Assembly (NCBI GenBank): GCA_030429665.1 | Contig: JAUIEZ010000005.1 | Span: forward strand, 1-64,000 | Reading direction: 5' to 3' | Source of the DNA: Gammaproteobacteria bacterium | Lineage (GTDB): Bacteria; Pseudomonadota; Gammaproteobacteria; Arenicellales; CAJQKF01 | DNA: 64,000 bases | In this document: positions 1 to 64,000 of the stretch, one piece after another | Position numbering within the stretch: position 1 is the first letter of the stretch | Layout of the letters: every line of letters starts with the position of its first letter | Notes under the pieces: generated by a model | The model's input: only the letters and a program-made list of their open reading frames with translations | What the model was told of the DNA's origin: nothing | The model's database searches: none | Position numbers and translations under genes: made by a program

Positions 1-212
1 CGATTGAACCACGAGGAGAACAGATGCACGAAATCGGCATCGACGGGAGCCAGTCGTGCATTGTCCGGCAGTGCATCCATCACCGCTTCGCGCATCCGGA
101 TCAATGCCGCCGTGCCGCCCGGCGCCTGCACCGTCTGCTTCGTGCTCTTCACCTGCTGGAAGGCGACGACTGCCAGGGCGATCATGATGGCGATGAAAAG
201 CAGGCCTCTCAT
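1..212 (-). CDS. Small N-terminally anchored membrane protein, partial (runs off window start)
   Basis: Reverse-strand reading from ATG at 212: MRGLLFIAIMIALAVVAFQQVKSTKQTVQAPGGTAALIRMREAVMDALPDNARLAPVDADFVHLFSSWFN; one N-terminal TM segment; open at the edge. Confidence 0.55.
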   Translation of the reverse strand, partial: MRGLLFIAIMIALAVVAFQQVKSTKQTVQAPGGTAALIRMREAVMDALPDNARLAPVDADFVHLFSSWFN

Positions 213-358
213 GGCATTCTCCGGTATTCGCCGGATCCGCAGTGTAGCATCGCGAGCGGAGACGACCGGTCCTGCGCCGCGGCCGGCGCGGCGCTACAAT
301 CGCCGTTCCCGGCGCCGCGACGCCGGCAAACGCCCGCTCACAGCAACAGGCACTCACC

Positions 359-1657
359 ATGGCACGCATACCCAAGGGCTACAATTTCGACACCCTGAGC
401 CTGCACGCCGGCCAGCGGCCGGACGAGGCGACCGGGGCGCGAGCGACGCCGATCTACCAGACCGCGTCCTACGTGTTCAAGAGCCCCGACCACGCGGCCT
501 CGATCTTCAACGTCGAGCGCACGGGTCATGTCTACTCGCGCATTACCAATCCCACCAACGCGGTGCTGGAGGAACGCATCGCGGCACTCGAGGGCGGGGT
601 CGGCGCCATTGCCACGGCCAGCGGCCAGGCGGCCTGCTTTCTCGCCATCAGCACCATTCTGGGCGCGGGCGACCATATCGTGGCTTCGCGTTCGCTCTAC
701 GGCGGCACGCACAACCTGCTCGCCTACACCCTGCCCCGCTTCGGCATCACCACCACCTTTGTCGACCCTCGCGACCCGGACGCATTCGCCGCCGCCATCC
801 GTGACGACACCAGGCTCGTCTTCGGCGAGACGCTCGGAAACCCCGGCCTGGAAGTGCTCGACATCCCGCGCGTGGCGGCGGTGGCGCACGACGCGGGACT
901 GCCGCTGATGGTCGATTCCACGTTCACCACGCCCTACCTGTGCAAGCCCTTCGAACTCGGCGCCGACATCGTGTTTCACTCGGCCACGAAGTTCCTGAGC
1001 GGCCACGGCGTGGTGATCGGCGGCCTGCTGGTGGACGGCGGGCGTTTCGACTGGGAGGCCTCGGGCAGGTTTCCCACCCTGACCACGCCCTACGAAGGAT
1101 TCCACGACATGAACTTCGCCGAGGAGTTCGGCCCGGCGGCCTACATCACCCGGGCGCGCAAGGAGGGCGCGCGCGACTTCGGCGCCTGCATGAGCGCCAA
1201 TACCGCGTTCCTGATCCTGCAGGGCATGGAGACGCTGTCGCTGCGCATGGAGCGGCACGTCGCCAACACGCGGCGCATCGTCGATTTTCTCAAGGACCAC
1301 GACGCGGTCGAATGGGTGGCCTATCCGGAGCTTCCCGAACATCCCGACCACAAACTGGCGAAAAAGCTGCTGCCGAAGGGCTGCGGCGCGGTGTTCAGCT
1401 TCGGCGTCAAGGGCGGACGCGCGGCGGGCCAGAAACTGATCGAGCGCCTGGAGCTGTTTTCCCACCTCGCCAACGTGGGCGATGCAAAGTCCCTGGTCAT
1501 TCACCCGGCAAGCACCACGCACCATCGCATGGATACCGCGGCGCTCGAGGCGGCGGGCATTTCCGAGGGCCTGATCCGGCTTTCGGTGGGCATCGAGGAC
1601 CCGGACGATCTCATCGAGGACCTGGGCCGGGCACTTTACGCGGCGTCGAAGTCATGA
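359..1657 (+). CDS. O-acetylhomoserine/O-succinylhomoserine sulfhydrylase family (Cys/Met metabolism PLP enzyme)
   Basis: 432 aa; LSLHAGQRPDEATGARATPIYQTASYVF, PLP-lysine region FHSATKFLSGHGVVIGG. Confidence 0.9.
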   Translation: MARIPKGYNFDTLSLHAGQRPDEATGARATPIYQTASYVFKSPDHAASIFNVERTGHVYSRITNPTNAVLEERIAALEGGVGAIATASGQAACFLAISTILGAGDHIVASRSLYGGTHNLLAYTLPRFGITTTFVDPRDPDAFAAAIRDDTRLVFGETLGNPGLEVLDIPRVAAVAHDAGLPLMVDSTFTTPYLCKPFELGADIVFHSATKFLSGHGVVIGGLLVDGGRFDWEASGRFPTLTTPYEGFHDMNFAEEFGPAAYITRARKEGARDFGACMSANTAFLILQGMETLSLRMERHVANTRRIVDFLKDHDAVEWVAYPELPEHPDHKLAKKLLPKGCGAVFSFGVKGGRAAGQKLIERLELFSHLANVGDAKSLVIHPASTTHHRMDTAALEAAGISEGLIRLSVGIEDPDDLIEDLGRALYAASKS

Positions 1658-2466
1658 GTGCCAACCTGCACCTCCGGGTCGAGGGGGAAAGGCTCTTCGT
1701 CTACACCGGCGCGCGCGACTTCGATCCCGGCAGGCCCACGGTGATGTTCATCCACGGCGCCGCGATGGACCACACCGTGTGGGTATTGCCGTCGAGATAC
1801 TTCGCCCGTCACGGCATAAACGTGATGGCCCTGGACCTGCCGGGCCACGGTCGTTCGGGCGGGAAACCGCTCGAATCCATCGAGGCCATGGCGGATCGCG
1901 TCGCTGCCGTCCTCGACGCCGCGGGTGTCGAAAGCGCCGCGCTGGTGGGCCACAGCATGGGTTCGCTGGTCGCCTTCGACACGGCCCGCCGGCACGGCAA
2001 CCGGGTGAGCGCCCTCGCCCTGGTGGGCAGCGCGGTACCGATGGCGGTGAGCGATCCGCTGCTGGACGCCTCGCGAGCCGACAGCCACGACGCCATCGAC
2101 ATGCTCACTTACTGGGGCTACAGCCGCGAGGCGTGGCTCGGGGGCAACGAGAACCCCGGCCTGTGGATGGTGGGCGGCACGCTGCGTCTGCTCGAGCGCG
2201 CCGCGCCCGGCGTGCTGCACGTCGATCTTGCGGCCTGCAATGCCTATCGCGTGGACGCCGGCAAGGAACCGGCGATCGAGGCGCCGACACTCATGATTCT
2301 CGGCAACCGCGACATCATGACGCCGCCGCGCAACGCCGCGGCCCTGCGCGCCATGCTGCCGAACTCGAACGCCTGCATTCTCGACGGCTCGGGCCACTCG
2401 TTGATGATGGAGCGTCCGGACGAGTTGCTCGACGCGCTGATCACGATCGTTCCAGCAGCGAACTGA
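1654..2466 (+). CDS. Alpha/beta hydrolase
   Basis: Internal ATG at 1654 (ATGA overlap with the previous stop) of ORF 940..2466; MFIHGAAMDHTVW, nucleophile elbow GHSMGS, late GHS. Confidence 0.85.
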   Translation: MSANLHLRVEGERLFVYTGARDFDPGRPTVMFIHGAAMDHTVWVLPSRYFARHGINVMALDLPGHGRSGGKPLESIEAMADRVAAVLDAAGVESAALVGHSMGSLVAFDTARRHGNRVSALALVGSAVPMAVSDPLLDASRADSHDAIDMLTYWGYSREAWLGGNENPGLWMVGGTLRLLERAAPGVLHVDLAACNAYRVDAGKEPAIEAPTLMILGNRDIMTPPRNAAALRAMLPNSNACILDGSGHSLMMERPDELLDALITIVPAAN

Positions 2467-3082
2467 TGAAATCCACCGTGTTGCCGGCGGCCAGCGCGAG
2501 GTTGTCCTCGAGCGTTCGCCCTGAGGACTTGCGCGGCTTGAAGCCGTGGTCGCCGTCGCCAATCCAGCGAACGCGAATGGCTTCGGGCAGGGCGTAACCG
2601 TCCACCTCGTCGACATTGCCGAAGGGATCGCGCTCACCCTGGTTGATCAGTACCGGCGTGCGCATGACTTTCAGGTGGTCGACGCGCAGCCGATCGGGCC
2701 TGCCGGGCGGGTGAAACGGGTAGCCGAGGCAGATCACGCCGCCGACGTCGGCGCGATCCGCCACCATGGTGGCAATGCGGCCTCCCAGCGACTTGCCGCC
2801 GATGAACACCGCCCCGCCCCGGGCGCGCACGGCCTCGATAGCATCCAGCCAGGCCTTCTCCAGCGCGTCGGCGCGATCGGGGGGCCGCGTCTTGCCCTCG
2901 GCAACGGCCCGCGCCATGTAGGGGAAGTTGAATCGCGCCACGCGGATCGCCAATCGGCCATCGCCGGCGATACGCGCGGCGATGTCGCTCATGAACTGAG
3001 AATCCATCGGCTGCCCGGAACCATGGGCCAGTATCAGCAGCGCGCGCGGGCGGACGGGTCCGTCGAAAAGAAATTCGGTCAT
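2441..3082 (-). CDS. Alpha/beta hydrolase of the KANL3/Tex30 type
   Basis: 213 aa; ILAHGSGQPMDSQFM, GGKSLGGRIA, WIGDGDHGFKP. Confidence 0.8.
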   Translation of the reverse strand: MTEFLFDGPVRPRALLILAHGSGQPMDSQFMSDIAARIAGDGRLAIRVARFNFPYMARAVAEGKTRPPDRADALEKAWLDAIEAVRARGGAVFIGGKSLGGRIATMVADRADVGGVICLGYPFHPPGRPDRLRVDHLKVMRTPVLINQGERDPFGNVDEVDGYALPEAIRVRWIGDGDHGFKPRKSSGRTLEDNLALAAGNTVDFISSLLERS

Positions 3083-3141
3083 GGGTCGTTCGTCGTCAAG
3101 CGGAAACGGGTGCGGGAAGTGTCATGGCATCGATGGCGGGG

Positions 3142-4509
3142 TTATCGGACCACGTCCGGGGCGTCGGCGTCCATGGGCATTTCGCCGTCGGCGCCACGGC
3201 GCACGATGGCCCGGCGGATCGAGGCGCCGGGCGCATCGTCGTCCAGGTTCGCGTCTCCGGGCGGGCCGGACAATCCGAGGTCCCGCCACAATGCCTCGAT
3301 GTCGAACGGCGAAGGACCGACGACGTAGCGGTCGGCGAGCCGGCGCATCACGGGAACGCCGTGATAGTCGTCGCACAGCTTCATCACCCGCCACACCGAG
3401 GCACGGCCGGTGCTGTTGCCCAGCCTTTCCAGCACCTCGCGCATGCAATGCTCGAGACCCATGCGGCCGTCACTCGATCGACGGTATCCGCGATCGGCGA
3501 GCAGCATGAACAGCGCCCCGCCCCAGTACAGGCCGGAGCGGGTATTCGCCAGGCCCTCATCGGTCAGGGCGGGCACCCCTCGGGGCATGTCGCGATAGAA
3601 CTCGTTCCACACGGAGCGCTCGCTACGCCACCCGGCGCGGGCACGAATGATCGGCTCGGCGTAGGTGGCAAAACCTTCCATGAACCAGAAACCGTCCGCC
3701 ATGAACGGAGACCCGAGGTGCAGGAACTCGTGAACCAGCACCCATTCGCCGTACAACGAGTCGCCGGTGGCCTCGTCGCCGATGACCAGCAGCATGGTGG
3801 CGCCGCCGCCGGCGACCACACGGCCGTAGTCGATGCCCTGCCCGCCCGATGACAGCAGTACCAGCAGCAGGCGGGGAACCGGAAATCGCCCGAAGTAGGC
3901 CGTCACCTGCGCGGCAGTGTCGCGTATCCACGGCACCACGTCCTCGCCGCCGCCACGAAGGTCGACCACCTCGATCTCGAACCCCGAAGCGCTACCGGCT
4001 GCCGGGCGAATGATCCGGGATTCGAAACCGCCGAATACCGTGTAACCCGCGCGCCTCAGATCGGCGGCGTCCACCAGCAGCCATTCACCGGCGCGCGGCA
4101 GCGCCGAGGAGAAGCCCGCCGCCGACGCGTCCACGGCAAGACGCACCCGCGTTCTCGCCTCGGCGGCGGAAGGCAATGCGAGCCACGAGGCGAGGGTCAG
4201 CATGCGCGCGTCGCCGCGGCGCGTGGCAATGCGGTAGTTGCCGCTTTGCGCCGTGAACGCATCGACGTCGAAACGATAGCTGAAACCGCCGTTTCCGTCG
4301 CCATCGTCGAATGCCGCGAACGACCGCGCCGGCGGATATGCGAAGGTTGGCGAGTCGACGGAAAGGCCCTCGCAGCGGGCATCGACAAAGAGTACCAGCG
4401 ACGAACCGGGCTCGGCGCGCACCCGGTAGTCGCAGGCGCCGCCCGGCGCCGCGGCCGCCTGGGAAATTGTCGCCAGCAATAGCACGAGCAGGAATGGCAG
4501 TTGATTCAT
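3142..4509 (-). CDS. Putative secreted gluzincin-type zinc metallopeptidase
   Basis: Signal peptide MNQLPFLLVLLLATISQAAAA; HEFLH zinc motif followed by WFMEGFATYAEP. Confidence 0.65.
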   Translation of the reverse strand: MNQLPFLLVLLLATISQAAAAPGGACDYRVRAEPGSSLVLFVDARCEGLSVDSPTFAYPPARSFAAFDDGDGNGGFSYRFDVDAFTAQSGNYRIATRRGDARMLTLASWLALPSAAEARTRVRLAVDASAAGFSSALPRAGEWLLVDAADLRRAGYTVFGGFESRIIRPAAGSASGFEIEVVDLRGGGEDVVPWIRDTAAQVTAYFGRFPVPRLLLVLLSSGGQGIDYGRVVAGGGATMLLVIGDEATGDSLYGEWVLVHEFLHLGSPFMADGFWFMEGFATYAEPIIRARAGWRSERSVWNEFYRDMPRGVPALTDEGLANTRSGLYWGGALFMLLADRGYRRSSDGRMGLEHCMREVLERLGNSTGRASVWRVMKLCDDYHGVPVMRRLADRYVVGPSPFDIEALWRDLGLSGPPGDANLDDDAPGASIRRAIVRRGADGEMPMDADAPDVVR

Positions 4510-4643
4510 CGACGCCGCCCCGAGTTGTGGTTATGATGAATATTGACTCCGCTCACCGCCACCGGTTCCCGCTCGCGCCGCCGACGGGTTGGTCGCGGTG
4601 CGCCCGGAATGAAGAGACCATCGCCGAGTCTACAACACCACGC

Positions 4644-5252
4644 ATGAACGACATTCGCAGCCTGAACGTCAACGCGGTGATCATTACCCGCCCCGACCCG
4701 CCGGACATGCCCGGCCGCAACGTCTACACGGTGTTCGGCCGTCCGTTGATTACCTGGACGATCGGCGCGCTGAAGCACAGCCGGCTGGTTACCGGCGTTT
4801 TCGTGTGCACCGCGGACAAGGCCGCGGCGGCGGCCGCGCGCGAAATCGGCTGCGAATCGATTCCGTTGCCGGAGGAATTGGCGAAAGAGCGCGTGCCGCG
4901 CGTGGACGTGCTGCGTCACGCCGTGACCTGGCTGTATCGCGAACTCCAGGTCGATACCGACATCGCCGTCTCCGTGCGCGCCACGATCCCGGAGCTTCGC
5001 AGCAGCGACGTGGACGCCGCCATCGAACTTCTCGACCGGCACAAGCTTCGCGAGGTGATCACGGTCTCTTCGAATTGCCTGCAGAACGACGACCTGCGCG
5101 TGATTCACGGCCGCGCCCTGTTCGGCACCTCGCTGAGTTATCACACCGGCGTGGTAAAAACGGGTTTCGTGGACGTGCGTTCCCTGGAAGATATCGCCGC
5201 GCTGCAGACACGATACGAAAGCCGCGAACGCTTCGAGGCCATCCGTGAATAA
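4644..5252 (+). CDS. Cytidylyltransferase-like protein (acylneuraminate cytidylyltransferase family, divergent)
   Basis: Start ATG 4644 inside ORF 4311..5252; VFGRPLITWTIGALKHSRLVTGVFVCTAD resembles CMP-sugar synthetase fold; canonical N-terminal motif absent. Confidence 0.55.
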   Translation: MNDIRSLNVNAVIITRPDPPDMPGRNVYTVFGRPLITWTIGALKHSRLVTGVFVCTADKAAAAAAREIGCESIPLPEELAKERVPRVDVLRHAVTWLYRELQVDTDIAVSVRATIPELRSSDVDAAIELLDRHKLREVITVSSNCLQNDDLRVIHGRALFGTSLSYHTGVVKTGFVDVRSLEDIAALQTRYESRERFEAIRE

Positions 5253-5273
5253 CTCGTTCTTTCGGAGAACCGC

Positions 5274-6143
5274 ATGAAATTGGTCACCTACAACATCCAG
5301 TTCGGCCGCGGCCGCGACGAGGTGGTGGACCTCGACCGCATCGCCCGCGAGGTGTCCGGCGCCGACATCATCACCCTGCAGGAAGTCGATCGTCACTTCT
5401 CGCGCTCGGGCGACGTTGACCAGGTGACCGAGTTCATGGCGCGTTTCGCGCAGTATCACGCCGAGTACGGCCCCGGCGTCAACCTGCCGGCGGACCGCGT
5501 GGCCGACAACGGGCGCGTCGAGCACCGCCGGCGCCAGTTCGGCAACCTGACCCTGTCGCGCTACCCGATTCGTTACGTGCGCCATCACCTGCTGCCCAAG
5601 TACGCCAGCACCGGCCCCATCAGCATCCAGCGAAGCGCCCTGGAATGCGTGATCGACACGCCGCTCGGGTTGCTGCGCGTGATCAACACCCACCTAACGC
5701 ACCTCTCGGGCGCCACGCGGCTACCGCAGATCGAGCATCTCAAGCGCATCCATCGCGATGCCGTGCTCGAGGGCGAGCCAATTTGCGGCACGATGGACGG
5801 CACCTACTGGACGCTCGACGACCCGTTGCCGGGACCGCCGACGCCGACCCTCATGGCCGGCGACTTCAACCTCGAGCCCGGGTCGCCCGAGTACGAGGCG
5901 CTGGTGGGGCCCTACTCTGAGTACGGCGGGCGAATAACAAACCCGGCTCTGTTCGCGGATGCCTGGGTCGCGGCGGGCCACGGCGAGCATGAAGGCGTAA
6001 CGGCGGACTTGCACGGCCGTCCCGTGCGCCTCGATTACGTCTTCCTGAGCCCCGATCTAGTGCCGCGCATCGCCCGGTGCCGCATCGACAACGATGCGAC
6101 CGGCTCCGATCACCAGCCGGTGTGGCTCGAGTTTTCCGTGTAG
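5274..6143 (+). CDS. Endonuclease/exonuclease/phosphatase family protein
   Basis: MKLVTYNIQFGRG, LQEVDRH, INTHLTHLSG, MAGDFNLEPGS, terminal GSDHQPV. Confidence 0.9.
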   Translation: MKLVTYNIQFGRGRDEVVDLDRIAREVSGADIITLQEVDRHFSRSGDVDQVTEFMARFAQYHAEYGPGVNLPADRVADNGRVEHRRRQFGNLTLSRYPIRYVRHHLLPKYASTGPISIQRSALECVIDTPLGLLRVINTHLTHLSGATRLPQIEHLKRIHRDAVLEGEPICGTMDGTYWTLDDPLPGPPTPTLMAGDFNLEPGSPEYEALVGPYSEYGGRITNPALFADAWVAAGHGEHEGVTADLHGRPVRLDYVFLSPDLVPRIARCRIDNDATGSDHQPVWLEFSV

Positions 6144-6147
6144 TCGG

Positions 6148-6876
6148 TCAGTCGCCCGCCGCGGCGGCCATCTCGCCCAGGGTAAAGAACAGGAAATCCA
6201 CCTCGGGTCGCTCCTCGACCCGGGCGGTGGCACCCCAGCTTCCGCCCCTGGACAGTCCCTGACGGTCGATCCAGGCACGCGCCAGTTCGGCTTTCGCGGC
6301 GGCCACGTGGTCGTGGTACAAACTTTGCGCGGTGTGCAGGATGTCCTCCTTCTCCACGCCATGATCGGCGGCCAGGCGTTCCCGCAGGTAGTCGAAATTG
6401 CGCGGGTCGGGCTTGTAGGAACCAATGTCCTCGGCCGTGTACACCGCGTCGAATGCCACGCCGAGCTTGCGCGCGGAGGCGGCGAATCCCTCCCGGTGCA
6501 CGTTCGACAGGATCACCAGCTTGAAGTGTCGCTTGAGCTGCCTCAGCGCGTCGGCGCTGTCGGGGAAAGCCGGCCACATCGGCACGGACTCCCCGAAGGC
6601 ACGATCGAGTTCCTCGCTGGCGGGCAGCGAGAAACGCGCCGCAAATTCGCGGTGGACGGCCGCGAGCAGTTCCGGGTAGCGCAGTCCGGGCGTTGCCGCC
6701 TGCCGGGCGCTCTCCAGCTCGGCGAACGCCGCCAGGGCGATGTCGCGGGTCAAGTCGTCGCGGCCGCTCGCGGCGATCACCGGCTGTAGTGCGTCCCACA
6801 CGCCGCTTTCCCAGTCGATCAGGGTACCGTAGCAGTCGAACGTCAGCGTGGTGAATGCGGACAGGGATCTCGTCAT
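6148..6876 (-). CDS. HAD-superfamily hydrolase, haloacid dehalogenase type II-like
   Basis: MTRSLSAFTTLTFDCYGTLIDWESG; VILSNVHREG; start trimmed to internal Met of ORF 6148..6924. Confidence 0.85.
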   Translation of the reverse strand: MTRSLSAFTTLTFDCYGTLIDWESGVWDALQPVIAASGRDDLTRDIALAAFAELESARQAATPGLRYPELLAAVHREFAARFSLPASEELDRAFGESVPMWPAFPDSADALRQLKRHFKLVILSNVHREGFAASARKLGVAFDAVYTAEDIGSYKPDPRNFDYLRERLAADHGVEKEDILHTAQSLYHDHVAAAKAELARAWIDRQGLSRGGSWGATARVEERPEVDFLFFTLGEMAAAAGD

Positions 6877-8087
6877 CGCTCGTCCCCCGTGGGGTCGGTT
6901 TCCGGAGGTACCGGCAAGCGCCAATAGTTGGGCACCGTCGGATCGATCCGTTTCGGCCGGCTTCGATCGACCGCCGGCAGGCGCCCGTTGAGCAACTCGT
7001 CGATATCAATGAAAGCGGCCTCGTTGTAGAGATGATACAGGTGGCCGGAGACGCGGCGGATCGACAGCTCGGACACGTCGATCACCTCCACCTCCTCAAG
7101 CGTGACCACGTGCGACGACGACTCGCCCAGGCGCGGGTAGCCGTGCAATTCGCGGGACACGGCCAGCGCGTTGTCGTTGTCGGACACGTACGCGGTGATG
7201 TGGCGGACCTGGCTGCGCAGCCGCGGCAGGATCTGTTCGAATATCTGGGCGTCGATGTCCGCGGCGACCAGCACCAGCTTGTCCACCAGCGGGCGGTAGT
7301 CGTCGTGAAACCCCTGGAGGGTCGACAGGGCGAGCGACACGCCCCGTGCGCCCAGGCTGTGGGCGATGATGTCGAAATTGCCGGGGCCGAACAGTATCTC
7401 CATGCGCGTGATCACCTCGCGCATCGCCTTGACGCTCCAGTGCAGGTCGGCCTCGTCGCGCACGTAGTTCAGCGTCGAGCCGTCTGACGGCCAACTGAAC
7501 AACAGCACCCGATCGCCCAGGTCGAGATTCTCGATGAAGCGCGCCGCGCGGAAACAGCCCTTGTCGAAGCCGATGTTGTAGCCGTGCACGTACAACAGCG
7601 GCCGCTTGCCCGCGTTGGCCGCGACGTAATCGTCCCAGAAGGTCTGCATCGGGATCTCGTTGACCGCGACGATTTCCTGGTCGTCGCTCGGAATGTACAG
7701 CGGCGCGTCGCGGGCGATGTTGTCGAGAATGCGGATCGGGGTGAAGGTGACCTCGCAGCGGCCGGCCCGGATCACGTCTCGCTCGTCGCCGAACGTCTGC
7801 GCGGGCTCGGCGCTACCGGTCTTGTTGCGCAGGCTGAGGAATCTTACCCGGGTCAGGCGCGTTTCACCGGTAAGTCGGCCAAGGATCGACGATTCTTCCG
7901 GCGCCTGTGCGCCGTCGCCGTCGACGGAACTGGCCGAATCCTCTCGACGGTCGAGAGGCTGTTCGCCCGCCGAGGCCGTCATTCGCGGCTCGTTCGGGGC
8001 CGAGCCGGACGGCGGTTCGCCGCCATTGTCGCAGCCGCCGGCAACCAGCAGCGCAATGACGAGGCAGTGTAGTGTCGTGGAGCGCAT
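6873..8087 (-). CDS. Alpha/beta hydrolase lipoprotein (DUF900-like)
   Basis: MRSTTLHCLVIALLVAGGC lipobox; YVHGYNIGFDKGCFRAARF; IIAHSLGARGV. Confidence 0.8.
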   Translation of the reverse strand: MRSTTLHCLVIALLVAGGCDNGGEPPSGSAPNEPRMTASAGEQPLDRREDSASSVDGDGAQAPEESSILGRLTGETRLTRVRFLSLRNKTGSAEPAQTFGDERDVIRAGRCEVTFTPIRILDNIARDAPLYIPSDDQEIVAVNEIPMQTFWDDYVAANAGKRPLLYVHGYNIGFDKGCFRAARFIENLDLGDRVLLFSWPSDGSTLNYVRDEADLHWSVKAMREVITRMEILFGPGNFDIIAHSLGARGVSLALSTLQGFHDDYRPLVDKLVLVAADIDAQIFEQILPRLRSQVRHITAYVSDNDNALAVSRELHGYPRLGESSSHVVTLEEVEVIDVSELSIRRVSGHLYHLYNEAAFIDIDELLNGRLPAVDRSRPKRIDPTVPNYWRLPVPPETDPTGDER

Positions 8088-8161
8088 GACGTTCGGGCAA
8101 TCCGCGCCGGCATCGGCCAAACGTCCGATTGTAAACGCAACGCTGAGCGACTGCGCGTCGG

Positions 8162-9019
8162 TCAGGCGTGGCGCCAGAGATACAGGCCGCTGGCGACCAG
8201 CAACAGCGCCCCGGCCATCGTGTAGATCGTCAGGGGATCGCCGAACACGACGACGCTCAGGATCGTGGCGAACAGAATCTGCGAATAGAGGAACGGCGAT
8301 AAAAGGGACGCCGGCGCATGGGTCATGCCGACGATGATGGCGAAATGGGCCATCGCGCCGAAACCGCCCGCGCCGGCCATCAACGTCCACTGCGCCGGTG
8401 ACGGTGTCTTCCAGACGAGGGGCACGACGATGCTCAGGACGACGGCGCCCACCGCCGTGGTGTAGAACTGGGTGGCGCGCGGATTCTCACCCCGGGAGAG
8501 GAATCGGGTCAGCAACAGGTATCCCGACAGCAGGAACGCGGCCGCGAGCGGCAGGAGCAGGAAAGGGTCCGTCGTGGTGCCGGGCCGGATGATTATTAAC
8601 ACCGCCACGAAGGCGACGAGAACGGCCGCCAGGCGGCCGGCGTGCAGACGTTCGCCGAGAAACGGTACCGATAGCACGGCCACGAGCACCGGGGCGAAGA
8701 ACTGTACCGCGGTGGCATCGGCAAGCGGCACGCGGGTCAGCGCCGTGTACATGCACAGCGTCGCGCCGAACAGGCAGGCGGCGCGGGCGACCTGCAGGCC
8801 GAATCGCCGAGCGCGCCAGAACCCATGCATACGGCGCGCGACGAGAAACAGCGTGACCACCAGCGCGTGGAAGAAGTAGCGTGCCCACACGACCTGGATC
8901 ACGTGCATCTCGCTGGTCAGCGACTTGGATATGGCATCCATGGTCGCGAGCGCCACCCCGGCACCGATCACCAGGGCGACACCCGCCGACAATCGCCGGG
9001 TCGCGGCGCCTGCCGTCAC
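8162..9019 (-). CDS. DMT (EamA) family transporter
   Basis: 285 aa, about ten hydrophobic helices; LVIGAGVALATMDAISKSL. Confidence 0.88.
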   Translation of the reverse strand: MTAGAATRRLSAGVALVIGAGVALATMDAISKSLTSEMHVIQVVWARYFFHALVVTLFLVARRMHGFWRARRFGLQVARAACLFGATLCMYTALTRVPLADATAVQFFAPVLVAVLSVPFLGERLHAGRLAAVLVAFVAVLIIIRPGTTTDPFLLLPLAAAFLLSGYLLLTRFLSRGENPRATQFYTTAVGAVVLSIVVPLVWKTPSPAQWTLMAGAGGFGAMAHFAIIVGMTHAPASLLSPFLYSQILFATILSVVVFGDPLTIYTMAGALLLVASGLYLWRHA

Positions 9020-9028
9020 CGCGAACGC

Positions 9029-10000
9029 CTAGGCGAAGCTCCCGGGGTTTGCGCGCATCCACTCGGCGAACTCGTCGATGGCCCGCTCCAGCGTGTAGCG
9101 CGGCGTAAAGCCGAAGTCCTCGGTCATGCGTACACACTCGAGCGGGCCGCGAAGCACCGTGTAGTCGGTCCATGGCGCCGCGCCGGACCCCACCGAGATG
9201 TCGGCGTCGGGCACCGCAGCCCGGATGGCCTCCACGACGCGATGGGTCGTGTAGTTCTCGCCCGAACCGAGGTGGTACGCGGTGTACGCGAGTTCCTGTG
9301 CCTCGTAGGCGGCGAGCGAGCCCAGTGCGCAGTCGGTCACATAGGTGAAGCTGGCGGCGAAGTCTCCACCGCTCTCCTCGCGGACCGCTTCACCCCGCAT
9401 GACCCGCCGCAGAAACTCGGGTATCGGCCCGCGCGGGCCCTCGAAGCTCTTGGGCACCAACGGCGGACCGAAAACCCAGGAAATACGGATCGACGCCGCC
9501 GAGAGCTTGTACATGTTGGCATAGATCTCGGTCATGATCTCCGCGGCGCGCTTGGTGCCGCCGTACAGCGTCCTGGGCGTCGGCGGCTCGCTCTCCGGAA
9601 TCGGCTTCTGCTTGTCCTTCCACTCCTGGAACACGGCGCCGGTGGAAATCAGCAGGAAACGTCGCCAGCCCTGCCGACGGGCAGCCTCCAGGAGGTGCAC
9701 GGTACCGTCGACGTTGCTGCGAAAGGTATTCATCGGCTGCGGCAACCCCATCTTGTCGTTGGGTATGGCGGCCGGATGAATACACCCGTCGATGTCGTGT
9801 TCGGCGGCCAGCATGGCCACCTCGAACGGATCGGCGAGATTGCACTTCACCCATGTCACGCCGTCGCCGAGCGCATCGGCGTCGGCTTGGCGAAACGTGT
9901 GATGGACCTGTCCGATGACGTCGTGCCCGCGCGCCAGCGCCTGCTTGACGGTCTCGTAACCAACATGGCCCATGGCACCTGTTACCAGCAGCTTGCCCAC
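9029..10000 (-). CDS. NAD-dependent epimerase/dehydratase (extended SDR)
   Basis: MGKLLVTGAMGHVGYE Rossmann motif; YGGTK catalytic motif. Confidence 0.88.
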   Translation of the reverse strand: MGKLLVTGAMGHVGYETVKQALARGHDVIGQVHHTFRQADADALGDGVTWVKCNLADPFEVAMLAAEHDIDGCIHPAAIPNDKMGLPQPMNTFRSNVDGTVHLLEAARRQGWRRFLLISTGAVFQEWKDKQKPIPESEPPTPRTLYGGTKRAAEIMTEIYANMYKLSAASIRISWVFGPPLVPKSFEGPRGPIPEFLRRVMRGEAVREESGGDFAASFTYVTDCALGSLAAYEAQELAYTAYHLGSGENYTTHRVVEAIRAAVPDADISVGSGAAPWTDYTVLRGPLECVRMTEDFGFTPRYTLERAIDEFAEWMRANPGSFA

Positions 10001-10374
10001 TATTCATCCTCCGGTGGTGTCGTGATCACGTAGAACACCAGGTCGCCGATGCCGGTGTTGTAGATGGCATGCTCGACGCCCGGCGGTATGAAGATGGTGT
10101 CCTGGGGAGATACCACGAAGCGTTGACCGGACAGCTCCATGAGCCCTTCGCCGGCCTGGATGTGGTAGATCTGCTCCTGCACCGTGTGACGATGCGGGGC
10201 GACGTAGCCCTTGGGCTGGTAGATCGAGATGCGAAAGTCCACGCGCTTTGTCGCGCAATTTTCGGGGCGTACCAGCATCTTCGACATGGCGTCGAAATGG
10301 TTGGGCGGGTTCTCCCACATGACGCTCGCACCCTTGCGGATGACGGCGCCGTCGACTTCGATATCCGATGACAT
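10000..10374 (-). CDS. Cupin domain protein
   Basis: 124 aa; GYVAPHRHTVQEQIYHIQAGEGLMELSGQ...IPPGVEHAIYNTG. Confidence 0.88.
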   Translation of the reverse strand: MSSDIEVDGAVIRKGASVMWENPPNHFDAMSKMLVRPENCATKRVDFRISIYQPKGYVAPHRHTVQEQIYHIQAGEGLMELSGQRFVVSPQDTIFIPPGVEHAIYNTGIGDLVFYVITTPPEDE

Positions 10375-10388
10375 CTTCGGTTCTCCTG

Positions 10389-11339
10389 TCAGTTGGCGAT
10401 TGAGCGGTTGCGCAGGTACTCGAGATTGGCGGCGAGGCCGGCGGCGAGATCGTAGCGCGGCTTGTAACCGAATGCCTCGCGGGCCCGGCTGCAGTCGAGC
10501 GCGCCCTTGCGCGGAATATCCACCTTGCCCGCGTGCTTGTAGACGCCGGGACCGACGGAAATATCGGCGCCGGGGACCAGGCTGCGAACGATGTCGAACA
10601 TGTCGGCCACGGTCGGGCAGCTGTCGCTGGCAACGTGGTAGGCATCGTGCGGATGGTGCTCGAGATCCAGTGCCTTCAGCACGCCGTCGACGAAATCGTC
10701 AAGGTAGGTATGGTCTATTTTCGAGTCTCCGCCGCTCGGCAGGTGCAGCGAGGTGCCGTTGCACGCGGCTTCAAGCACGTCGCGGGGCACGCGCATGCGG
10801 GGGAACTCAGGACCGTATACCCAGGAGGTGCGCAGGTTGATGTTCTCGATGCCGTGGGTCATGGCATAGGTGCGGCCGAGATGTTCGATCGCGACCTTGC
10901 TCACCCCGTAGGCGTAGAGTGGATTCTGTGGATGGTCCTCGGTAACGCGGTCGGCGGTGAAGTGTCCGTAGGTCTCCTCGGAACTGATGTGCAGGCAGCG
11001 CCTGACGCCAAACAGCGCCATGGTCTCCCACAGGTTGATCGTGCCTTCCATGTTGACACGGAAAACATTGGACGCGCTGCCGAGCGAAGCGATCACGCCC
11101 ACCATGGCCGCCGCATGGATCACGGCATCCGGCGACTCGGCCTTGAACACGCGCGCGATGTTCGACATGTCGGTGATATCGCCGGTGTGCACGTGGATGT
11201 TCCCGTTCTCCGCGGCCGCGCGAGAGAGAACCGGAGAGACCGCCAGGTCGAGGGCGATGGCGGTGTCGCCGCGCGCGGCGAGCGCCTTGACGAGGGCGGC
11301 GCCGAGAAACCCGGCGCCGCCGGTAACCAGTACTTTCAT
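10389..11339 (-). CDS. NAD-dependent epimerase/dehydratase (extended SDR)
   Basis: MKVLVTGGAGFLGAALV; YGVSK; C-terminus paralogous to 9029..10000. Confidence 0.9.
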   Translation of the reverse strand: MKVLVTGGAGFLGAALVKALAARGDTAIALDLAVSPVLSRAAAENGNIHVHTGDITDMSNIARVFKAESPDAVIHAAAMVGVIASLGSASNVFRVNMEGTINLWETMALFGVRRCLHISSEETYGHFTADRVTEDHPQNPLYAYGVSKVAIEHLGRTYAMTHGIENINLRTSWVYGPEFPRMRVPRDVLEAACNGTSLHLPSGGDSKIDHTYLDDFVDGVLKALDLEHHPHDAYHVASDSCPTVADMFDIVRSLVPGADISVGPGVYKHAGKVDIPRKGALDCSRAREAFGYKPRYDLAAGLAANLEYLRNRSIAN

Positions 11340-11375
11340 TGATTATCCTTATCCGGCCTTCGCGCCGGTCTTCAG

Positions 11376-12797
11376 TCAGACGTTGAACAGGACGAGCCGC
11401 TCCTCGGTGAGGTCGCGGATCGCGTAGCGGGGCCCCTCGCGACCGATGCCGCTGTCTCTCACGCCGCCGTAGGCGAGCTGGTCGGTTCGCCAGGTCGAGG
11501 TGCCATTGAGGATCACGCCGCCGGTGCGCAGGCGGCGCGCGAGTTGCATCGAGGTCTGGAGCGAGCGGCTGAGCACGCCGCACTGCAGGCCGTAGGCGCT
11601 GGAATTCACCGCGCGGACCGCCTCGTCGAGGTCGTCGAACACGATGACGTTGGCGACCGGGCCGAACACCTCGTCGCAGGCGATACGGGCGTCCATGGCG
11701 ACGTCGGCGAGCAGCGTGGGTTCGTAAGCGGCGCCGTGACGCGCGCCGCCGGTGACCAGTCGCGCACCGGCCTTGACCGCGTCGTTCACCCAGCTTTCCA
11801 CCCGCCGCGCGGCGGCCTCGTCGACGAGCGTGCCGATATCGGTGGCGTCGTCGAGGGGATCGCCCAGTCGCATCGACGCCATGTGCGACGCCACGTTCGC
11901 GGTGAGCTCCTCGGCGATGGCGCGGTGGCAAAAGACGTTCTGTACCGAGATGCAGCTCTGCCCCGCGAGCCGGGTGGCGTTGCGGGCCAGCAACGGCGCG
12001 GCGGCCTCGACATCGGCATCGGCGCAAACGATCGTCGGCCCGTTGCCACCCAGTTCCAGGGCCACCTTGCGCAGGCCGGCCGCGGCGCGGATCTCGCGGC
12101 CCGCGCGCGACGAGCCGGTGAAGGTAATGGCGCCGACGCGTTCGTCGCGCACCAGGGCGCGACCGGTGTCCACGCCGCCGTGGACGACGTTGACGAAATG
12201 GCGCGGCAGGCCGGCGTCGTAGAGCAGCTCGACGAGGCGATGCACCACCAGGGGACACTGCTGGGGCGGCTTGATGACGGTGGCGTTACCCGCGGCGAAC
12301 GAGGGACCGAGCTTGTGGCAGGCCAGGTTGAACGGGGCGTTGAACGGCGTGATGGCGCCGACCACACCGACCGGGTAGCGGGTGATTACCGCCAGCTTGC
12401 CATGGCCCATGGCGCTGCCGTCGAGGGGCACGTGCTGTCCCTCGATGCGGATCGCCTCCTCCGCCGAGAGGTTCAACGTGTCCATGGATCGCTTCACCTC
12501 GGCGCGGGCGTCGCCGATTGCCTTTCCGGTCTCCCGCGCCATGATCTCGCCAATCTCGTCGGCGCGCTCCACCACCAGCGCGGCGGCGCGGCGAAGTATG
12601 GCGGCACGCTCGAAGGCGGGCATGGCGGCGACGTCCGCGGCCGCCCGCGCCGCGGCGTCGACGGCGCGGGCGACGGTTTCGTCATCGGCGGTCGGCGCGC
12701 GACAAACCGTTTCGTCACGATAGGGGTCGATGTCGGCGAACAGTGCGTCGCCTGCGACGGCTTCGCCGCCGATGTAATGGGTCAGTGTCTGTGACAT
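11376..12797 (-). CDS. Aldehyde dehydrogenase family protein
   Basis: 473 aa; ITPFNAPFNL, FTGSSRAGREI, LELGGNGPTIV, GQSCIS catalytic Cys region. Confidence 0.93.
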   Translation of the reverse strand: MSQTLTHYIGGEAVAGDALFADIDPYRDETVCRAPTADDETVARAVDAAARAAADVAAMPAFERAAILRRAAALVVERADEIGEIMARETGKAIGDARAEVKRSMDTLNLSAEEAIRIEGQHVPLDGSAMGHGKLAVITRYPVGVVGAITPFNAPFNLACHKLGPSFAAGNATVIKPPQQCPLVVHRLVELLYDAGLPRHFVNVVHGGVDTGRALVRDERVGAITFTGSSRAGREIRAAAGLRKVALELGGNGPTIVCADADVEAAAPLLARNATRLAGQSCISVQNVFCHRAIAEELTANVASHMASMRLGDPLDDATDIGTLVDEAAARRVESWVNDAVKAGARLVTGGARHGAAYEPTLLADVAMDARIACDEVFGPVANVIVFDDLDEAVRAVNSSAYGLQCGVLSRSLQTSMQLARRLRTGGVILNGTSTWRTDQLAYGGVRDSGIGREGPRYAIRDLTEERLVLFNV

Positions 12798-12824
12798 GTG
12801 TTGAGGTTCCGTAGATCGATTCGT

Positions 12825-14666
12825 TCAACCCTCAGCGTCGGGCGTCCACGGCGCACCGAACACGGGCTCGGGATGGGCCAGCGGCGGCAATTGCCACGTG
12901 CCCACGGAAGGCGGCCTGACGCCCGGATCCACTTCGAGGTCGATCAGCCAGGGTTTACCGCTGGCCAGCGCCTCGGACAGCGTGTCGCGAAAATCCTCGG
13001 AACGCGACACCTTGCGGGCGTCGACGCCGTGAGCCCGGGCCAGGGCCGCGAAGTCCGGGTTGTAGGGTTCGCGTCCGGGGCCCCGGGTAAAGCTGGTGCC
13101 GATCTCGCGGCCGCCGAACTGTCCGTACTGCAGGTCTCGTATCGCGCCCCAGGCATAGTTGTTCCACACCACCCAGATGGCGGGAATGTCGTATTCCACC
13201 GCCGTACACAGTACGTGGGGCGTCATGGTGAAACCGCCATCGCCGACGATGGCGACGCACGCGCGGCCGGGCGCGGCGAGTTTCGCGCCGAGCACCCCCG
13301 AAACGCCGAAACCCATGGCGGAAAAACCCCACGTGTTGAGCATGGCGCGTGGCCGGCGCGAGCGCCAGAACTGCATGAACCAGTTGTGGTGCGAACCCGA
13401 ATCCGGCACCAGGATGCCGTCCTCGGGCAACACCTGGGCGACGTCGCGCACGACGCGTTCGGGGCGCATGGGAGCGCTGTCGATCTCGAAGTTCGGCTCG
13501 ATGAAGGCCTGCCAATCCCGTTTCCAGTCCTCGATACGCGCAAGCCAGTCATCGGCACCGGTGTAGGCAAACTTTTCACGGCCGCGCAGTTCGCCGATCA
13601 GTTGTCGCAGGAACGTGCGCGCATCGGCCACCACGCCGATCTCGGGCACGTAGTTGCGGCCGATTTCACCGGGATCGACATCCACCTGCACGAGGCGGGT
13701 GGGCGGCAAGTTCCACGAGTAGCCGGGCGTCCACGACGACGCCGAACGGTCGTCGAAGCGCGCGCCGATGGCCAGCAGAACGTCGCAGTGGCGCCCGGCC
13801 TGGTTGGCAGGATACGTACCGTTGCGGCCGATGAACCCGAGCGACAAGGGATCGTTCATGTCCAGCGTGCCCATGCCGTTGGGCGAGGCGACCTGTGGAA
13901 TGCGCATCATGCGCAGGAACTCTGTCATCTCCGCGCCGGCGTCGGACAGCGTCACGCCATGGCCGACGAACACCAGCGGCCGGCGCGCCTCGAGCAACAG
14001 GTCGGCGATGCGCGCCACGGCCTCCGGGTCCGCGGCACCGCGCGCTGGCGGCACGGCGCGTGACGGCGCCGTGTCGGGCTCGGCCGTTTCCTGGAACAGG
14101 TTGTAGGGCACGTCGAGGTTGACCGGACCCGGTCGGCCACTGGTCAGCAGCGCGGTGGCCTGGCGCAGAGCCAGCGGCAACATGTCCACCCGCGTGGGCT
14201 GGAACGAGCGCTTGACGAACGGCTTGACCACGTCCGGGAAGCTTGCCTGCCCGTGCAGGTAGGTCTCCTGGAATGGCGCGCGGTTGAACTGCGACGTCGG
14301 CACGTTGGCCGTGATGGCCAGGAAAGCCGAGGAATCCGCCTGGGCACAGGCCAGTGACATCGGCATGTTGGCCGAGCCGGGCCCGCACGAGGTAAGCGTC
14401 GCCACCGGTTGGTGGGACACCCGGAAGTAGGCATCGGCCATGTGGCCGGCGGTCTGCTCGTGGCGCGGCGAAATCAACGTGACGCTGTCGCGGCGATCGT
14501 ACAGCGCGTCGAGCATGCCCACGTTGCCGTGCCCGCAAATGCCGAAAACGTACGGCATTCCCGAGGCCACGAGATGGTCGGCAATCAGGTCGGCGCCCTT
14601 GGCCGCCTGGCCCGGCATGGTCTCGGTTGCCGGGGTCGTGCCGTCGGTTGCGTTGTCAGCTTTCAT
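12825..14666 (-). CDS. Thiamine pyrophosphate-dependent enzyme (acetolactate synthase/benzoylformate decarboxylase-like)
   Basis: 613 aa; RHEQTAGHMADAYFR, GDGGFTMTPHVLCTAVEYDIPAIWVVWNN TPP-binding motif. Confidence 0.9.
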   Translation of the reverse strand: MKADNATDGTTPATETMPGQAAKGADLIADHLVASGMPYVFGICGHGNVGMLDALYDRRDSVTLISPRHEQTAGHMADAYFRVSHQPVATLTSCGPGSANMPMSLACAQADSSAFLAITANVPTSQFNRAPFQETYLHGQASFPDVVKPFVKRSFQPTRVDMLPLALRQATALLTSGRPGPVNLDVPYNLFQETAEPDTAPSRAVPPARGAADPEAVARIADLLLEARRPLVFVGHGVTLSDAGAEMTEFLRMMRIPQVASPNGMGTLDMNDPLSLGFIGRNGTYPANQAGRHCDVLLAIGARFDDRSASSWTPGYSWNLPPTRLVQVDVDPGEIGRNYVPEIGVVADARTFLRQLIGELRGREKFAYTGADDWLARIEDWKRDWQAFIEPNFEIDSAPMRPERVVRDVAQVLPEDGILVPDSGSHHNWFMQFWRSRRPRAMLNTWGFSAMGFGVSGVLGAKLAAPGRACVAIVGDGGFTMTPHVLCTAVEYDIPAIWVVWNNYAWGAIRDLQYGQFGGREIGTSFTRGPGREPYNPDFAALARAHGVDARKVSRSEDFRDTLSEALASGKPWLIDLEVDPGVRPPSVGTWQLPPLAHPEPVFGAPWTPDAEG

Positions 14667-14687
14667 CGAGTCGTGAGTCTCCCAGGG

Positions 14688-16208
14688 TCATGTCGCGCCG
14701 CCGTTGGCGCGGGCCACGCGCCGCGCCCGCGCGCGGGCGATCAGCGCCACCGCCAGGGGCGACAGCCAGAACGCGATGGTGATCGCGCCGAGCGTCGCGG
14801 CGATGGGTCGTTCGAAGAAGGCCAGCCAGTCGCCGTCGGCGACGATCATGGCCTGGATGAAGTTCTCTTCCAGCAGCCGTCCCATCACCATGCCGAGAAT
14901 GGCCGGGGCGACGGGAAAGCCGTTCTCCTGCATGAAGAATGCCGCCACGCCCGAAACCAGGATGATGGACACACCCATCATCGAGTTGTTGATGGCGAAG
15001 CTGCCGACGATGCAGAAGACAAGGATCAACGGCATCAAGGTGCGCGTCGGGATGCGCAGGATTTGCCGCGCCGCCTTGATGGCGACCAGCCCCACCGGGA
15101 TGAGCAGCAGGTTGGCGACCAGGAACGCGACGAAGATCGAGTACACCAGCGGGGCATCCTCCAGGAACACCGTGGGCCCCGGCTGCAGTCCCTTGAGGAA
15201 CAACACGCCGATGACGATGGCCGTGACCGAATCGCCGGGGATACCGAACACCAGCGACGGAATCCAGGTTGAGCACGTGGCGGCATTGTTGGAAGACGTC
15301 GCCGCGACGATGCCCTCCGGATGACCGGTACCGAACTTCTCGGGCGTCTTCGAGAACCGCTTGCCGATTGCGTATGACACCCACGACGCCATGTCCGAGC
15401 CGGCGCCCGGCAGCGCGCCGATGATCACGCCGAGCACCGAGCCGGTGGCTGCCTTGCCCTTGTAGCGGTACACGGTACCGGCCACGTCGCGAAACCCGGT
15501 GCGCTTTTCGGGTACCTCGACCAGGTACGTGGAGGTCGGCTGCACGAGGTTGCGGATGACCTCGGCAACGGCGAACACGCCGATCATCACCGGGATGAAG
15601 TGGATGCCCTCGAGAAGCGGGAAATAGCCGAAGGTAAAACGGGGCACGCCGGAGATCATGTCGAAGCCCACCGTGGAGAGCATCAGGCCGATGCACACCG
15701 ACACCAGTCCCTTGACCGGATTGTCGCCACACACGAAGCCGGCCGTGGTGAGTCCGATGGCGGCCAGCCAGAAGTACTCGTGGTAGCGAAACTCGAGGGC
15801 GAAATCCGCCAGCATCGGCGCCGAAAGAGAAAGCGCCAGCACCCCGACCAGGCCGCCAATCACCGAGCACACGAGGGATATCGTAAGCGCCCGCTCGCCC
15901 TCTCCCTTGCGCGTCATGGCGTAGGCCTCGTCAGCGTAGGCCGCGGAGGCGGGTGTTCCGGGAATGCGCAGGAGGCCGCCCGGCAGATCGCCGGCGAAGA
16001 TCGCGATGGCCACCGCCGTGGCGATGGAGGCCAGCGCCGCCACCGGTGACATGAAGAACGTCACCGGTACCAGCAGCGCCACGGCAACCGTGGCGGAAAC
16101 GCCGGGCATGGCGCCGGTGAACAAACCGAACAGGCAGGAGAAAAAGATCGCCGTCAACACGTCGACGGTGAACACCAGCTCCAGCGCTGCTTGCAGGTTC
16201 TCGATCAT
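14688..16208 (-). CDS. tctA: Tripartite tricarboxylate transporter, large permease TctA
   Basis: 506 aa; LFTGAMPGVSATVAVALLVP, GDLPGGLLRIPGTPASAAYADEAYAMTRKGEGERAL. Confidence 0.93.
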   Translation of the reverse strand: MIENLQAALELVFTVDVLTAIFFSCLFGLFTGAMPGVSATVAVALLVPVTFFMSPVAALASIATAVAIAIFAGDLPGGLLRIPGTPASAAYADEAYAMTRKGEGERALTISLVCSVIGGLVGVLALSLSAPMLADFALEFRYHEYFWLAAIGLTTAGFVCGDNPVKGLVSVCIGLMLSTVGFDMISGVPRFTFGYFPLLEGIHFIPVMIGVFAVAEVIRNLVQPTSTYLVEVPEKRTGFRDVAGTVYRYKGKAATGSVLGVIIGALPGAGSDMASWVSYAIGKRFSKTPEKFGTGHPEGIVAATSSNNAATCSTWIPSLVFGIPGDSVTAIVIGVLFLKGLQPGPTVFLEDAPLVYSIFVAFLVANLLLIPVGLVAIKAARQILRIPTRTLMPLILVFCIVGSFAINNSMMGVSIILVSGVAAFFMQENGFPVAPAILGMVMGRLLEENFIQAMIVADGDWLAFFERPIAATLGAITIAFWLSPLAVALIARARARRVARANGGAT

Positions 16209-16217
16209 CCGGGGCGC

Positions 16218-16694
16218 CTACAGTACGCCGCCGAGCCAGCCGGCGGGCAGCGGCACGCGCAGAGCATTGACGAAGACGTAGTACAGGAGCAGCGGGAACG
16301 ACAATGCGAGAATCGCCGACGACAGCAGGTGCGTGCGGCCGCGTGCGGCGAGCAGAAGCACGAAGATGATGATGCCCGACACCGGCACGAAACCGATGGC
16401 GTCCGCCGCCAGTATATAGAACAGCATTCCGGCCACGATCAGGGCGAACATGATCCAGCTGCCCGGGCGGCGCGCCCAGGCGTCGATCTGAATCCAGCCG
16501 GCGGCTTTCACCGTCATCAGTCCTTTCACAGTGAGCCAGGCGCCGGCACCGAACATGACCGCCAACACGGCGCGCGGAAACACCGCCGCGCCGTACTGGA
16601 CGCCGGGGACCGCGGGAAAGGTGAACGTGTTGGCGAAAAGCACCGCCGACAAGAGCATGATCAGCACGCCGCTGACGGCATCGTTGACACGCAT
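16218..16694 (-). CDS. tctB: Tripartite tricarboxylate transporter, small permease TctB
   Basis: Start at internal Met MRVNDAVSGVLIMLLSAVLFANTFTFP; four hydrophobic segments; located between TctA and TctC. Confidence 0.85.
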   Translation of the reverse strand: MRVNDAVSGVLIMLLSAVLFANTFTFPAVPGVQYGAAVFPRAVLAVMFGAGAWLTVKGLMTVKAAGWIQIDAWARRPGSWIMFALIVAGMLFYILAADAIGFVPVSGIIIFVLLLAARGRTHLLSSAILALSFPLLLYYVFVNALRVPLPAGWLGGVL

Positions 16695-16729
16695 CGAACT
16701 TCCTCGCGCTCCCCGAATGACCGATCCGC

Positions 16730-17731
16730 CTAGTTCACCATTCCGGCGGCCTTCATCACCACGCAGATGTTCTCGTCCTCGCCCTGGTGGAAGGCGCGCG
16801 CTTCCTCGGGACCCTTCCAGTTCTTGGAGAAGCCGCGCTCCTGCATGAAAGCGGTAAACGATTCGCTGTCGAAGGCTGCCTTGACTGCTGCCACCAGGTT
16901 GTCGCGCATCTCGTCGGACAGTCCGGCGGGCGCGCCGATCATGCGCCATGTGCTCACCTGCCAGTCAGTGCCGGTGGCTTCCTCGAGTGTCGGCACCTCC
17001 GGCAACTGGGAAAAGCGCGACTCGCCCATGGTGGCCAGGGCCTTCAGCTTGCCGGCCTGGATCAGCTGCAGTCCGCTCGACAGCGGCGGCGTGACAACGT
17101 CGACGGCGCCCGCCGCGGCGTCCTTCAACGACGGCGCCTCGCCCTGGGACGGCACCCACGGAACCTTGTTCGGATCGACGCCTTCCTTGTAGAGCCAGCC
17201 CGCGAAGGCCAGGTGCCAGATACCGCCCGCGCCGGTGCCCGAGGCCTTGAAGGTGTTCGCCGGCTCGGCCTTGATGGCGTCGAGCAATTCCGATGCACTG
17301 TTGAACGGCGATTCGGCGTTGACGATCAGCCCGGCCGGCGCCGAGTTCAGCAGGGCGATCTGGGTAAACTTCTCGTAGGTGAGATCGGTGACGCCCTTGC
17401 ACACCAGCTGCGAAAGATCGACGTTTATGGTGCCGATGGTGTACCCGTCCGGCGCCGCGGCGGCCAAGGCCGCGTGACCGATGACGCCGGAGCCTCCGGT
17501 TCGGTTCACCACGTTGACGGGTTGTCCGAGGTTCGCTTCCATGCTGGCGGCCAGCGCCCGCGCCACTTGGTCGGTACCGCCTCCCGCCCCCCACGGAACG
17601 ATCAGGGTAATCGGCCGCTCGGGCCACGCGGCATGGGCGTTGGCGCTGCCGAGCATCAGCGCGCCGGCCATGAATACGCTGCCGGCGACAGCCAATACGC
17701 CACGTCGATTGAACCGGTTCAAGGGTTTCAT
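16730..17731 (-). CDS. tctC: Tripartite tricarboxylate transporter substrate-binding protein TctC (Bug family)
   Basis: 333 aa; signal peptide; WPERPITLIVPWGAGGGTDQVARALA, NRTGGSGVIGHAALA. Confidence 0.93.
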   Translation of the reverse strand: MKPLNRFNRRGVLAVAGSVFMAGALMLGSANAHAAWPERPITLIVPWGAGGGTDQVARALAASMEANLGQPVNVVNRTGGSGVIGHAALAAAAPDGYTIGTINVDLSQLVCKGVTDLTYEKFTQIALLNSAPAGLIVNAESPFNSASELLDAIKAEPANTFKASGTGAGGIWHLAFAGWLYKEGVDPNKVPWVPSQGEAPSLKDAAAGAVDVVTPPLSSGLQLIQAGKLKALATMGESRFSQLPEVPTLEEATGTDWQVSTWRMIGAPAGLSDEMRDNLVAAVKAAFDSESFTAFMQERGFSKNWKGPEEARAFHQGEDENICVVMKAAGMVN

Positions 17732-17832
17732 GTTGTCCTCCTGGTAATACTGTCGTCTGATTGCCGGGCCGACTGGGCCGGCGCCTGTACCACTTCGCCA
17801 GGACGAGACCTGAATTGCGATAATGTGGATAC

Positions 17833-18046
17833 GATTTTTATATTATGGTCGAAATCGGATCTTGTCTAGCCAGATTTTCATATTATCAAACTAGTTTTCA
17901 ATCCGTTCTATTCCCGTCCATCGAGGTCACACCGGAATCCAATCACGAATTATTTCATATCGATCCGCTTGTTCCCATCTACGAAGGCTGAATCTTTCGG
18001 TTGCAGTCAGTGACTCGTGTTGGTTATTATTTCGACAATATGAAAA
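17833..18046. promoter_or_regulatory. AT-rich divergent regulatory region with repeated TTTTYATATTAT elements
   Basis: TTTTCATATT (17875..17884) is inverted as AATATGAAAA (18037..18046); related TTTTTATATTAT around 17836; between divergent tctC and iclR. Confidence 0.5.
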
Positions 18047-18098
18047 CTAACAATACCGTGACGAACTACCTTCGGCAAGCACCAGGCGGGCGACGATC

Positions 18099-18890
18099 GT
18101 GAAATCCGGCAAAACCGGGGGCGCGGCGCGCGGAGGCTCCATCCAGTCTCTCGACCGCGCCTTTTCCATTCTCGAAGAAATCGCCCGCCACGAGCACGGT
18201 CTCGGGCTGGTCGAGCTCAGCCGCGCCGTGGACCTGCATACCAGCACCGTGCACCACCTGTGCAAGACGCTGTTGAGCCTCGGATACCTGAGTCAAAGCG
18301 AGTCCGGCAAGCGCTACCGGATCGGGCGCGGCGTCTTCGCCCTGGCCTCGTCCTGCGCCGACGAGATCGAACTGGCGAGAACGGCCCGTCCATTCCTCGC
18401 CGAGCTGTCCAAGAGCACCGGCGAGAGCGCCCATTTCGCGGTTTGGGCCGGCAACCAGGTGCTGATCCTGGAGCGCGCCTACAGCGACAGCGCGTTCCAG
18501 ATGAACGAGCGCGCCGGCATGCTGCGACCGGCGCACTGCACGGCGATCGGGAAGGCACTGCTGTCGGGGCTGGAACCGGCCGCGCTCGACGAACGGCTGG
18601 ACGAGATGACGCTCACGCCACACGCGCCGAACACGATCGTCGACAAGGAACAATTGCGCCGGGAAATAGAAAGAATCCGCGCCGACGGCGTCGCCTACGA
18701 CGATTCGGAATACAACGAGGAAGCCCGCTGCATCGCAGCGCCGGTGCGCGACTTCCGGAACCGCGTGGTCGGCGCTATCGGGTTTTCCGGACCGGTATGG
18801 CGCGTGTCGTTGAGCGACCTGAACAAGTACAGCGCCCTGACACGCGAGAAGTCCCGATCACTGTCGCTCGCGCTGGGCTGGCGCGAGTAG
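18099..18890 (+). CDS. IclR family transcriptional regulator
   Basis: 263 aa; GGSIQSLDRAFSILEEIARHEHGLGLVELSRAVDLHTSTVHHLCKTL. Confidence 0.93.
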   Translation: MKSGKTGGAARGGSIQSLDRAFSILEEIARHEHGLGLVELSRAVDLHTSTVHHLCKTLLSLGYLSQSESGKRYRIGRGVFALASSCADEIELARTARPFLAELSKSTGESAHFAVWAGNQVLILERAYSDSAFQMNERAGMLRPAHCTAIGKALLSGLEPAALDERLDEMTLTPHAPNTIVDKEQLRREIERIRADGVAYDDSEYNEEARCIAAPVRDFRNRVVGAIGFSGPVWRVSLSDLNKYSALTREKSRSLSLALGWRE

Positions 18891-20201
18891 GCCCGAACCG
18901 CGATCGCGCCTGTGTACCGGCGCGCCCATCGAGTACACCCGTTGCACGGCACGGTCGTCACCGAGCATCAAGGTGGCGAAGAGCAGTTCGTCGATGCCGT
19001 CGCAATGATCGGCGCGGTGGGCCATGGCGGGCGTCGCGCGCGGATCGAGCACCACGAAGTCGGCCTCCTTTCCCGTTTCGAAGCTGCCGATCACGTCGTC
19101 GAGCCCGAGCGCCCGCGCGCCGCCGAGGGTTGCGAGGTATAACGCGCGCGCCGGGTCGAGGTTCTGACCCTGCAACTGGAGCACCTTGTAGGCCTCGTTG
19201 ACGGTGCGCAGCAGCGAGAAGCTGTCGCCGCCGCCGACATCGGTGCCCATGCCCACCTTCACGCCGTGGCGGTCGGCCCCGGCGAGGTCGAACAGGCCGC
19301 TGCCGATGAATAGGTTGGAGCAGGGACAAAAGGCCACGGCGCTGCCGGTGTCGGCAAGACGACCCCATTCGCGGTCGGCGAGATGCAGGCCGTGGGCGAA
19401 CACCGAGTGCGCGCCGAGCAGGCCGTGGTGGTCGTAGACATCCACGTAATCGAGTCGATCCGGAAACAGCCGCTTCACCCACGCGCACTCTTCCCGGTTC
19501 TCCGACAGGTGGGTCTGCAGGCGAACGCCGGGATGTTCGGCGAGCAGGCGACCGGCGACGGCGAGTTGCTCGTCCGACGAGGTCGGCGCGAAGCGCGGCG
19601 TCACCGCGTAGAGCAGCCGCCCGCGGCCGTGCCAGCGTTCGATGAGGACGGCGCTGTCGTGGTAGGACGATTCCGCCGTGTCCAGCAGGTAATCGGGCGC
19701 ATGGCGGTCCATCATCACCTTGCCGCAGAGCATGCGCAGTCCGCGGGCCGAGGCGGCCTCGAAGAAGGCGTCCACCGACTGCGGATGCACGCTGCCGAAC
19801 ACCAGCGCGGTGGTGGTGCCGTTGCGCAGCAGTTCGTCGAGAAACAACTCGGCCGCGTCGCGCGCCCGCCCTTTATCCCCGAAACGGCCCTCGGCCGGAA
19901 ACGTGTAGCGCTCCAGCCATTCGAGCAGTTGCGTGCCGTACGCGGCGACGATACCGCTTTGCGGGTAATGAATGTGGGTGTCGACGAACCCGGGCACGAT
20001 GAGCGCGTCGCCGTGATCGACGATCTTGGTGGCGCCCTCCAGGGCATCGAGCACCGACGCGGCATCGCCCGCCGCCTCCACCCGGCCTTCGCGGTCCACC
20101 AGCAGCGCGCCGTCGGCAAAATACTCGAGCTTGCCACCCGCCGCCGGATCCCCGGTCAGGTGCAGGACGCCGCCGCGGTGCGCGGCGCGTGGGTTGGCCA
20201 T
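18858..20201 (-). CDS. guaD: Guanine deaminase
   Basis: PGFVDTHIHYPQ, YTFPAEGRFGD, LQTHLSENREE, FCPCSNLFIGSGLFDL, VGMGTDVGGGDSFSLLRT; start trimmed to ATG at 20201. Confidence 0.92.
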   Translation of the reverse strand: MANPRAAHRGGVLHLTGDPAAGGKLEYFADGALLVDREGRVEAAGDAASVLDALEGATKIVDHGDALIVPGFVDTHIHYPQSGIVAAYGTQLLEWLERYTFPAEGRFGDKGRARDAAELFLDELLRNGTTTALVFGSVHPQSVDAFFEAASARGLRMLCGKVMMDRHAPDYLLDTAESSYHDSAVLIERWHGRGRLLYAVTPRFAPTSSDEQLAVAGRLLAEHPGVRLQTHLSENREECAWVKRLFPDRLDYVDVYDHHGLLGAHSVFAHGLHLADREWGRLADTGSAVAFCPCSNLFIGSGLFDLAGADRHGVKVGMGTDVGGGDSFSLLRTVNEAYKVLQLQGQNLDPARALYLATLGGARALGLDDVIGSFETGKEADFVVLDPRATPAMAHRADHCDGIDELLFATLMLGDDRAVQRVYSMGAPVHRRDRGSGLLAPAQRERQ

Positions 20202-20208
20202 GACGGGG

Positions 20209-20550
20209 TCAGGATCCTCGATAGGTGGAGTAGCCGTAGGGCGAGAGCAGCAGCGGGATGTGGTAGTGCTGGCCGTCGCCGTCGACATTGAACACCACGT
20301 CCACCCATGGATAGAAGTGCTTGTGGCCGCGGTTACGGAAATAGCCGCTCACCTCGAAGCGCATGCGGTAGGTGCCGTCGTCGAGCACCGCGCCGGCATC
20401 CATCAGGTCGCTGATGCGGCCGTCGCCGTCGGTGGCGCCGTGGGCGATGACCTCGTCGCGCTCGTCCACGACGCGCGACAGCGTCACCTTCACGCCCTCG
20501 GCCGGACAGCCGCGCGCGGTATCGAGGATATGGGTGGTGATCTGGCTCAT
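20209..20550 (-). CDS. uraH: 5-hydroxyisourate hydrolase (transthyretin-like)
   Basis: 113 aa; TTHILDTARGCPAEGVKV; C-terminal YHIPLLLSPYGYSTYRGS signature. Confidence 0.95.
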   Translation of the reverse strand: MSQITTHILDTARGCPAEGVKVTLSRVVDERDEVIAHGATDGDGRISDLMDAGAVLDDGTYRMRFEVSGYFRNRGHKHFYPWVDVVFNVDGDGQHYHIPLLLSPYGYSTYRGS

Positions 20551-20596
20551 GGTGCGGCTCTCCGTCGTTTCACGCGCGATGCCGGGTGCGCGGGCG

Positions 20597-21100
20597 TCAC
20601 CCCAGCATCTTCTCGAGACGCAGCAGCGTGATCTTCAGTTGTTCCGCGGCCGCGTTGCGCATTTCCTCTTCGCGACTATTGTTTATGCGCGACAGCAATA
20701 GCGCAAGCATCTCTTCCGCGCTCTTGCCACTGGCGAAGACGATGAAGATGAACCCGAATCGTTTTTCGTACTCGGCGTTGAGTCGCGCCAGCGCCTCGAG
20801 CGTGGCGGCGTCGGCGCCGTTCACCGCGCCCTGCTCGTTGCCGGCCATGGCCTTGGTGGCGGCGTATTTCTCGCGCAGGGAGTCGATGTCGCCGATTTTC
20901 GGATGGGCCGCGAACGCTTCCAGCCAGTCGGCCTCGCCGGTTGCGGCCCACGCCGAGCGGGCGCTCTCGAAAAGATCCCCGGGCGAGGCAAACGGCCGTC
21001 GCGCCAGCATGCCGTCGACCCAGCGCGTCGACGCGCAACAATGACCGAGCCGTTCCGTCGCGGCACCGTCATCCAGCGCATTGAACGCCGCCAGTCTCAA
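20597..21100 (-). CDS. uraD: 2-oxo-4-hydroxy-4-carboxy-5-ureidoimidazoline (OHCU) decarboxylase
   Basis: 167 aa; FAAHPKIGDIDSLREKYAATKAMAGNEQGAVNGA, NAEYEKRFGFIFIVFASGKSAEEMLALL. Confidence 0.93.
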   Translation of the reverse strand: MRLAAFNALDDGAATERLGHCCASTRWVDGMLARRPFASPGDLFESARSAWAATGEADWLEAFAAHPKIGDIDSLREKYAATKAMAGNEQGAVNGADAATLEALARLNAEYEKRFGFIFIVFASGKSAEEMLALLLSRINNSREEEMRNAAAEQLKITLLRLEKMLG

Positions 21101-21918
21101 CGCCGCACCAGTTCCAGGGCCGCCGGCGGATGTGCCGCGCCGTGCAATCGATCCCGCCGCCGCATCAGGTCCGCGGCCACCGACACCGCGATCTCCATCG
21201 GTGCCTTGCCCCCCGTATAGGGCAACCCGATGGGACAGTGCAGCCGATCGAGTTCCTCCGCGGTGAAACCTCGCTCGGCCAGCCGCTTGCCGAACCGCGC
21301 GGCCTTGGAACGCGAGCCGATCAGGCCGAGGTAGTCAAAATCGCCGCGCGAGAGCACCGCGTCGCAGATCTCGAGATCCAGGGCGTGATCGTGGGTCATC
21401 ACCAGGTGCCAGGCGCCGGCCGGGGCTTCGGCGACCTCGCCCGCCGAGGCCCGGGTGCGCACGACGGTGACGTTGTCGGGGACCTTGTCGGGAAACATGT
21501 CGTCACGCTCGTCGATCCAGCGCACCAGGCAGTCTATATCGCCGAGCACCTTGACCAGCGCCTTTGCCACGTGTCCCGCGCCGTGCAGCTCGACGCGCAT
21601 CCGGCAGGCCTCGATGCGCTCGAGCAGCACGCGAACGTAACCGCCGCAGCACTGGCCCAGCTTCGGCCCTAGCGGAAAATCCTCCAACCGCTTGCGGGCG
21701 CCCGGCTCGGCCAGCAGCTCCCGCGCCATGTCGACGGCGCGATGCTCGAGTTCGCCGCCGCCGATGGTGTCGTAGAGCGCCTCCTTGGTGACCACCATCT
21801 TGCCGTCGTCGTCGCGAGGCGACGAACCACGGGTCTCGACCAGGGTAACGAGCACGAACGACCGGCCGGCCGCGTGCAGGTCTGCCACCGCGCGCTGCCA
21901 GCGCACGCTACGATCCAC
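21097..21918 (-). CDS. xdhC: Xanthine dehydrogenase accessory protein XdhC
   Basis: FVLVTLVETRGSSPRDDDGKMVV, FGAGHVAK-like LHGAGHVAKALV, YLGLIGSRSKAARFGKRL, PIGLPYTGGKAPMEIAVSVAADL; proposed GTG start. Confidence 0.88.
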   Translation of the reverse strand: MDRSVRWQRAVADLHAAGRSFVLVTLVETRGSSPRDDDGKMVVTKEALYDTIGGGELEHRAVDMARELLAEPGARKRLEDFPLGPKLGQCCGGYVRVLLERIEACRMRVELHGAGHVAKALVKVLGDIDCLVRWIDERDDMFPDKVPDNVTVVRTRASAGEVAEAPAGAWHLVMTHDHALDLEICDAVLSRGDFDYLGLIGSRSKAARFGKRLAERGFTAEELDRLHCPIGLPYTGGKAPMEIAVSVAADLMRRRDRLHGAAHPPAALELVRR

Positions 21919-24253
21919 GCGCGGCCTCCCGGGAGCGAATCTCCTCGATCGCGGCGAGCACGTACTCGCAGGTTGCCGGCGCGTCGAGGCGCGGCGCCAG
22001 CCGGTAGTCGACCAGCGACGACACCGCGTCCCGAATGGCACACCAGGCGCTGATGGCGAGCATCAGCGGCGGTTCGCCCACTGCCTTGGAGTGGTATATC
22101 GTCTCCTCGCGGTTCGGCACCCCCTCCAGCAGGGAGACGTTGAAGTGCTCGGGCACGTCGGCCACCGCCGGGATCTTGTAGTTGGCCGGCGCATTGCTGA
22201 GCAGGCGACCCGACGCGTCCCACTTCAGTTCCTCGGTGGTAAGCCAGCCCAATCCTTGCACGAAGCCGCCCTCGATCTGGCCGATATCGACGGCCGGGTT
22301 GATGGAATTGCCGACGTCGTGAAGGATGTCGACCGCAAGCAGCTTGTACTCGCCCGTGAGAATGTCGACGACCACCTCGCTGACTGCAGCGCCGTTGGCG
22401 AAGTAGAAGAACGGCCGGCCGCGGCCGGTGTCGCGGTCGTAGTGGATCGCGGGCGTCTTGTAGAAGCCGGTCGCCGAAAGCTGTACCCGGGCCAGCCAGG
22501 CGTCGCGGGCGGTATCGGCGAAGGAGGCGTCGTAGTCGCGACAACGCACGCGGCCATCCGCGAACACCACCTCGCCGGCGTCGGCGTACTGGCGGTTGGC
22601 GACGAAGGCCGCGATTCGTTCGCGGATGGCGCGCGCCGCGTTGCGCGCGGCCATGCCGTTCAGGTCGGTGCCCGACGAAGCTGCGGTGGGCGCCGTGTTC
22701 GGCACCTTGTCGGTGCGCGTGGCCGAAACGCCCACGGCGGAGACGTCGACGCCGAACTCGTCGGCGACAATTTGCCGGACCTTGGTGAACAGTCCCTGCC
22801 CCATCTCCGTGCCGCCGTGGTTGAGGTGCACGGTGCCGTCGGTGTAGACGTGTACCAGCGCACCGGCCTGGTTGAGGTGGGTCACGGTGAAGGAAATGCC
22901 GAACTTGACCGGCGTCAGGGCGATGCCACGGCGCAGCACGCCGCCGGCGGCGTTGAATGTCGCGATCTCCTCGCGGCGCTCGCGGTAGCGCGCGTCGCGC
23001 TCCAGGCGATCGATGATCTCCGGCACCGTGAAGTGGGTTACCTCCTGGTGGTAGGGCGTGAGCTGCCCGGCGTCGCCCCGGTACAGGTTGCGCTTGCGAA
23101 CGTCCAGCGGATCGAGGCCGGTGGCGCGCGCGATCTCGTCGATGACCAATTCCATGACGATCATGCCCTGGGGACCGCCGAAGCCGCGAAACGCGGTGTT
23201 GGATACCGTGTGAGTGCGCCAGCGGTGTCCTTCCACGTGCACGTTCGGCAAGTAGTAGGCGTTGTCGCAATGAAACATGGCGCGGTCGACGATGGCGTCG
23301 GACAGGTCCGGCGAGCAGCCGCAGCGTCCCGACAGGTCGTAGTCGATGCCGAGAATGCGCCCGTCGTCGTCGAAGCCGACGTCGTAACGGTTCAGGAAGT
23401 CGTGGCGCTTGCCGGTCATCACCATGTCGTCGGCCCGAGGCAGGCGGCACTTGGCGGGCCGGCCGGTATGTCGCGCCACCAGCGCCGCGAGGCAGGCCCA
23501 CGGATTGGCGTGGGTCTCCTTGCCGCCGAAGCCGCCGCCCATGCGCCTCACCTCGGCGGTCACCGCCTGCATCGGCAGGCCGAGCACCTCGGCGACCAGC
23601 TTTTGCACCTCGGTGGGGTTCTGGTTGGAAGTCACCACGTGCATGCCGCCGTCGTCGCGCGGCACGGCCAGCGACGCCTGCCCTTCCAGGTAGAAATGCT
23701 CCTGCCCGCCGACGCGCATCGAGCCGGTGACGCGGCGCGGCGCGGCGGTAATGGCGGCGGCCGGGTCGCCCCGATGCATGACGTGGGGCGGACGCACGGT
23801 AATGCCGGCTTCGATGGCCTGCGCCACGTCGACCGCCGGCGCTTCCTCGTCGTACTCGACGACCGCCAGGGTGGCGGCGCGACGCGCCGACAGCAAGTCG
23901 GTGGCGGCGACCACGAACAACGGCTGTCCATGGTGCTGGATCTCGTCGGCCACCAGCAGCGGATCGCCCGGGAATACCGGTCCGATGTCCAGGTGGCCGG
24001 GCACGTCGGCCGCGGTAAGCACGCACACCACGCCGGGTGCCGCGCGTACCGCGTCCAGGTTCAGGGAGCGCACCCGTCCGCGCGCGATGTCGGTTCGGCC
24101 TATCGCGAGGTGCAGCATGCCATCGTACTCGGGCAGGTCGTCCACGTAGTGGGCGCGGCCGGTGACATGGCCCACCGCGCTGTCGTGGGGCAGCGCCTCG
24201 CCGGCGGCGTGCGCGCGCGCGTCGATTCTCTCGATGCCGTTGTCAAATTTCAT
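21908..24253 (-). CDS. xdhB: Xanthine dehydrogenase, molybdopterin-binding subunit
   Basis: 781 aa; GRAHYVDDLPEYDGMLHLAIGRT, GGGFGGKETH, LNHGGTEMGQGLFTKV, GEPPLML. Confidence 0.95.
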   Translation of the reverse strand: MKFDNGIERIDARAHAAGEALPHDSAVGHVTGRAHYVDDLPEYDGMLHLAIGRTDIARGRVRSLNLDAVRAAPGVVCVLTAADVPGHLDIGPVFPGDPLLVADEIQHHGQPLFVVAATDLLSARRAATLAVVEYDEEAPAVDVAQAIEAGITVRPPHVMHRGDPAAAITAAPRRVTGSMRVGGQEHFYLEGQASLAVPRDDGGMHVVTSNQNPTEVQKLVAEVLGLPMQAVTAEVRRMGGGFGGKETHANPWACLAALVARHTGRPAKCRLPRADDMVMTGKRHDFLNRYDVGFDDDGRILGIDYDLSGRCGCSPDLSDAIVDRAMFHCDNAYYLPNVHVEGHRWRTHTVSNTAFRGFGGPQGMIVMELVIDEIARATGLDPLDVRKRNLYRGDAGQLTPYHQEVTHFTVPEIIDRLERDARYRERREEIATFNAAGGVLRRGIALTPVKFGISFTVTHLNQAGALVHVYTDGTVHLNHGGTEMGQGLFTKVRQIVADEFGVDVSAVGVSATRTDKVPNTAPTAASSGTDLNGMAARNAARAIRERIAAFVANRQYADAGEVVFADGRVRCRDYDASFADTARDAWLARVQLSATGFYKTPAIHYDRDTGRGRPFFYFANGAAVSEVVVDILTGEYKLLAVDILHDVGNSINPAVDIGQIEGGFVQGLGWLTTEELKWDASGRLLSNAPANYKIPAVADVPEHFNVSLLEGVPNREETIYHSKAVGEPPLMLAISAWCAIRDAVSSLVDYRLAPRLDAPATCEYVLAAIEEIRSREAARGS

Positions 24254-25679
24254 AGCGGCTCACCCGGTGCACAGGTTGGTCGGCGGCCAGTTCCAGGCAG
24301 GCGCGTTCGATCATGCCGCCGGCGACCGCCAGGCGGTATCGGGCCGACGCGCGGACATCGTCGATGGGTTGGAAGTCCGCGCCGATGGCGGCGCGCCCCG
24401 CCGCCGCCGCCTCGGGGGGCGCCTTGCCGGCCATGGCGGACTCGACGTTCGCGGCGCGCTTCGGCGTCGCCGCCATGCCGCCGAAGGCCACCGAGACGTT
24501 CGAGATCAGGCCGCCTTCGTACGTGAACAGGAACACGCCCAGCGCGGTGGAGATGTCGTCGTCGAAACGCTTGGAGTTCTTGCAGGCGACGAGCCGCTTG
24601 CCCGGCCGCGCGCGCGGGATCTCCACCGATTCGATGAACTCGCCGCACTCGAGAACCGTTTGCCGGTAACCGGTGAAAAAGTCCTCGACGGCCAGGCGGC
24701 GCGTCGAATCGCCGCGGCGCAGGTTCACGCTCGCGTCGAGCGCGATCAACACCGGTGGCGTGTCGCCTATCGGCGAGGCGTTGGCGATGTTGCCGCCGAG
24801 GCTGCCCTGGTTGCGAATGGGCACCGATCCCAGGCGCAGGAGAACTTCCGCGAGGTCCGGGTACTCCGCCGTCAACACGTCGAAGAAACGGCTGTATCGG
24901 GCGGCGGCGCCGATCACCAGCGCGTCGTCCGCTACCTCGATGCGATTCAGCTCGGCGACGTTGCCCAGGTAGACGAGTCGCGGCAGTTGCTTGAGTTGCT
25001 GAGTCGTCTCCAGCGCCAGGTCGGTGGCGCCGCAAAACGGCCGCGCCTCCGGGTGTTCCGCGAGCAGCCGGGCGACGGCATCGACGTCCGCCGGGGCGTG
25101 GAACCCACCGGCGGGCAGCTCGCAGTCCGCCGAGGGCGCGATTTCGGACAGGCGCCTGACAATCTCGCCGCGGGATTCGCTGAACCGGTCCGGCGCCGGG
25201 TCGGCGCAGGCGGCGAGGCCGGCGTCGACGATGGGGCGATACCCGGTGCAACGGCACAGGTTGCCGGCCAGCGCGTTATGCACGGCCTCGCGGTCGGCCG
25301 GCGCGCCGCGCTTGTAGAGCGCGAACAGGGACATGACGAAGCCGGGCGTGCAGAAACCGCACTGCGAACCGTGGCAATCGACCATGGCCCGCTGCACCGG
25401 GTGCAGGACGTCGCCGTCGGCGAGGTCCTCCACGGTAATCACCTGCCGGCCATGCACCGCGCCAAGGTAAGTGATGCAACTGTTGACGGTCTCGTAGGCG
25501 AGCCCGCCGTTGCCGTCCGGCGCGGCGAGCACCACGGTGCAGGCGCCGCAATCGCCCGAGGCGCACCCTTCCTTCGTGCCGGTGCGTCGACGGTCCTCGC
25601 GCAGGAAATCCAGCAGGGTACGATCGGCGCGAAAGGCGTCGAGCCGGACGGTTTCGTCATTGAGGAGAAATTCGATCAT
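24243..25679 (-). CDS. xdhA: Xanthine dehydrogenase small subunit (2Fe-2S and FAD domains)
   Basis: 478 aa; [48 protein letters not shown]-domain [20 protein letters not shown]. Confidence 0.95.
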
Positions 25680-25756
25680 GGAGTCCCACCCGGTTGGCGC
25701 GCGCGGGCCGGCCGAGACGTCGTCGGCCGGTTCGAGAATCCCAGCTTATCCATTTT

Positions 25757-25772
25757 TTGACCATTCGGTCAA
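25757..25772. promoter_or_regulatory. RutR-type operator candidate upstream of xdhA
   Basis: TTGACCATTCGGTCAA, one mismatch from palindrome TTGACCA-N2-TGGTCAA; on the minus strand it contains TTGACC followed after 16 nt by GATAAG. Confidence 0.7.
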
Positions 25773-25819
25773 GTTTTCGCCGCGCGGCGCGGCGTCGTCG
25801 AAACCGACCCGCGAACGGC

Positions 25820-26374
25820 TCAGCAGATGGTGCACGGCGCGCCGTGCCGCGCGAGCAGGCGGCCCATTCGCGCGTCGCCGCCCTGGGCGTGGTCGAGCGC
25901 GGTGAACCCGAAATCGTCGATTGCGCCCGGATCGACGCCGTGCGCCAACAAGAGCTTCGCCACCACGACGTGACGCGTCGGCGCCACCACGTGCAGCAGC
26001 GTGGCGCCGTTGGCGTCGCGTTGCATGACGCTGGCGCCGTGATCCAGGAGCAGCGCCGTCACCTCGAGATGCCCCTGCTCCACCGCGCGGCGAAGCGGCG
26101 AGAACCCGTACCGGTCCGGCGCGTCGACGTTCGCGCCGCGATCGAGCAACAACTTCGCGACCGCCGCGTGGCCGGCGTAGGCGGCCGCGTGCAGCGGTGT
26201 CTGGCCGCTGACCGGCCCGCGCGCGAGCCGGTCGTCGACGTCGAAACCGGCATCCAGCAGGTCCCGAACGGTATCCTCGAGACCGGACAGGGCCGCCGCG
26301 TGCAGCGGGTTGCTGTCCGTCATTTGGCTTCCGTTGCGCGCCATCGCGGGTAATATCGGCATTTTCATCGTCAC
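25820..26374 (-). CDS. Ankyrin-repeat protein
   Basis: NPLHAAALSGLEDTVRDLLDAGFDVDD...TPLHAAAYAGHAAVAKLLLDRGANVD...; about 4-5 ANK repeats; true start may be an internal Met. Confidence 0.85.
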   Translation of the reverse strand: MTMKMPILPAMARNGSQMTDSNPLHAAALSGLEDTVRDLLDAGFDVDDRLARGPVSGQTPLHAAAYAGHAAVAKLLLDRGANVDAPDRYGFSPLRRAVEQGHLEVTALLLDHGASVMQRDANGATLLHVVAPTRHVVVAKLLLAHGVDPGAIDDFGFTALDHAQGGDARMGRLLARHGAPCTIC

Positions 26375-26507
26375 GGCCCCTGCACTGCGAGCACTGTGTG
26401 TGCCAGTATACGCTCAGCGAAAGTCCGTGCACCCGCGCCGCCACCCGCCATCGAGCCTGCGGCGGCGCGGATCCGCGTTCGAACGAACCCGAAAACGAGC
26501 CAAGTTT

Positions 26508-26537
26508 TTGACTATTTGGTCAACTTTTGCACATAAT
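26508..26537 (+). promoter_or_regulatory. Sigma70-like promoter overlapped by RutR-type operator, upstream of nucleoside ABC operon
   Basis: Operator TTGACTATTTGGTCAA (26508..26523); TTGACT (26508) - 18 nt - CATAAT (26532..26537). Confidence 0.65.
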
Positions 26538-26607
26538 GCCGCGTCCACCCTGGCGGTGACCGGTATCGGAGCACGGTTGCGCGCGGTGATTCCGGTGGCA
26601 GTTTGCC

Positions 26608-28218
26608 GTGTCAAACCGGCATTCGACAGACCACCAAGAACAAGATCGGCAAACATCGGTCGAGGAGGAGCGCGCGATTAACGGTCACGCAACCACGACG
26701 CCGCTGCTGGCATTGTCCGGCATCACTAAGTCGTTTCCTGGCACCCTGGCCAACGATCACGTCGATTTCGACGTCGCGCCCGGCGAGATTCATGCGCTCC
26801 TCGGCGAGAACGGCGCCGGCAAGAGCACGCTGGTCAAGATCATCTACGGCATCCTCAAGGCCGACGCCGGCCAGATCGCCTGGAAGGGCGAGCCGGTCGT
26901 CATCGACAGCCCGAATACCGCGCGGCGGTTCGGCATTGCCATGGTGTTTCAGCACTTCTCGCTGTTCGATGCACTGACGGTCGTGGAGAACATCGCGCTC
27001 GGCATGGACGAGCCCGGCGACATGGCCGCGCTCGAGGCGCGCATCGAGCAGGTGTCGCACAGCTACGGCCTGCCCCTGCACCCGCGCCGCCACGTTCACT
27101 CCCTGTCGGTCGGCGAACGGCAGCGCATCGAGATCGTTCGCTGCCTGTTGCAGGAGCCGTCTCTGCTGGTGATGGACGAGCCCACCTCGGTGCTCACGCC
27201 GCAGGAGGTCGAAAAGCTGTTCGAGACCCTGCGCCGGCTGTCCGACGAGGGCATGTCCATCCTCTACATCAGCCACAAGCTCGACGAGATCCGCGCCCTG
27301 TGCCACCGCGCGACGATCCTGCGGCTGGGGCGGCGCGTGGCCGATGCCGTTCCTTCCGAAGAGACGTCGCGCAGTCTCGCGGCCATGATGATGGGCGAGG
27401 AACTGCAGGGCGAGGCGCGACCGCCGACAGCGACCGTCGGCGAGGTGCGCCTGCGGGTTTCGCATCTCAGCCTGCCCGCGGCGGACGAGTTCGGCGTCGA
27501 CCTGAAGGACGTCAGCTTCGAAGTGCGCGGCGGCGAGATTCTCGGCATCGCCGGCGTCGCCGGCAACGGTCAGAACGAGTTGACCGACGCGCTGTCCGGC
27601 GAACGACCCAGCGTGTCGCCCGGCACCATCGTCATCGACGAAACGGAGTGCGGCCTGAAAGGACCCGACGCGCGGCGCGCGCTGGGCCTTTGCTGCGTTC
27701 CCGAACAGCGCCTGGGCCACGGCGCGGTACCCGACATGTCGCTGGCCGAGAACAGCTACCTCACTGCTCACCACCGCATGGGGCTGACGCGCCACGGCAT
27801 CATGCGAAGCGATGCCCGCGACACCTTCGCCGATCGCGTCATCGATTCCTTCCGTGTGAAGTGCAACGGCCACCAGTCGCAGGCGTCCAGCCTCTCGGGA
27901 GGCAACTTGCAGAAGTTCATCGTCGGTCGAGAGATCTCGCAGGATCCCGGTGTGGTGGTGGTCTCGCAGCCTACCTGGGGAGTGGACGCCGGATCCGCCG
28001 CGGCCATCCAGTCCGAACTGATCAAGCTCGCCGAGGCCGGCAGCGCGGTACTGGTCATCTCCCAGGATCTCGACGAGCTGATGCAGATATCGAACCGCAT
28101 CGCGGCGATCTGCGCCGGCGCGCTGTCGGAGGTTATCGGCATCGAACAAGCGACCGTCGAGGGCATGGGCCTGATGATGGGCGGCGCCAGCCTGGAGGAT
28201 ACCCATGCTGAGGCTTGA
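26608..28218 (+). CDS. ABC transporter ATP-binding protein, BMP/nucleoside uptake type (two ATPase domains)
   Basis: GTG start; LLGENGAGKSTLVKIIYGIL, LSVGERQRIEIVRCLLQEPSLLVMDEPTSVL; second domain LSGGNLQKFIVGREI. Confidence 0.9.
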   Translation: MSNRHSTDHQEQDRQTSVEEERAINGHATTTPLLALSGITKSFPGTLANDHVDFDVAPGEIHALLGENGAGKSTLVKIIYGILKADAGQIAWKGEPVVIDSPNTARRFGIAMVFQHFSLFDALTVVENIALGMDEPGDMAALEARIEQVSHSYGLPLHPRRHVHSLSVGERQRIEIVRCLLQEPSLLVMDEPTSVLTPQEVEKLFETLRRLSDEGMSILYISHKLDEIRALCHRATILRLGRRVADAVPSEETSRSLAAMMMGEELQGEARPPTATVGEVRLRVSHLSLPAADEFGVDLKDVSFEVRGGEILGIAGVAGNGQNELTDALSGERPSVSPGTIVIDETECGLKGPDARRALGLCCVPEQRLGHGAVPDMSLAENSYLTAHHRMGLTRHGIMRSDARDTFADRVIDSFRVKCNGHQSQASSLSGGNLQKFIVGREISQDPGVVVVSQPTWGVDAGSAAAIQSELIKLAEAGSAVLVISQDLDELMQISNRIAAICAGALSEVIGIEQATVEGMGLMMGGASLEDTHAEA

Positions 28219-29272
28219 GCGGCGGCCGCAGAATTCCAGGACCATGATGTACCTCTCGCCGGTGTTCGCGCTCGCGCTGACGCTGGCCGCCGGCGTCGTG
28301 TTGTTCTCGATCATGCGCGTCGACCCGGCCGAAGCCCTTTACGCCTTCTTCATCGAGCCGCTCACGACGACCTACGGCATCACGGAACTCGGGGTGAAGG
28401 CCACGCCGCTGATCCTCATCGGCGTGGCGCTCGCCATCGGCTTTCGCGCCAGCGTGTGGAATATCGGCGCAGAGGGACAGCTGACGCTGGGCGCCATCGC
28501 CGGCGGCGGCGTGGGCCTGGCGCTGTATGAAGTCGAGGGGTTCTGGGTGCTGCCGCTGATGCTCGCCGCCGCCATTGCCGGCGGCATGGCGTGGGCGGCG
28601 ATTCCCGCGTTCCTTCGAACACGCTTCAACGCGAACGAGATCCTGGTCAGCCTGATGCTGACCTACGTCGCCACGCTGCTCCTGAGCTACCTCGTACACG
28701 GGCCGTGGCGCGACCCCGGCGGATTCAATTTCCCCGAATCGCGGGTCTTTCACGACGCCGCCACGCTGCCCATCATCGTCGACGGCTCGAGGCTGCACCT
28801 TGGCTTCGCCCTTGCCCTGTTCGTGGTCGTGGCCACTTGGGTGATGATCTCGCGGACCCTGATCGGCTTCCAGGTGCGCGTCATCGGCAGCGCGCCGCGC
28901 GCCGGCCAGTACGCCGGCTTCAGCCAGAACGCCATCATCTGGCTGACGCTACTGTTCGGTGGCGCCTGCGCGGGGCTGGCGGGCGTGGTGGAGGTGGCAG
29001 GCCCGATCGGCCAGTTGCTGCCGTCGATCTCGCCGGGCTACGGTTTTACCGCCATCATCGTCGCCTTCGTCGGCCGACTGCACCCGCTGGGCGTCCTGTT
29101 GGCAGGCCTGTTGATGGCGCTTTCGTATCTCGGCGGCGAAAACGCCCAGATCAGTCTCAACCTGCCGCTGGCGGTGACCGGCGTCTTCCAGGGCCTGCTG
29201 CTGTTCATGTTGCTCGCCTGCGACGTACTCATCCGCTACCGCATCCGTCTTCGCACCAGGAGCGCGACATGA
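28205..29272 (+). CDS. ABC transporter permease (nucleoside/BMP type)
   Basis: 355 aa multi-TM; ALAIGFRASVWNIGAEGQLTLGAIA. Confidence 0.9.
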   Translation: MLRLERRPQNSRTMMYLSPVFALALTLAAGVVLFSIMRVDPAEALYAFFIEPLTTTYGITELGVKATPLILIGVALAIGFRASVWNIGAEGQLTLGAIAGGGVGLALYEVEGFWVLPLMLAAAIAGGMAWAAIPAFLRTRFNANEILVSLMLTYVATLLLSYLVHGPWRDPGGFNFPESRVFHDAATLPIIVDGSRLHLGFALALFVVVATWVMISRTLIGFQVRVIGSAPRAGQYAGFSQNAIIWLTLLFGGACAGLAGVVEVAGPIGQLLPSISPGYGFTAIIVAFVGRLHPLGVLLAGLLMALSYLGGENAQISLNLPLAVTGVFQGLLLFMLLACDVLIRYRIRLRTRSAT

Positions 29273-30195
29273 GCCTGGAAATACTCGTAGCCACCATTCT
29301 CACGATCATCACCGCGGCCACGCCCCTGGTGTTCGCCGCGACGGGAGAGTTGATCACGGAGAAAGCCGGCGTGCTCAATCTCGGCGTGGAAGGCATGATG
29401 CTGACCGGCGCCGTGACCGGCTTCGCAACGGTGTTCTTCATCGACAATGCCGTCCTCGCCTGCCTCGCCGCGATGGCCGCCGGCATGCTCACGGCGCTGA
29501 TCTTCGCCTTCCTCGTACTGGGACTGCAGGCCAGCCAGGTGGCGACGGGGCTGGCGCTGACCATCTTCGGCATCGGCTTGTCGGCACTGCTGGGTCAGAA
29601 CATGGTGGGCATCGCCTATGCCGGGCTGCCCAAGCTCTACATTCCATTCGTTTCGGACCTGCCGGTGCTGGGACCGCTGCTGTTCAATCACGACGCGCTC
29701 GTCTACCTGTCGCTGGCGCTGCCGCTGGCGGTCGCCTGGTTTCTCTACCGCACCCGCGCCGGACTGATCCTGCGCGCCGTGGGAGACTCCCACGACGCCG
29801 CTCATGCCATCGGCTACCCGGTGATCGCCATCCGCTACATGGCCACGCTGTTCGGCGGCGCCATGGCGGGATTGGCGGGCGCCTACCTGTCATTGTCCTA
29901 CTCCCCCATGTGGGTGGAGAACATGAGCGCCGGCCGCGGCTGGATCGCGCTGGCGCTGGTGGTGTTCGGCACCTGGCGACCCTGGCGCGTATTCCTTGGT
30001 GCCTACCTTTTCGGCGGCATCACCATACTTCAACTCCACGCCCAGGCGTTCGGCATCGCGGTGGCCTCGCAGTTCATGTCGATGCTGCCGTACATCGCCA
30101 CCATCGTGGTGCTGGTACTGATTTCCCGGGACCCGACACGCATCCGGCTCAATGCGCCGGCCTGCATAGGCAAGCCGTTCCACCCGGCCGCGTGA
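29269..30195 (+). CDS. ABC transporter permease (nucleoside/BMP type)
   Basis: ATG 29269 inside ORF 28591..30195; GELITEKAGVLNLGVEGMMLTGAV. Confidence 0.9.
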   Translation: MSLEILVATILTIITAATPLVFAATGELITEKAGVLNLGVEGMMLTGAVTGFATVFFIDNAVLACLAAMAAGMLTALIFAFLVLGLQASQVATGLALTIFGIGLSALLGQNMVGIAYAGLPKLYIPFVSDLPVLGPLLFNHDALVYLSLALPLAVAWFLYRTRAGLILRAVGDSHDAAHAIGYPVIAIRYMATLFGGAMAGLAGAYLSLSYSPMWVENMSAGRGWIALALVVFGTWRPWRVFLGAYLFGGITILQLHAQAFGIAVASQFMSMLPYIATIVVLVLISRDPTRIRLNAPACIGKPFHPAA

Positions 30196-30297
30196 TACAC
30201 TGATTTCAAAAAACAGGGCATCGTATTCACTACCATGGGTCGATCCAACGGTGGCGCGTTTCGCGCCGTAATCCAGGCAATTCCAAAGGAGTCTCTC

Positions 30298-31380
30298 ATG
30301 CACAAGCGAGCATTCATCAAGGTACTCTCCGGGACGCTGGCGGCCGCGGTTCTCGCCACCGGCCCGGTGAGCGCCCAGGACCCCACCAAGGTGGCTTTCG
30401 TCTACGTCGGCCCGGTGGGCGACCATGGCTGGACCTACCGTCACGACGTCGGCCGCAAGGCCGTAGAGGCGGAATTCGGCGACAAGGTGGAAACCACCTA
30501 CGTCGAAAGCGTGGCCGAGGGCGCCGACGCCGAACGCGTGATCCGCAACCTGGCGTCGAAGGGCAACGATCTCGTCTTCACCACCTCGTTCGGCTACATG
30601 AATCCGACCGCCAAGGTGGCCAAGCAGTTTCCCGACGTGAAGTTCGAGCACGCCACCGGCTACAAGCAGGCCGCGAACCTCGCGACCTACTCGGCACGCT
30701 TTTACGAGGGCCGCGCGGTGATCGGCACCATCGCCGGGCACATGACGAAGTCGGGCATCATCGGCTACATCGGCTCCTTTCCGATCCCCGAGGTGGTGCG
30801 CGGCATCAACGCCTTCACCATCGCCATGCGCAAGGTCAGGCCCGATGCCCAGGTGAAGGTCGTGTGGGTGAACAGCTGGTACGACCCGGGCAAGGAAGGC
30901 GACGCCGCCAAGGCGCTCATCGACCAGGGCGCCGACATCATTGCCCAGCACACCGACTCCCCGGCGCCGCTACAGGTGGCCGAGCAGCGCGGCGTCTACG
31001 CCTTCGGACAGGCATCGGACATGCGCGCCTTCGCGCCCAAGGCCCAGCTCACGGCGATCGTGGACGAATGGAACTACTACTACGTCGACCGCACGCGCGC
31101 GGTGATGGAGGGGACCTGGCAGTCCCAGGACGTATGGCTTGGCCTGAAGGAGGGCATGGTGGAAATCGCCCCCTACGGCGACGCCGTGCCCGAGGACGTG
31201 CGTGCCGCCGCCGACAGCGTCAAGCAGGCGATCATCGACGGCAGCCTGCACCCGTTCCAGGGGCCCATCGCCAACCAGGCCGGTGAAGTGGTGGTGGCCG
31301 AGGGCGAGACCGTCAGCGACAAGGACCTGCTCGGCATGAACTGGTACGTCGAGGGCGTGCAGGGAGAGCTACCCAAGTAG
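30298..31380 (+). CDS. BMP family ABC transporter substrate-binding protein
   Basis: Signal peptide MHKRAFIKVLSGTLAAAVLATGPVSAQ; KVAFVYVGPVGDHGWTYRHDVGRKAVE; FTTSFGYMNPT. Confidence 0.92.
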   Translation: MHKRAFIKVLSGTLAAAVLATGPVSAQDPTKVAFVYVGPVGDHGWTYRHDVGRKAVEAEFGDKVETTYVESVAEGADAERVIRNLASKGNDLVFTTSFGYMNPTAKVAKQFPDVKFEHATGYKQAANLATYSARFYEGRAVIGTIAGHMTKSGIIGYIGSFPIPEVVRGINAFTIAMRKVRPDAQVKVVWVNSWYDPGKEGDAAKALIDQGADIIAQHTDSPAPLQVAEQRGVYAFGQASDMRAFAPKAQLTAIVDEWNYYYVDRTRAVMEGTWQSQDVWLGLKEGMVEIAPYGDAVPEDVRAAADSVKQAIIDGSLHPFQGPIANQAGEVVVAEGETVSDKDLLGMNWYVEGVQGELPK

Positions 31381-31407
31381 TCGAACCTTTCCTGTCGACG
31401 CTAACCG

Positions 31408-31444
31408 GCGCCCGCGTGGAGTAATTCGCGCGGGCGCTTTGTTT
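31408..31444 (+). terminator. Intrinsic terminator after BMP gene
   Basis: 9-bp stem GCGCCCGCG (31408..31416) / CGCGGGCGC (31429..31437) followed by TTTGTTT. Confidence 0.8.
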
Positions 31445-31460
31445 CACAAGGACCCGCGAT

Positions 31461-32810
31461 TTGTCGAAACGCACCTGGATTCAATCGCCGCTGGCGGTGC
31501 TGACACCGGACGGTTCAGCGTGCTCGGGCGTGGTGATCAGCGGCGGCGTCATCGAGTCGGTCCTGGGTCCCGGGCAGACACCACCCGGTGAGTTGGACGA
31601 AAAGGTCGACGCGCGCGACCTCGTCGTACTGCCCGGCCTCGTCAACACCCACCACCACTACTACCAGACCCTCACCCGCGCGCTGCCCGCGGCGCTGGAC
31701 AAGGAACTGTTCTCCTGGCTGAAGAGCCTCTACCCGGTGTGGGCGCGGCTCACCCCGGAGATGATTCACGCCTCGACGCGACTGGCCTGTGCCGAGCTGC
31801 TGCTTTCCGGATGCACGACCAGCGCCGACCATCACTATCTGTATCCGCGCGGCGTACCCGATGCGTTCGATATTCAGGCCGACGCCTGCGCGTCGACGGG
31901 CATGCGTCACGTGCTCACGCGCGGCTCCATGAGCCTGTCCGAGGACGATGGCGGCCTGCCGCCGCGGAGCACGGTACAGGACGAGGACACGATCCTTGCC
32001 GACTGCGAACGCGTCATCGCCCGATATCACGACAAGGAACACGGATCGAAGATACAGGTGGCGTTGGCGCCTTGCTCTCCGTTCAGCGTTTCACCGCAAT
32101 TGATGCGCGAAAGCGCGGCGCTGGCGCGACACCATGGCGTTCGGCTGCACACTCACCTGGCCGAAACGCGCGACGAAACCGACTACTGCCTGCGCGTCAC
32201 CGGCCTTCGACCGCTCGACCTGCTCGAGTCGGTGGACTGGCTGACGGGCGACACGTGGCTCGCTCACGGCATTCACTTCGACGACGACGAGATCGCGCGC
32301 CTGGGCGCGGCCGGCACCGGCATCAGCCACTGCCCGTCGTCCAACATGATCCTCGCCTCTGGCATGTGCCGCACCCGGGAGCTGGAGGCGGCCGGCGCGC
32401 CGGTAGGGCTCGCGGTGGACGGCTCGGCCTCGAACGACGGTTCCAACATGATCGCCGAGTGCCGCCAGGCCCTGTTGTTGCAGCGACTGCAATACGGCGC
32501 CGCGCGGATCTCCCATCGCGATGCGCTGCGTTGGGCGACGCGCGGTTCCGCGCGCTGCCTGGGGCGCGATGACATCGGCGAGATCGCGCCGGGACGCTGC
32601 GCGGACCTGGCCCTGTTCGCCCTCGACGAGGTGCGCTTCTCGGGCGCCGCGGATCCCCTGGCATCCCTGTTGCTGTGCGGCGCGCAACGTGCCCGCCACG
32701 TGATGGTGGCCGGCGAGTGGATGGTGCGTGACGGCGAACTCGTCTCCGTGGATATCACGGACCTGCAGCATCGGCATCGAGCGCTGGCCTCGGAACTGGT
32801 GTCCGCGTGA
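31461..32810 (+). CDS. 8-oxoguanine deaminase (amidohydrolase superfamily)
   Basis: TTG start; VVLPGLVNTHHHYYQTLTRALP, LLSGCTTSADHHYLYP, LTRGSMSLSEDDGGLPP, CHCPSSNM-like ISHCPSSNMILASG, VDGSASNDGSNM; strongly resembles the Pseudomonas 8-oxoguanine deaminase family as recalled. Confidence 0.85.
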   Translation: MSKRTWIQSPLAVLTPDGSACSGVVISGGVIESVLGPGQTPPGELDEKVDARDLVVLPGLVNTHHHYYQTLTRALPAALDKELFSWLKSLYPVWARLTPEMIHASTRLACAELLLSGCTTSADHHYLYPRGVPDAFDIQADACASTGMRHVLTRGSMSLSEDDGGLPPRSTVQDEDTILADCERVIARYHDKEHGSKIQVALAPCSPFSVSPQLMRESAALARHHGVRLHTHLAETRDETDYCLRVTGLRPLDLLESVDWLTGDTWLAHGIHFDDDEIARLGAAGTGISHCPSSNMILASGMCRTRELEAAGAPVGLAVDGSASNDGSNMIAECRQALLLQRLQYGAARISHRDALRWATRGSARCLGRDDIGEIAPGRCADLALFALDEVRFSGAADPLASLLLCGAQRARHVMVAGEWMVRDGELVSVDITDLQHRHRALASELVSA

Positions 32811-33439
32811 TGAGCCGGGGTTCGTCGGTAGGACGCATAAGGGCGCGTAACCAGCGCCGCATCCTCGAGGCCGCGGAGAAGGAGTTCGACCGGCACGGAT
32901 TCGGCGGAGCGCGCATGCAACGCATCGCCGATCGCGCCGGCCTGCCCAAGGCGAACATCCACTACTACTTTCGCAACAAGCTGGCGCTGTATCGAGCCGT
33001 GCTCGACGGCGTCGTGGCAATGTGGAACGAAGCATTCGACCGCATTTCCGCCGACGACGATCCGGCCGAGGCGCTGGCCGCCTACATCCGCGCCAAGATG
33101 GACTATTCGCGTACCCGCCCGGCGGCGGCGCGCATCTTCACCGGCGAGATCATGCGCGGCGCGCCGCACCTGAAGGATTACTTGCGTGGGGACCTCAGGA
33201 ACTGGTTCGGCGAACGCACCGAGGTAATCCAGCACTGGGTCGACAGCGGCCGCATGGACGCGGTGGACCCGCATCACCTGGTGTTCCTGATCTGGAGCGC
33301 CACGCAGCACTACGCCGACTACGACGCCCAGATCAGCGCGCTGTACGGCAAGGCGAAGCTGACCCGCGCCGACTACGACGCGGCGGCCGATTCACTGGTG
33401 AAGATCATACTCAAGGGATGCGGGCTGGAACCGAAGTAG
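32807..33439 (+). CDS. TetR family regulator, RutR-like
   Basis: RRILEAAEKEFDRHGFGGARMQRIADRAGLPKANIHYYFRNKLALYRAVL; C-terminal region resembles the RutR/YcdC group; start may be ATG at 32810. Confidence 0.82.
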   Translation: MMSRGSSVGRIRARNQRRILEAAEKEFDRHGFGGARMQRIADRAGLPKANIHYYFRNKLALYRAVLDGVVAMWNEAFDRISADDDPAEALAAYIRAKMDYSRTRPAAARIFTGEIMRGAPHLKDYLRGDLRNWFGERTEVIQHWVDSGRMDAVDPHHLVFLIWSATQHYADYDAQISALYGKAKLTRADYDAAADSLVKIILKGCGLEPK

Positions 33440-33577
33440 CCCCGGCCCGTGCGCGACACCGGTATGCTATAAACTCGTGCCATAACGACATCATCCGGGC
33501 GGGGAGATGGCTTATACCGCCTTCGCCCCGCGCGCGACCGATACATCCGACGTATCCGGAAACACCGACCAGATCCG

Positions 33578-35104
33578 ATGACCGCGCGAAAACGAACGAG
33601 CCATTCGGCAACCATCGCCTGGTACGCCGCCGTCATCTTCCTGAGTTCGGCGTGCCTGCTGATCCTAGAGATCGTCGCCAGCCGACTGCTGGCGCCCTAC
33701 GTCGGCGTATCGCTCTACACCTGGACCGCGATCATCGGTGTAATCCTGGCCGGCTTGTCGCTGGGAAACTGGTTGGGCGGCGCGTGGGCCGACCGGGGCG
33801 CCGGACCGATCGCGGCGGGATGGACGCTGGTGGCGTCGGGCGCGGTGACGTTGCTCGTACCGCTCGTGCTGACGGCGATCGCCGACTACGTGCAGGCCCG
33901 GCAGGTGTCGCTGGTAGGCGCGAGCCTGGTCTACGTCAGCGCGCTGTTCCTGTTGCCGGCGCTGGTGCTGGGGGTCATCACGCCGCTCCTGACGACGCTC
34001 TCACTGACCATGAGTTCGCGGCCGGGCCACGTGGTCGGTACGATGCACGCGCTCGCGGCGCTGGGAAGCATCTGCGGCACGTTCGCGGCCGGTTTCTACC
34101 TCGTACCGTGGTTCGGCACCCGCAATATCGTCGTCGCCACCGGTGTCGCGCTGATCGCCATGGGCGTCGTGTTCCTGCTTCGGCGCCCGCGCGCCGCCTT
34201 CTCGGCCGTGGTGGCGGCGGGCGCGCTCGCCGCCATGCTCGCCGCGGGCAACGCGCTGCGCAATCCCTGCGACACCGAGAGCCTTTATTACTGCATCCGC
34301 GTGGTGGACGAGCCCACGCCCTACGGCGAGGTGCGCACCCTGGTGCTCGACCACATGGTGCACAGTCACAATCATGCGGGGGATCCCGAGTTGCTGGTCG
34401 CCACCTACGCGCATCTCATGGACGAGATGATGCGCCTGCGACTGCCCGCCCTCGACGTACCGCGCGTGTTTTTCGCCGGCGGCGGCGCCTACACACAGCC
34501 GCGCGCACTGGCGGCCCGCCGCCCGGCCGTGCATATCGAGGTCGCCGAGATCGACCCGGCAGTCACCGAGACCGCGCGCGAACGACTGTTCGTCGACACC
34601 GCGTCGATGATCGTGCATGACGTGGACGCCCGCATCCAGCTACCGCTGGCGCTGCCGCATTTCTACGATGCGATCGTTACCGACGTCTTTCACGACGTTG
34701 CGGTGCCCTACCACCTGACCACGGCCGAGTATGCCGATATCGTCAAGTCGCGCCTCGTGCCGGGTGGACTCTACCTCGTGAACCTGGTCGACGTGTTTCC
34801 CGACTCCAAACTGGTCAAGGCCATCGTCAAGACGCTCGAGGAACAATTCGAGCACGTCCAGGTATGGCTCGAGGCGCCGCCCGACCGTCCCGGCCGCATC
34901 ACCTACGTGGTTTCGGCAACCGACGGCGCACCGTTTCCGCCCCGCATCAGCGCACGGTACGGGCTGGCGCGAAACTGGTACGACTTCGCCGAACCGGTCA
35001 AGGACGTGGGCACGCCAATGAGCGAGATCCCGGTTCTCAGCGACGACTACGCGCCGGTCGAACGCCTGGTCTCGACATTGTTCTGGAGCCAGATGGGACT
35101 GTAA
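33578..35104 (+). CDS. Fused MFS-like membrane domain/spermidine synthase-like protein
   Basis: N-terminal TM domain LLILEIVASRLLAPYVGVSLYTWTAIIGVILAGLSLGNWLGG; C-terminal spermidine synthase fold with VEIAEID-like IEVAEIDPAV and YDAIVTDVF. Confidence 0.85.
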   Translation: MTARKRTSHSATIAWYAAVIFLSSACLLILEIVASRLLAPYVGVSLYTWTAIIGVILAGLSLGNWLGGAWADRGAGPIAAGWTLVASGAVTLLVPLVLTAIADYVQARQVSLVGASLVYVSALFLLPALVLGVITPLLTTLSLTMSSRPGHVVGTMHALAALGSICGTFAAGFYLVPWFGTRNIVVATGVALIAMGVVFLLRRPRAAFSAVVAAGALAAMLAAGNALRNPCDTESLYYCIRVVDEPTPYGEVRTLVLDHMVHSHNHAGDPELLVATYAHLMDEMMRLRLPALDVPRVFFAGGGAYTQPRALAARRPAVHIEVAEIDPAVTETARERLFVDTASMIVHDVDARIQLPLALPHFYDAIVTDVFHDVAVPYHLTTAEYADIVKSRLVPGGLYLVNLVDVFPDSKLVKAIVKTLEEQFEHVQVWLEAPPDRPGRITYVVSATDGAPFPPRISARYGLARNWYDFAEPVKDVGTPMSEIPVLSDDYAPVERLVSTLFWSQMGL

Positions 35105-35126
35105 TCCCGCGCGCGACGCGCGGGAT
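35104..35126. terminator. Bidirectional terminator-like hairpin between convergent genes
   Basis: Perfect 10-bp arms ATCCCGCGCG (35104..35113) / CGCGCGGGAT (35117..35126), loop CGA; no strong T-tract. Confidence 0.5.
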
Positions 35127-35134
35127 GCCGGCCT

Positions 35135-36106
35135 TTAACCACCGAGGTCCACGCGGTTTTCCAGCGCGCCCGATTCGAAAAAGCGCTTCACGTTGGCGAA
35201 CAATGACGCCATCTTGTTGTCGAGCGCTTCTCGGGTACCGGCAGAGATATGCGGCGTCATCACGACGTTGGGCAATGTGCAAAGCGGATTGTCCGCCGCC
35301 ACCGGCTCCTGTTCGAAAACGTCGAGTCCGGCGGCGGCCAGGCGGCCGCTGGACAGCGCGTCAAACAACGCGGTGTTGTCGACGACTTGCCCGCGCGCGG
35401 TGTTCACGAGGATCGCGGTGGGTTTCATCGCGGCGAGGGCGGCCGCATCGATCAGCCCGCTCGTCTGCGACGTCCCCGGAACGTGAATCGTGAGCACGTC
35501 CGACTGCGCCAGCAGTTCCCGGAAGCTCACCGGCCGAATGCCGAGCCGCGTACGGGCGTCCGCGTCCAGGGTATCGGCCGGGTCGTAGTAGATGCCGTGC
35601 GTGTCGAAGGCCTTCAACCGCGCCGCCGTGGCCTGGCCGATACGGCCCATGCCGAGATAGCCGACGGTCTTGCCGTTGAGTTCGTATGAAAACGGCCGCA
35701 GGGAGTTGATGTGCCACCGCCCCTGGCGCAGTTCGGCATCGGCGAAGGCAAGCCGCCGGCTGGCGGCAAGGATCAGCATCACGGTGTGTTCGGCAACGCT
35801 CAGCGTAGTGCCCGCCGGTGTCAGTGCCAGCGCGATGCCTCGCGCCGCCAGCGCCTCGACGTCAACGGTGTCGTGGTAACCGACGCCCTGGTGATGGACC
35901 AGTCGCAAGCGCTCGCCGGCCGCGATCACCGGTGCGCGCAACGGCGTGGCGGCGACAATCGCGGCCTCGCAGGGGGCAATCCGCTCGCACCGCTGCGCCT
36001 CGTCGTCGGCGTCCAGGGTGACCAGTTCGAAGCCGTCGGGCACCCATGCCCGGATCAGGTCGTACGTCGCCTCCGACGCCATGCTGTTGTAAAAGATTCG
36101 CCGCAT
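35135..36106 (-). CDS. D-isomer specific 2-hydroxyacid dehydrogenase
   Basis: Start at internal Met of ORF 35135..36364; GKTVGYLGMGRIGQATA, VNTARGQVVD, TPHISAGT. Confidence 0.9.
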   Translation of the reverse strand: MRRIFYNSMASEATYDLIRAWVPDGFELVTLDADDEAQRCERIAPCEAAIVAATPLRAPVIAAGERLRLVHHQGVGYHDTVDVEALAARGIALALTPAGTTLSVAEHTVMLILAASRRLAFADAELRQGRWHINSLRPFSYELNGKTVGYLGMGRIGQATAARLKAFDTHGIYYDPADTLDADARTRLGIRPVSFRELLAQSDVLTIHVPGTSQTSGLIDAAALAAMKPTAILVNTARGQVVDNTALFDALSSGRLAAAGLDVFEQEPVAADNPLCTLPNVVMTPHISAGTREALDNKMASLFANVKRFFESGALENRVDLGG

Positions 36107-36792
36107 CACTGATCCACCCACTCGATATCCGGACGTTTCAGCACATCGTCGAGCCACGCCGGCGATGTGACGCCGGACCGCCAGGATGCCTCCATCGCGC
36201 TTTCCTTGTCGCGCACGGCGCCCAAGCGATCGGCCGTCTCGCGCGCCTCGGCCAGGGGAATGCACGCGACGCCGTCGACATCGCCGACCAGGATGTCGCC
36301 CGAACTCACGTTCGCACCGCCCACCACGGCCGCAAGACCGGCGCTGCCGGGACCATTCTTCCACGGCGAGTTGGGCGACAGGCCGCGCGCGAACACCGGA
36401 ATGCCGACCTCGTTCAACCCGTCGACGTCACGAACCACGCCGTCGGTAACGATCGCGGCGACGCCGGCGTTCTTCGCCATGGCGGCAAAGTTGTCGCCTA
36501 TGACGGAGCAGCCGGTGTGGCCACCCGTGGCGATGACGATCACGTCGCCACGTCGAACGAGCTTCAGCGACGCCCAGGCGGCAAGATTGTCCGCCGCGCC
36601 GGCGTCCACGACCACGGCGACCCCGGTGAACGCCGCACATCGCGTCACGGGACGAATATCGAAGGCAAGCGCGCCGATCCTTCCCCGTGCATCGCAGGCG
36701 ACACCCGTCGGTACGCCTTCGAAGGCGTCGCGCAGGTCGTCGTCGGGCCGCGGAAAACCGGTTCGCAAGACCAGTACGGACTCATTGGACAT
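36106..36792 (-). CDS. RraA family protein (HMG/CHA aldolase-like)
   Basis: 228 aa; GDVIVIATGGHTGCSVIGDNFAAMAKNAGVAAIVTDGVVRDVDGLNEVGIPVFARGLSP. Confidence 0.88.
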   Translation of the reverse strand: MSNESVLVLRTGFPRPDDDLRDAFEGVPTGVACDARGRIGALAFDIRPVTRCAAFTGVAVVVDAGAADNLAAWASLKLVRRGDVIVIATGGHTGCSVIGDNFAAMAKNAGVAAIVTDGVVRDVDGLNEVGIPVFARGLSPNSPWKNGPGSAGLAAVVGGANVSSGDILVGDVDGVACIPLAEARETADRLGAVRDKESAMEASWRSGVTSPAWLDDVLKRPDIEWVDQ

Positions 36793-36823
36793 GTAGGTTT
36801 CCTCGAATTTGCATGACGTTCGA

Positions 36824-37936
36824 TCAACCGGTCGTCGAACCGGGATCCAGGGCGACGCCGCTCGCGGCGTCGAACAATCGCATGGCGCGGGTGTCCACGG
36901 TCAACTCGACGAGATCGCCTGCCGCCGTGTGGGCCGACCTCCCGACGCGGGCAGTCACGTCCTTTTCGACACCCTCGACGTCGAGCAGCAACACCGTCTC
37001 CGCGCCGAGCGCCTCGACCGCCAGCACCCGGGCGGCCAGGGACGCGCCGACGGCATCGTCAGGCGCTTCGCCGGGGAGGTAGAAATCCTCGGGGCGGATA
37101 CCGACGATCACGCGCGAATGACCGGGCGGGCAGTGGGCATGAATGCGCGCACCGCCCACGACGAGCGTGCTGCGACCGTCTTCTCCCGGCGTGACGCCGG
37201 ATTCGACGAGATTGATCTGCGGACTGCCGAGAAAGCTGGCGACGAAGGTGTTCGCCGGATGCCGGTACACGTCCAGCGGCCGACCCACCTGGGCCACGCG
37301 ACCGTCTTGCATGATGCAGATGCGCGAGCCCATGGACATGGCTTCGACCTGGTCGTGGGTGACGTAGATCATGGTCGTGCCGAGCCGCTGGTGCAGCTTG
37401 ACCAGTTCGTTGCGCATGCTCACGCGCAGCGCCGCGTCGAGGTTCGACAGCGGCTCGTCGAACAGGAAGACCTTCGGGTCGCGGACGATGGCGCGACCCA
37501 GGGCCACGCGCTGGCGCTGGCCGCCGGACAACGCATGGGGCTTTCGCGCCAGGTAGGGCGCGAGTCCCAGTATCCCCGCCGCGTCGGTCACGCGCCGGTC
37601 GATCTCCTCGCGCGCGAATCCGCGACGCTTCAGCCCGAAGGCGAGGTTGTCGAACACGGTCATGTGCGGGTAGAGCGCGTAGGACTGGAACACCATGGCG
37701 ATGTCCCGGTCCCTGGCCGGCACGCGATTCATCACCTCGCCGTCGATGCTCAGGGTGCCGCCGGTGATCGGCTCGAGGCCGGCGATCATCCTGAGGGTCG
37801 TCGACTTGCCGCAGCCGGACGGGCCGAGCAGCACCATGAATTCCCCGCGCTCGATGTCGAGCGACACGTCGTCGACCGCCGCGGCGTCGGCATCGCCATA
37901 TCGCTTCGTCAGTCGGTCCAGCTTGACGTTACCCAT
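36824..37936 (-). CDS. Sugar ABC transporter ATP-binding protein (UgpC/MsmK type)
   Basis: 370 aa; LLGPSGCGKSTTLRMIAGLE, LSGGQRQRVALGRAIVRDPKVFLFDEPLSNLDAALR; TOBE-like C-terminus. Confidence 0.93.
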   Translation of the reverse strand: MGNVKLDRLTKRYGDADAAAVDDVSLDIERGEFMVLLGPSGCGKSTTLRMIAGLEPITGGTLSIDGEVMNRVPARDRDIAMVFQSYALYPHMTVFDNLAFGLKRRGFAREEIDRRVTDAAGILGLAPYLARKPHALSGGQRQRVALGRAIVRDPKVFLFDEPLSNLDAALRVSMRNELVKLHQRLGTTMIYVTHDQVEAMSMGSRICIMQDGRVAQVGRPLDVYRHPANTFVASFLGSPQINLVESGVTPGEDGRSTLVVGGARIHAHCPPGHSRVIVGIRPEDFYLPGEAPDDAVGASLAARVLAVEALGAETVLLLDVEGVEKDVTARVGRSAHTAAGDLVELTVDTRAMRLFDAASGVALDPGSTTG

Positions 37937-37966
37937 GGTCGGAACACTCCTTGCGTCGTGCGAGGT

Positions 37967-38800
37967 TCACTTGATGGCTCCGGCGGTCATGCCCTGGATG
38001 AGCTTTTCCGAGAAGAAAACGTAGACGATGACCACCGGTACGATGGCGATCATCAGGCCGGTGGCCAGCATGCCGATATCGATGAGCTGGTCGCCCATGT
38101 ACTTCTGGATGCCCAGCGGCAGCGTGCGCTTGTCGTCGTCGGTGATCAGCACGACGGCGTAGAGAAATTCGTTCCATAGCAGGATCGTGTTGAGGATGAC
38201 GGTCGTCGACAGGGCCGGCATGGCCACCGGCAGGCTGATGCGCCAGAAGATCTCCCACTCGGAGTAGCCGTCCATGCGCGCGGCGTCGTAGAGGTCCGAG
38301 GGGATGCGCGCGAAAAAGCTCTCGAGTATGTACACCGTGATCGGGAGCTGAAACGCGACATAGGCAAGGACCAGGCCCGTGCGTGTATTGAACAGGCCGT
38401 ACTCCACGAGGATCTGGAACAGCGCGATGATGGTGATCTGCGGCGGGAAGATGATCGTGCTGAACACCAGGAAGTACAGGAAGCGCCGGAACGGGAATCG
38501 GTAACGGGCGAAGCAGTGCGCCGCCATGGCGCCGATCACGGTCAGCACCGCCACCGCCGACAACACGACGATCACGCTGTTGCCGAAGTAGGTGCCGTAG
38601 TTGCCGTCCGTCCAGGCGATGGCAAACTTCGAGAAGTGCAGCGTATCCGGCAACGCGTAGGGTTCGGCGCTGATCTCCGTCGTCGTGCGAAGGGACATCG
38701 ACGCCACCCACAGGAAGGGTCCGGCGGCGAACGCCGTGTACAGCGCCAGCGCCACCACGAGGAAGCCGTGCTTCAGGTCGAATCGTATCGAAGTGGTCAT
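37967..38800 (-). CDS. Carbohydrate ABC transporter permease (MalG type)
   Basis: 277 aa; EAA-loop DAARMDGYSEWEIFWRISLPVAMPA. Confidence 0.92.
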   Translation of the reverse strand: MTTSIRFDLKHGFLVVALALYTAFAAGPFLWVASMSLRTTTEISAEPYALPDTLHFSKFAIAWTDGNYGTYFGNSVIVVLSAVAVLTVIGAMAAHCFARYRFPFRRFLYFLVFSTIIFPPQITIIALFQILVEYGLFNTRTGLVLAYVAFQLPITVYILESFFARIPSDLYDAARMDGYSEWEIFWRISLPVAMPALSTTVILNTILLWNEFLYAVVLITDDDKRTLPLGIQKYMGDQLIDIGMLATGLMIAIVPVVIVYVFFSEKLIQGMTAGAIK

Positions 38801-38806
38801 GACGGC

Positions 38807-39736
38807 TCAGTACTCGAGCTTGTCGCGGCTGCGCAGCAAGCCGGTGAGTATGAGCACGCCGCCGAGCACCACCACGAACCAGATGGTGGCGATGGCGCAG
38901 GGGTAGCCGAGATCGAACGTGTTCCAGTTGAAGGCGCGCTTGTAGACGTAGGTGGAAACGGTCTCGGTGCTCCACAGCGGCCCGCCGCGGGTGGTGATCC
39001 ACACCAGGTCGAACACCCGCATCTTGCCGACGAAGGACAGCACCATGAGATTCAGGATGGTCGGCCTGACCAGCGGGATGACGATGTAGCGCAACTTCGC
39101 CATCCAGCCGCAGTTATCCAGCTCGGCGGCCTCGAGCACCTCCGAGGGCAGCGAATGCATGGCCGCCAGCAGCACCACCATGTTGAAGCCCGCCCACATC
39201 CACGTGGTGACGAAGATCAACGACGGCAGCGCCGTATCGGGATGGCCGAGCCAGGCCTGCGCCCAGTGGTCGAGACCGACGGCGCGCAGCATGCCGTTGG
39301 CAATGCCCCAGTCGAAGTTGAAGATCCACGTCCAGATGATGCCGACCACCACGTATGACATCAGCACCGGCGTGAACCACGCGAGCCGGAAGAAGCGTGA
39401 CCCGGGCACGCGGGCGTACAGCGCCAATGCCAGCAGCAGGGCGATGGCGATCTCCACCACGGGCGAGATCAGCGCCCAGACCAGGGTGTTGCCGACGGCA
39501 CGGTGAAAGAAGCGGTCCTCGAACAGCAGCGTGGCGTAGTTCGCCCAGCCCACGAACTCGTCCGGACGGTTCGGGAAAACCTGGAAGAAGCTGTTCCAAA
39601 TCGTGCGCACCACCGGGTAGGCGGTGAACGCGAAGTAGATGATGAGCGCCGGCGCGAGGAAGCCGGCGATGGCGCCGACCGGACGCAGCCCGAGGCCCGG
39701 CTCGCTCGACGTCAGGCGGCCGGCGGTGTGTTCCAT
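38807..39736 (-). CDS. Sugar ABC transporter permease (MalF type)
   Basis: 309 aa; EAA-loop EAAELDNCGWMAKLRYIVIPLVRPT. Confidence 0.92.
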   Translation of the reverse strand: MEHTAGRLTSSEPGLGLRPVGAIAGFLAPALIIYFAFTAYPVVRTIWNSFFQVFPNRPDEFVGWANYATLLFEDRFFHRAVGNTLVWALISPVVEIAIALLLALALYARVPGSRFFRLAWFTPVLMSYVVVGIIWTWIFNFDWGIANGMLRAVGLDHWAQAWLGHPDTALPSLIFVTTWMWAGFNMVVLLAAMHSLPSEVLEAAELDNCGWMAKLRYIVIPLVRPTILNLMVLSFVGKMRVFDLVWITTRGGPLWSTETVSTYVYKRAFNWNTFDLGYPCAIATIWFVVVLGGVLILTGLLRSRDKLEY

Positions 39737-39750
39737 CTAAATCTCCCGTT

Positions 39751-39786
39751 GCCGGCCGGCCGATCCGCGAAGGGAACGGCCGGCAT
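39751..39786 (-). other. Intercistronic hairpin between substrate-binding protein and permease genes
   Basis: Perfect 9-bp arms TGCCGGCCG (39751..39759) / CGGCCGGCA (39778..39786). Confidence 0.6.
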
Positions 39787-39818
39787 GCGGTAGGTGGAGT
39801 GCCTGTGGCGGCTATTGC

Positions 39819-41090
39819 CTAGTAGGCGCCGGACATCTGGTCGACGACGTCGTCGACGTCGACGAGTCCGGCCGGAAACGCCTGGTTGACGACCTGGTCG
39901 AAGACTTCACGCGGCGCGGGCGCCATCACCTGTCGCGGCAGGCCGAAGAAGTATTTCGCACCGTCGTTCACCTCGGCAAGCGCCTTGAAATAACCGGCAT
40001 TGTCGCCGGTGATCTTGCTGGCGTCTGACTTGATGCCGGTCTGCACCAGGTTATCCTCGAGCCACTTATTGCCCATCTCGGGCGTGGCCATCGAGTTGAG
40101 GAAGGCGACCGCCATGTCCGCATGCTCGGTGGCGGCGTTGACGACGTAGCTACCGCCCACGGCGATGGTCTTGCACTCGTTGCAGGCGGCGCCGTCGAGG
40201 GCCGGGTAACGCATTATGCCGAGTTCGAAACCGGCCGGCTGGCCGCCCTTGTCGGGAGACTGGAATGCGCGGGAGGGATAGAAGCTGCCCATCAGGAACG
40301 TCAGCGCGCCGGGCTTGGTATGGAAGTAGTAGTGGGACTCGCCGAGCTTGAGCGTGCTGAACGTGTTGGGCAGCGCGCCGGCGTCGACCATGGCCTTGAC
40401 GAAGCCGAGAGCCTCTTTCACTCGCGGGTCGTCCCAGCCGAGATCGCCGGCGAGCAGCCGGGTATAGTCCTCGACGCCGAGCATCTTCAGCAGCGCCTCG
40501 TGGGAGAGGAAGGCGCCCGGATAGGGCCGGTCGCCGACGCCGAGCGAGATCGGCGTCACGCCGGCCGCAGCCGCCTTTTCGACGAGGTCGAGAAAGGCCT
40601 GCTGGCCGAACTGTCCGTTATCGGGCAGCATCGCCCCGAGTTCGGACAGGCGCGCGGCGTCGTAGTACATCTCCACCGTCCAGGCCTCGAGCGGAAGGCC
40701 GTAGGCGCGGCCCTCGTGGCTCCACACGTCCTTGGCCCAGCTCTCGAGGTTGTCCCAGTTGAGCCTGTCGGTCAGATCCAGGATCAGCCCGTTTTCCATG
40801 TATTCTTTCTGGTCGGGCTCGGCGTAGAAAATGTCGGGCGCCTGTCCGGCGCGCAGCGCGGTCTTCAGCGCCGCGTACAACGGCTGCTTGTCGTACCAGG
40901 TGACCTCGACGGTCACGCCGGGGTTGGCCGCCTCGAATGCACGGGCCGCGCCCTCGACGTAGGCGCGCTTGGCGTCCTGGTCCGCCCAGTGACTCCAGAG
41001 CGACAGCGTGGTATCGGCCGTGGCAGCCGACAGGGGGGATAGCAGCGCGACGGCGAGGCCGGCGAACAGTATTCCGCGGGGCATTTTCAT
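39819..41090 (-). CDS. Sugar ABC transporter extracellular solute-binding protein
   Basis: 423 aa; signal peptide; LSLWSHWADQDAKRAYVEGAARAFEAANPGVTVEVTWYD. Confidence 0.92.
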   Translation of the reverse strand: MKMPRGILFAGLAVALLSPLSAATADTTLSLWSHWADQDAKRAYVEGAARAFEAANPGVTVEVTWYDKQPLYAALKTALRAGQAPDIFYAEPDQKEYMENGLILDLTDRLNWDNLESWAKDVWSHEGRAYGLPLEAWTVEMYYDAARLSELGAMLPDNGQFGQQAFLDLVEKAAAAGVTPISLGVGDRPYPGAFLSHEALLKMLGVEDYTRLLAGDLGWDDPRVKEALGFVKAMVDAGALPNTFSTLKLGESHYYFHTKPGALTFLMGSFYPSRAFQSPDKGGQPAGFELGIMRYPALDGAACNECKTIAVGGSYVVNAATEHADMAVAFLNSMATPEMGNKWLEDNLVQTGIKSDASKITGDNAGYFKALAEVNDGAKYFFGLPRQVMAPAPREVFDQVVNQAFPAGLVDVDDVVDQMSGAY

Positions 41091-41173
41091 TTCGATCTCC
41101 TCCTGTTTCCGCGATGGTGTATTGAATTATCTGTAACCCGCCGGATACGGGTGCCGAGGCAGGTTAGCATAAA

Positions 41174-41188
41174 GATAATATTATTATC
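41174..41188. promoter_or_regulatory. Palindromic operator candidate for divergent GntR regulator
   Basis: GATAATATTATTATC: perfect 7-bp arms about one central base, in the AT-rich gap between the divergent SBP and GntR genes. Confidence 0.5.
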
Positions 41189-41278
41189 AATAATTCTGTT
41201 ACTAATAAAATTGCCAGCATTCGGTTAGAATAAGCACTGCAAATCATCACGTTAGCATGAGACGACCGCCCGCGCGCG

Positions 41279-41980
41279 ATGCCGATCACCGAAACGAAGA
41301 CCACCTCGTTGCAAACAGCGACACCGACGACGGCGCTGGCCGACATCGTCACGACGCTTGAAGAGGACATCATTTTCGGCCGCCTTTTTCCGCGCGAGCG
41401 CCTGGTCGAAGACGCATTGATGGCGCGCTTCGGCGCCAAGCGTCATCTCGTGCGCCAAGCGCTGGGCGAACTCGAGCGCATGGGCATCATCGTCAAGAAG
41501 CAGAACAAGGGCGCGCTGATCCGCGACTATTCCCGCGCCGAGGTGGAGGAGATATATGAAATGCGCGAGCTGTTGCACGCGCGGGCCGTGCAGCGCATGC
41601 CGCTGCCCGCGCCGCCGGCGCTGATCGCCTCGCTCGAGGAAATCAATCGTCGCCTGGCGACGTCTCTACGCGCGGGCGATCTTCGATCCATGTACCACCT
41701 GAACAACGAGTTCCACGACACCCTGTTCGGTCACTGCCAGAATCGATACCTTGCCGAGTCGATTCGACACTTCGCCTGGCAGGCGCACCCGATCCGCTCG
41801 TTCCGAATCGCCAATCCGGAACTCTTCGCCCACGCACTCGAGGAACACGACCAGATGATCGCGGCGATGCGCGAGGGCGACCGCGAACGGCTGGAGCAGC
41901 TGTGCGTCGATCACATCCAGCCGTCCAAGCAGGCCTACCTGACCACTCGCCCGCTGGCAGACGAACGCGACACGCCATGA
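41279..41980 (+). CDS. GntR family transcriptional regulator (FCD domain)
   Basis: 233 aa; DIIFGRLFPRERLVEDALMARFGAKRHLVRQALGELERMGII. Confidence 0.92.
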   Translation: MPITETKTTSLQTATPTTALADIVTTLEEDIIFGRLFPRERLVEDALMARFGAKRHLVRQALGELERMGIIVKKQNKGALIRDYSRAEVEEIYEMRELLHARAVQRMPLPAPPALIASLEEINRRLATSLRAGDLRSMYHLNNEFHDTLFGHCQNRYLAESIRHFAWQAHPIRSFRIANPELFAHALEEHDQMIAAMREGDRERLEQLCVDHIQPSKQAYLTTRPLADERDTP

Positions 41981-43029
41981 ATACCAAAGCGGACTACGCG
42001 CCCGCCGACGCCATCGGCGGTGGACGGTCGCAGCCGGCGCTGACTGTCGCCATGGTGGGCGCCGGCATGGTCAGCGGGCACCACCTCGCGGCGTGGCGTC
42101 GCACGCCGGGCGCGCGCGTCGTCGCCGTCGCCGACCCCGACCTTCCGCGCGCCGAGGCGCGCGCCCGGGAGTTCGGCATAGAGGCCGTGTTTCCCGATGC
42201 CGAGTCCATGCTCGAGGCCGTGCGGCCCGATGCCGTCGACATCGCCTCGCCGGTTGGCACGCACGAGGCCATGTGCAGGCTGGCGGCAAGCCACGACGCG
42301 GCCATCCTCTGCCAGAAGCCGCTGGCGGAAAACCGCGATGCCGCGGCCCGGCTCGTCGACGCCATCGGCGACCGCGTGCGATTCATGGTGCACGAGAATT
42401 GGCGTCACCGGCCGACCTATCGTCGCATCCGCTCGTGGCTCGACGAAGGTCGCATCGGCGCACCGGCCATGGCGCGCCTGCGCGTCGAGTCCTCGGGTCT
42501 GCTTCCCGACGAGTCCGGTTCGCTACCGGCGCTCGTCCGGCAGCCCTTCTTCGCCGACCTGGACCGCTTTCTCGTCTTCGAGGTCCTGATCCACCACCTC
42601 GACGTGCTGCGTTGGCTGTTCGGTCCGCTCCGGGTAAAGGCGGCGGGCCTCGCCCGCGCGACAGGCGCCGTGCGCGGGGAGGATTCGGCCATCGTCCTGC
42701 TGCAGGCAAAAAACGGCATGCCGGTGCTGCTCGACGGCACGTTCGCCATGCCGGGCGCGCCGGCCCTGCCGACCGACCACATGGAGATCGTCGGCGATCG
42801 CGGCGCGATACGACTCGACGGCACAACGCTGACGGTGACGGGTGACAGCGCCGATAGCGAGACATTCTCCGCCGACGCGATGGTTGCCAGGGCCTACGAG
42901 GGTGCCATCGGCCATTTCGTCGCCGGCCTGCGAACGCATACCCCGTTCGAGACCGAGGCCCGTGAAAATATTGCCGTACTCGAACTGGTGGAAGCCGTGT
43001 ATGACGCGGCGGGCGAGACCACCCCATGA
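41977..43029 (+). CDS. Gfo/Idh/MocA family oxidoreductase
   Basis: ATG 41977 (4-bp overlap with GntR); TVAMVGAGMVSGHHLAAWRRTPGARVVAVADPD; CQKPLAENRDAA. Confidence 0.9.
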   Translation: MNTKADYAPADAIGGGRSQPALTVAMVGAGMVSGHHLAAWRRTPGARVVAVADPDLPRAEARAREFGIEAVFPDAESMLEAVRPDAVDIASPVGTHEAMCRLAASHDAAILCQKPLAENRDAAARLVDAIGDRVRFMVHENWRHRPTYRRIRSWLDEGRIGAPAMARLRVESSGLLPDESGSLPALVRQPFFADLDRFLVFEVLIHHLDVLRWLFGPLRVKAAGLARATGAVRGEDSAIVLLQAKNGMPVLLDGTFAMPGAPALPTDHMEIVGDRGAIRLDGTTLTVTGDSADSETFSADAMVARAYEGAIGHFVAGLRTHTPFETEARENIAVLELVEAVYDAAGETTP

Positions 43030-44291
43030 GCGTCCTGCTCGGCGCCATCGCCGATGACTTCACCGGCGCCACCGACCTGTGCAATACCCTGGTGAAACAG
43101 GGCATGCGCGCGGTGCAGGTGATCGGCGTGCCGCGCGAGGCGCTCGACGTCGGCGACGCCGAGGCCGTGGTCGTGGCGCTGAAATCGCGCAGCAACGCGC
43201 CGCGTGACGCCGTTTCCGACTCGCTCGAGGCGTTGGCCTGGCTGCGGCAGCTCGGCGCGGAGCAGTTCTTCTTCAAGTACTGCTCCACCTTCGACTCCAC
43301 CGCCCGGGGCAACATCGGCCCCGTGGCGGATTCCCTGCTCGACGCGCTCGGCGCCGATTTCGCGCCAGTGTGTCCCGCCTTCCCCGCCAACGGACGCACC
43401 GTGTACCAGGGCAACCTGTTCGTCGGCCAATCGCTGCTGGCCGAATCGCCGATGAAGGACCATCCGCTCACGCCCATGCGCGACTCGAACCTGCTTCGCC
43501 TGATGGGCGCGCAGTCGCGCCGGCGGGTCGGACTCGTCGATCGCGCCACGGTGGCGGCGGGCGCCGACGCGGTGAAGTCGGCGTTCCGAGACCTGGCGCG
43601 GGACGGTGTCGGCTATGGCGTCGTCGACGCGATCTCGGACGACGACCTGCTCACGATCGGCGAAGCCGCCGCGGAGCTGGCATTGGTGACCGGCGGTTCG
43701 GGCGTCGCGCTCGGCCTGCCGGCGAACTTTCGCCGGCGCGGCCTGCTCGGCGACCCGGCGCCCGCGGGACTTCCGGCCGTCGAAGGACGCGAGGTCGTGC
43801 TTGCCGGCAGCTGCTCCGCGGCGACGCGCAGGCAGCTCGACCACGTGCGCGACACGTGGCCCTGCATCCGACTCGACGCGCTTCGCATTGCCGGGGGCGA
43901 CGCCGTCGTCGACGAGGTGGTCGAGCGCGCAACCGGGGCGTGGGACGACGGCCCGGTGGTCGTCTATGCATCGGCCGATCCCGACGAAGTGTCCCGCGTG
44001 CAGGCGGTGCTCGGCGTGGAACGCGCGGGTGCCGCCGTCGAGTCGGCCATTGCGAGCGTGGCCCGCGCGCTGGTGGAACGCGGCGCGCGCCGGCTGGTGG
44101 TCGCCGGCGGCGAAACGTCCGGCGCGGTGGTCTCGGCACTCGGTGTTCGCGGACTCGTCATCGGCGCGGAAATCGACCCCGGCGTGCCGTGGACCAAGGC
44201 ACTTGGAGAACTGCCCGTGGCGCTGGCACTGAAATCCGGCAACTTCGGCGGCGAGGACTTTTTCCCCCGCGCCTTCGGCATGCTGTCATGA
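43026..44291 (+). CDS. Four-carbon acid sugar kinase family protein (OtnK/DtnK-like, DUF1537)
   Basis: 421 aa; GAIADDFTGATDLCNTLVKQGM, YCSTFDSTARGNIGPVAD, VVAGGETSGAVVSAL. Confidence 0.9.
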   Translation: MSVLLGAIADDFTGATDLCNTLVKQGMRAVQVIGVPREALDVGDAEAVVVALKSRSNAPRDAVSDSLEALAWLRQLGAEQFFFKYCSTFDSTARGNIGPVADSLLDALGADFAPVCPAFPANGRTVYQGNLFVGQSLLAESPMKDHPLTPMRDSNLLRLMGAQSRRRVGLVDRATVAAGADAVKSAFRDLARDGVGYGVVDAISDDDLLTIGEAAAELALVTGGSGVALGLPANFRRRGLLGDPAPAGLPAVEGREVVLAGSCSAATRRQLDHVRDTWPCIRLDALRIAGGDAVVDEVVERATGAWDDGPVVVYASADPDEVSRVQAVLGVERAGAAVESAIASVARALVERGARRLVVAGGETSGAVVSALGVRGLVIGAEIDPGVPWTKALGELPVALALKSGNFGGEDFFPRAFGMLS

Positions 44292-44926
44292 ACGAATCCC
44301 TGATGCGTGAACGCATCGCGCGCGCGGCGCGCTCGATGTTCGACCGGCGCCTCACCTTCGGCGCCAGCGGCAACATCAGCGTGCGGCTCGACGACGGTTG
44401 GCTGATGACGCCGACCGGCGCCTCGATGGGCGACATCGATCCGGCGCGGATATCGAAGCTGGACTCGAACGGCGAGTGGATCGGCGGCGACAAGCCCACC
44501 AAGGAATCGTTCCTGCACCTGGCCATGTACGGCGAACGTCCGCGCGCGGGCGCGGTGGTCCACCTGCATTCGACCCACTCCGTCGCGGTGAGCTGCCTGA
44601 AGGGCATCGACGCCGACGACGTGCTGCCACCGATCACCGCCTACTACGTCATGCGCGTCGGGCAGCTGCCGCTGGTGCCCTACCACGCACCCGGCGACGC
44701 GGCACTGGCGACGGCCGTGCGCGCCACGGCCTCGCGCCACCATGCCATGCTGTTGGCCAACCACGGCCCCGTCGTCGCCGGCCGTTCGCTCGACGCCGCG
44801 ACCGGCGCCATCGAGGAACTCGAGGAAACCGCGAGGCTGTATCTCCTGCTGAAGGATCGCGAGTTCGTTCCGCTGTCGGCGTCGCAGGTCGCCGAGCTCA
44901 AGCAGCGATTCCCGATAGACACCTGA
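44288..44926 (+). CDS. Class II aldolase/adducin family protein (OtnC-like)
   Basis: ATG 44288 (4-bp overlap); TFGASGNISVRLDDGWLMTPTG, VVHLHSTHSVA, MLLANHGPVVAG. Confidence 0.9.
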   Translation: MNESLMRERIARAARSMFDRRLTFGASGNISVRLDDGWLMTPTGASMGDIDPARISKLDSNGEWIGGDKPTKESFLHLAMYGERPRAGAVVHLHSTHSVAVSCLKGIDADDVLPPITAYYVMRVGQLPLVPYHAPGDAALATAVRATASRHHAMLLANHGPVVAGRSLDAATGAIEELEETARLYLLLKDREFVPLSASQVAELKQRFPIDT

Positions 44927-44940
44927 GAGGATCAATTGCC

Positions 44941-45237
44941 ATGTACGTGGTCACCGTCCTGTTTGAAATTGCCGCCGGACACGAAGAGGCGTTCGCCGAC
45001 CGTGTCCTGCGCCAGGCGGCGGATTCCCTCGAGCGCGAACCGGCCTGCCGCGTGTTCGACGTCTGCCGCGATCCGCTGGCGCGCGGCCGGTTCTTTCTCT
45101 ACGAGCTCTATGACGACCGCGAAGCGTTCGACGCACACCTTCGCTCGGCGCACTTCCTCTCGTTCGACGCCGCCGTGCGCGACTGGGTCACCGACAAGCA
45201 GGTCGGCACCTACGAGCGGATTCATGCCGACCGCTGA
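44941..45237 (+). CDS. Antibiotic biosynthesis monooxygenase (ABM)/putative quinol monooxygenase
   Basis: 98 aa; MYVVTVLFEIAAGHEEAFADRVLRQAADSLEREPACRVFDVCRDP...YDDREAFDAHLRSAHF. Confidence 0.88.
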   Translation: MYVVTVLFEIAAGHEEAFADRVLRQAADSLEREPACRVFDVCRDPLARGRFFLYELYDDREAFDAHLRSAHFLSFDAAVRDWVTDKQVGTYERIHADR

Positions 45238-46084
45238 GCGCGCATTCGACGCGCCGTCGGCAATGGCCGCGTGGGACTGTCACATGCACCTGTTCGACAG
45301 CGAGGCGCACTACCCGTTGTCGGCCAATGCCACCTACACCCCGCCGGTTGCGCGCCTCGAGGACTATGACGCCGTGCGGCGCGATCTCGGCATCGCCTTC
45401 AGCGTCATCGTCCAGCCGAGCGTCTACGGCGCCGACAACCGCCTCGTGCTCGAGACGATCGCGCGGCAACCCGACCGCTTCGTCGGCATCGCCTGCATCG
45501 ACGCGCCGCTGGACGCAGATGCCGCCGTGCGCCTGCGCGACGCCGGCGTGCGCGGCGTACGCATCAACTCGGTTTCCGGACGCGACCCCGGCGTTAAAGC
45601 GGTCGAATCCTCCGTCGATGCGCTGCGCGCCGCGGGCCTGTGCGTGCAGATCGCCGCACCCGGCGGCCGGGCGTTGCCGATCGCCCGACCGCTGATCGAC
45701 GCCGGCCTGACCGTGGTCCTGGACCATTTCGCCATGGTGAATCCGGCCGACCCCGAATCGATCGACCCGCTGCTGCGGATGCTGGAGGGCGGTCGCGCGT
45801 GGATCAAGCTCTCGGCATGCTATCGCGTTTCGCGCAGCGGCCCGCCGGACTACGCCGACCTCGGTCCGCTGGTACGCCGGCTGCGCGACGTCCGCGCCGA
45901 TCGACTGCTCTGGGGCAGCGACTGGCCGCACCCGGAGTTCCCGCACGCGCGACCCGACGACAGGGTCCTGGCGTCGGCGCTGGCAAAGTGGGGTCTTGCC
46001 GACGCTGAGCGCCACCTGGTACTCGAGGAAAACCCGCCGCACCTATATGGCAAACCGACGGATCCCCGTCCGTTCAGCCCGTGA
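45224..46084 (+). CDS. Amidohydrolase family (lactonase-like, PDC/sugar-lactone hydrolase type)
   Basis: Start ATG 45224; AWDCHMHLFDSEAHYPLSANATYTPP, VLDHFAMVNP, LLWGSDWPHPEFPHARPDD. Confidence 0.88.
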   Translation: MPTAERAFDAPSAMAAWDCHMHLFDSEAHYPLSANATYTPPVARLEDYDAVRRDLGIAFSVIVQPSVYGADNRLVLETIARQPDRFVGIACIDAPLDADAAVRLRDAGVRGVRINSVSGRDPGVKAVESSVDALRAAGLCVQIAAPGGRALPIARPLIDAGLTVVLDHFAMVNPADPESIDPLLRMLEGGRAWIKLSACYRVSRSGPPDYADLGPLVRRLRDVRADRLLWGSDWPHPEFPHARPDDRVLASALAKWGLADAERHLVLEENPPHLYGKPTDPRPFSP

Positions 46085-46163
46085 CCTTCACGGCGCATTC
46101 ACACGCGACGCGCGACCATCAGCGATCAGCGTGAAACAAGCGTCACCAGGCGACACGGCTCAC

Positions 46164-47003
46164 TTGATCCCCAGAACGACGACAATCCTCGCCGCGGCCC
46201 TCCTCTTTCCGGCCTGCTCTCCCCTCGACCTCATCAACGGCTCGGTCGACGACGATGAGATCGTGATCCACGCCGATATCGCCTACGGCGACCATTCCCG
46301 GCAGTCGCTGAACGTGTACGTCCCGGGCGGCAGCGCGGCCGACGAGCGCAAGGTCGTGGTGTTCTTCTACGGCGGCCGCTGGCAGAACGGATCGAAGGCG
46401 GACTATTTGTTCGTGGGAGATGCGCTGGCAGACGCCGGCATCGTCACGGTCATTCCCGATCACCGACTCTATCCCGAGGTGCGCTTTCCCGAATTCGTCG
46501 AAGACTCCGCCGACGCCGTGCGCTGGGTGCGTACACACATCGACGAGTACGGCGGCGATCCCGACGAGATCTACCTCGCCGGCCATTCTTCGGGCGCCTA
46601 TCTCGCGACGTTGCTCGGCCTCGACGAGTCGCGCCTCGAGCCGACCGGCATCCGCGGCGTCGTCGGCATCTCCGGGCCCTACGACTTCCTGCCCTTCTAC
46701 AGCGAGGAGCTCGCCGACACCTTCGCCGGCGCCTCGAACGAACTTGCAACCCAGCCTATCAGTTTCGTCGACGGTGACGAACCGCCGATGCTGCTGATCA
46801 CCGGCGAGGACGACGACACCGTCGATCCAGGCAACACCCGCCGCCTCGCGGAGCGCATTCGCGAACGCGGTGGCCGCGTGCAGACGCGCATCTACCCCGA
46901 CACCGGCCACTACATGATCGTCGCCGCCATCGCCCGCCCGCTGCGATCGTTCGCGCCTACCCTCGACGATTTGCTCGGCTTCGTCGCGTCCGGCGCGCGT
47001 TAA
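46164..47003 (+). CDS. Alpha/beta hydrolase (esterase), putative lipoprotein
   Basis: Probable TTG start; lipobox ALLFPAC; VVVFFYGGRWQNGSKADY, AGHSSGAYLA, DTGHYM; start uncertain. Confidence 0.8.
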   Translation: MIPRTTTILAAALLFPACSPLDLINGSVDDDEIVIHADIAYGDHSRQSLNVYVPGGSAADERKVVVFFYGGRWQNGSKADYLFVGDALADAGIVTVIPDHRLYPEVRFPEFVEDSADAVRWVRTHIDEYGGDPDEIYLAGHSSGAYLATLLGLDESRLEPTGIRGVVGISGPYDFLPFYSEELADTFAGASNELATQPISFVDGDEPPMLLITGEDDDTVDPGNTRRLAERIRERGGRVQTRIYPDTGHYMIVAAIARPLRSFAPTLDDLLGFVASGAR

Positions 47004-47109
47004 GGCGGACGTACCGCGGCCCGTTTGTGGTCTGCGACGGCGTGAATCGTTAACATGGTGCTGCTCACCACACCACGAACAACGAAACACATCAACCGAT
47101 TGGAGCACC

Positions 47110-48102
47110 ATGCACCAGAGAAAACTCGGCCCATTCGACGTCTCGGCCATCGGCCTGGGATGCATGAACATTTCCGCGGGCTACGGTCCGGCCGACGACG
47201 CCGACTCGGAGAAAATGCTTGCCGCGGCGCTGGATCACGGCTATACGCACCTCGACACCGCGTCCATGTACGGCATGGGCCACAGCGAGACGATGATCGG
47301 CAAGACGCTGAAGGCCAGGCGTGACGAATACGTACTGGCCAGCAAATGCGGAATTGCCAGGAATCCCGACGGCAAGCGTGTCGTCAACGGCCACCCGGAC
47401 GTCATCCGCAAGACCTGCGAGGAAAGTCTGAAACGATTACAGACCGACGTGATCGACCTCTACTACCTGCACCGCGTCGACCCGAAGGTGCCTGTCGAGG
47501 AGAGCATCGGCGCGCTGAAGGAACTGGTGGATGCCGGCAAGATTCGCGCGGTGGGCATTTCGGAGTGCTCGGTGGAATCGCTGCGCCGCGCCCACGCGGT
47601 GCATCCCATCGCGGCGGTGCAGTCGGAATATTCGCTGTGGACCCGTACGCCCGAGCGCGGCATCCTGGACGCCTGCAAGACACTCGGGGTGACCTTCGTT
47701 GCGTTCGCGCCGCTGGCCCGCGCCTTCCTCACCGGCAAGGCGGTGGACAACTCCCGCCTGACCGCCGACGACATTCGCTGCACCAATGCGCGGCCGCGCT
47801 TCGAGCCGGAGAACTTCGCGCGCAACGTCAAGCTGCTGGAACCGTACGCGAAGGTCGCCGAACGGGTCGGCTGCAGCATGGCGCAACTCGCGCTCGCCTG
47901 GGTAATGGCGCGCGGCGACCACATCGTGCCGATTCCCGGCACCAAGCACATGGACTACATGATCGAGAACGCCGGCGCCGGAGACATCCGACTCGAACCC
48001 GACGTGGTCGCCGAGCTCGACGAACTGATCAACGAATCAAGGGTGAGCGGAACGCGCTACACGGACGCGCTGATGAAGCAGACCGATTCCGAGCGCGACT
48101 GA
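47110..48102 (+). CDS. Aldo/keto reductase
   Basis: 330 aa; LDTASMYGMGHSETMIGKTL, LYYLHRVDPKVPVEESIGALKELVDAGKIRAVGISE. Confidence 0.93.
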   Translation: MHQRKLGPFDVSAIGLGCMNISAGYGPADDADSEKMLAAALDHGYTHLDTASMYGMGHSETMIGKTLKARRDEYVLASKCGIARNPDGKRVVNGHPDVIRKTCEESLKRLQTDVIDLYYLHRVDPKVPVEESIGALKELVDAGKIRAVGISECSVESLRRAHAVHPIAAVQSEYSLWTRTPERGILDACKTLGVTFVAFAPLARAFLTGKAVDNSRLTADDIRCTNARPRFEPENFARNVKLLEPYAKVAERVGCSMAQLALAWVMARGDHIVPIPGTKHMDYMIENAGAGDIRLEPDVVAELDELINESRVSGTRYTDALMKQTDSERD

Positions 48103-48245
48103 CGTTCGGTAATTCGGCAGCGAGCCTTGCCTGGCCGGTCTCGTCGGCAAACGAACCGGCGAAGGCTGGCGCTGCAGCCGGTGGCCCGGATTGCGATAGC
48201 GTATAAAACGTGGGCGTCTCGCTTACGCGCAGGTTTGCGTCTTGG

Positions 48246-49109
48246 TCAGGCGGCGCGGACGGCTGATTCCTCACGTAGAACTTTCTGTTCTTGCGCACCG
48301 AGCCCGGAAATCTCCAGGCGCATGGTATCGCCTTCCTTGAGGTAACGCGGCGGATTCTGGCCCATGCCAACTCCCGCCGGGGTACCCGTGGCGATGATGT
48401 CACCCGGCGACAGGGACATGAATTGGCTGACGTAACTGACGAGCTTCGCGACACCAAAAATCATGTTGGCTGTCGTGCCGTCCTGGAAACGCTCGCCATT
48501 GACGTCGAGAGTCAGGCGAAGCGCTTGAGGATCCGGAACCTCGTCCGATGTTACGAGGTATGGCCCCAGTGGACCGAACGTGTCGGCGGACTTTCCTTTT
48601 ACCCACTGCCCGCCGCGATTCAGCTGGTAGTCACGCTCGGAAACGTCATTGAATATGCAGTAGCCTGCGACGTGGCCAAGCGCTTCGGCTTCGCCCACGT
48701 AGCGTGCCGTGATACCAATGACCGCCGCCAGCTCGACCTCCCAGTCGGCTTTCACCGCGCCCGGCGGCAGTCTCACCGTATCGGACGGCCCGATGATCGA
48801 CGAGGTCGCCTTCATGAACAAGATGGGCTCAACAGGCTTGTCCATCCCGGCTTCCGCGGCATGGTCGGAGTAGTTCAGTCCGATGCACACGATTTTTTGT
48901 GGACGCGCGACGCACGGGCCGATGCGCCCGCCAGGTGGAAGCGAGGGCAGAGTCGATGGATCGCAGGAACGAATCAGCGCCAATCCCTCGGACGAAAGCG
49001 TTTCGCCATCGATGTCGGCGACGATTCCCGACAAGTCGCGGATCACGTTGCCGTCGTCCAAAAGAGCGGGTTTCTCAAGTCCCGTGGGACCATAGCGTAG
49101 CAGTCGCAT
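48246..49109 (-). CDS. Fumarylacetoacetate hydrolase family protein
   Basis: 287 aa; KIVCIGLNYSDHAAEAGMDKPVEPILFMKATSSIIGP, DWEVELAAVIG, GDIIATGTPAGVGMGQNPPRYLKEGDTM. Confidence 0.92.
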   Translation of the reverse strand: MRLLRYGPTGLEKPALLDDGNVIRDLSGIVADIDGETLSSEGLALIRSCDPSTLPSLPPGGRIGPCVARPQKIVCIGLNYSDHAAEAGMDKPVEPILFMKATSSIIGPSDTVRLPPGAVKADWEVELAAVIGITARYVGEAEALGHVAGYCIFNDVSERDYQLNRGGQWVKGKSADTFGPLGPYLVTSDEVPDPQALRLTLDVNGERFQDGTTANMIFGVAKLVSYVSQFMSLSPGDIIATGTPAGVGMGQNPPRYLKEGDTMRLEISGLGAQEQKVLREESAVRAA

Positions 49110-49151
49110 AAAAACTCTCCGAAGATGTGACCTGGAACCAGAGCGGGTTCG

Positions 49152-50138
49152 CTATAGCTGAAAAAGCAGCTTACCGACCGACTGGCGCGATTCGAGGCGC
49201 CGATGGGCCTCGATTGCATCCTCCAGGGAATAGCGATGATCGATCTCGACGCTGACGGCCTTCCGTCGAACGAGGTCGAAGACGTCGTCAGCGCGCCACT
49301 GCGCTTCATCCGCGTCGCGGCGATAATGCGCCAGGTGAGGTCGCGTAAAAAAAATCGAACCTGCCTCGGCCAGCCCCATGGGTGATACCGCGTCGACCAC
49401 GCCGGAACTTGCCCCGAAGAGCACGCACGTTCCACGCACGCGAAGACACGCCAGGCTACGCTGTATGGTGTCCCGCCCTACCGAGTCGTAAACCACGTCG
49501 ACACCGGCGCCGCCGGTCGCCTCCCGCACCCGCGCAACGAAGTCTTCCTCGCGATACAGGATGACCTCGTCGGCGCCGAGCGCTCGCACTCGCGCGGCCT
49601 TCTCGGCACTACCGACGGTAGTGATGACGAAGCCGCCGCGTGCCTTGGCAATCTGGATCAACAGCTGGCCGACACCGCCGGCACCGGCGTGCACCAGGCA
49701 GCTGGTGCCTTGTTCGACGACGAACAATGAATGCGTCAGGTAGTGACTCGTCGCTCCCTGCAGCATGATTGCCGCGGCGAGATCGAAACCGCACCAGTCC
49801 GGCAGACGGATCACCTTGTCCGCATCGACTGAGACAAGCTCTGCGTATCCGTTTTTTCCAAGACAGTATCCAACGCGCATGCCGACCGCGAGGCGCGTTA
49901 CACCCTCTCCGACCGCCTCGATCACCCCGGCACCCTCCAGGCCCGGAGTGAGCGGAAGTTCCGTGCCGTAGGTGTGCTGCCCGCGATACAGTCCCTCGCG
50001 CATGTACACATCGGCGTAGTTGATGCCGGCGTAATGCTGCCTGATCAATACCTCGCCACGTTGCGGTACTGGGACAGGCACGTCCTCACATACCAGTTGC
50101 TCGGCGTGTCCGTACTCGTGAACCCTTACGGTCAGCAT
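49152..50138 (-). CDS. Quinone oxidoreductase (zinc-independent MDR)
   Basis: 328 aa; GINYADVYMREGLY, VHAGAGGVGQLLIQIAKARG, VYDSVGRDT. Confidence 0.92.
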   Translation of the reverse strand: MLTVRVHEYGHAEQLVCEDVPVPVPQRGEVLIRQHYAGINYADVYMREGLYRGQHTYGTELPLTPGLEGAGVIEAVGEGVTRLAVGMRVGYCLGKNGYAELVSVDADKVIRLPDWCGFDLAAAIMLQGATSHYLTHSLFVVEQGTSCLVHAGAGGVGQLLIQIAKARGGFVITTVGSAEKAARVRALGADEVILYREEDFVARVREATGGAGVDVVYDSVGRDTIQRSLACLRVRGTCVLFGASSGVVDAVSPMGLAEAGSIFFTRPHLAHYRRDADEAQWRADDVFDLVRRKAVSVEIDHRYSLEDAIEAHRRLESRQSVGKLLFQL

Positions 50139-50203
50139 TATCTAACTCCGGTAACTCTTCAATGGTTAACGGTTCGCGTTCTTCGAACGACGAAAGTGAG
50201 TGA

Positions 50204-51085
50204 TCACACCGGTCTCTCGCTGCCCTTGACCTGTGTGCGGTGGAGAATGCGCCTCGAGTCATCGTCAAAAGCGTCTCGACGATGCATGGTGCAGCGATTG
50301 TCCCACACGACCAGGTCTCCCACCCTCCACTTCTGATCCCAGCGAAAATCGGGCTTGGTGGCGTGAGCCCACAGCTGATCGAGCAGGATTTCGCTGTCCT
50401 CGACCGACATGCCCTCGATATAGCCATTGCGGCGCCTGCCAAGATACAGCGCGCGACGACCCGTCTGCGGATGCGTGGTTACCAAGGGATGCCAAGCACC
50501 TGGAATCTTCCGCGGGTCGGATTCGTCAGCAAACCCTTCAAAACCCTTTCGCACTTCTCCGGCACTGTTGCGACTGTAGTCGTGCTTTGCGCGTTTTCCG
50601 TCAATAACACGCCTGGTTTCATCGGGCAGCGCCTCGTAAGCTGCATACATGTTGAGAAAGCTCGTATCCCCACCTTCTTCCGGCACCTCGAGAGAGTACA
50701 GACAGGTCATCTTTGGCGGTTGTTCGACGTAGGACATATCCGTGTGCCACTCGGCCTCGTAATTACCGAGGCTGCCAATCGATTTACCATTAACTTTTAC
50801 GTTGGAGACCACGAGTATTTCCGGGTATTCCGGTATTTCAACTTCACCGGAACTCGTGATCGGCGCCATGTCCAGTTCTCCGAACAATCGACTGAAACGC
50901 ACAAGGTCTGCGTCGTCGAGCGACTGTGCTCGGAAACGAAGCACGAGGTGTTCGTGCCAGGCGTCAGTGATCGCCGCAATCACGTCGTCTTCGAGCGGTC
51001 GCGACAGGTCGACGTCATCGATGTCGGCGCCAAGCGCACTGCCGGTAGGCTCTATCTTGATGACACGATTGGATTTGGACTGCAT
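50204..51085 (-). CDS. TauD/TfdA family Fe(II)/2-oxoglutarate dioxygenase
   Basis: 293 aa; WHTDMSYVEQPPKMTCLYSLEVPEEGGDTSFLNMYAAYEALPD; C-terminal WDNRCTMHRRDAFDDDSRRILHRTQV. Confidence 0.93.
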   Translation of the reverse strand: MQSKSNRVIKIEPTGSALGADIDDVDLSRPLEDDVIAAITDAWHEHLVLRFRAQSLDDADLVRFSRLFGELDMAPITSSGEVEIPEYPEILVVSNVKVNGKSIGSLGNYEAEWHTDMSYVEQPPKMTCLYSLEVPEEGGDTSFLNMYAAYEALPDETRRVIDGKRAKHDYSRNSAGEVRKGFEGFADESDPRKIPGAWHPLVTTHPQTGRRALYLGRRRNGYIEGMSVEDSEILLDQLWAHATKPDFRWDQKWRVGDLVVWDNRCTMHRRDAFDDDSRRILHRTQVKGSERPV

Positions 51086-51114
51086 TGCGTGAACCTCCAG
51101 GTAGACACGTTCGT

Positions 51115-52221
51115 CTAGACAAAAGATACTGATTTTTCAGCCAGCTCGCGCACGCGTCCGGCATCGACGCCGACGGTATTCGGGTCGGGCACGATGAGTT
51201 TGCCGGCCTCGACGGTCAGCGGCGCCGTGAGCAGGCCGCGTCGCGTTTTGAGAAATCCGTTCATCTCGGCCGCTGCGGCGAGCCCGAGGCCTTCATAGCA
51301 CAGCGCCTCGTGGTAACAACCCAGATCAGTTGCGACACCGTTGCCGATGACGACGTCAAGGCCGCGTTCGTTGCACAATGCAACCTGTTTCTCAAGCGCC
51401 GACGGTCCCCCGGCCTTGCTCATCTTGAGTTTCACTGCGGTGACGCCTTCGATAGACGCTGCACGTTCGATGTCGGCAAGACCATAGATTGATTCGTCCA
51501 GCATCAGCGGCAGGACGCCAATGCGACCGATTTCTTCGATCAGGTCCCATCGATGTGCGGGCACGGGCTGCTCGAACACTTCCACGGCGTCTCGGGGTGT
51601 CCGGCGTGCGAATTCCAATGCCTGCTCCAGCGTGTAGCCCTGATTCGCGTCTATGCGCAATTTCGCCCGTCCCGCCACGGCGTCGGCTATCGCGGCAACA
51701 CGCGCCGCGTCGGCGACCGGCTCGTATCCGACCTTGACCTTCAGGGTACGGTACCCGGAATCGAGTAACTCCCGAGCCGAATGCGGCGCAAGCTCGAGGT
51801 CCAGGGTATTCACCGTGCCCAACAGCTCCACGCTTGTACCCTTCCCTTCGGAATAGAGCAGCGGCGCCCGAGTGAGATCGTCTAGGGCTTCGTGCAGCGC
51901 CGATACGACGAATGGATATGCGACGAGATCGCGATCGGTGGTTCGCGCGATCTCGTCGCGCGTTCGTCCAACCAGTGACGGCAATACAAGCTCCGCGTAG
52001 TCCCAGGCTTCGGCGGGCGTCTCCGGCGAGTAACCGGCCACGGGGCAGGCCTCGCCCCAGCCGACACGGTCGAATTTGTCGACCATCGCAATGACGATGA
52101 CATCAAACGCATCGAGCCGGCCGAGCGAATTCTCGTAGGGGCGAACAAGCGGCAAGCGAATACGATGCGCTTCTATTCCGGTAACCGTGACGCCGATGTC
52201 GTCCAATGCGCGGAGATCCAT
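51115..52221 (-). CDS. Enolase superfamily enzyme, muconate-lactonizing subgroup-like
   Basis: KVK motif (TLKVKVGYEP), RIDANQGY, VFEQPV, LDESIYG, VKLKMSKAGG. Confidence 0.88.
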   Translation of the reverse strand: MDLRALDDIGVTVTGIEAHRIRLPLVRPYENSLGRLDAFDVIVIAMVDKFDRVGWGEACPVAGYSPETPAEAWDYAELVLPSLVGRTRDEIARTTDRDLVAYPFVVSALHEALDDLTRAPLLYSEGKGTSVELLGTVNTLDLELAPHSARELLDSGYRTLKVKVGYEPVADAARVAAIADAVAGRAKLRIDANQGYTLEQALEFARRTPRDAVEVFEQPVPAHRWDLIEEIGRIGVLPLMLDESIYGLADIERAASIEGVTAVKLKMSKAGGPSALEKQVALCNERGLDVVIGNGVATDLGCYHEALCYEGLGLAAAAEMNGFLKTRRGLLTAPLTVEAGKLIVPDPNTVGVDAGRVRELAEKSVSFV

Positions 52222-52231
52222 TGCCCGTAAT

Positions 52232-53764
52232 CTATTCAAGGTTGGAAGCGGTGTTTGCGCGCTGGGAAACGCCGGCTGATTTACGCCGCTTTTCGACCCC
52301 CATACGTGCCAGCGGTATGACGAACGTAATCAACGCCAATACCAGGATTCCCAATGCAAGTGGTCGGTTGAAGAAAATCATTCCTCCCTCGTTCGAGGAA
52401 ATCAGGGAGCGGCGAAAGTTTTCCTCGATCAACGTGCCGAGCACGATGGCCAGCACGATGGGAACCACCGACATTCCCGCCTGTCGTATAAAGAACCCCA
52501 GTACACCGAGCCCCAGCGCCAGATAGACATCGAATACGTTGGACCGGACGCTGTATGCGCCCACCACCGACAACGTGAGAATGGTCATGACAATGAACGG
52601 CGTTGGCATCTGTACCAGTCGAACCCAGAATCCAACCCCGACGATTCCATAGAACAACATGATCAGGTTTGCGAGCCCCAGGGTGAGAAACAGGAAATAG
52701 ACGAGGCCGGCATTGGAGACGAATAGGCTCGGTCCGGGCGTTACGCCGTGCAGCAGCATTGCGCCCAGCAGAACTGCAGCAGTCGCCGACCCGGGAATGC
52801 CAAAGGCCAACAACGGAACTAACGAGGTACTGATTGTCGAGTTATTGCTGGACTCTGCCGCCGCAAGCCCTTCCTCGGAGCCTTGTCCATACGCTTCGGG
52901 GTTGCGGGCAAAACGCCGGGCTTCGTTGTAGCCGACCCAATTCGCGGCCGCGGCACCGATCGCCGGCAGGGCGCCGAGCACGGAGCCGACGACGGAACCG
53001 ATTGTCGTCGCCCGTGCGATTTGCCTTACTGTCGAGAGGGGCAAGTTGAATGCCCAAAATCGGGGCATGCCGGCCACCTGGCGCTCGCCACCCTTTGTGT
53101 ACAGCAGCGTTATCGCCTCGGACACCGCAAACAGTCCCACCAAAGCCGGAATGTATGGAATTCCCTCAAGCAGGTTCATGTTGCCGTAGGTGAAGCGCGG
53201 ATAGCCGGTGAACGGATCGACGCCCACGGTGGTGAGGATCAAGCCGAACAGGGCGACGACGAATCCCGCGAGAACCATGCCTCGAACGAGGCTGGCAATG
53301 ATCGCCACACCCAGCACGCCGAGAGCGAAATACTCCGGCGCGCCGAAGTTCAGGGCGAATTCCGCCAATGGCAGCGAAAAGAACATCAACACGACGGTTC
53401 CCGCCATTCCGCCGACAACGGAGGTAACGATCGAGATGGACAACGCCCGGTCGAGCTTCCCGGCTTTTGTCATGGGGTAGCCATCGAGTACCGTCGCTGC
53501 GGATGCCGGTGTCCCGGGGACACCGATGGTAATGGCAGTGATCGACCCTGCGTAGGTTGCCGCCGTGTACAAACCGATAAGCACCGCGAGCGCCACTTCC
53601 GTGGACAAGGCGTAGGTGGCAGCCACCAGCAACGCCGTGCCCGAGGTGGCATCGAGGCCGGGCAAAGCGCCAAAAGCCATACCGATGGTCACGCCAATGA
53701 ACAGGCCGAGCAGCACCGTCGGCTGAGTCAACAGCGCGGTGCCTGCGAGGATGCCTTCGATCAT
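52232..53764 (-). CDS. tctA: Tripartite tricarboxylate transporter, large permease TctA
   Basis: 510 aa; GMAFGALPGLDATSGTALLVAATY, AITIGVPGTPASAATVLDGYPMTKAGKLDRAL. Confidence 0.93.
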   Translation of the reverse strand: MIEGILAGTALLTQPTVLLGLFIGVTIGMAFGALPGLDATSGTALLVAATYALSTEVALAVLIGLYTAATYAGSITAITIGVPGTPASAATVLDGYPMTKAGKLDRALSISIVTSVVGGMAGTVVLMFFSLPLAEFALNFGAPEYFALGVLGVAIIASLVRGMVLAGFVVALFGLILTTVGVDPFTGYPRFTYGNMNLLEGIPYIPALVGLFAVSEAITLLYTKGGERQVAGMPRFWAFNLPLSTVRQIARATTIGSVVGSVLGALPAIGAAAANWVGYNEARRFARNPEAYGQGSEEGLAAAESSNNSTISTSLVPLLAFGIPGSATAAVLLGAMLLHGVTPGPSLFVSNAGLVYFLFLTLGLANLIMLFYGIVGVGFWVRLVQMPTPFIVMTILTLSVVGAYSVRSNVFDVYLALGLGVLGFFIRQAGMSVVPIVLAIVLGTLIEENFRRSLISSNEGGMIFFNRPLALGILVLALITFVIPLARMGVEKRRKSAGVSQRANTASNLE

Positions 53765-53776
53765 GTCAGCACCTCA

Positions 53777-54205
53777 TCAGAACGAAGCGATGGGTATGTG
53801 GAGAAGCCGGTCGAAAAGCAACCACACCATGGCCGGGAAGCAGATGCTGTACAACGTGTTGGCGAGTAAGGCTCGCGATCCGGACAACCACAGTCCTGCG
53901 AACAGCGCGAACGGCCACACGATGAGGAATCCCAGGTGAGTGGCGACGAGAATCGCCCCGCCGACGCCTCCGCCGACCGCCAGCGCCACTCGCAGCAACG
54001 AGAACGATACGAAACGAACCCTCCGACGCGACAGGTACAGGTCGACGAGAATCAACGCGATCATGATGACGGCGAGCGCTTCGGGAAGCGCCGCGGGACC
54101 GATGTCCCGCGACGACAGTGCCTGTGGAAACGATTGCGCCGTCACCACGACCAATACACCAAACGCAATCAATCCCAGGTAGATCAGATGCGTCAGAGGA
54201 AACAT
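53777..54205 (-). CDS. tctB: Tripartite tricarboxylate transporter, small permease TctB
   Basis: 142 aa; four TM segments; between TctA and TctC. Confidence 0.82.
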   Translation of the reverse strand: MFPLTHLIYLGLIAFGVLVVVTAQSFPQALSSRDIGPAALPEALAVIMIALILVDLYLSRRRVRFVSFSLLRVALAVGGGVGGAILVATHLGFLIVWPFALFAGLWLSGSRALLANTLYSICFPAMVWLLFDRLLHIPIASF

Positions 54206-54209
54206 GACA

Positions 54210-55166
54210 CTACTCCAGCATGCCCAGGGACTTGAGCATTTTCTCGTCGGCGACCGCCTGGTCCTCGAGCAACGATTGGAATTCAGCGTTGGTCATGGAT
54301 CCCTGCAGGGTCGATGATTCTGCGAGGTATTTCTGGAAATCCTCGCTGTTAACCGCCGCGTCGACGATCTGGTAGAGCTTGTCGACAATTGCGCCGGGGG
54401 TGTCGCCGTGTACAAACATGCCGCGCCAATGGTATCGCGCGAGGTCGTTGCCCAACTCGCGGAAAGTGGGAACATCCGGGTGTGCCGCGACACGATCCTC
54501 GGAAGTCACAGCCACGACCTGGGTGCGTTCCTTGAAGCGGCCGTAGACGCTGATGTTGCTCATTGCCGCTTCGATGTCGCCCGCCATGACGGCGTTGATG
54601 GCGTCACCGCCACTGCTGAAGGGCACCCAGGTGGGCTCGACGCCGGCGAGTTCGGCCAACATGAGTGTGGTGATTTGATGTGGCGAGCCGGTGCCGTAGC
54701 CGCCGACGCGGATCTGCCCGGGCTTCTCCCGCATGGCTGCGAGGAGGGCGTCGAGCGTCGGATACGCACCATCGCGCTTGGTGTATAACGCAAACGGATC
54801 AAGTTGTATCCGGTACAGCGGTTGGAAGTCGGTCCATTTGTGAGCGGCGCCGGGCAGTTGCAGCACCGACGTGATGCCCGTGGCGTCGTTGAAAATGGTG
54901 TGCCCGTCCGGTGCCTGGCCCTTTAGGTAAGCCATCGCCAGCTGTCCGGTGCCACCAGGTCGCGGCTCTACCACGACGGGCACGCCGGCAACGACCTCCA
55001 TTTCGGACGCCAGACGCCGCACCATCACGTCCTGTGGCGCACCCGCCGAGGAGCCATGGACGATTTTGATCGGTCCCGACGGGAATTCCCCACCGAGCGC
55101 CGACGCCGTGGAGAACAGAAAAGCGCTTGCGGCAACAGCCGACAATAGCTTGATTTTACTGAACAT
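54210..55166 (-). CDS. tctC: Tripartite tricarboxylate transporter substrate-binding protein TctC
   Basis: 318 aa; signal peptide; FPSGPIKIVHGSSAGAPQDVMVRRLASEME, VEPRPGGTGQLAMAYLKG. Confidence 0.92.
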   Translation of the reverse strand: MFSKIKLLSAVAASAFLFSTASALGGEFPSGPIKIVHGSSAGAPQDVMVRRLASEMEVVAGVPVVVEPRPGGTGQLAMAYLKGQAPDGHTIFNDATGITSVLQLPGAAHKWTDFQPLYRIQLDPFALYTKRDGAYPTLDALLAAMREKPGQIRVGGYGTGSPHQITTLMLAELAGVEPTWVPFSSGGDAINAVMAGDIEAAMSNISVYGRFKERTQVVAVTSEDRVAAHPDVPTFRELGNDLARYHWRGMFVHGDTPGAIVDKLYQIVDAAVNSEDFQKYLAESSTLQGSMTNAEFQSLLEDQAVADEKMLKSLGMLE

Positions 55167-55267
55167 TAATGAGCTCCTCCGAATGCGGTAGATGAAACCG
55201 GCTGTCGCGCGGTCGTGGCGACAGCGGGTTGCGTACGCTAACCGAGTGACGAACCATTGGTCAATAC

Positions 55268-55335
55268 TTTATCGATAAAATTAATTTTTATCGACTTGTA
55301 CGATTATCTATATTATTGGTATCTTTACCGATAAA
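55268..55335. promoter_or_regulatory. GntR operator cluster: repeated TTTATCGATAAA palindromes
   Basis: TTTATCGATAAA (55268..55279); TCGATAAAA-TTAAT-TTTTATCGA (55272..55294); TTTACCGATAAA (55324..55335). Confidence 0.65.
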
Positions 55336-55362
55336 TCTTTTCAGAGTGGAGACCGACCTGCC

Positions 55363-56046
55363 GTGCCTACAGCGGATAAACCCACCCGGTCGAAGACAAC
55401 GCTAACGGACATTGCCTACACGAGGTTGCGAGAAGATATTCTTAGCGGTCGCCTTGAACCCGGTTTAAAGCTGCGCGTCGAGCACCTGAAAACACACTAC
55501 GGCGCGGGAGCGAGCCCGATACGCGAAGCGCTGTCGCGGTTGACCGGGGACGGCCTGACGATTGCTGAAGGCCGGCGAGGTTTTCGGGTCGCGGAGGTCT
55601 CGAATGCCGAGTTGATGGACATCACCGAACTCCGCGTGCTAATGGAGACGCGGGCCCTGAGAATGGCCATCGAGGCGGGAGACGACGAATGGGAGGCGCT
55701 GGTGCTGGCCAGTTTCCACCGACTGTCCAAACTCGACGAGCGTTTGGCAATGGAACAACCCGGCGAGGAGTGGGAAGAACGGCACCGGGACTTTCACAAC
55801 TCACTGGTATCCGCGTGCCAATCGCGTTGGTTGAAAAACTTCCGGGATATCCTGTTCGATCAAAGCGAGCGTTATAGGCGACTCGCGCTCGCAAACGGCC
55901 CGGGCAAGCGCGATGTCGCGGGAGAGCACAAGCAAATCATGGAGGCGACCCTCGACCGAGACAGCGACAGGGCTTGCGACCTGCTGGCCGCGCACGTCCA
56001 GGAAACGGCAGATGCCGTGGCTAACAGCGACTGGGTGTGTGACTAG
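55363..56046 (+). CDS. GntR family transcriptional regulator (FCD domain)
   Basis: 227 aa; LREDILSGRLEPGLKLRVEHLKTHYGAGASPIREALSRLTGDGL. Confidence 0.93.
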   Translation: MPTADKPTRSKTTLTDIAYTRLREDILSGRLEPGLKLRVEHLKTHYGAGASPIREALSRLTGDGLTIAEGRRGFRVAEVSNAELMDITELRVLMETRALRMAIEAGDDEWEALVLASFHRLSKLDERLAMEQPGEEWEERHRDFHNSLVSACQSRWLKNFRDILFDQSERYRRLALANGPGKRDVAGEHKQIMEATLDRDSDRACDLLAAHVQETADAVANSDWVCD

Positions 56047-56141
56047 GTGAACCGGATATTCACGTCAGACGCGATCCGTCGACAGATCCACGGAACGAGG
56101 TCGGAGCGCAGTTCGCGCGCCGGCCCGCCGGGCGCGAAAAG

Positions 56142-56945
<804 letters not shown>

Positions 56946-57032
56946 GGATTTTCACCTCGTCAACGAATCGGGGACGTTTCCCCGGTTATCGTAAGACACG
57001 ACGCGGGCAAACATCGCCGCGCGGTGTCGTCG

Positions 57033-57464
57033 CTACTTGACGTCGAAGGTCACCGCCTTGCGGCTGCCGTCTTCGAACTCCAATTCGATCTCGATCCGGT
57101 TGCCGGCATCCAGTTGTTCGGTCAGCCCAATCAACATGACATGCAGTCCACCGGGCTTGAAGTCGACGGCGGTGTCGGCGGGCAGGGTCACCGACTCCAT
57201 GCGGCGCATTTTCATCACCCCGTCTTCCATTTCGTGATTGTGCAACTCGACGTTCTCGGCTACCCCCGAGTGCGCGGCCACCAGTTCGTGCTCGGCACCA
57301 TCGGTGGCCGAGATGGTCATGTACGCCCCGCTGACGGACACGCCCGGCGCGACGGCGCGGGCGTACGCACTGTCCACCGATACGTGGTCGGCGACACCGC
57401 CGGCAAAAAGCGGACAAGTGGCGAAGGCAATGACGAGCGCGGCAGCGGCGCGAAGCGGTTGCAT
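57033..57464 (-). CDS. Periplasmic copper chaperone PCu(A)C
   Basis: 143 aa; signal peptide; VELHNHEMEDGVMKMRRM ... GGLHVMLIGL Met/His copper motif. Confidence 0.9.
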   Translation of the reverse strand: MQPLRAAAALVIAFATCPLFAGGVADHVSVDSAYARAVAPGVSVSGAYMTISATDGAEHELVAAHSGVAENVELHNHEMEDGVMKMRRMESVTLPADTAVDFKPGGLHVMLIGLTEQLDAGNRIEIELEFEDGSRKAVTFDVK

Positions 57465-57583
57465 GGGATTTCCTCCATGGTTGACGAAAACAGGAACGGC
57501 GCCGCGATACGAAGCACCGGACGGGAGAGTGTACCCAATACGTCGTCCATCCGCGAAGGCACTCCGTTCGCGGCCGCGGCAAG

Positions 57584-58243
57584 TCAGGAGGCCACGAGGC
57601 GCTCGAGCGCGGCGTCCTCGCCATCGAGATCGAGGTTCGCGGCGATGTGCTCGAGATGACGATCCATCAGCTCGCGTGCCGCGCCGACATCGCCGGCGGC
57701 AATGCTGTCGACCAGTCGCGGATGTTCGCCGAAAGCACAGTGGATCGGTGTGCGGCGCTCGAGGCAGGCAATAGCGAGGGCGGAACGGGACATCAGGTTG
57801 TTCGCGTAGCCCACCAGCAGTTCGTTGCCGGTTGCCCTCGCCAACTGCAGGTGAAACTCGGCCGACAGCCTCAAGCCCCGCGCCCGATCTCCTGACTCCA
57901 TGGCGCGCCGCTCTTCGGCGCAGGTTTCACGCAGCGCGCGCGCCTGGCTGCTCGAAAGACGCCCGCTGACGAGTTCGACGACGCCGAGTTCCACCACCCG
58001 CCGGGCCTCGAAAACCTCGCGCGCGGTGCGCGGCGTCACGCTGTTGACCGTGGCACCGCGATTCTGACGGATGTCGACGATCCCCTCGTCGCACAGCCGC
58101 TGCAGCGTACGGCGCACCACCGAGCGGCTGACGCCGTACAGGTCGGCGAGGGCAACCTCGGCCAGACGCGTGCCGGGCGCGATGACGCCGCCAAGAATGG
58201 CGTCGAAGACCTGGTCATAGAGCTTCTTGTGCAGCGTGGACAT
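57584..58243 (-). CDS. GntR family transcriptional regulator (FCD domain)
   Basis: 219 aa; ILGGVIAPGTRLAEVALADLYGVSRSVVRRTLQRLCDEGIV. Confidence 0.93.
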   Translation of the reverse strand: MSTLHKKLYDQVFDAILGGVIAPGTRLAEVALADLYGVSRSVVRRTLQRLCDEGIVDIRQNRGATVNSVTPRTAREVFEARRVVELGVVELVSGRLSSSQARALRETCAEERRAMESGDRARGLRLSAEFHLQLARATGNELLVGYANNLMSRSALAIACLERRTPIHCAFGEHPRLVDSIAAGDVGAARELMDRHLEHIAANLDLDGEDAALERLVAS

Positions 58244-58280
58244 GATTGTATTTTAATTCAGGAAAAATAAAGTACAATCA
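58243..58280. promoter_or_regulatory. Inverted-repeat operator candidate between GntR and puuD
   Basis: TGATTGTA (58243..58250) / TACAATCA (58273..58280), perfect 8-bp arms. Confidence 0.6.
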
Positions 58281-58313
58281 GCAATTCGAGATTTCGCACC
58301 GGCAAGGGGCCCG

Positions 58314-59501
58314 ATGGAAAATCACGTCTACGAATGGCTCAACCTGACGCTGCGATGGATCCACATGATCGTCGGCATCGCGTGGATCGGGGCCTCGTTC
58401 TACTTCAACTGGTTGGAAAACCGTCTCGACCGGTTGAGCGAGCGCGCGCCGGGCATCGCCGGACAACTGTGGGCGGTCCACGGCGGCGGCTTCTACCACC
58501 TGCAGAAATTCGAGGTCGCGCCGCCCGCCCTGCCCGAACACCTGCACTGGTTCAAGTGGGAGGCCTACACGACGTGGATGTCGGGCACTGCGCTGCTGGT
58601 GGTGGTGTACTACCTCAATGCCCGCGCTTTCGTCGTCGATCCGTCGAAGGTCGAGCTGGATGCTTACATGGCGATCGGCGTCGGCGTGGCGTCCATCGTG
58701 GCATCCTGGATCGTCTACGACCTGCTGTGCAAGAGCCCGCTGAAAAACATGCCGATCACCCTCGCGATCGTGATCTTCGTCTACTTCGCGGCACTGGCAC
58801 TGGCGCTCGACCTGTTGCTCAGCAGCCGCGCCGCGTACATCCACGTTGGTGCGGCGATAGGCACGGTGATGGTCGCCAACGTATTCTTCGTCATCATTCC
58901 GGGACAGCGCGAACTGGTCGACGCGCTAAAGCAGAACCGCGAGCCCGATCCCGTACCCGGCCGCAACGCGCTGCTGCGCTCGCGGCACAACAACTACCTG
59001 ACGCTGCCGGTGCTGTTCATCATGATCAGCAGCCACTTTCCCTCCACCTACGGCCATGCACATGGCTGGGCCGTCCTCGCGGCGTTGTCGGCTGTCGGCG
59101 TGGCGGTGCGTCACTACTTCAACATTCGCCACGTCAAGCCTAAAGCGGCGTGGATCCTGGCGGCAGCCTTCGCGGCGATGGTCGCGATCATGTGGTACAC
59201 GGCCCCGGAACGAATCGACCGCGGCGCGGCGGCAACCGTTAACGAGGCTGACGCCGCCGTGATCGTGCGGGAACGGTGCACCGCCTGCCATGCCGCCGAG
59301 CCCACCCAGCCGGGCTTCGCTTCGCCGCCCGCCGGCCTGTCGCTCGAGGACATGGAGACCGTAAAAACCAACGCCGAACGTATCTACATGAGCACGATTG
59401 CCACCAACACCATGCCGCTCGGCAACCTCACCGGCATGACCGAGACCGAGCGCGCGCTGCTCGGCCTGTGGCTCGAACAACAAATCGAGGCATCGCGATG
59501 A
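58314..59501 (+). CDS. puuD: Urate hydroxylase PuuD (membrane protein with C-terminal cytochrome c domain)
   Basis: 395 aa; multi-TM LRWIHMIVGIAWIGASFYFNWLEN; C-terminal CTACH heme motif and TIATNTMPLGNLTGMTE. Confidence 0.93.
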   Translation: MENHVYEWLNLTLRWIHMIVGIAWIGASFYFNWLENRLDRLSERAPGIAGQLWAVHGGGFYHLQKFEVAPPALPEHLHWFKWEAYTTWMSGTALLVVVYYLNARAFVVDPSKVELDAYMAIGVGVASIVASWIVYDLLCKSPLKNMPITLAIVIFVYFAALALALDLLLSSRAAYIHVGAAIGTVMVANVFFVIIPGQRELVDALKQNREPDPVPGRNALLRSRHNNYLTLPVLFIMISSHFPSTYGHAHGWAVLAALSAVGVAVRHYFNIRHVKPKAAWILAAAFAAMVAIMWYTAPERIDRGAAATVNEADAAVIVRERCTACHAAEPTQPGFASPPAGLSLEDMETVKTNAERIYMSTIATNTMPLGNLTGMTETERALLGLWLEQQIEASR

Positions 59502-60418
59502 ACTCCGTCGACAACTACCCGCGCGAGATGATCGGTTACGGCGCGTCGCCGCCGGTGGTGCGATGGCCCGGCGGCGCGCGGCTCGCGGTGCAGTTCGTGA
59601 TCAATTACGAAGAAGGCGGCGAGAACAACATCCTGCACGGCGATGCCGCCTCCGAAGCCTTTCTCTCGGAGATCATCGGCGCGCCCGCCATCCCCGGCAT
59701 GCGGCACCTCAACATGGAGTCGATATACGAGTACGGCTCGCGGGCCGGATTCTGGCGGTTGCATCGCCTGTTCACGGGCCGCGGCGTCCCGGTGACCGTG
59801 TTCGGCGTGGCGATGGCGCTCGAGCGCAATCCGCAGGCGGTGGCGGCAATGCGCGAGGCCGGTTGGGAAATCGCCAGCCACGGCTGGCGCTGGATCGACT
59901 ACCAGCACCTGGACGAGACGACCGAGCGTGAACATCTCGATCGCGCCGTCGCCGTACACACCGAGGCTACCGGCGAAGCGCCGCAGGGCTTTTACCTCGG
60001 GCGCTGCAGCCCCAACACGCACCGCCTGGTGGCCGAGCGCGGCGACTTCCTCTACCACGCCGACAGCTATGCCGACGACCTACCCTACTGGGACACGCGT
60101 CACGGCCGCGCGCAACTCGTCGTTCCCTACACGCTGGACGCCAACGACATGCGCTTCGCCACCAACCAGGGATTCAACAGCGGCGCTCAGTTCTACGAGT
60201 ATCTCAAGGACACCTTCGACGTTCTTTACGAAGAAGGCGAGTCGACACCGAAAATGATGTCCGTCGGACTGCACTGCCGGCTCGCCGGACGGCCGGGTAG
60301 GCTCGCCGCGCTGGCGCGCTTCGTCGACTATGCATCGACACACGCACACACCTGGTTCGCCACGCGGCTCGACATCGCGCGTTGCTTCAGGGAACAGTTT
60401 CCCGCACCGGTTTCATGA
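59498..60418 (+). CDS. puuE: Allantoinase PuuE (polysaccharide deacetylase-like)
   Basis: ATG 59498 (4-bp overlap with puuD); YPREMIGYGASPPVVRWPGGARLAVQFVINYEEGGENNILHGD, GWEIASHGWRWIDY, GRCSPNT. Confidence 0.95.
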   Translation: MNSVDNYPREMIGYGASPPVVRWPGGARLAVQFVINYEEGGENNILHGDAASEAFLSEIIGAPAIPGMRHLNMESIYEYGSRAGFWRLHRLFTGRGVPVTVFGVAMALERNPQAVAAMREAGWEIASHGWRWIDYQHLDETTEREHLDRAVAVHTEATGEAPQGFYLGRCSPNTHRLVAERGDFLYHADSYADDLPYWDTRHGRAQLVVPYTLDANDMRFATNQGFNSGAQFYEYLKDTFDVLYEEGESTPKMMSVGLHCRLAGRPGRLAALARFVDYASTHAHTWFATRLDIARCFREQFPAPVS

Positions 60419-60428
60419 CGAGGAATTC

Positions 60429-61397
60429 GTGAACAAGCATTACGTCAATCTCGCCTCCGCACGACTGGGCGCCGTCGCGGTATACGCGACCGACGATTTT
60501 TTCGCCGACAAGGCGCGCCTGCTCGACGATGCCGAACCGGTGTTCATCGAGGGAAAGTACGACGACAACGGCAAGTGGATGGACGGCTGGGAGTCGCGCC
60601 GCAAGCGCGGCCCGGGGCACGACTACTGCACGGTGAAGCTGGCGCGCGTGGCACATCTCGCCGAACTGGAAATCGACACGCGCCATTTCACCGGCAACTA
60701 TGCCCCGGCCGCCTCCGTCGATGCCTGTCTTTCCCGGGCCGACGATCCGGGCGACGGCGCCGATTGGCAGCCGATCGTCGACACCACCGCACTGGCCGGG
60801 AACGACCGCAAGATCGTTGCCGCGTCGCGCGCGGGACCTTTCTCGCACGTGCGCCTGCACATTTATCCCGACGGCGGCGTGGCCCGACTGCGCGTCTATG
60901 GCCGCCCCGTGCTCGACGCGGCGAGCGGCGAGTCGATCGACCTCGCCGCCAGCCTTAACGGCGGCGTGGCCCTGGCCTGCAACGACGCCCACTTCGGCTC
61001 CATGCACAACCTGCTCGCGCCAGGCCGCGGCCGGAACATGGGCGACGGTTGGGAAACGCGGCGACGGCGGGAACCGGGCTTCGACTGGGTGATCGTCGAA
61101 CTCGGCCGCACGGGCATCGTGGAACGCATCGAGGTGGACACCGCGCACTTCAAGGGCAACTACCCGGACCGCTGCAACGTCCAAGCGGCGCGGGTCGACG
61201 CGCCGGATCCTGTCTCCGTCGCCGCGCGAAGCCTGTATTGGCCGGTCCTGTTGGGCGAACGAAAACTGCACGCGGACAAGGTCCATGTCTTCGACCAGGT
61301 CGAGAATATCGGTGCGGTCAATTGCGTGCGACTCAACATCCTGCCCGACGGCGGCGTCAGCCGGTTGCGCGTGTACGGACGACCGGTCGATGCCTGA
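60429..61397 (+). CDS. alc: Allantoicase
   Basis: GTG start 60429; two repeats MDGWESRRKRGPGHDYCTVKLA / GDGWETRRRREPGFDWVIVELG. Confidence 0.95.
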   Translation: MNKHYVNLASARLGAVAVYATDDFFADKARLLDDAEPVFIEGKYDDNGKWMDGWESRRKRGPGHDYCTVKLARVAHLAELEIDTRHFTGNYAPAASVDACLSRADDPGDGADWQPIVDTTALAGNDRKIVAASRAGPFSHVRLHIYPDGGVARLRVYGRPVLDAASGESIDLAASLNGGVALACNDAHFGSMHNLLAPGRGRNMGDGWETRRRREPGFDWVIVELGRTGIVERIEVDTAHFKGNYPDRCNVQAARVDAPDPVSVAARSLYWPVLLGERKLHADKVHVFDQVENIGAVNCVRLNILPDGGVSRLRVYGRPVDA

Positions 61398-61902
61398 GCT
61401 CACCGCGCAACCGCTTACCACCGAGGCGTTCCAGGCCTTCGGTGAAGTGATCGATACCCGCACTGCGCGGCAGGTGCCGATCAACTACGGCCTGACCACG
61501 CGTTTCCACGATCTCGCCACCGTGGACGTCGTCGGCGACGGCGCGCGGGTGTTGATCAACGTGTTCCGCTCGACCCCCATCACGCTTCCCCATGCCGTCG
61601 CGGTGCTGGAACGACACCCCCTCGGCAGCCAGGCCTTCATACCCATGGGTACCGCGCGTTTCCTGGTGCTGGTGGCCCGCGGGGAGACGTGTCCCGACCC
61701 GGCGAGCTTGCGCCTGTTCGTGAGTGACGGACTGCAGGGCGTGAACTATGCGCGCAACACCTGGCACCATTTCCAGATGGTGCTTGGCGCGCCCGCCGAT
61801 TTCCTCGTCATCGATCGCGGCGGCCCGGGCGACAACCTCGAGGAAGCGGACGTGTCGGACCTCGATCTGACGATTCCCGCGCGGGCCGGGGAAATCTCCT
61901 AA
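61390..61902 (+). CDS. allA: Ureidoglycolate lyase AllA
   Basis: MPELTAQPLTTEAFQAFGEVIDT; VAVLERHPLGSQAFIPMG; GVNYARNTWHHFQMVLG. Confidence 0.95.
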   Translation: MPELTAQPLTTEAFQAFGEVIDTRTARQVPINYGLTTRFHDLATVDVVGDGARVLINVFRSTPITLPHAVAVLERHPLGSQAFIPMGTARFLVLVARGETCPDPASLRLFVSDGLQGVNYARNTWHHFQMVLGAPADFLVIDRGGPGDNLEEADVSDLDLTIPARAGEIS

Positions 61903-62852
61903 CGGGCTTTTCCCGCGCGCCGCACGCCGAACCGCGCCATCGCCAACGGCATGAGGTACATGGGAATCTGCCACAGGGCGACGAAGACGATGAAGTCGCG
62001 CGGCAACAGCGACCCTGCCACCGCCAGCAACAACCCCAGGTTTCGATAGGACGACAACAGGCCGGCGGTCAGCGCGTAGGTCCGGCCGCGCGCCGAGAAC
62101 ACCAGGACCGTCAATGCGAACAGTCCCAGGTGCATTGCGAAGGCGAGGAGCAGCAGCCCCGTCATGGCGACCGGCGAGGCGATGATGCGCGGTCCGATAC
62201 CATCCATGACGCCTATCGCGAACACGCAAAGAAAGAACACGCCGCCGTGGCGGACGAGCGCGCTCCCGCGCACCCGTGAACGCAGCCCCGCGTGCGCCTG
62301 CACGACGAACCCGATGACGATCGGCAACACGAGAAACACGCACAGCCGCGTCGAGTAACCGACGACGTCGAAGCCTTCCGCGTGCCCGCGCACCCACGCT
62401 GCCATCGCCGGCAGCGTAAGCGGCATGACCAGCACCGACAGGATGGTGCCCTTCAACGTCATCTCTTCATCCAGTCCCATGAGCCGCGCAAACGCCGAGG
62501 AACCGAACAGGCTGCCGGCGCAGGCGGTAAAAAAGGCGATCAACGTGTAGGGTCCGCCGAGGGGCGTGTAAAGATGCACCGCGGCGAATCCCGTCGGCAG
62601 CACCAGGAGCTGCCACGCGGCAATGACGGATGCCGGAACGATTTCCCGCTTCAGGCCGGCGAACACGCGCGGCAGGTCCATGAGCAGAAGCGAGCAGAGC
62701 ACGAGGAAAAAGATACTCGGAAACAACAGGGGCCTGAACAGTGCGGCCAGCGGCGGCACGGCGATGCCGGCAATCACCGACAACGCCAGCCAATTAGCCC
62801 CCTTCGACATGAACGACGCAAGCTTCGCCATGCCGTTATCCGGACCGATCAT
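61899..62852 (-). CDS. SBF/bile acid:sodium symporter-like membrane transporter
   Basis: 317 aa, about nine TM segments; LALSVIAGIAVPPLAALFRPLLFPSIFFLVLCSLLLMD. Confidence 0.6.
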   Translation of the reverse strand: MIGPDNGMAKLASFMSKGANWLALSVIAGIAVPPLAALFRPLLFPSIFFLVLCSLLLMDLPRVFAGLKREIVPASVIAAWQLLVLPTGFAAVHLYTPLGGPYTLIAFFTACAGSLFGSSAFARLMGLDEEMTLKGTILSVLVMPLTLPAMAAWVRGHAEGFDVVGYSTRLCVFLVLPIVIGFVVQAHAGLRSRVRGSALVRHGGVFFLCVFAIGVMDGIGPRIIASPVAMTGLLLLAFAMHLGLFALTVLVFSARGRTYALTAGLLSSYRNLGLLLAVAGSLLPRDFIVFVALWQIPMYLMPLAMARFGVRRAGKAR

Positions 62853-62872
62853 GCACGGGAGTGCCAGGCGCG

Positions 62873-63793
62873 TCAGCGTTCACCGGCCAACGTCGATGGA
62901 TCGATGATCGCGTGGACCACACCGTATTCGAGCAGCAGGGAATAGCTCGGATACCACATGTCATCGCCGGGTGTATCGAACACCCTGTCGAGAAATCGCT
63001 TGTCGATGCCGCGACCTCGATACCAGGCGCGGTCCTTCTCCTGTTCCGACGCGGAATCGAGGTAGCCCAGGTTGGAACTGGAGTCATACCGGTACTGGTG
63101 AAAGCCGAGCTTGGCCCCGTCGGCGAGAAACCGTTTCTCGCCGGCAATGAAGGCGGTCGTGCACGCCGAGTAGCAGCCGGTCAAGGTGTAGGTATCGAGA
63201 CCACGCTCGGTGACCAGGCGGGCGACGCCGCGGCCCTCGTAGACGCGGCCGCCGATGCTGTCGAGAACGATTCCCTCGATGTCCGGACGTTCGTCGAGCC
63301 AGGTTTCGAGCACGCGCGTCGTGCCGTTTTGCAGGTCGCCGCGAAGGTGCGCGACCGGCAGGTTCGACACGCGCGCTATATCGTAGACTCGCGTGGTCTT
63401 CTCGCGCCACAAGCGGTCGAACGCCATCTCGTTCTGCCGCGCGCCGACGCGCTGCACGGCGCCCACCGCGGCGATTACCGCGCCCAGCGCAGCGGCCAGC
63501 ACGACTGCCTGCACGACGCGCGCCCACACCGGGTTGCCGTGATTCAGCAGGTAGCGCTCGCAGCTTCTCATCACCCCCATGGCCTGCCACGGAAGCACGA
63601 TGACGAATGCCACCACGCAGTAGACGGCGATCACGGTATAGGCCAGCACCGCATCGTCCGCGATCGACTGCACCAGCGGTTCGAGGGCATACCAAAAAAG
63701 GTAGAACAGCGGCAGGAAATTGACAAACGTCGCCCGTAGCAGCGAATGGTCGCCGCGCCAGTGTTCGCCGATGTATCGCCATGCGTCGCGCAC
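62873..63793 (-). CDS. Membrane-anchored ClpP-like protein (periplasmic COG3904-like)
   Basis: 306 aa; N-terminal TM segments; GIVLDSIGGRVYEGRGVARLV...TGCYSACTTAFIAGEKRFLADGAKLGFHQYRYDS. Confidence 0.65.
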   Translation of the reverse strand: MRDAWRYIGEHWRGDHSLLRATFVNFLPLFYLFWYALEPLVQSIADDAVLAYTVIAVYCVVAFVIVLPWQAMGVMRSCERYLLNHGNPVWARVVQAVVLAAALGAVIAAVGAVQRVGARQNEMAFDRLWREKTTRVYDIARVSNLPVAHLRGDLQNGTTRVLETWLDERPDIEGIVLDSIGGRVYEGRGVARLVTERGLDTYTLTGCYSACTTAFIAGEKRFLADGAKLGFHQYRYDSSSNLGYLDSASEQEKDRAWYRGRGIDKRFLDRVFDTPGDDMWYPSYSLLLEYGVVHAIIDPSTLAGER

Positions 63794-63864
63794 GTGACGC
63801 TCCTTTGCGATGTTCGAATGCCACGTACGTATATCAGACGACGCGCTCTCGCGCAGCCGCGGGA

Positions 63865-64000
63865 TCAGAACGGCAGCGTCGGTCGGTTGCCCTGGCCGGT
63901 TCCACCCTCGACGGGTTGCTCGACGGCGTCCGTCGCAGCGGGATCGGGTGCTTCGACCGCGAGTCGAGGCGGATTCTCGACGGTCGAGGGATCGACGGAG
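63865..64000 (-). CDS. C-terminal fragment of a protein with a proline-rich tail (runs off window end)
   Basis: Reverse-strand open frame to TGA at 63865: SVDPSTVENPPRLAVEAPDPAATDAVEQPVEGGTGQGNRPTLPF; not in the ORF track. Confidence 0.4.
   Translation of the reverse strand, partial: SVDPSTVENPPRLAVEAPDPAATDAVEQPVEGGTGQGNRPTLPF

Follow-up and report, generated by a model that had tools for sequence, protein, structure and literature searches.

A probable purine-linked branch of RutR-like repressors and its putative paired operators at a gammaproteobacterial xanthine dehydrogenase locus

Gene content and putative promoters of the locus

The window analyzed in this study, a stretch of 64,000 nucleotides of gammaproteobacterial DNA, carries a purine-catabolic locus made up of two opposed gene runs whose members overlap or are closely spaced. 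The minus-strand run leads from xdhA to guanine deaminase and comprises xdhA (24243-25679; xanthine dehydrogenase small subunit, TIGR02963 at 567 bits against a cut-off of 467), xdhB (21908-24253; molybdopterin subunit, TIGR02965 at 1207 bits, above cut-off), xdhC (21097-22041; accessory protein, TIGR02964 at 287 bits, above cut-off, with the true start probably within the frame), a gene for the OHCU decarboxylase of urate degradation (20597-21100; PF09349, E 9.7e-45) and the guanine deaminase gene (18858-20288; TIGR02967 at 585 bits, above cut-off). The plus-strand run encodes a nupA-like ABC transporter ATPase (26608-28218; PF00005, syntenic in relatives, start codon uncertain), a nupB-like permease (28205-29272; syntenic homologues in relatives), a nupC-like permease (29269-30195; recognized by its reading frame and syntenic homologues), a Bmp/PnrA-type, purine-nucleoside-like substrate-binding protein (30298-31380; PF02608, E 8.5e-56), an 8-oxoguanine deaminase (31461-32810; NF006055 at 678 bits against a cut-off of 532) and, at the end of the nup operon, a RutR-like TetR regulator (32807-33439; PF08362, E 1.6e-55), hereafter the 32807 protein, whose gene overlaps that of the deaminase by 4 bases. 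This divergent nup/8-oxoguanine deaminase/tetR run is presumably transcribed as one operon. The purine genes are adjoined on the minus strand, at 11376-17731, by genes for an aldehyde dehydrogenase, a thiamine-pyrophosphate enzyme and a tripartite tricarboxylate transporter (TctABC). The plus-strand neighbor of tetR at 33578-35104, also present in the nearest relative (55% identity), has no Pfam match and was judged by eye to encode a membrane protein with a spermidine-synthase-like domain.

The consensus operator of E. coli RutR is TTGACCA-N2-TGGTCAA. An initial annotation of this DNA had placed a box with one mismatch to this palindrome at 25757-25772, about 78 bp upstream of xdhA, and our scan of the window returned exactly this sequence, TTGACCATTCGGTCAA, at the same coordinates. 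The box, termed operator 1, reads TTGACCGAATGGTCAA on the xdhA (minus) strand, and its edge nearest the gene lies 78 bp from the ATG at 25679. Its left half doubles as a putative -35 of xdhA (TTGACC, 25772-25767), followed after 16 nt by the putative -10 GATAAG (25745-25750, minus strand), just as had been annotated; this -10 is weak, however, with 4/6 matches to TATAAT, and the combination was not called in a consensus promoter scan of 25600-26700. The sole promoter-like site called in that interval was a sigma-70-type TTGACT-N18-CATAAT (26508-26537, plus strand; 10/12 matches), the -35 of which lies inside a second box that had been overlooked, operator 2 (TTGACTATTTGGTCAA; 26508-26523, plus strand), upstream of the nup operon and again one mismatch from the palindrome. 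Both promoters, a good one for nup and a weaker one for xdhA, are therefore overlapped at the -35 by an operator in this window; the overlap is claimed for the window alone, because the spacing of -10 elements relative to the box gave no clear peak at 16-18 nt across relatives.

An ankyrin-repeat protein gene (25820-26374, minus strand) sits between operators 1 and 2. In the nearest relative (locus L050) two boxes, 33 bp apart, stand directly between xdhA and nupA with no intervening gene, so the ankyrin-repeat gene appears to have been inserted between the two divergent promoters.

The regulator, its clade and its candidate ligand

The 32807 protein was assigned to the TetR_C_3 (YcdC/RutR-like) family, with 187 bits against a cut-off of 25, and to TetR_N, with 50.7 against 24. 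Its AlphaFold model is confident (pLDDT 92), and the eight best PDB matches to the model were all chains of E. coli RutR (TMq 0.83-0.90). The earlier proposal of a RutR-like TetR at this position is supported. The protein is the only RutR-like protein in the genome, where other TetR proteins exist, and it scores below both RutR equivalog cut-offs (TIGR03613, 197 versus 368; NF011584, 171 versus 230). As to RutR in the strict sense, the operator type agrees (two boxes with one mismatch each), the neighbors are purine genes rather than genes of rut/pyd pyrimidine catabolism, and the protein does not group with E. coli RutR in the tree. Uracil is contacted in E. coli RutR by W77, Y97, W167, Q171 and Q179, and DNA by K52 and K62 (PMC10891134); by alignment, in E. 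coli numbering, all five uracil-contact residues and both DNA-binding residues are kept in the 32807 protein.

Thirty loci from the order, 80 named loci and 16 from the class were compared, and purine and pyrimidine neighbors were mapped around each using the proteins of the window and of E. coli K-12. The neighborhoods were found to fall into two types, purine (xdh, nup, guaD, deaminases) and pyrimidine (rut, or preA/preT with hydantoinase), and the regulator adjoins xdh, nup, guaD or deaminase genes in many gammaproteobacteria. In a maximum-likelihood tree the 32807 protein belongs to a clade of 85 (support 97/94) with E. coli RutR outside; by our scoring 60 members of this clade are linked to purine genes and none to pyrimidine genes, and one purine-neighbored regulator (L181) lies outside on a long branch. 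The residue after the stacking Trp, Leu78 in E. coli, is Asn or Asp in 60/60 purine-linked members in the alignment and Leu or Ile in pyrimidine-linked members. Where the neighborhood could not be assigned, the residue follows the place in the tree, the exceptions being a Glu within the clade (L128) and a Lys outside it (L185). We propose as marks of the purine clade Asn/Asp at this position and a box preceding xdhA, nupA or both. Both are present at this locus, the 32807 protein having Asn at position 78 (W73-N74 in its own numbering) in place of the Leu of E. coli RutR. These sequence comparisons suggest that the probable repressor represents a branch of RutR, the uracil sensor of E. coli, that is distinct and linked to purine genes.

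A purine is the somewhat favored candidate for the ligand of the 32807 protein, because of the split at residue 78 and because neither RutA nor PreA was found in the genome (93% complete). Xanthine is attractive here, since the dione of uracil recurs in its six-membered ring. Residue 78 would presumably reach the ligand; its link to ligand choice is correlative and tied to a single split in the tree, because the residue is not among the uracil contacts given in PMC10891134. For E. coli RutR, uracil rather than thymine is reported as the physiological ligand (PMC6245113), and if the regulator and operators were as we propose with uracil still as the ligand, pyrimidine levels would control purine catabolism. 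The conservation of all five uracil contacts is in keeping with such an arrangement, as is the description of E. coli RutR as coordinating pyrimidine and purine metabolism (PMC10891134). We nevertheless consider it unlikely, since RutA and PreA are missing from the genome, the clade was scored with purine neighbors only and shows a consistent change at residue 78, and two genomes (G360 and G428) that carry one regulator copy of each type keep the rut-linked copy separate from the xdh-linked one. The initial annotation had offered either a changed ligand or pyrimidine-purine cross-control. The first fits better, because the clade of the 32807 protein is purine-linked and has a signature of its own next to the stacking Trp; cross-control is unsupported, given the lack of RutA and PreA and the single RutR-like protein.

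Rarity and conservation of the box

The window contains nine sites with at most three mismatches to TTGACCA-N2-TGGTCAA, compared with 1.06 expected. A scan of the whole genome (5,006,660 bases, 93% complete), which the initial annotation had called for on the ground that equally good sites scattered at random would speak against an operator, returned only three places with at most one mismatch. Two of these are operators 1 and 2, and the third (TCGACCAGGTGGTCAA) lies inside a long open frame; looser sites in the genome are likewise mostly within long open frames. The two operators are 751 bp apart, and about 0.003 such pairs are expected by chance. The family consensus, YTGACY-N4-RGTCAR, has five matches in the genome including both operators, and the reversed control has six. 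The other three matches are not claimed as operators, being located in a coding frame, at the 3' end of a porin-like gene and at C78:16812, respectively. The last of these (TTGACCGAAAGGTCAG; G000:C78:16812-16827, L247:1501-1516) lies about 140 bp upstream of a gene for a peptide-type ABC substrate-binding protein and adjoins an mtnA-like gene; it is possibly a third target or a chance match.

In relatives, a box was counted when a match to YTGACY-N4-RGTCAR with at most one mismatch occurred within 300 bp upstream of a gene. Among purine-type loci it was found upstream of xdhA in 36/40 and of nupA in 30/34, two counts that are not independent because the upstream regions often overlap. The controls gave 0/41 for xdhB, 0/39 for xdhC, 1/29 for nupB and 36/1200 (3%) for random windows, and no enrichment was seen in the guaD upstream regions (2/22). 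Within the order, the box precedes xdhA in 10/10 genomes with a purine-type regulator versus 3/19 without one (Fisher p ~1e-5, genomes being treated as independent); the compared genomes are related, so the conservation counts are not fully independent. The only compared genome with a pyrimidine-type regulator alone (G026) has no box before xdhA. Three drafts of 80-96% completeness, G060 (L199), G063 (L207) and G064 (L205), have a box-like site before xdhA with no regulator detected, which may reflect missing contigs or loss of the regulator. Neither the TetR nor xdhA is present in a further draft from the genus of the window (G022; completeness rated at 100%), which would fit a loss of the two together.

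Conservation of the box and its co-occurrence with the regulator support the earlier assignment of a RutR-type operator with xdhA as its target. The boxes might instead serve another TetR-type protein, the 32807 gene being a mere neighbor, as the genome's other TetR proteins and the three genomes with a box and no regulator would allow; this is very improbable in view of the 10/10 versus 3/19 distribution, and the E. coli rutA-rutR site TGGACTAAACGGTCAA is similar to this box, which also stands beside pyd-linked RutR relatives. That the palindrome arose by chance on a -35 hexamer and is no operator is scarcely credible, -35-like though TTGACC itself is, since relatives conserve both half-sites, while operon interiors lack the box and random windows seldom contain it. 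We regard the palindrome that precedes xdhA as very likely a genuine repressor site, one of a pair of operators for the two opposed operons. On the evidence of sequence we hold with high confidence that the two boxes are operators through which the TetR encoded at 32807 would repress the xdh and nup operons. It is also very likely that the regulator controls the divergent nup/8-oxoguanine deaminase operon ending in its own gene. The 32807 protein presumably binds DNA and acts in repression rather than activation.

Proposed mechanism and comparison with known systems

In the proposed mechanism, a dimer of the 32807 protein on each box would, without inducer, cover the -35 of the xdh and nup promoters and repress both. 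A purine base, or a product of purine breakdown, with xanthine or a close relative as the favored candidate, would bind where E. coli RutR takes uracil, and the protein would leave the DNA. Its release would jointly switch on uptake (nup ABC transporter), deamination (8-oxoguanine and guanine deaminases) and oxidation (xdhABC and OHCU decarboxylase). Because the nup operon ends in tetR, the regulator would also repress itself. More broadly, and tentatively, the purine-linked proteins may constitute a widespread RutR subfamily that has turned into a purine-base sensor controlling purine uptake and breakdown, with the uracil-stacking pocket and ancestral operator kept and specificity changed mainly through Leu78 to Asn/Asp.

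We found no description of a purine-linked RutR branch in the literature, nor any publication that ties the control of xanthine dehydrogenase to a RutR-type protein; purine genes may be included among the regulon targets described for RutR in 68 genomes (PMC5343134). For purine catabolism in many gammaproteobacteria, the analysis names a likely regulator together with its probable operators and targets. The family is also a clean candidate example of a repressor whose ligand has switched, in which the operator and stacking residues are shared and one position is cleanly split. The findings bear on the role of PA1504 of P. aeruginosa, a RutR-type TetR near purine genes and a candidate counterpart of the 32807 protein; it lies near allantoin-inducible genes and its role is reported as under investigation (PMC12694930).

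Pyd/Rut-linked RutR relatives from other proteobacteria (L078, L106, L141, L147 and L190; RutR regulon in PMC5343134) have the domain family in common with the 32807 protein, and the box of the pyd-linked ones is near-identical to the operators described here; unlike it, they lie beside preA/preT/hydantoinase/amidohydrolase or rut genes and have Leu or Ile at position 78. E. coli RutR (rutR, b1013; PDB 4JYK, 6Z1B and 3LOC) resembles the 32807 protein in its TetR_C_3 fold, core operator and contact residues, whereas the 32807 protein has only 36% sequence identity to it over 208 aligned residues, is encoded beside purine genes rather than rut or carAB and belongs to a separate clade.
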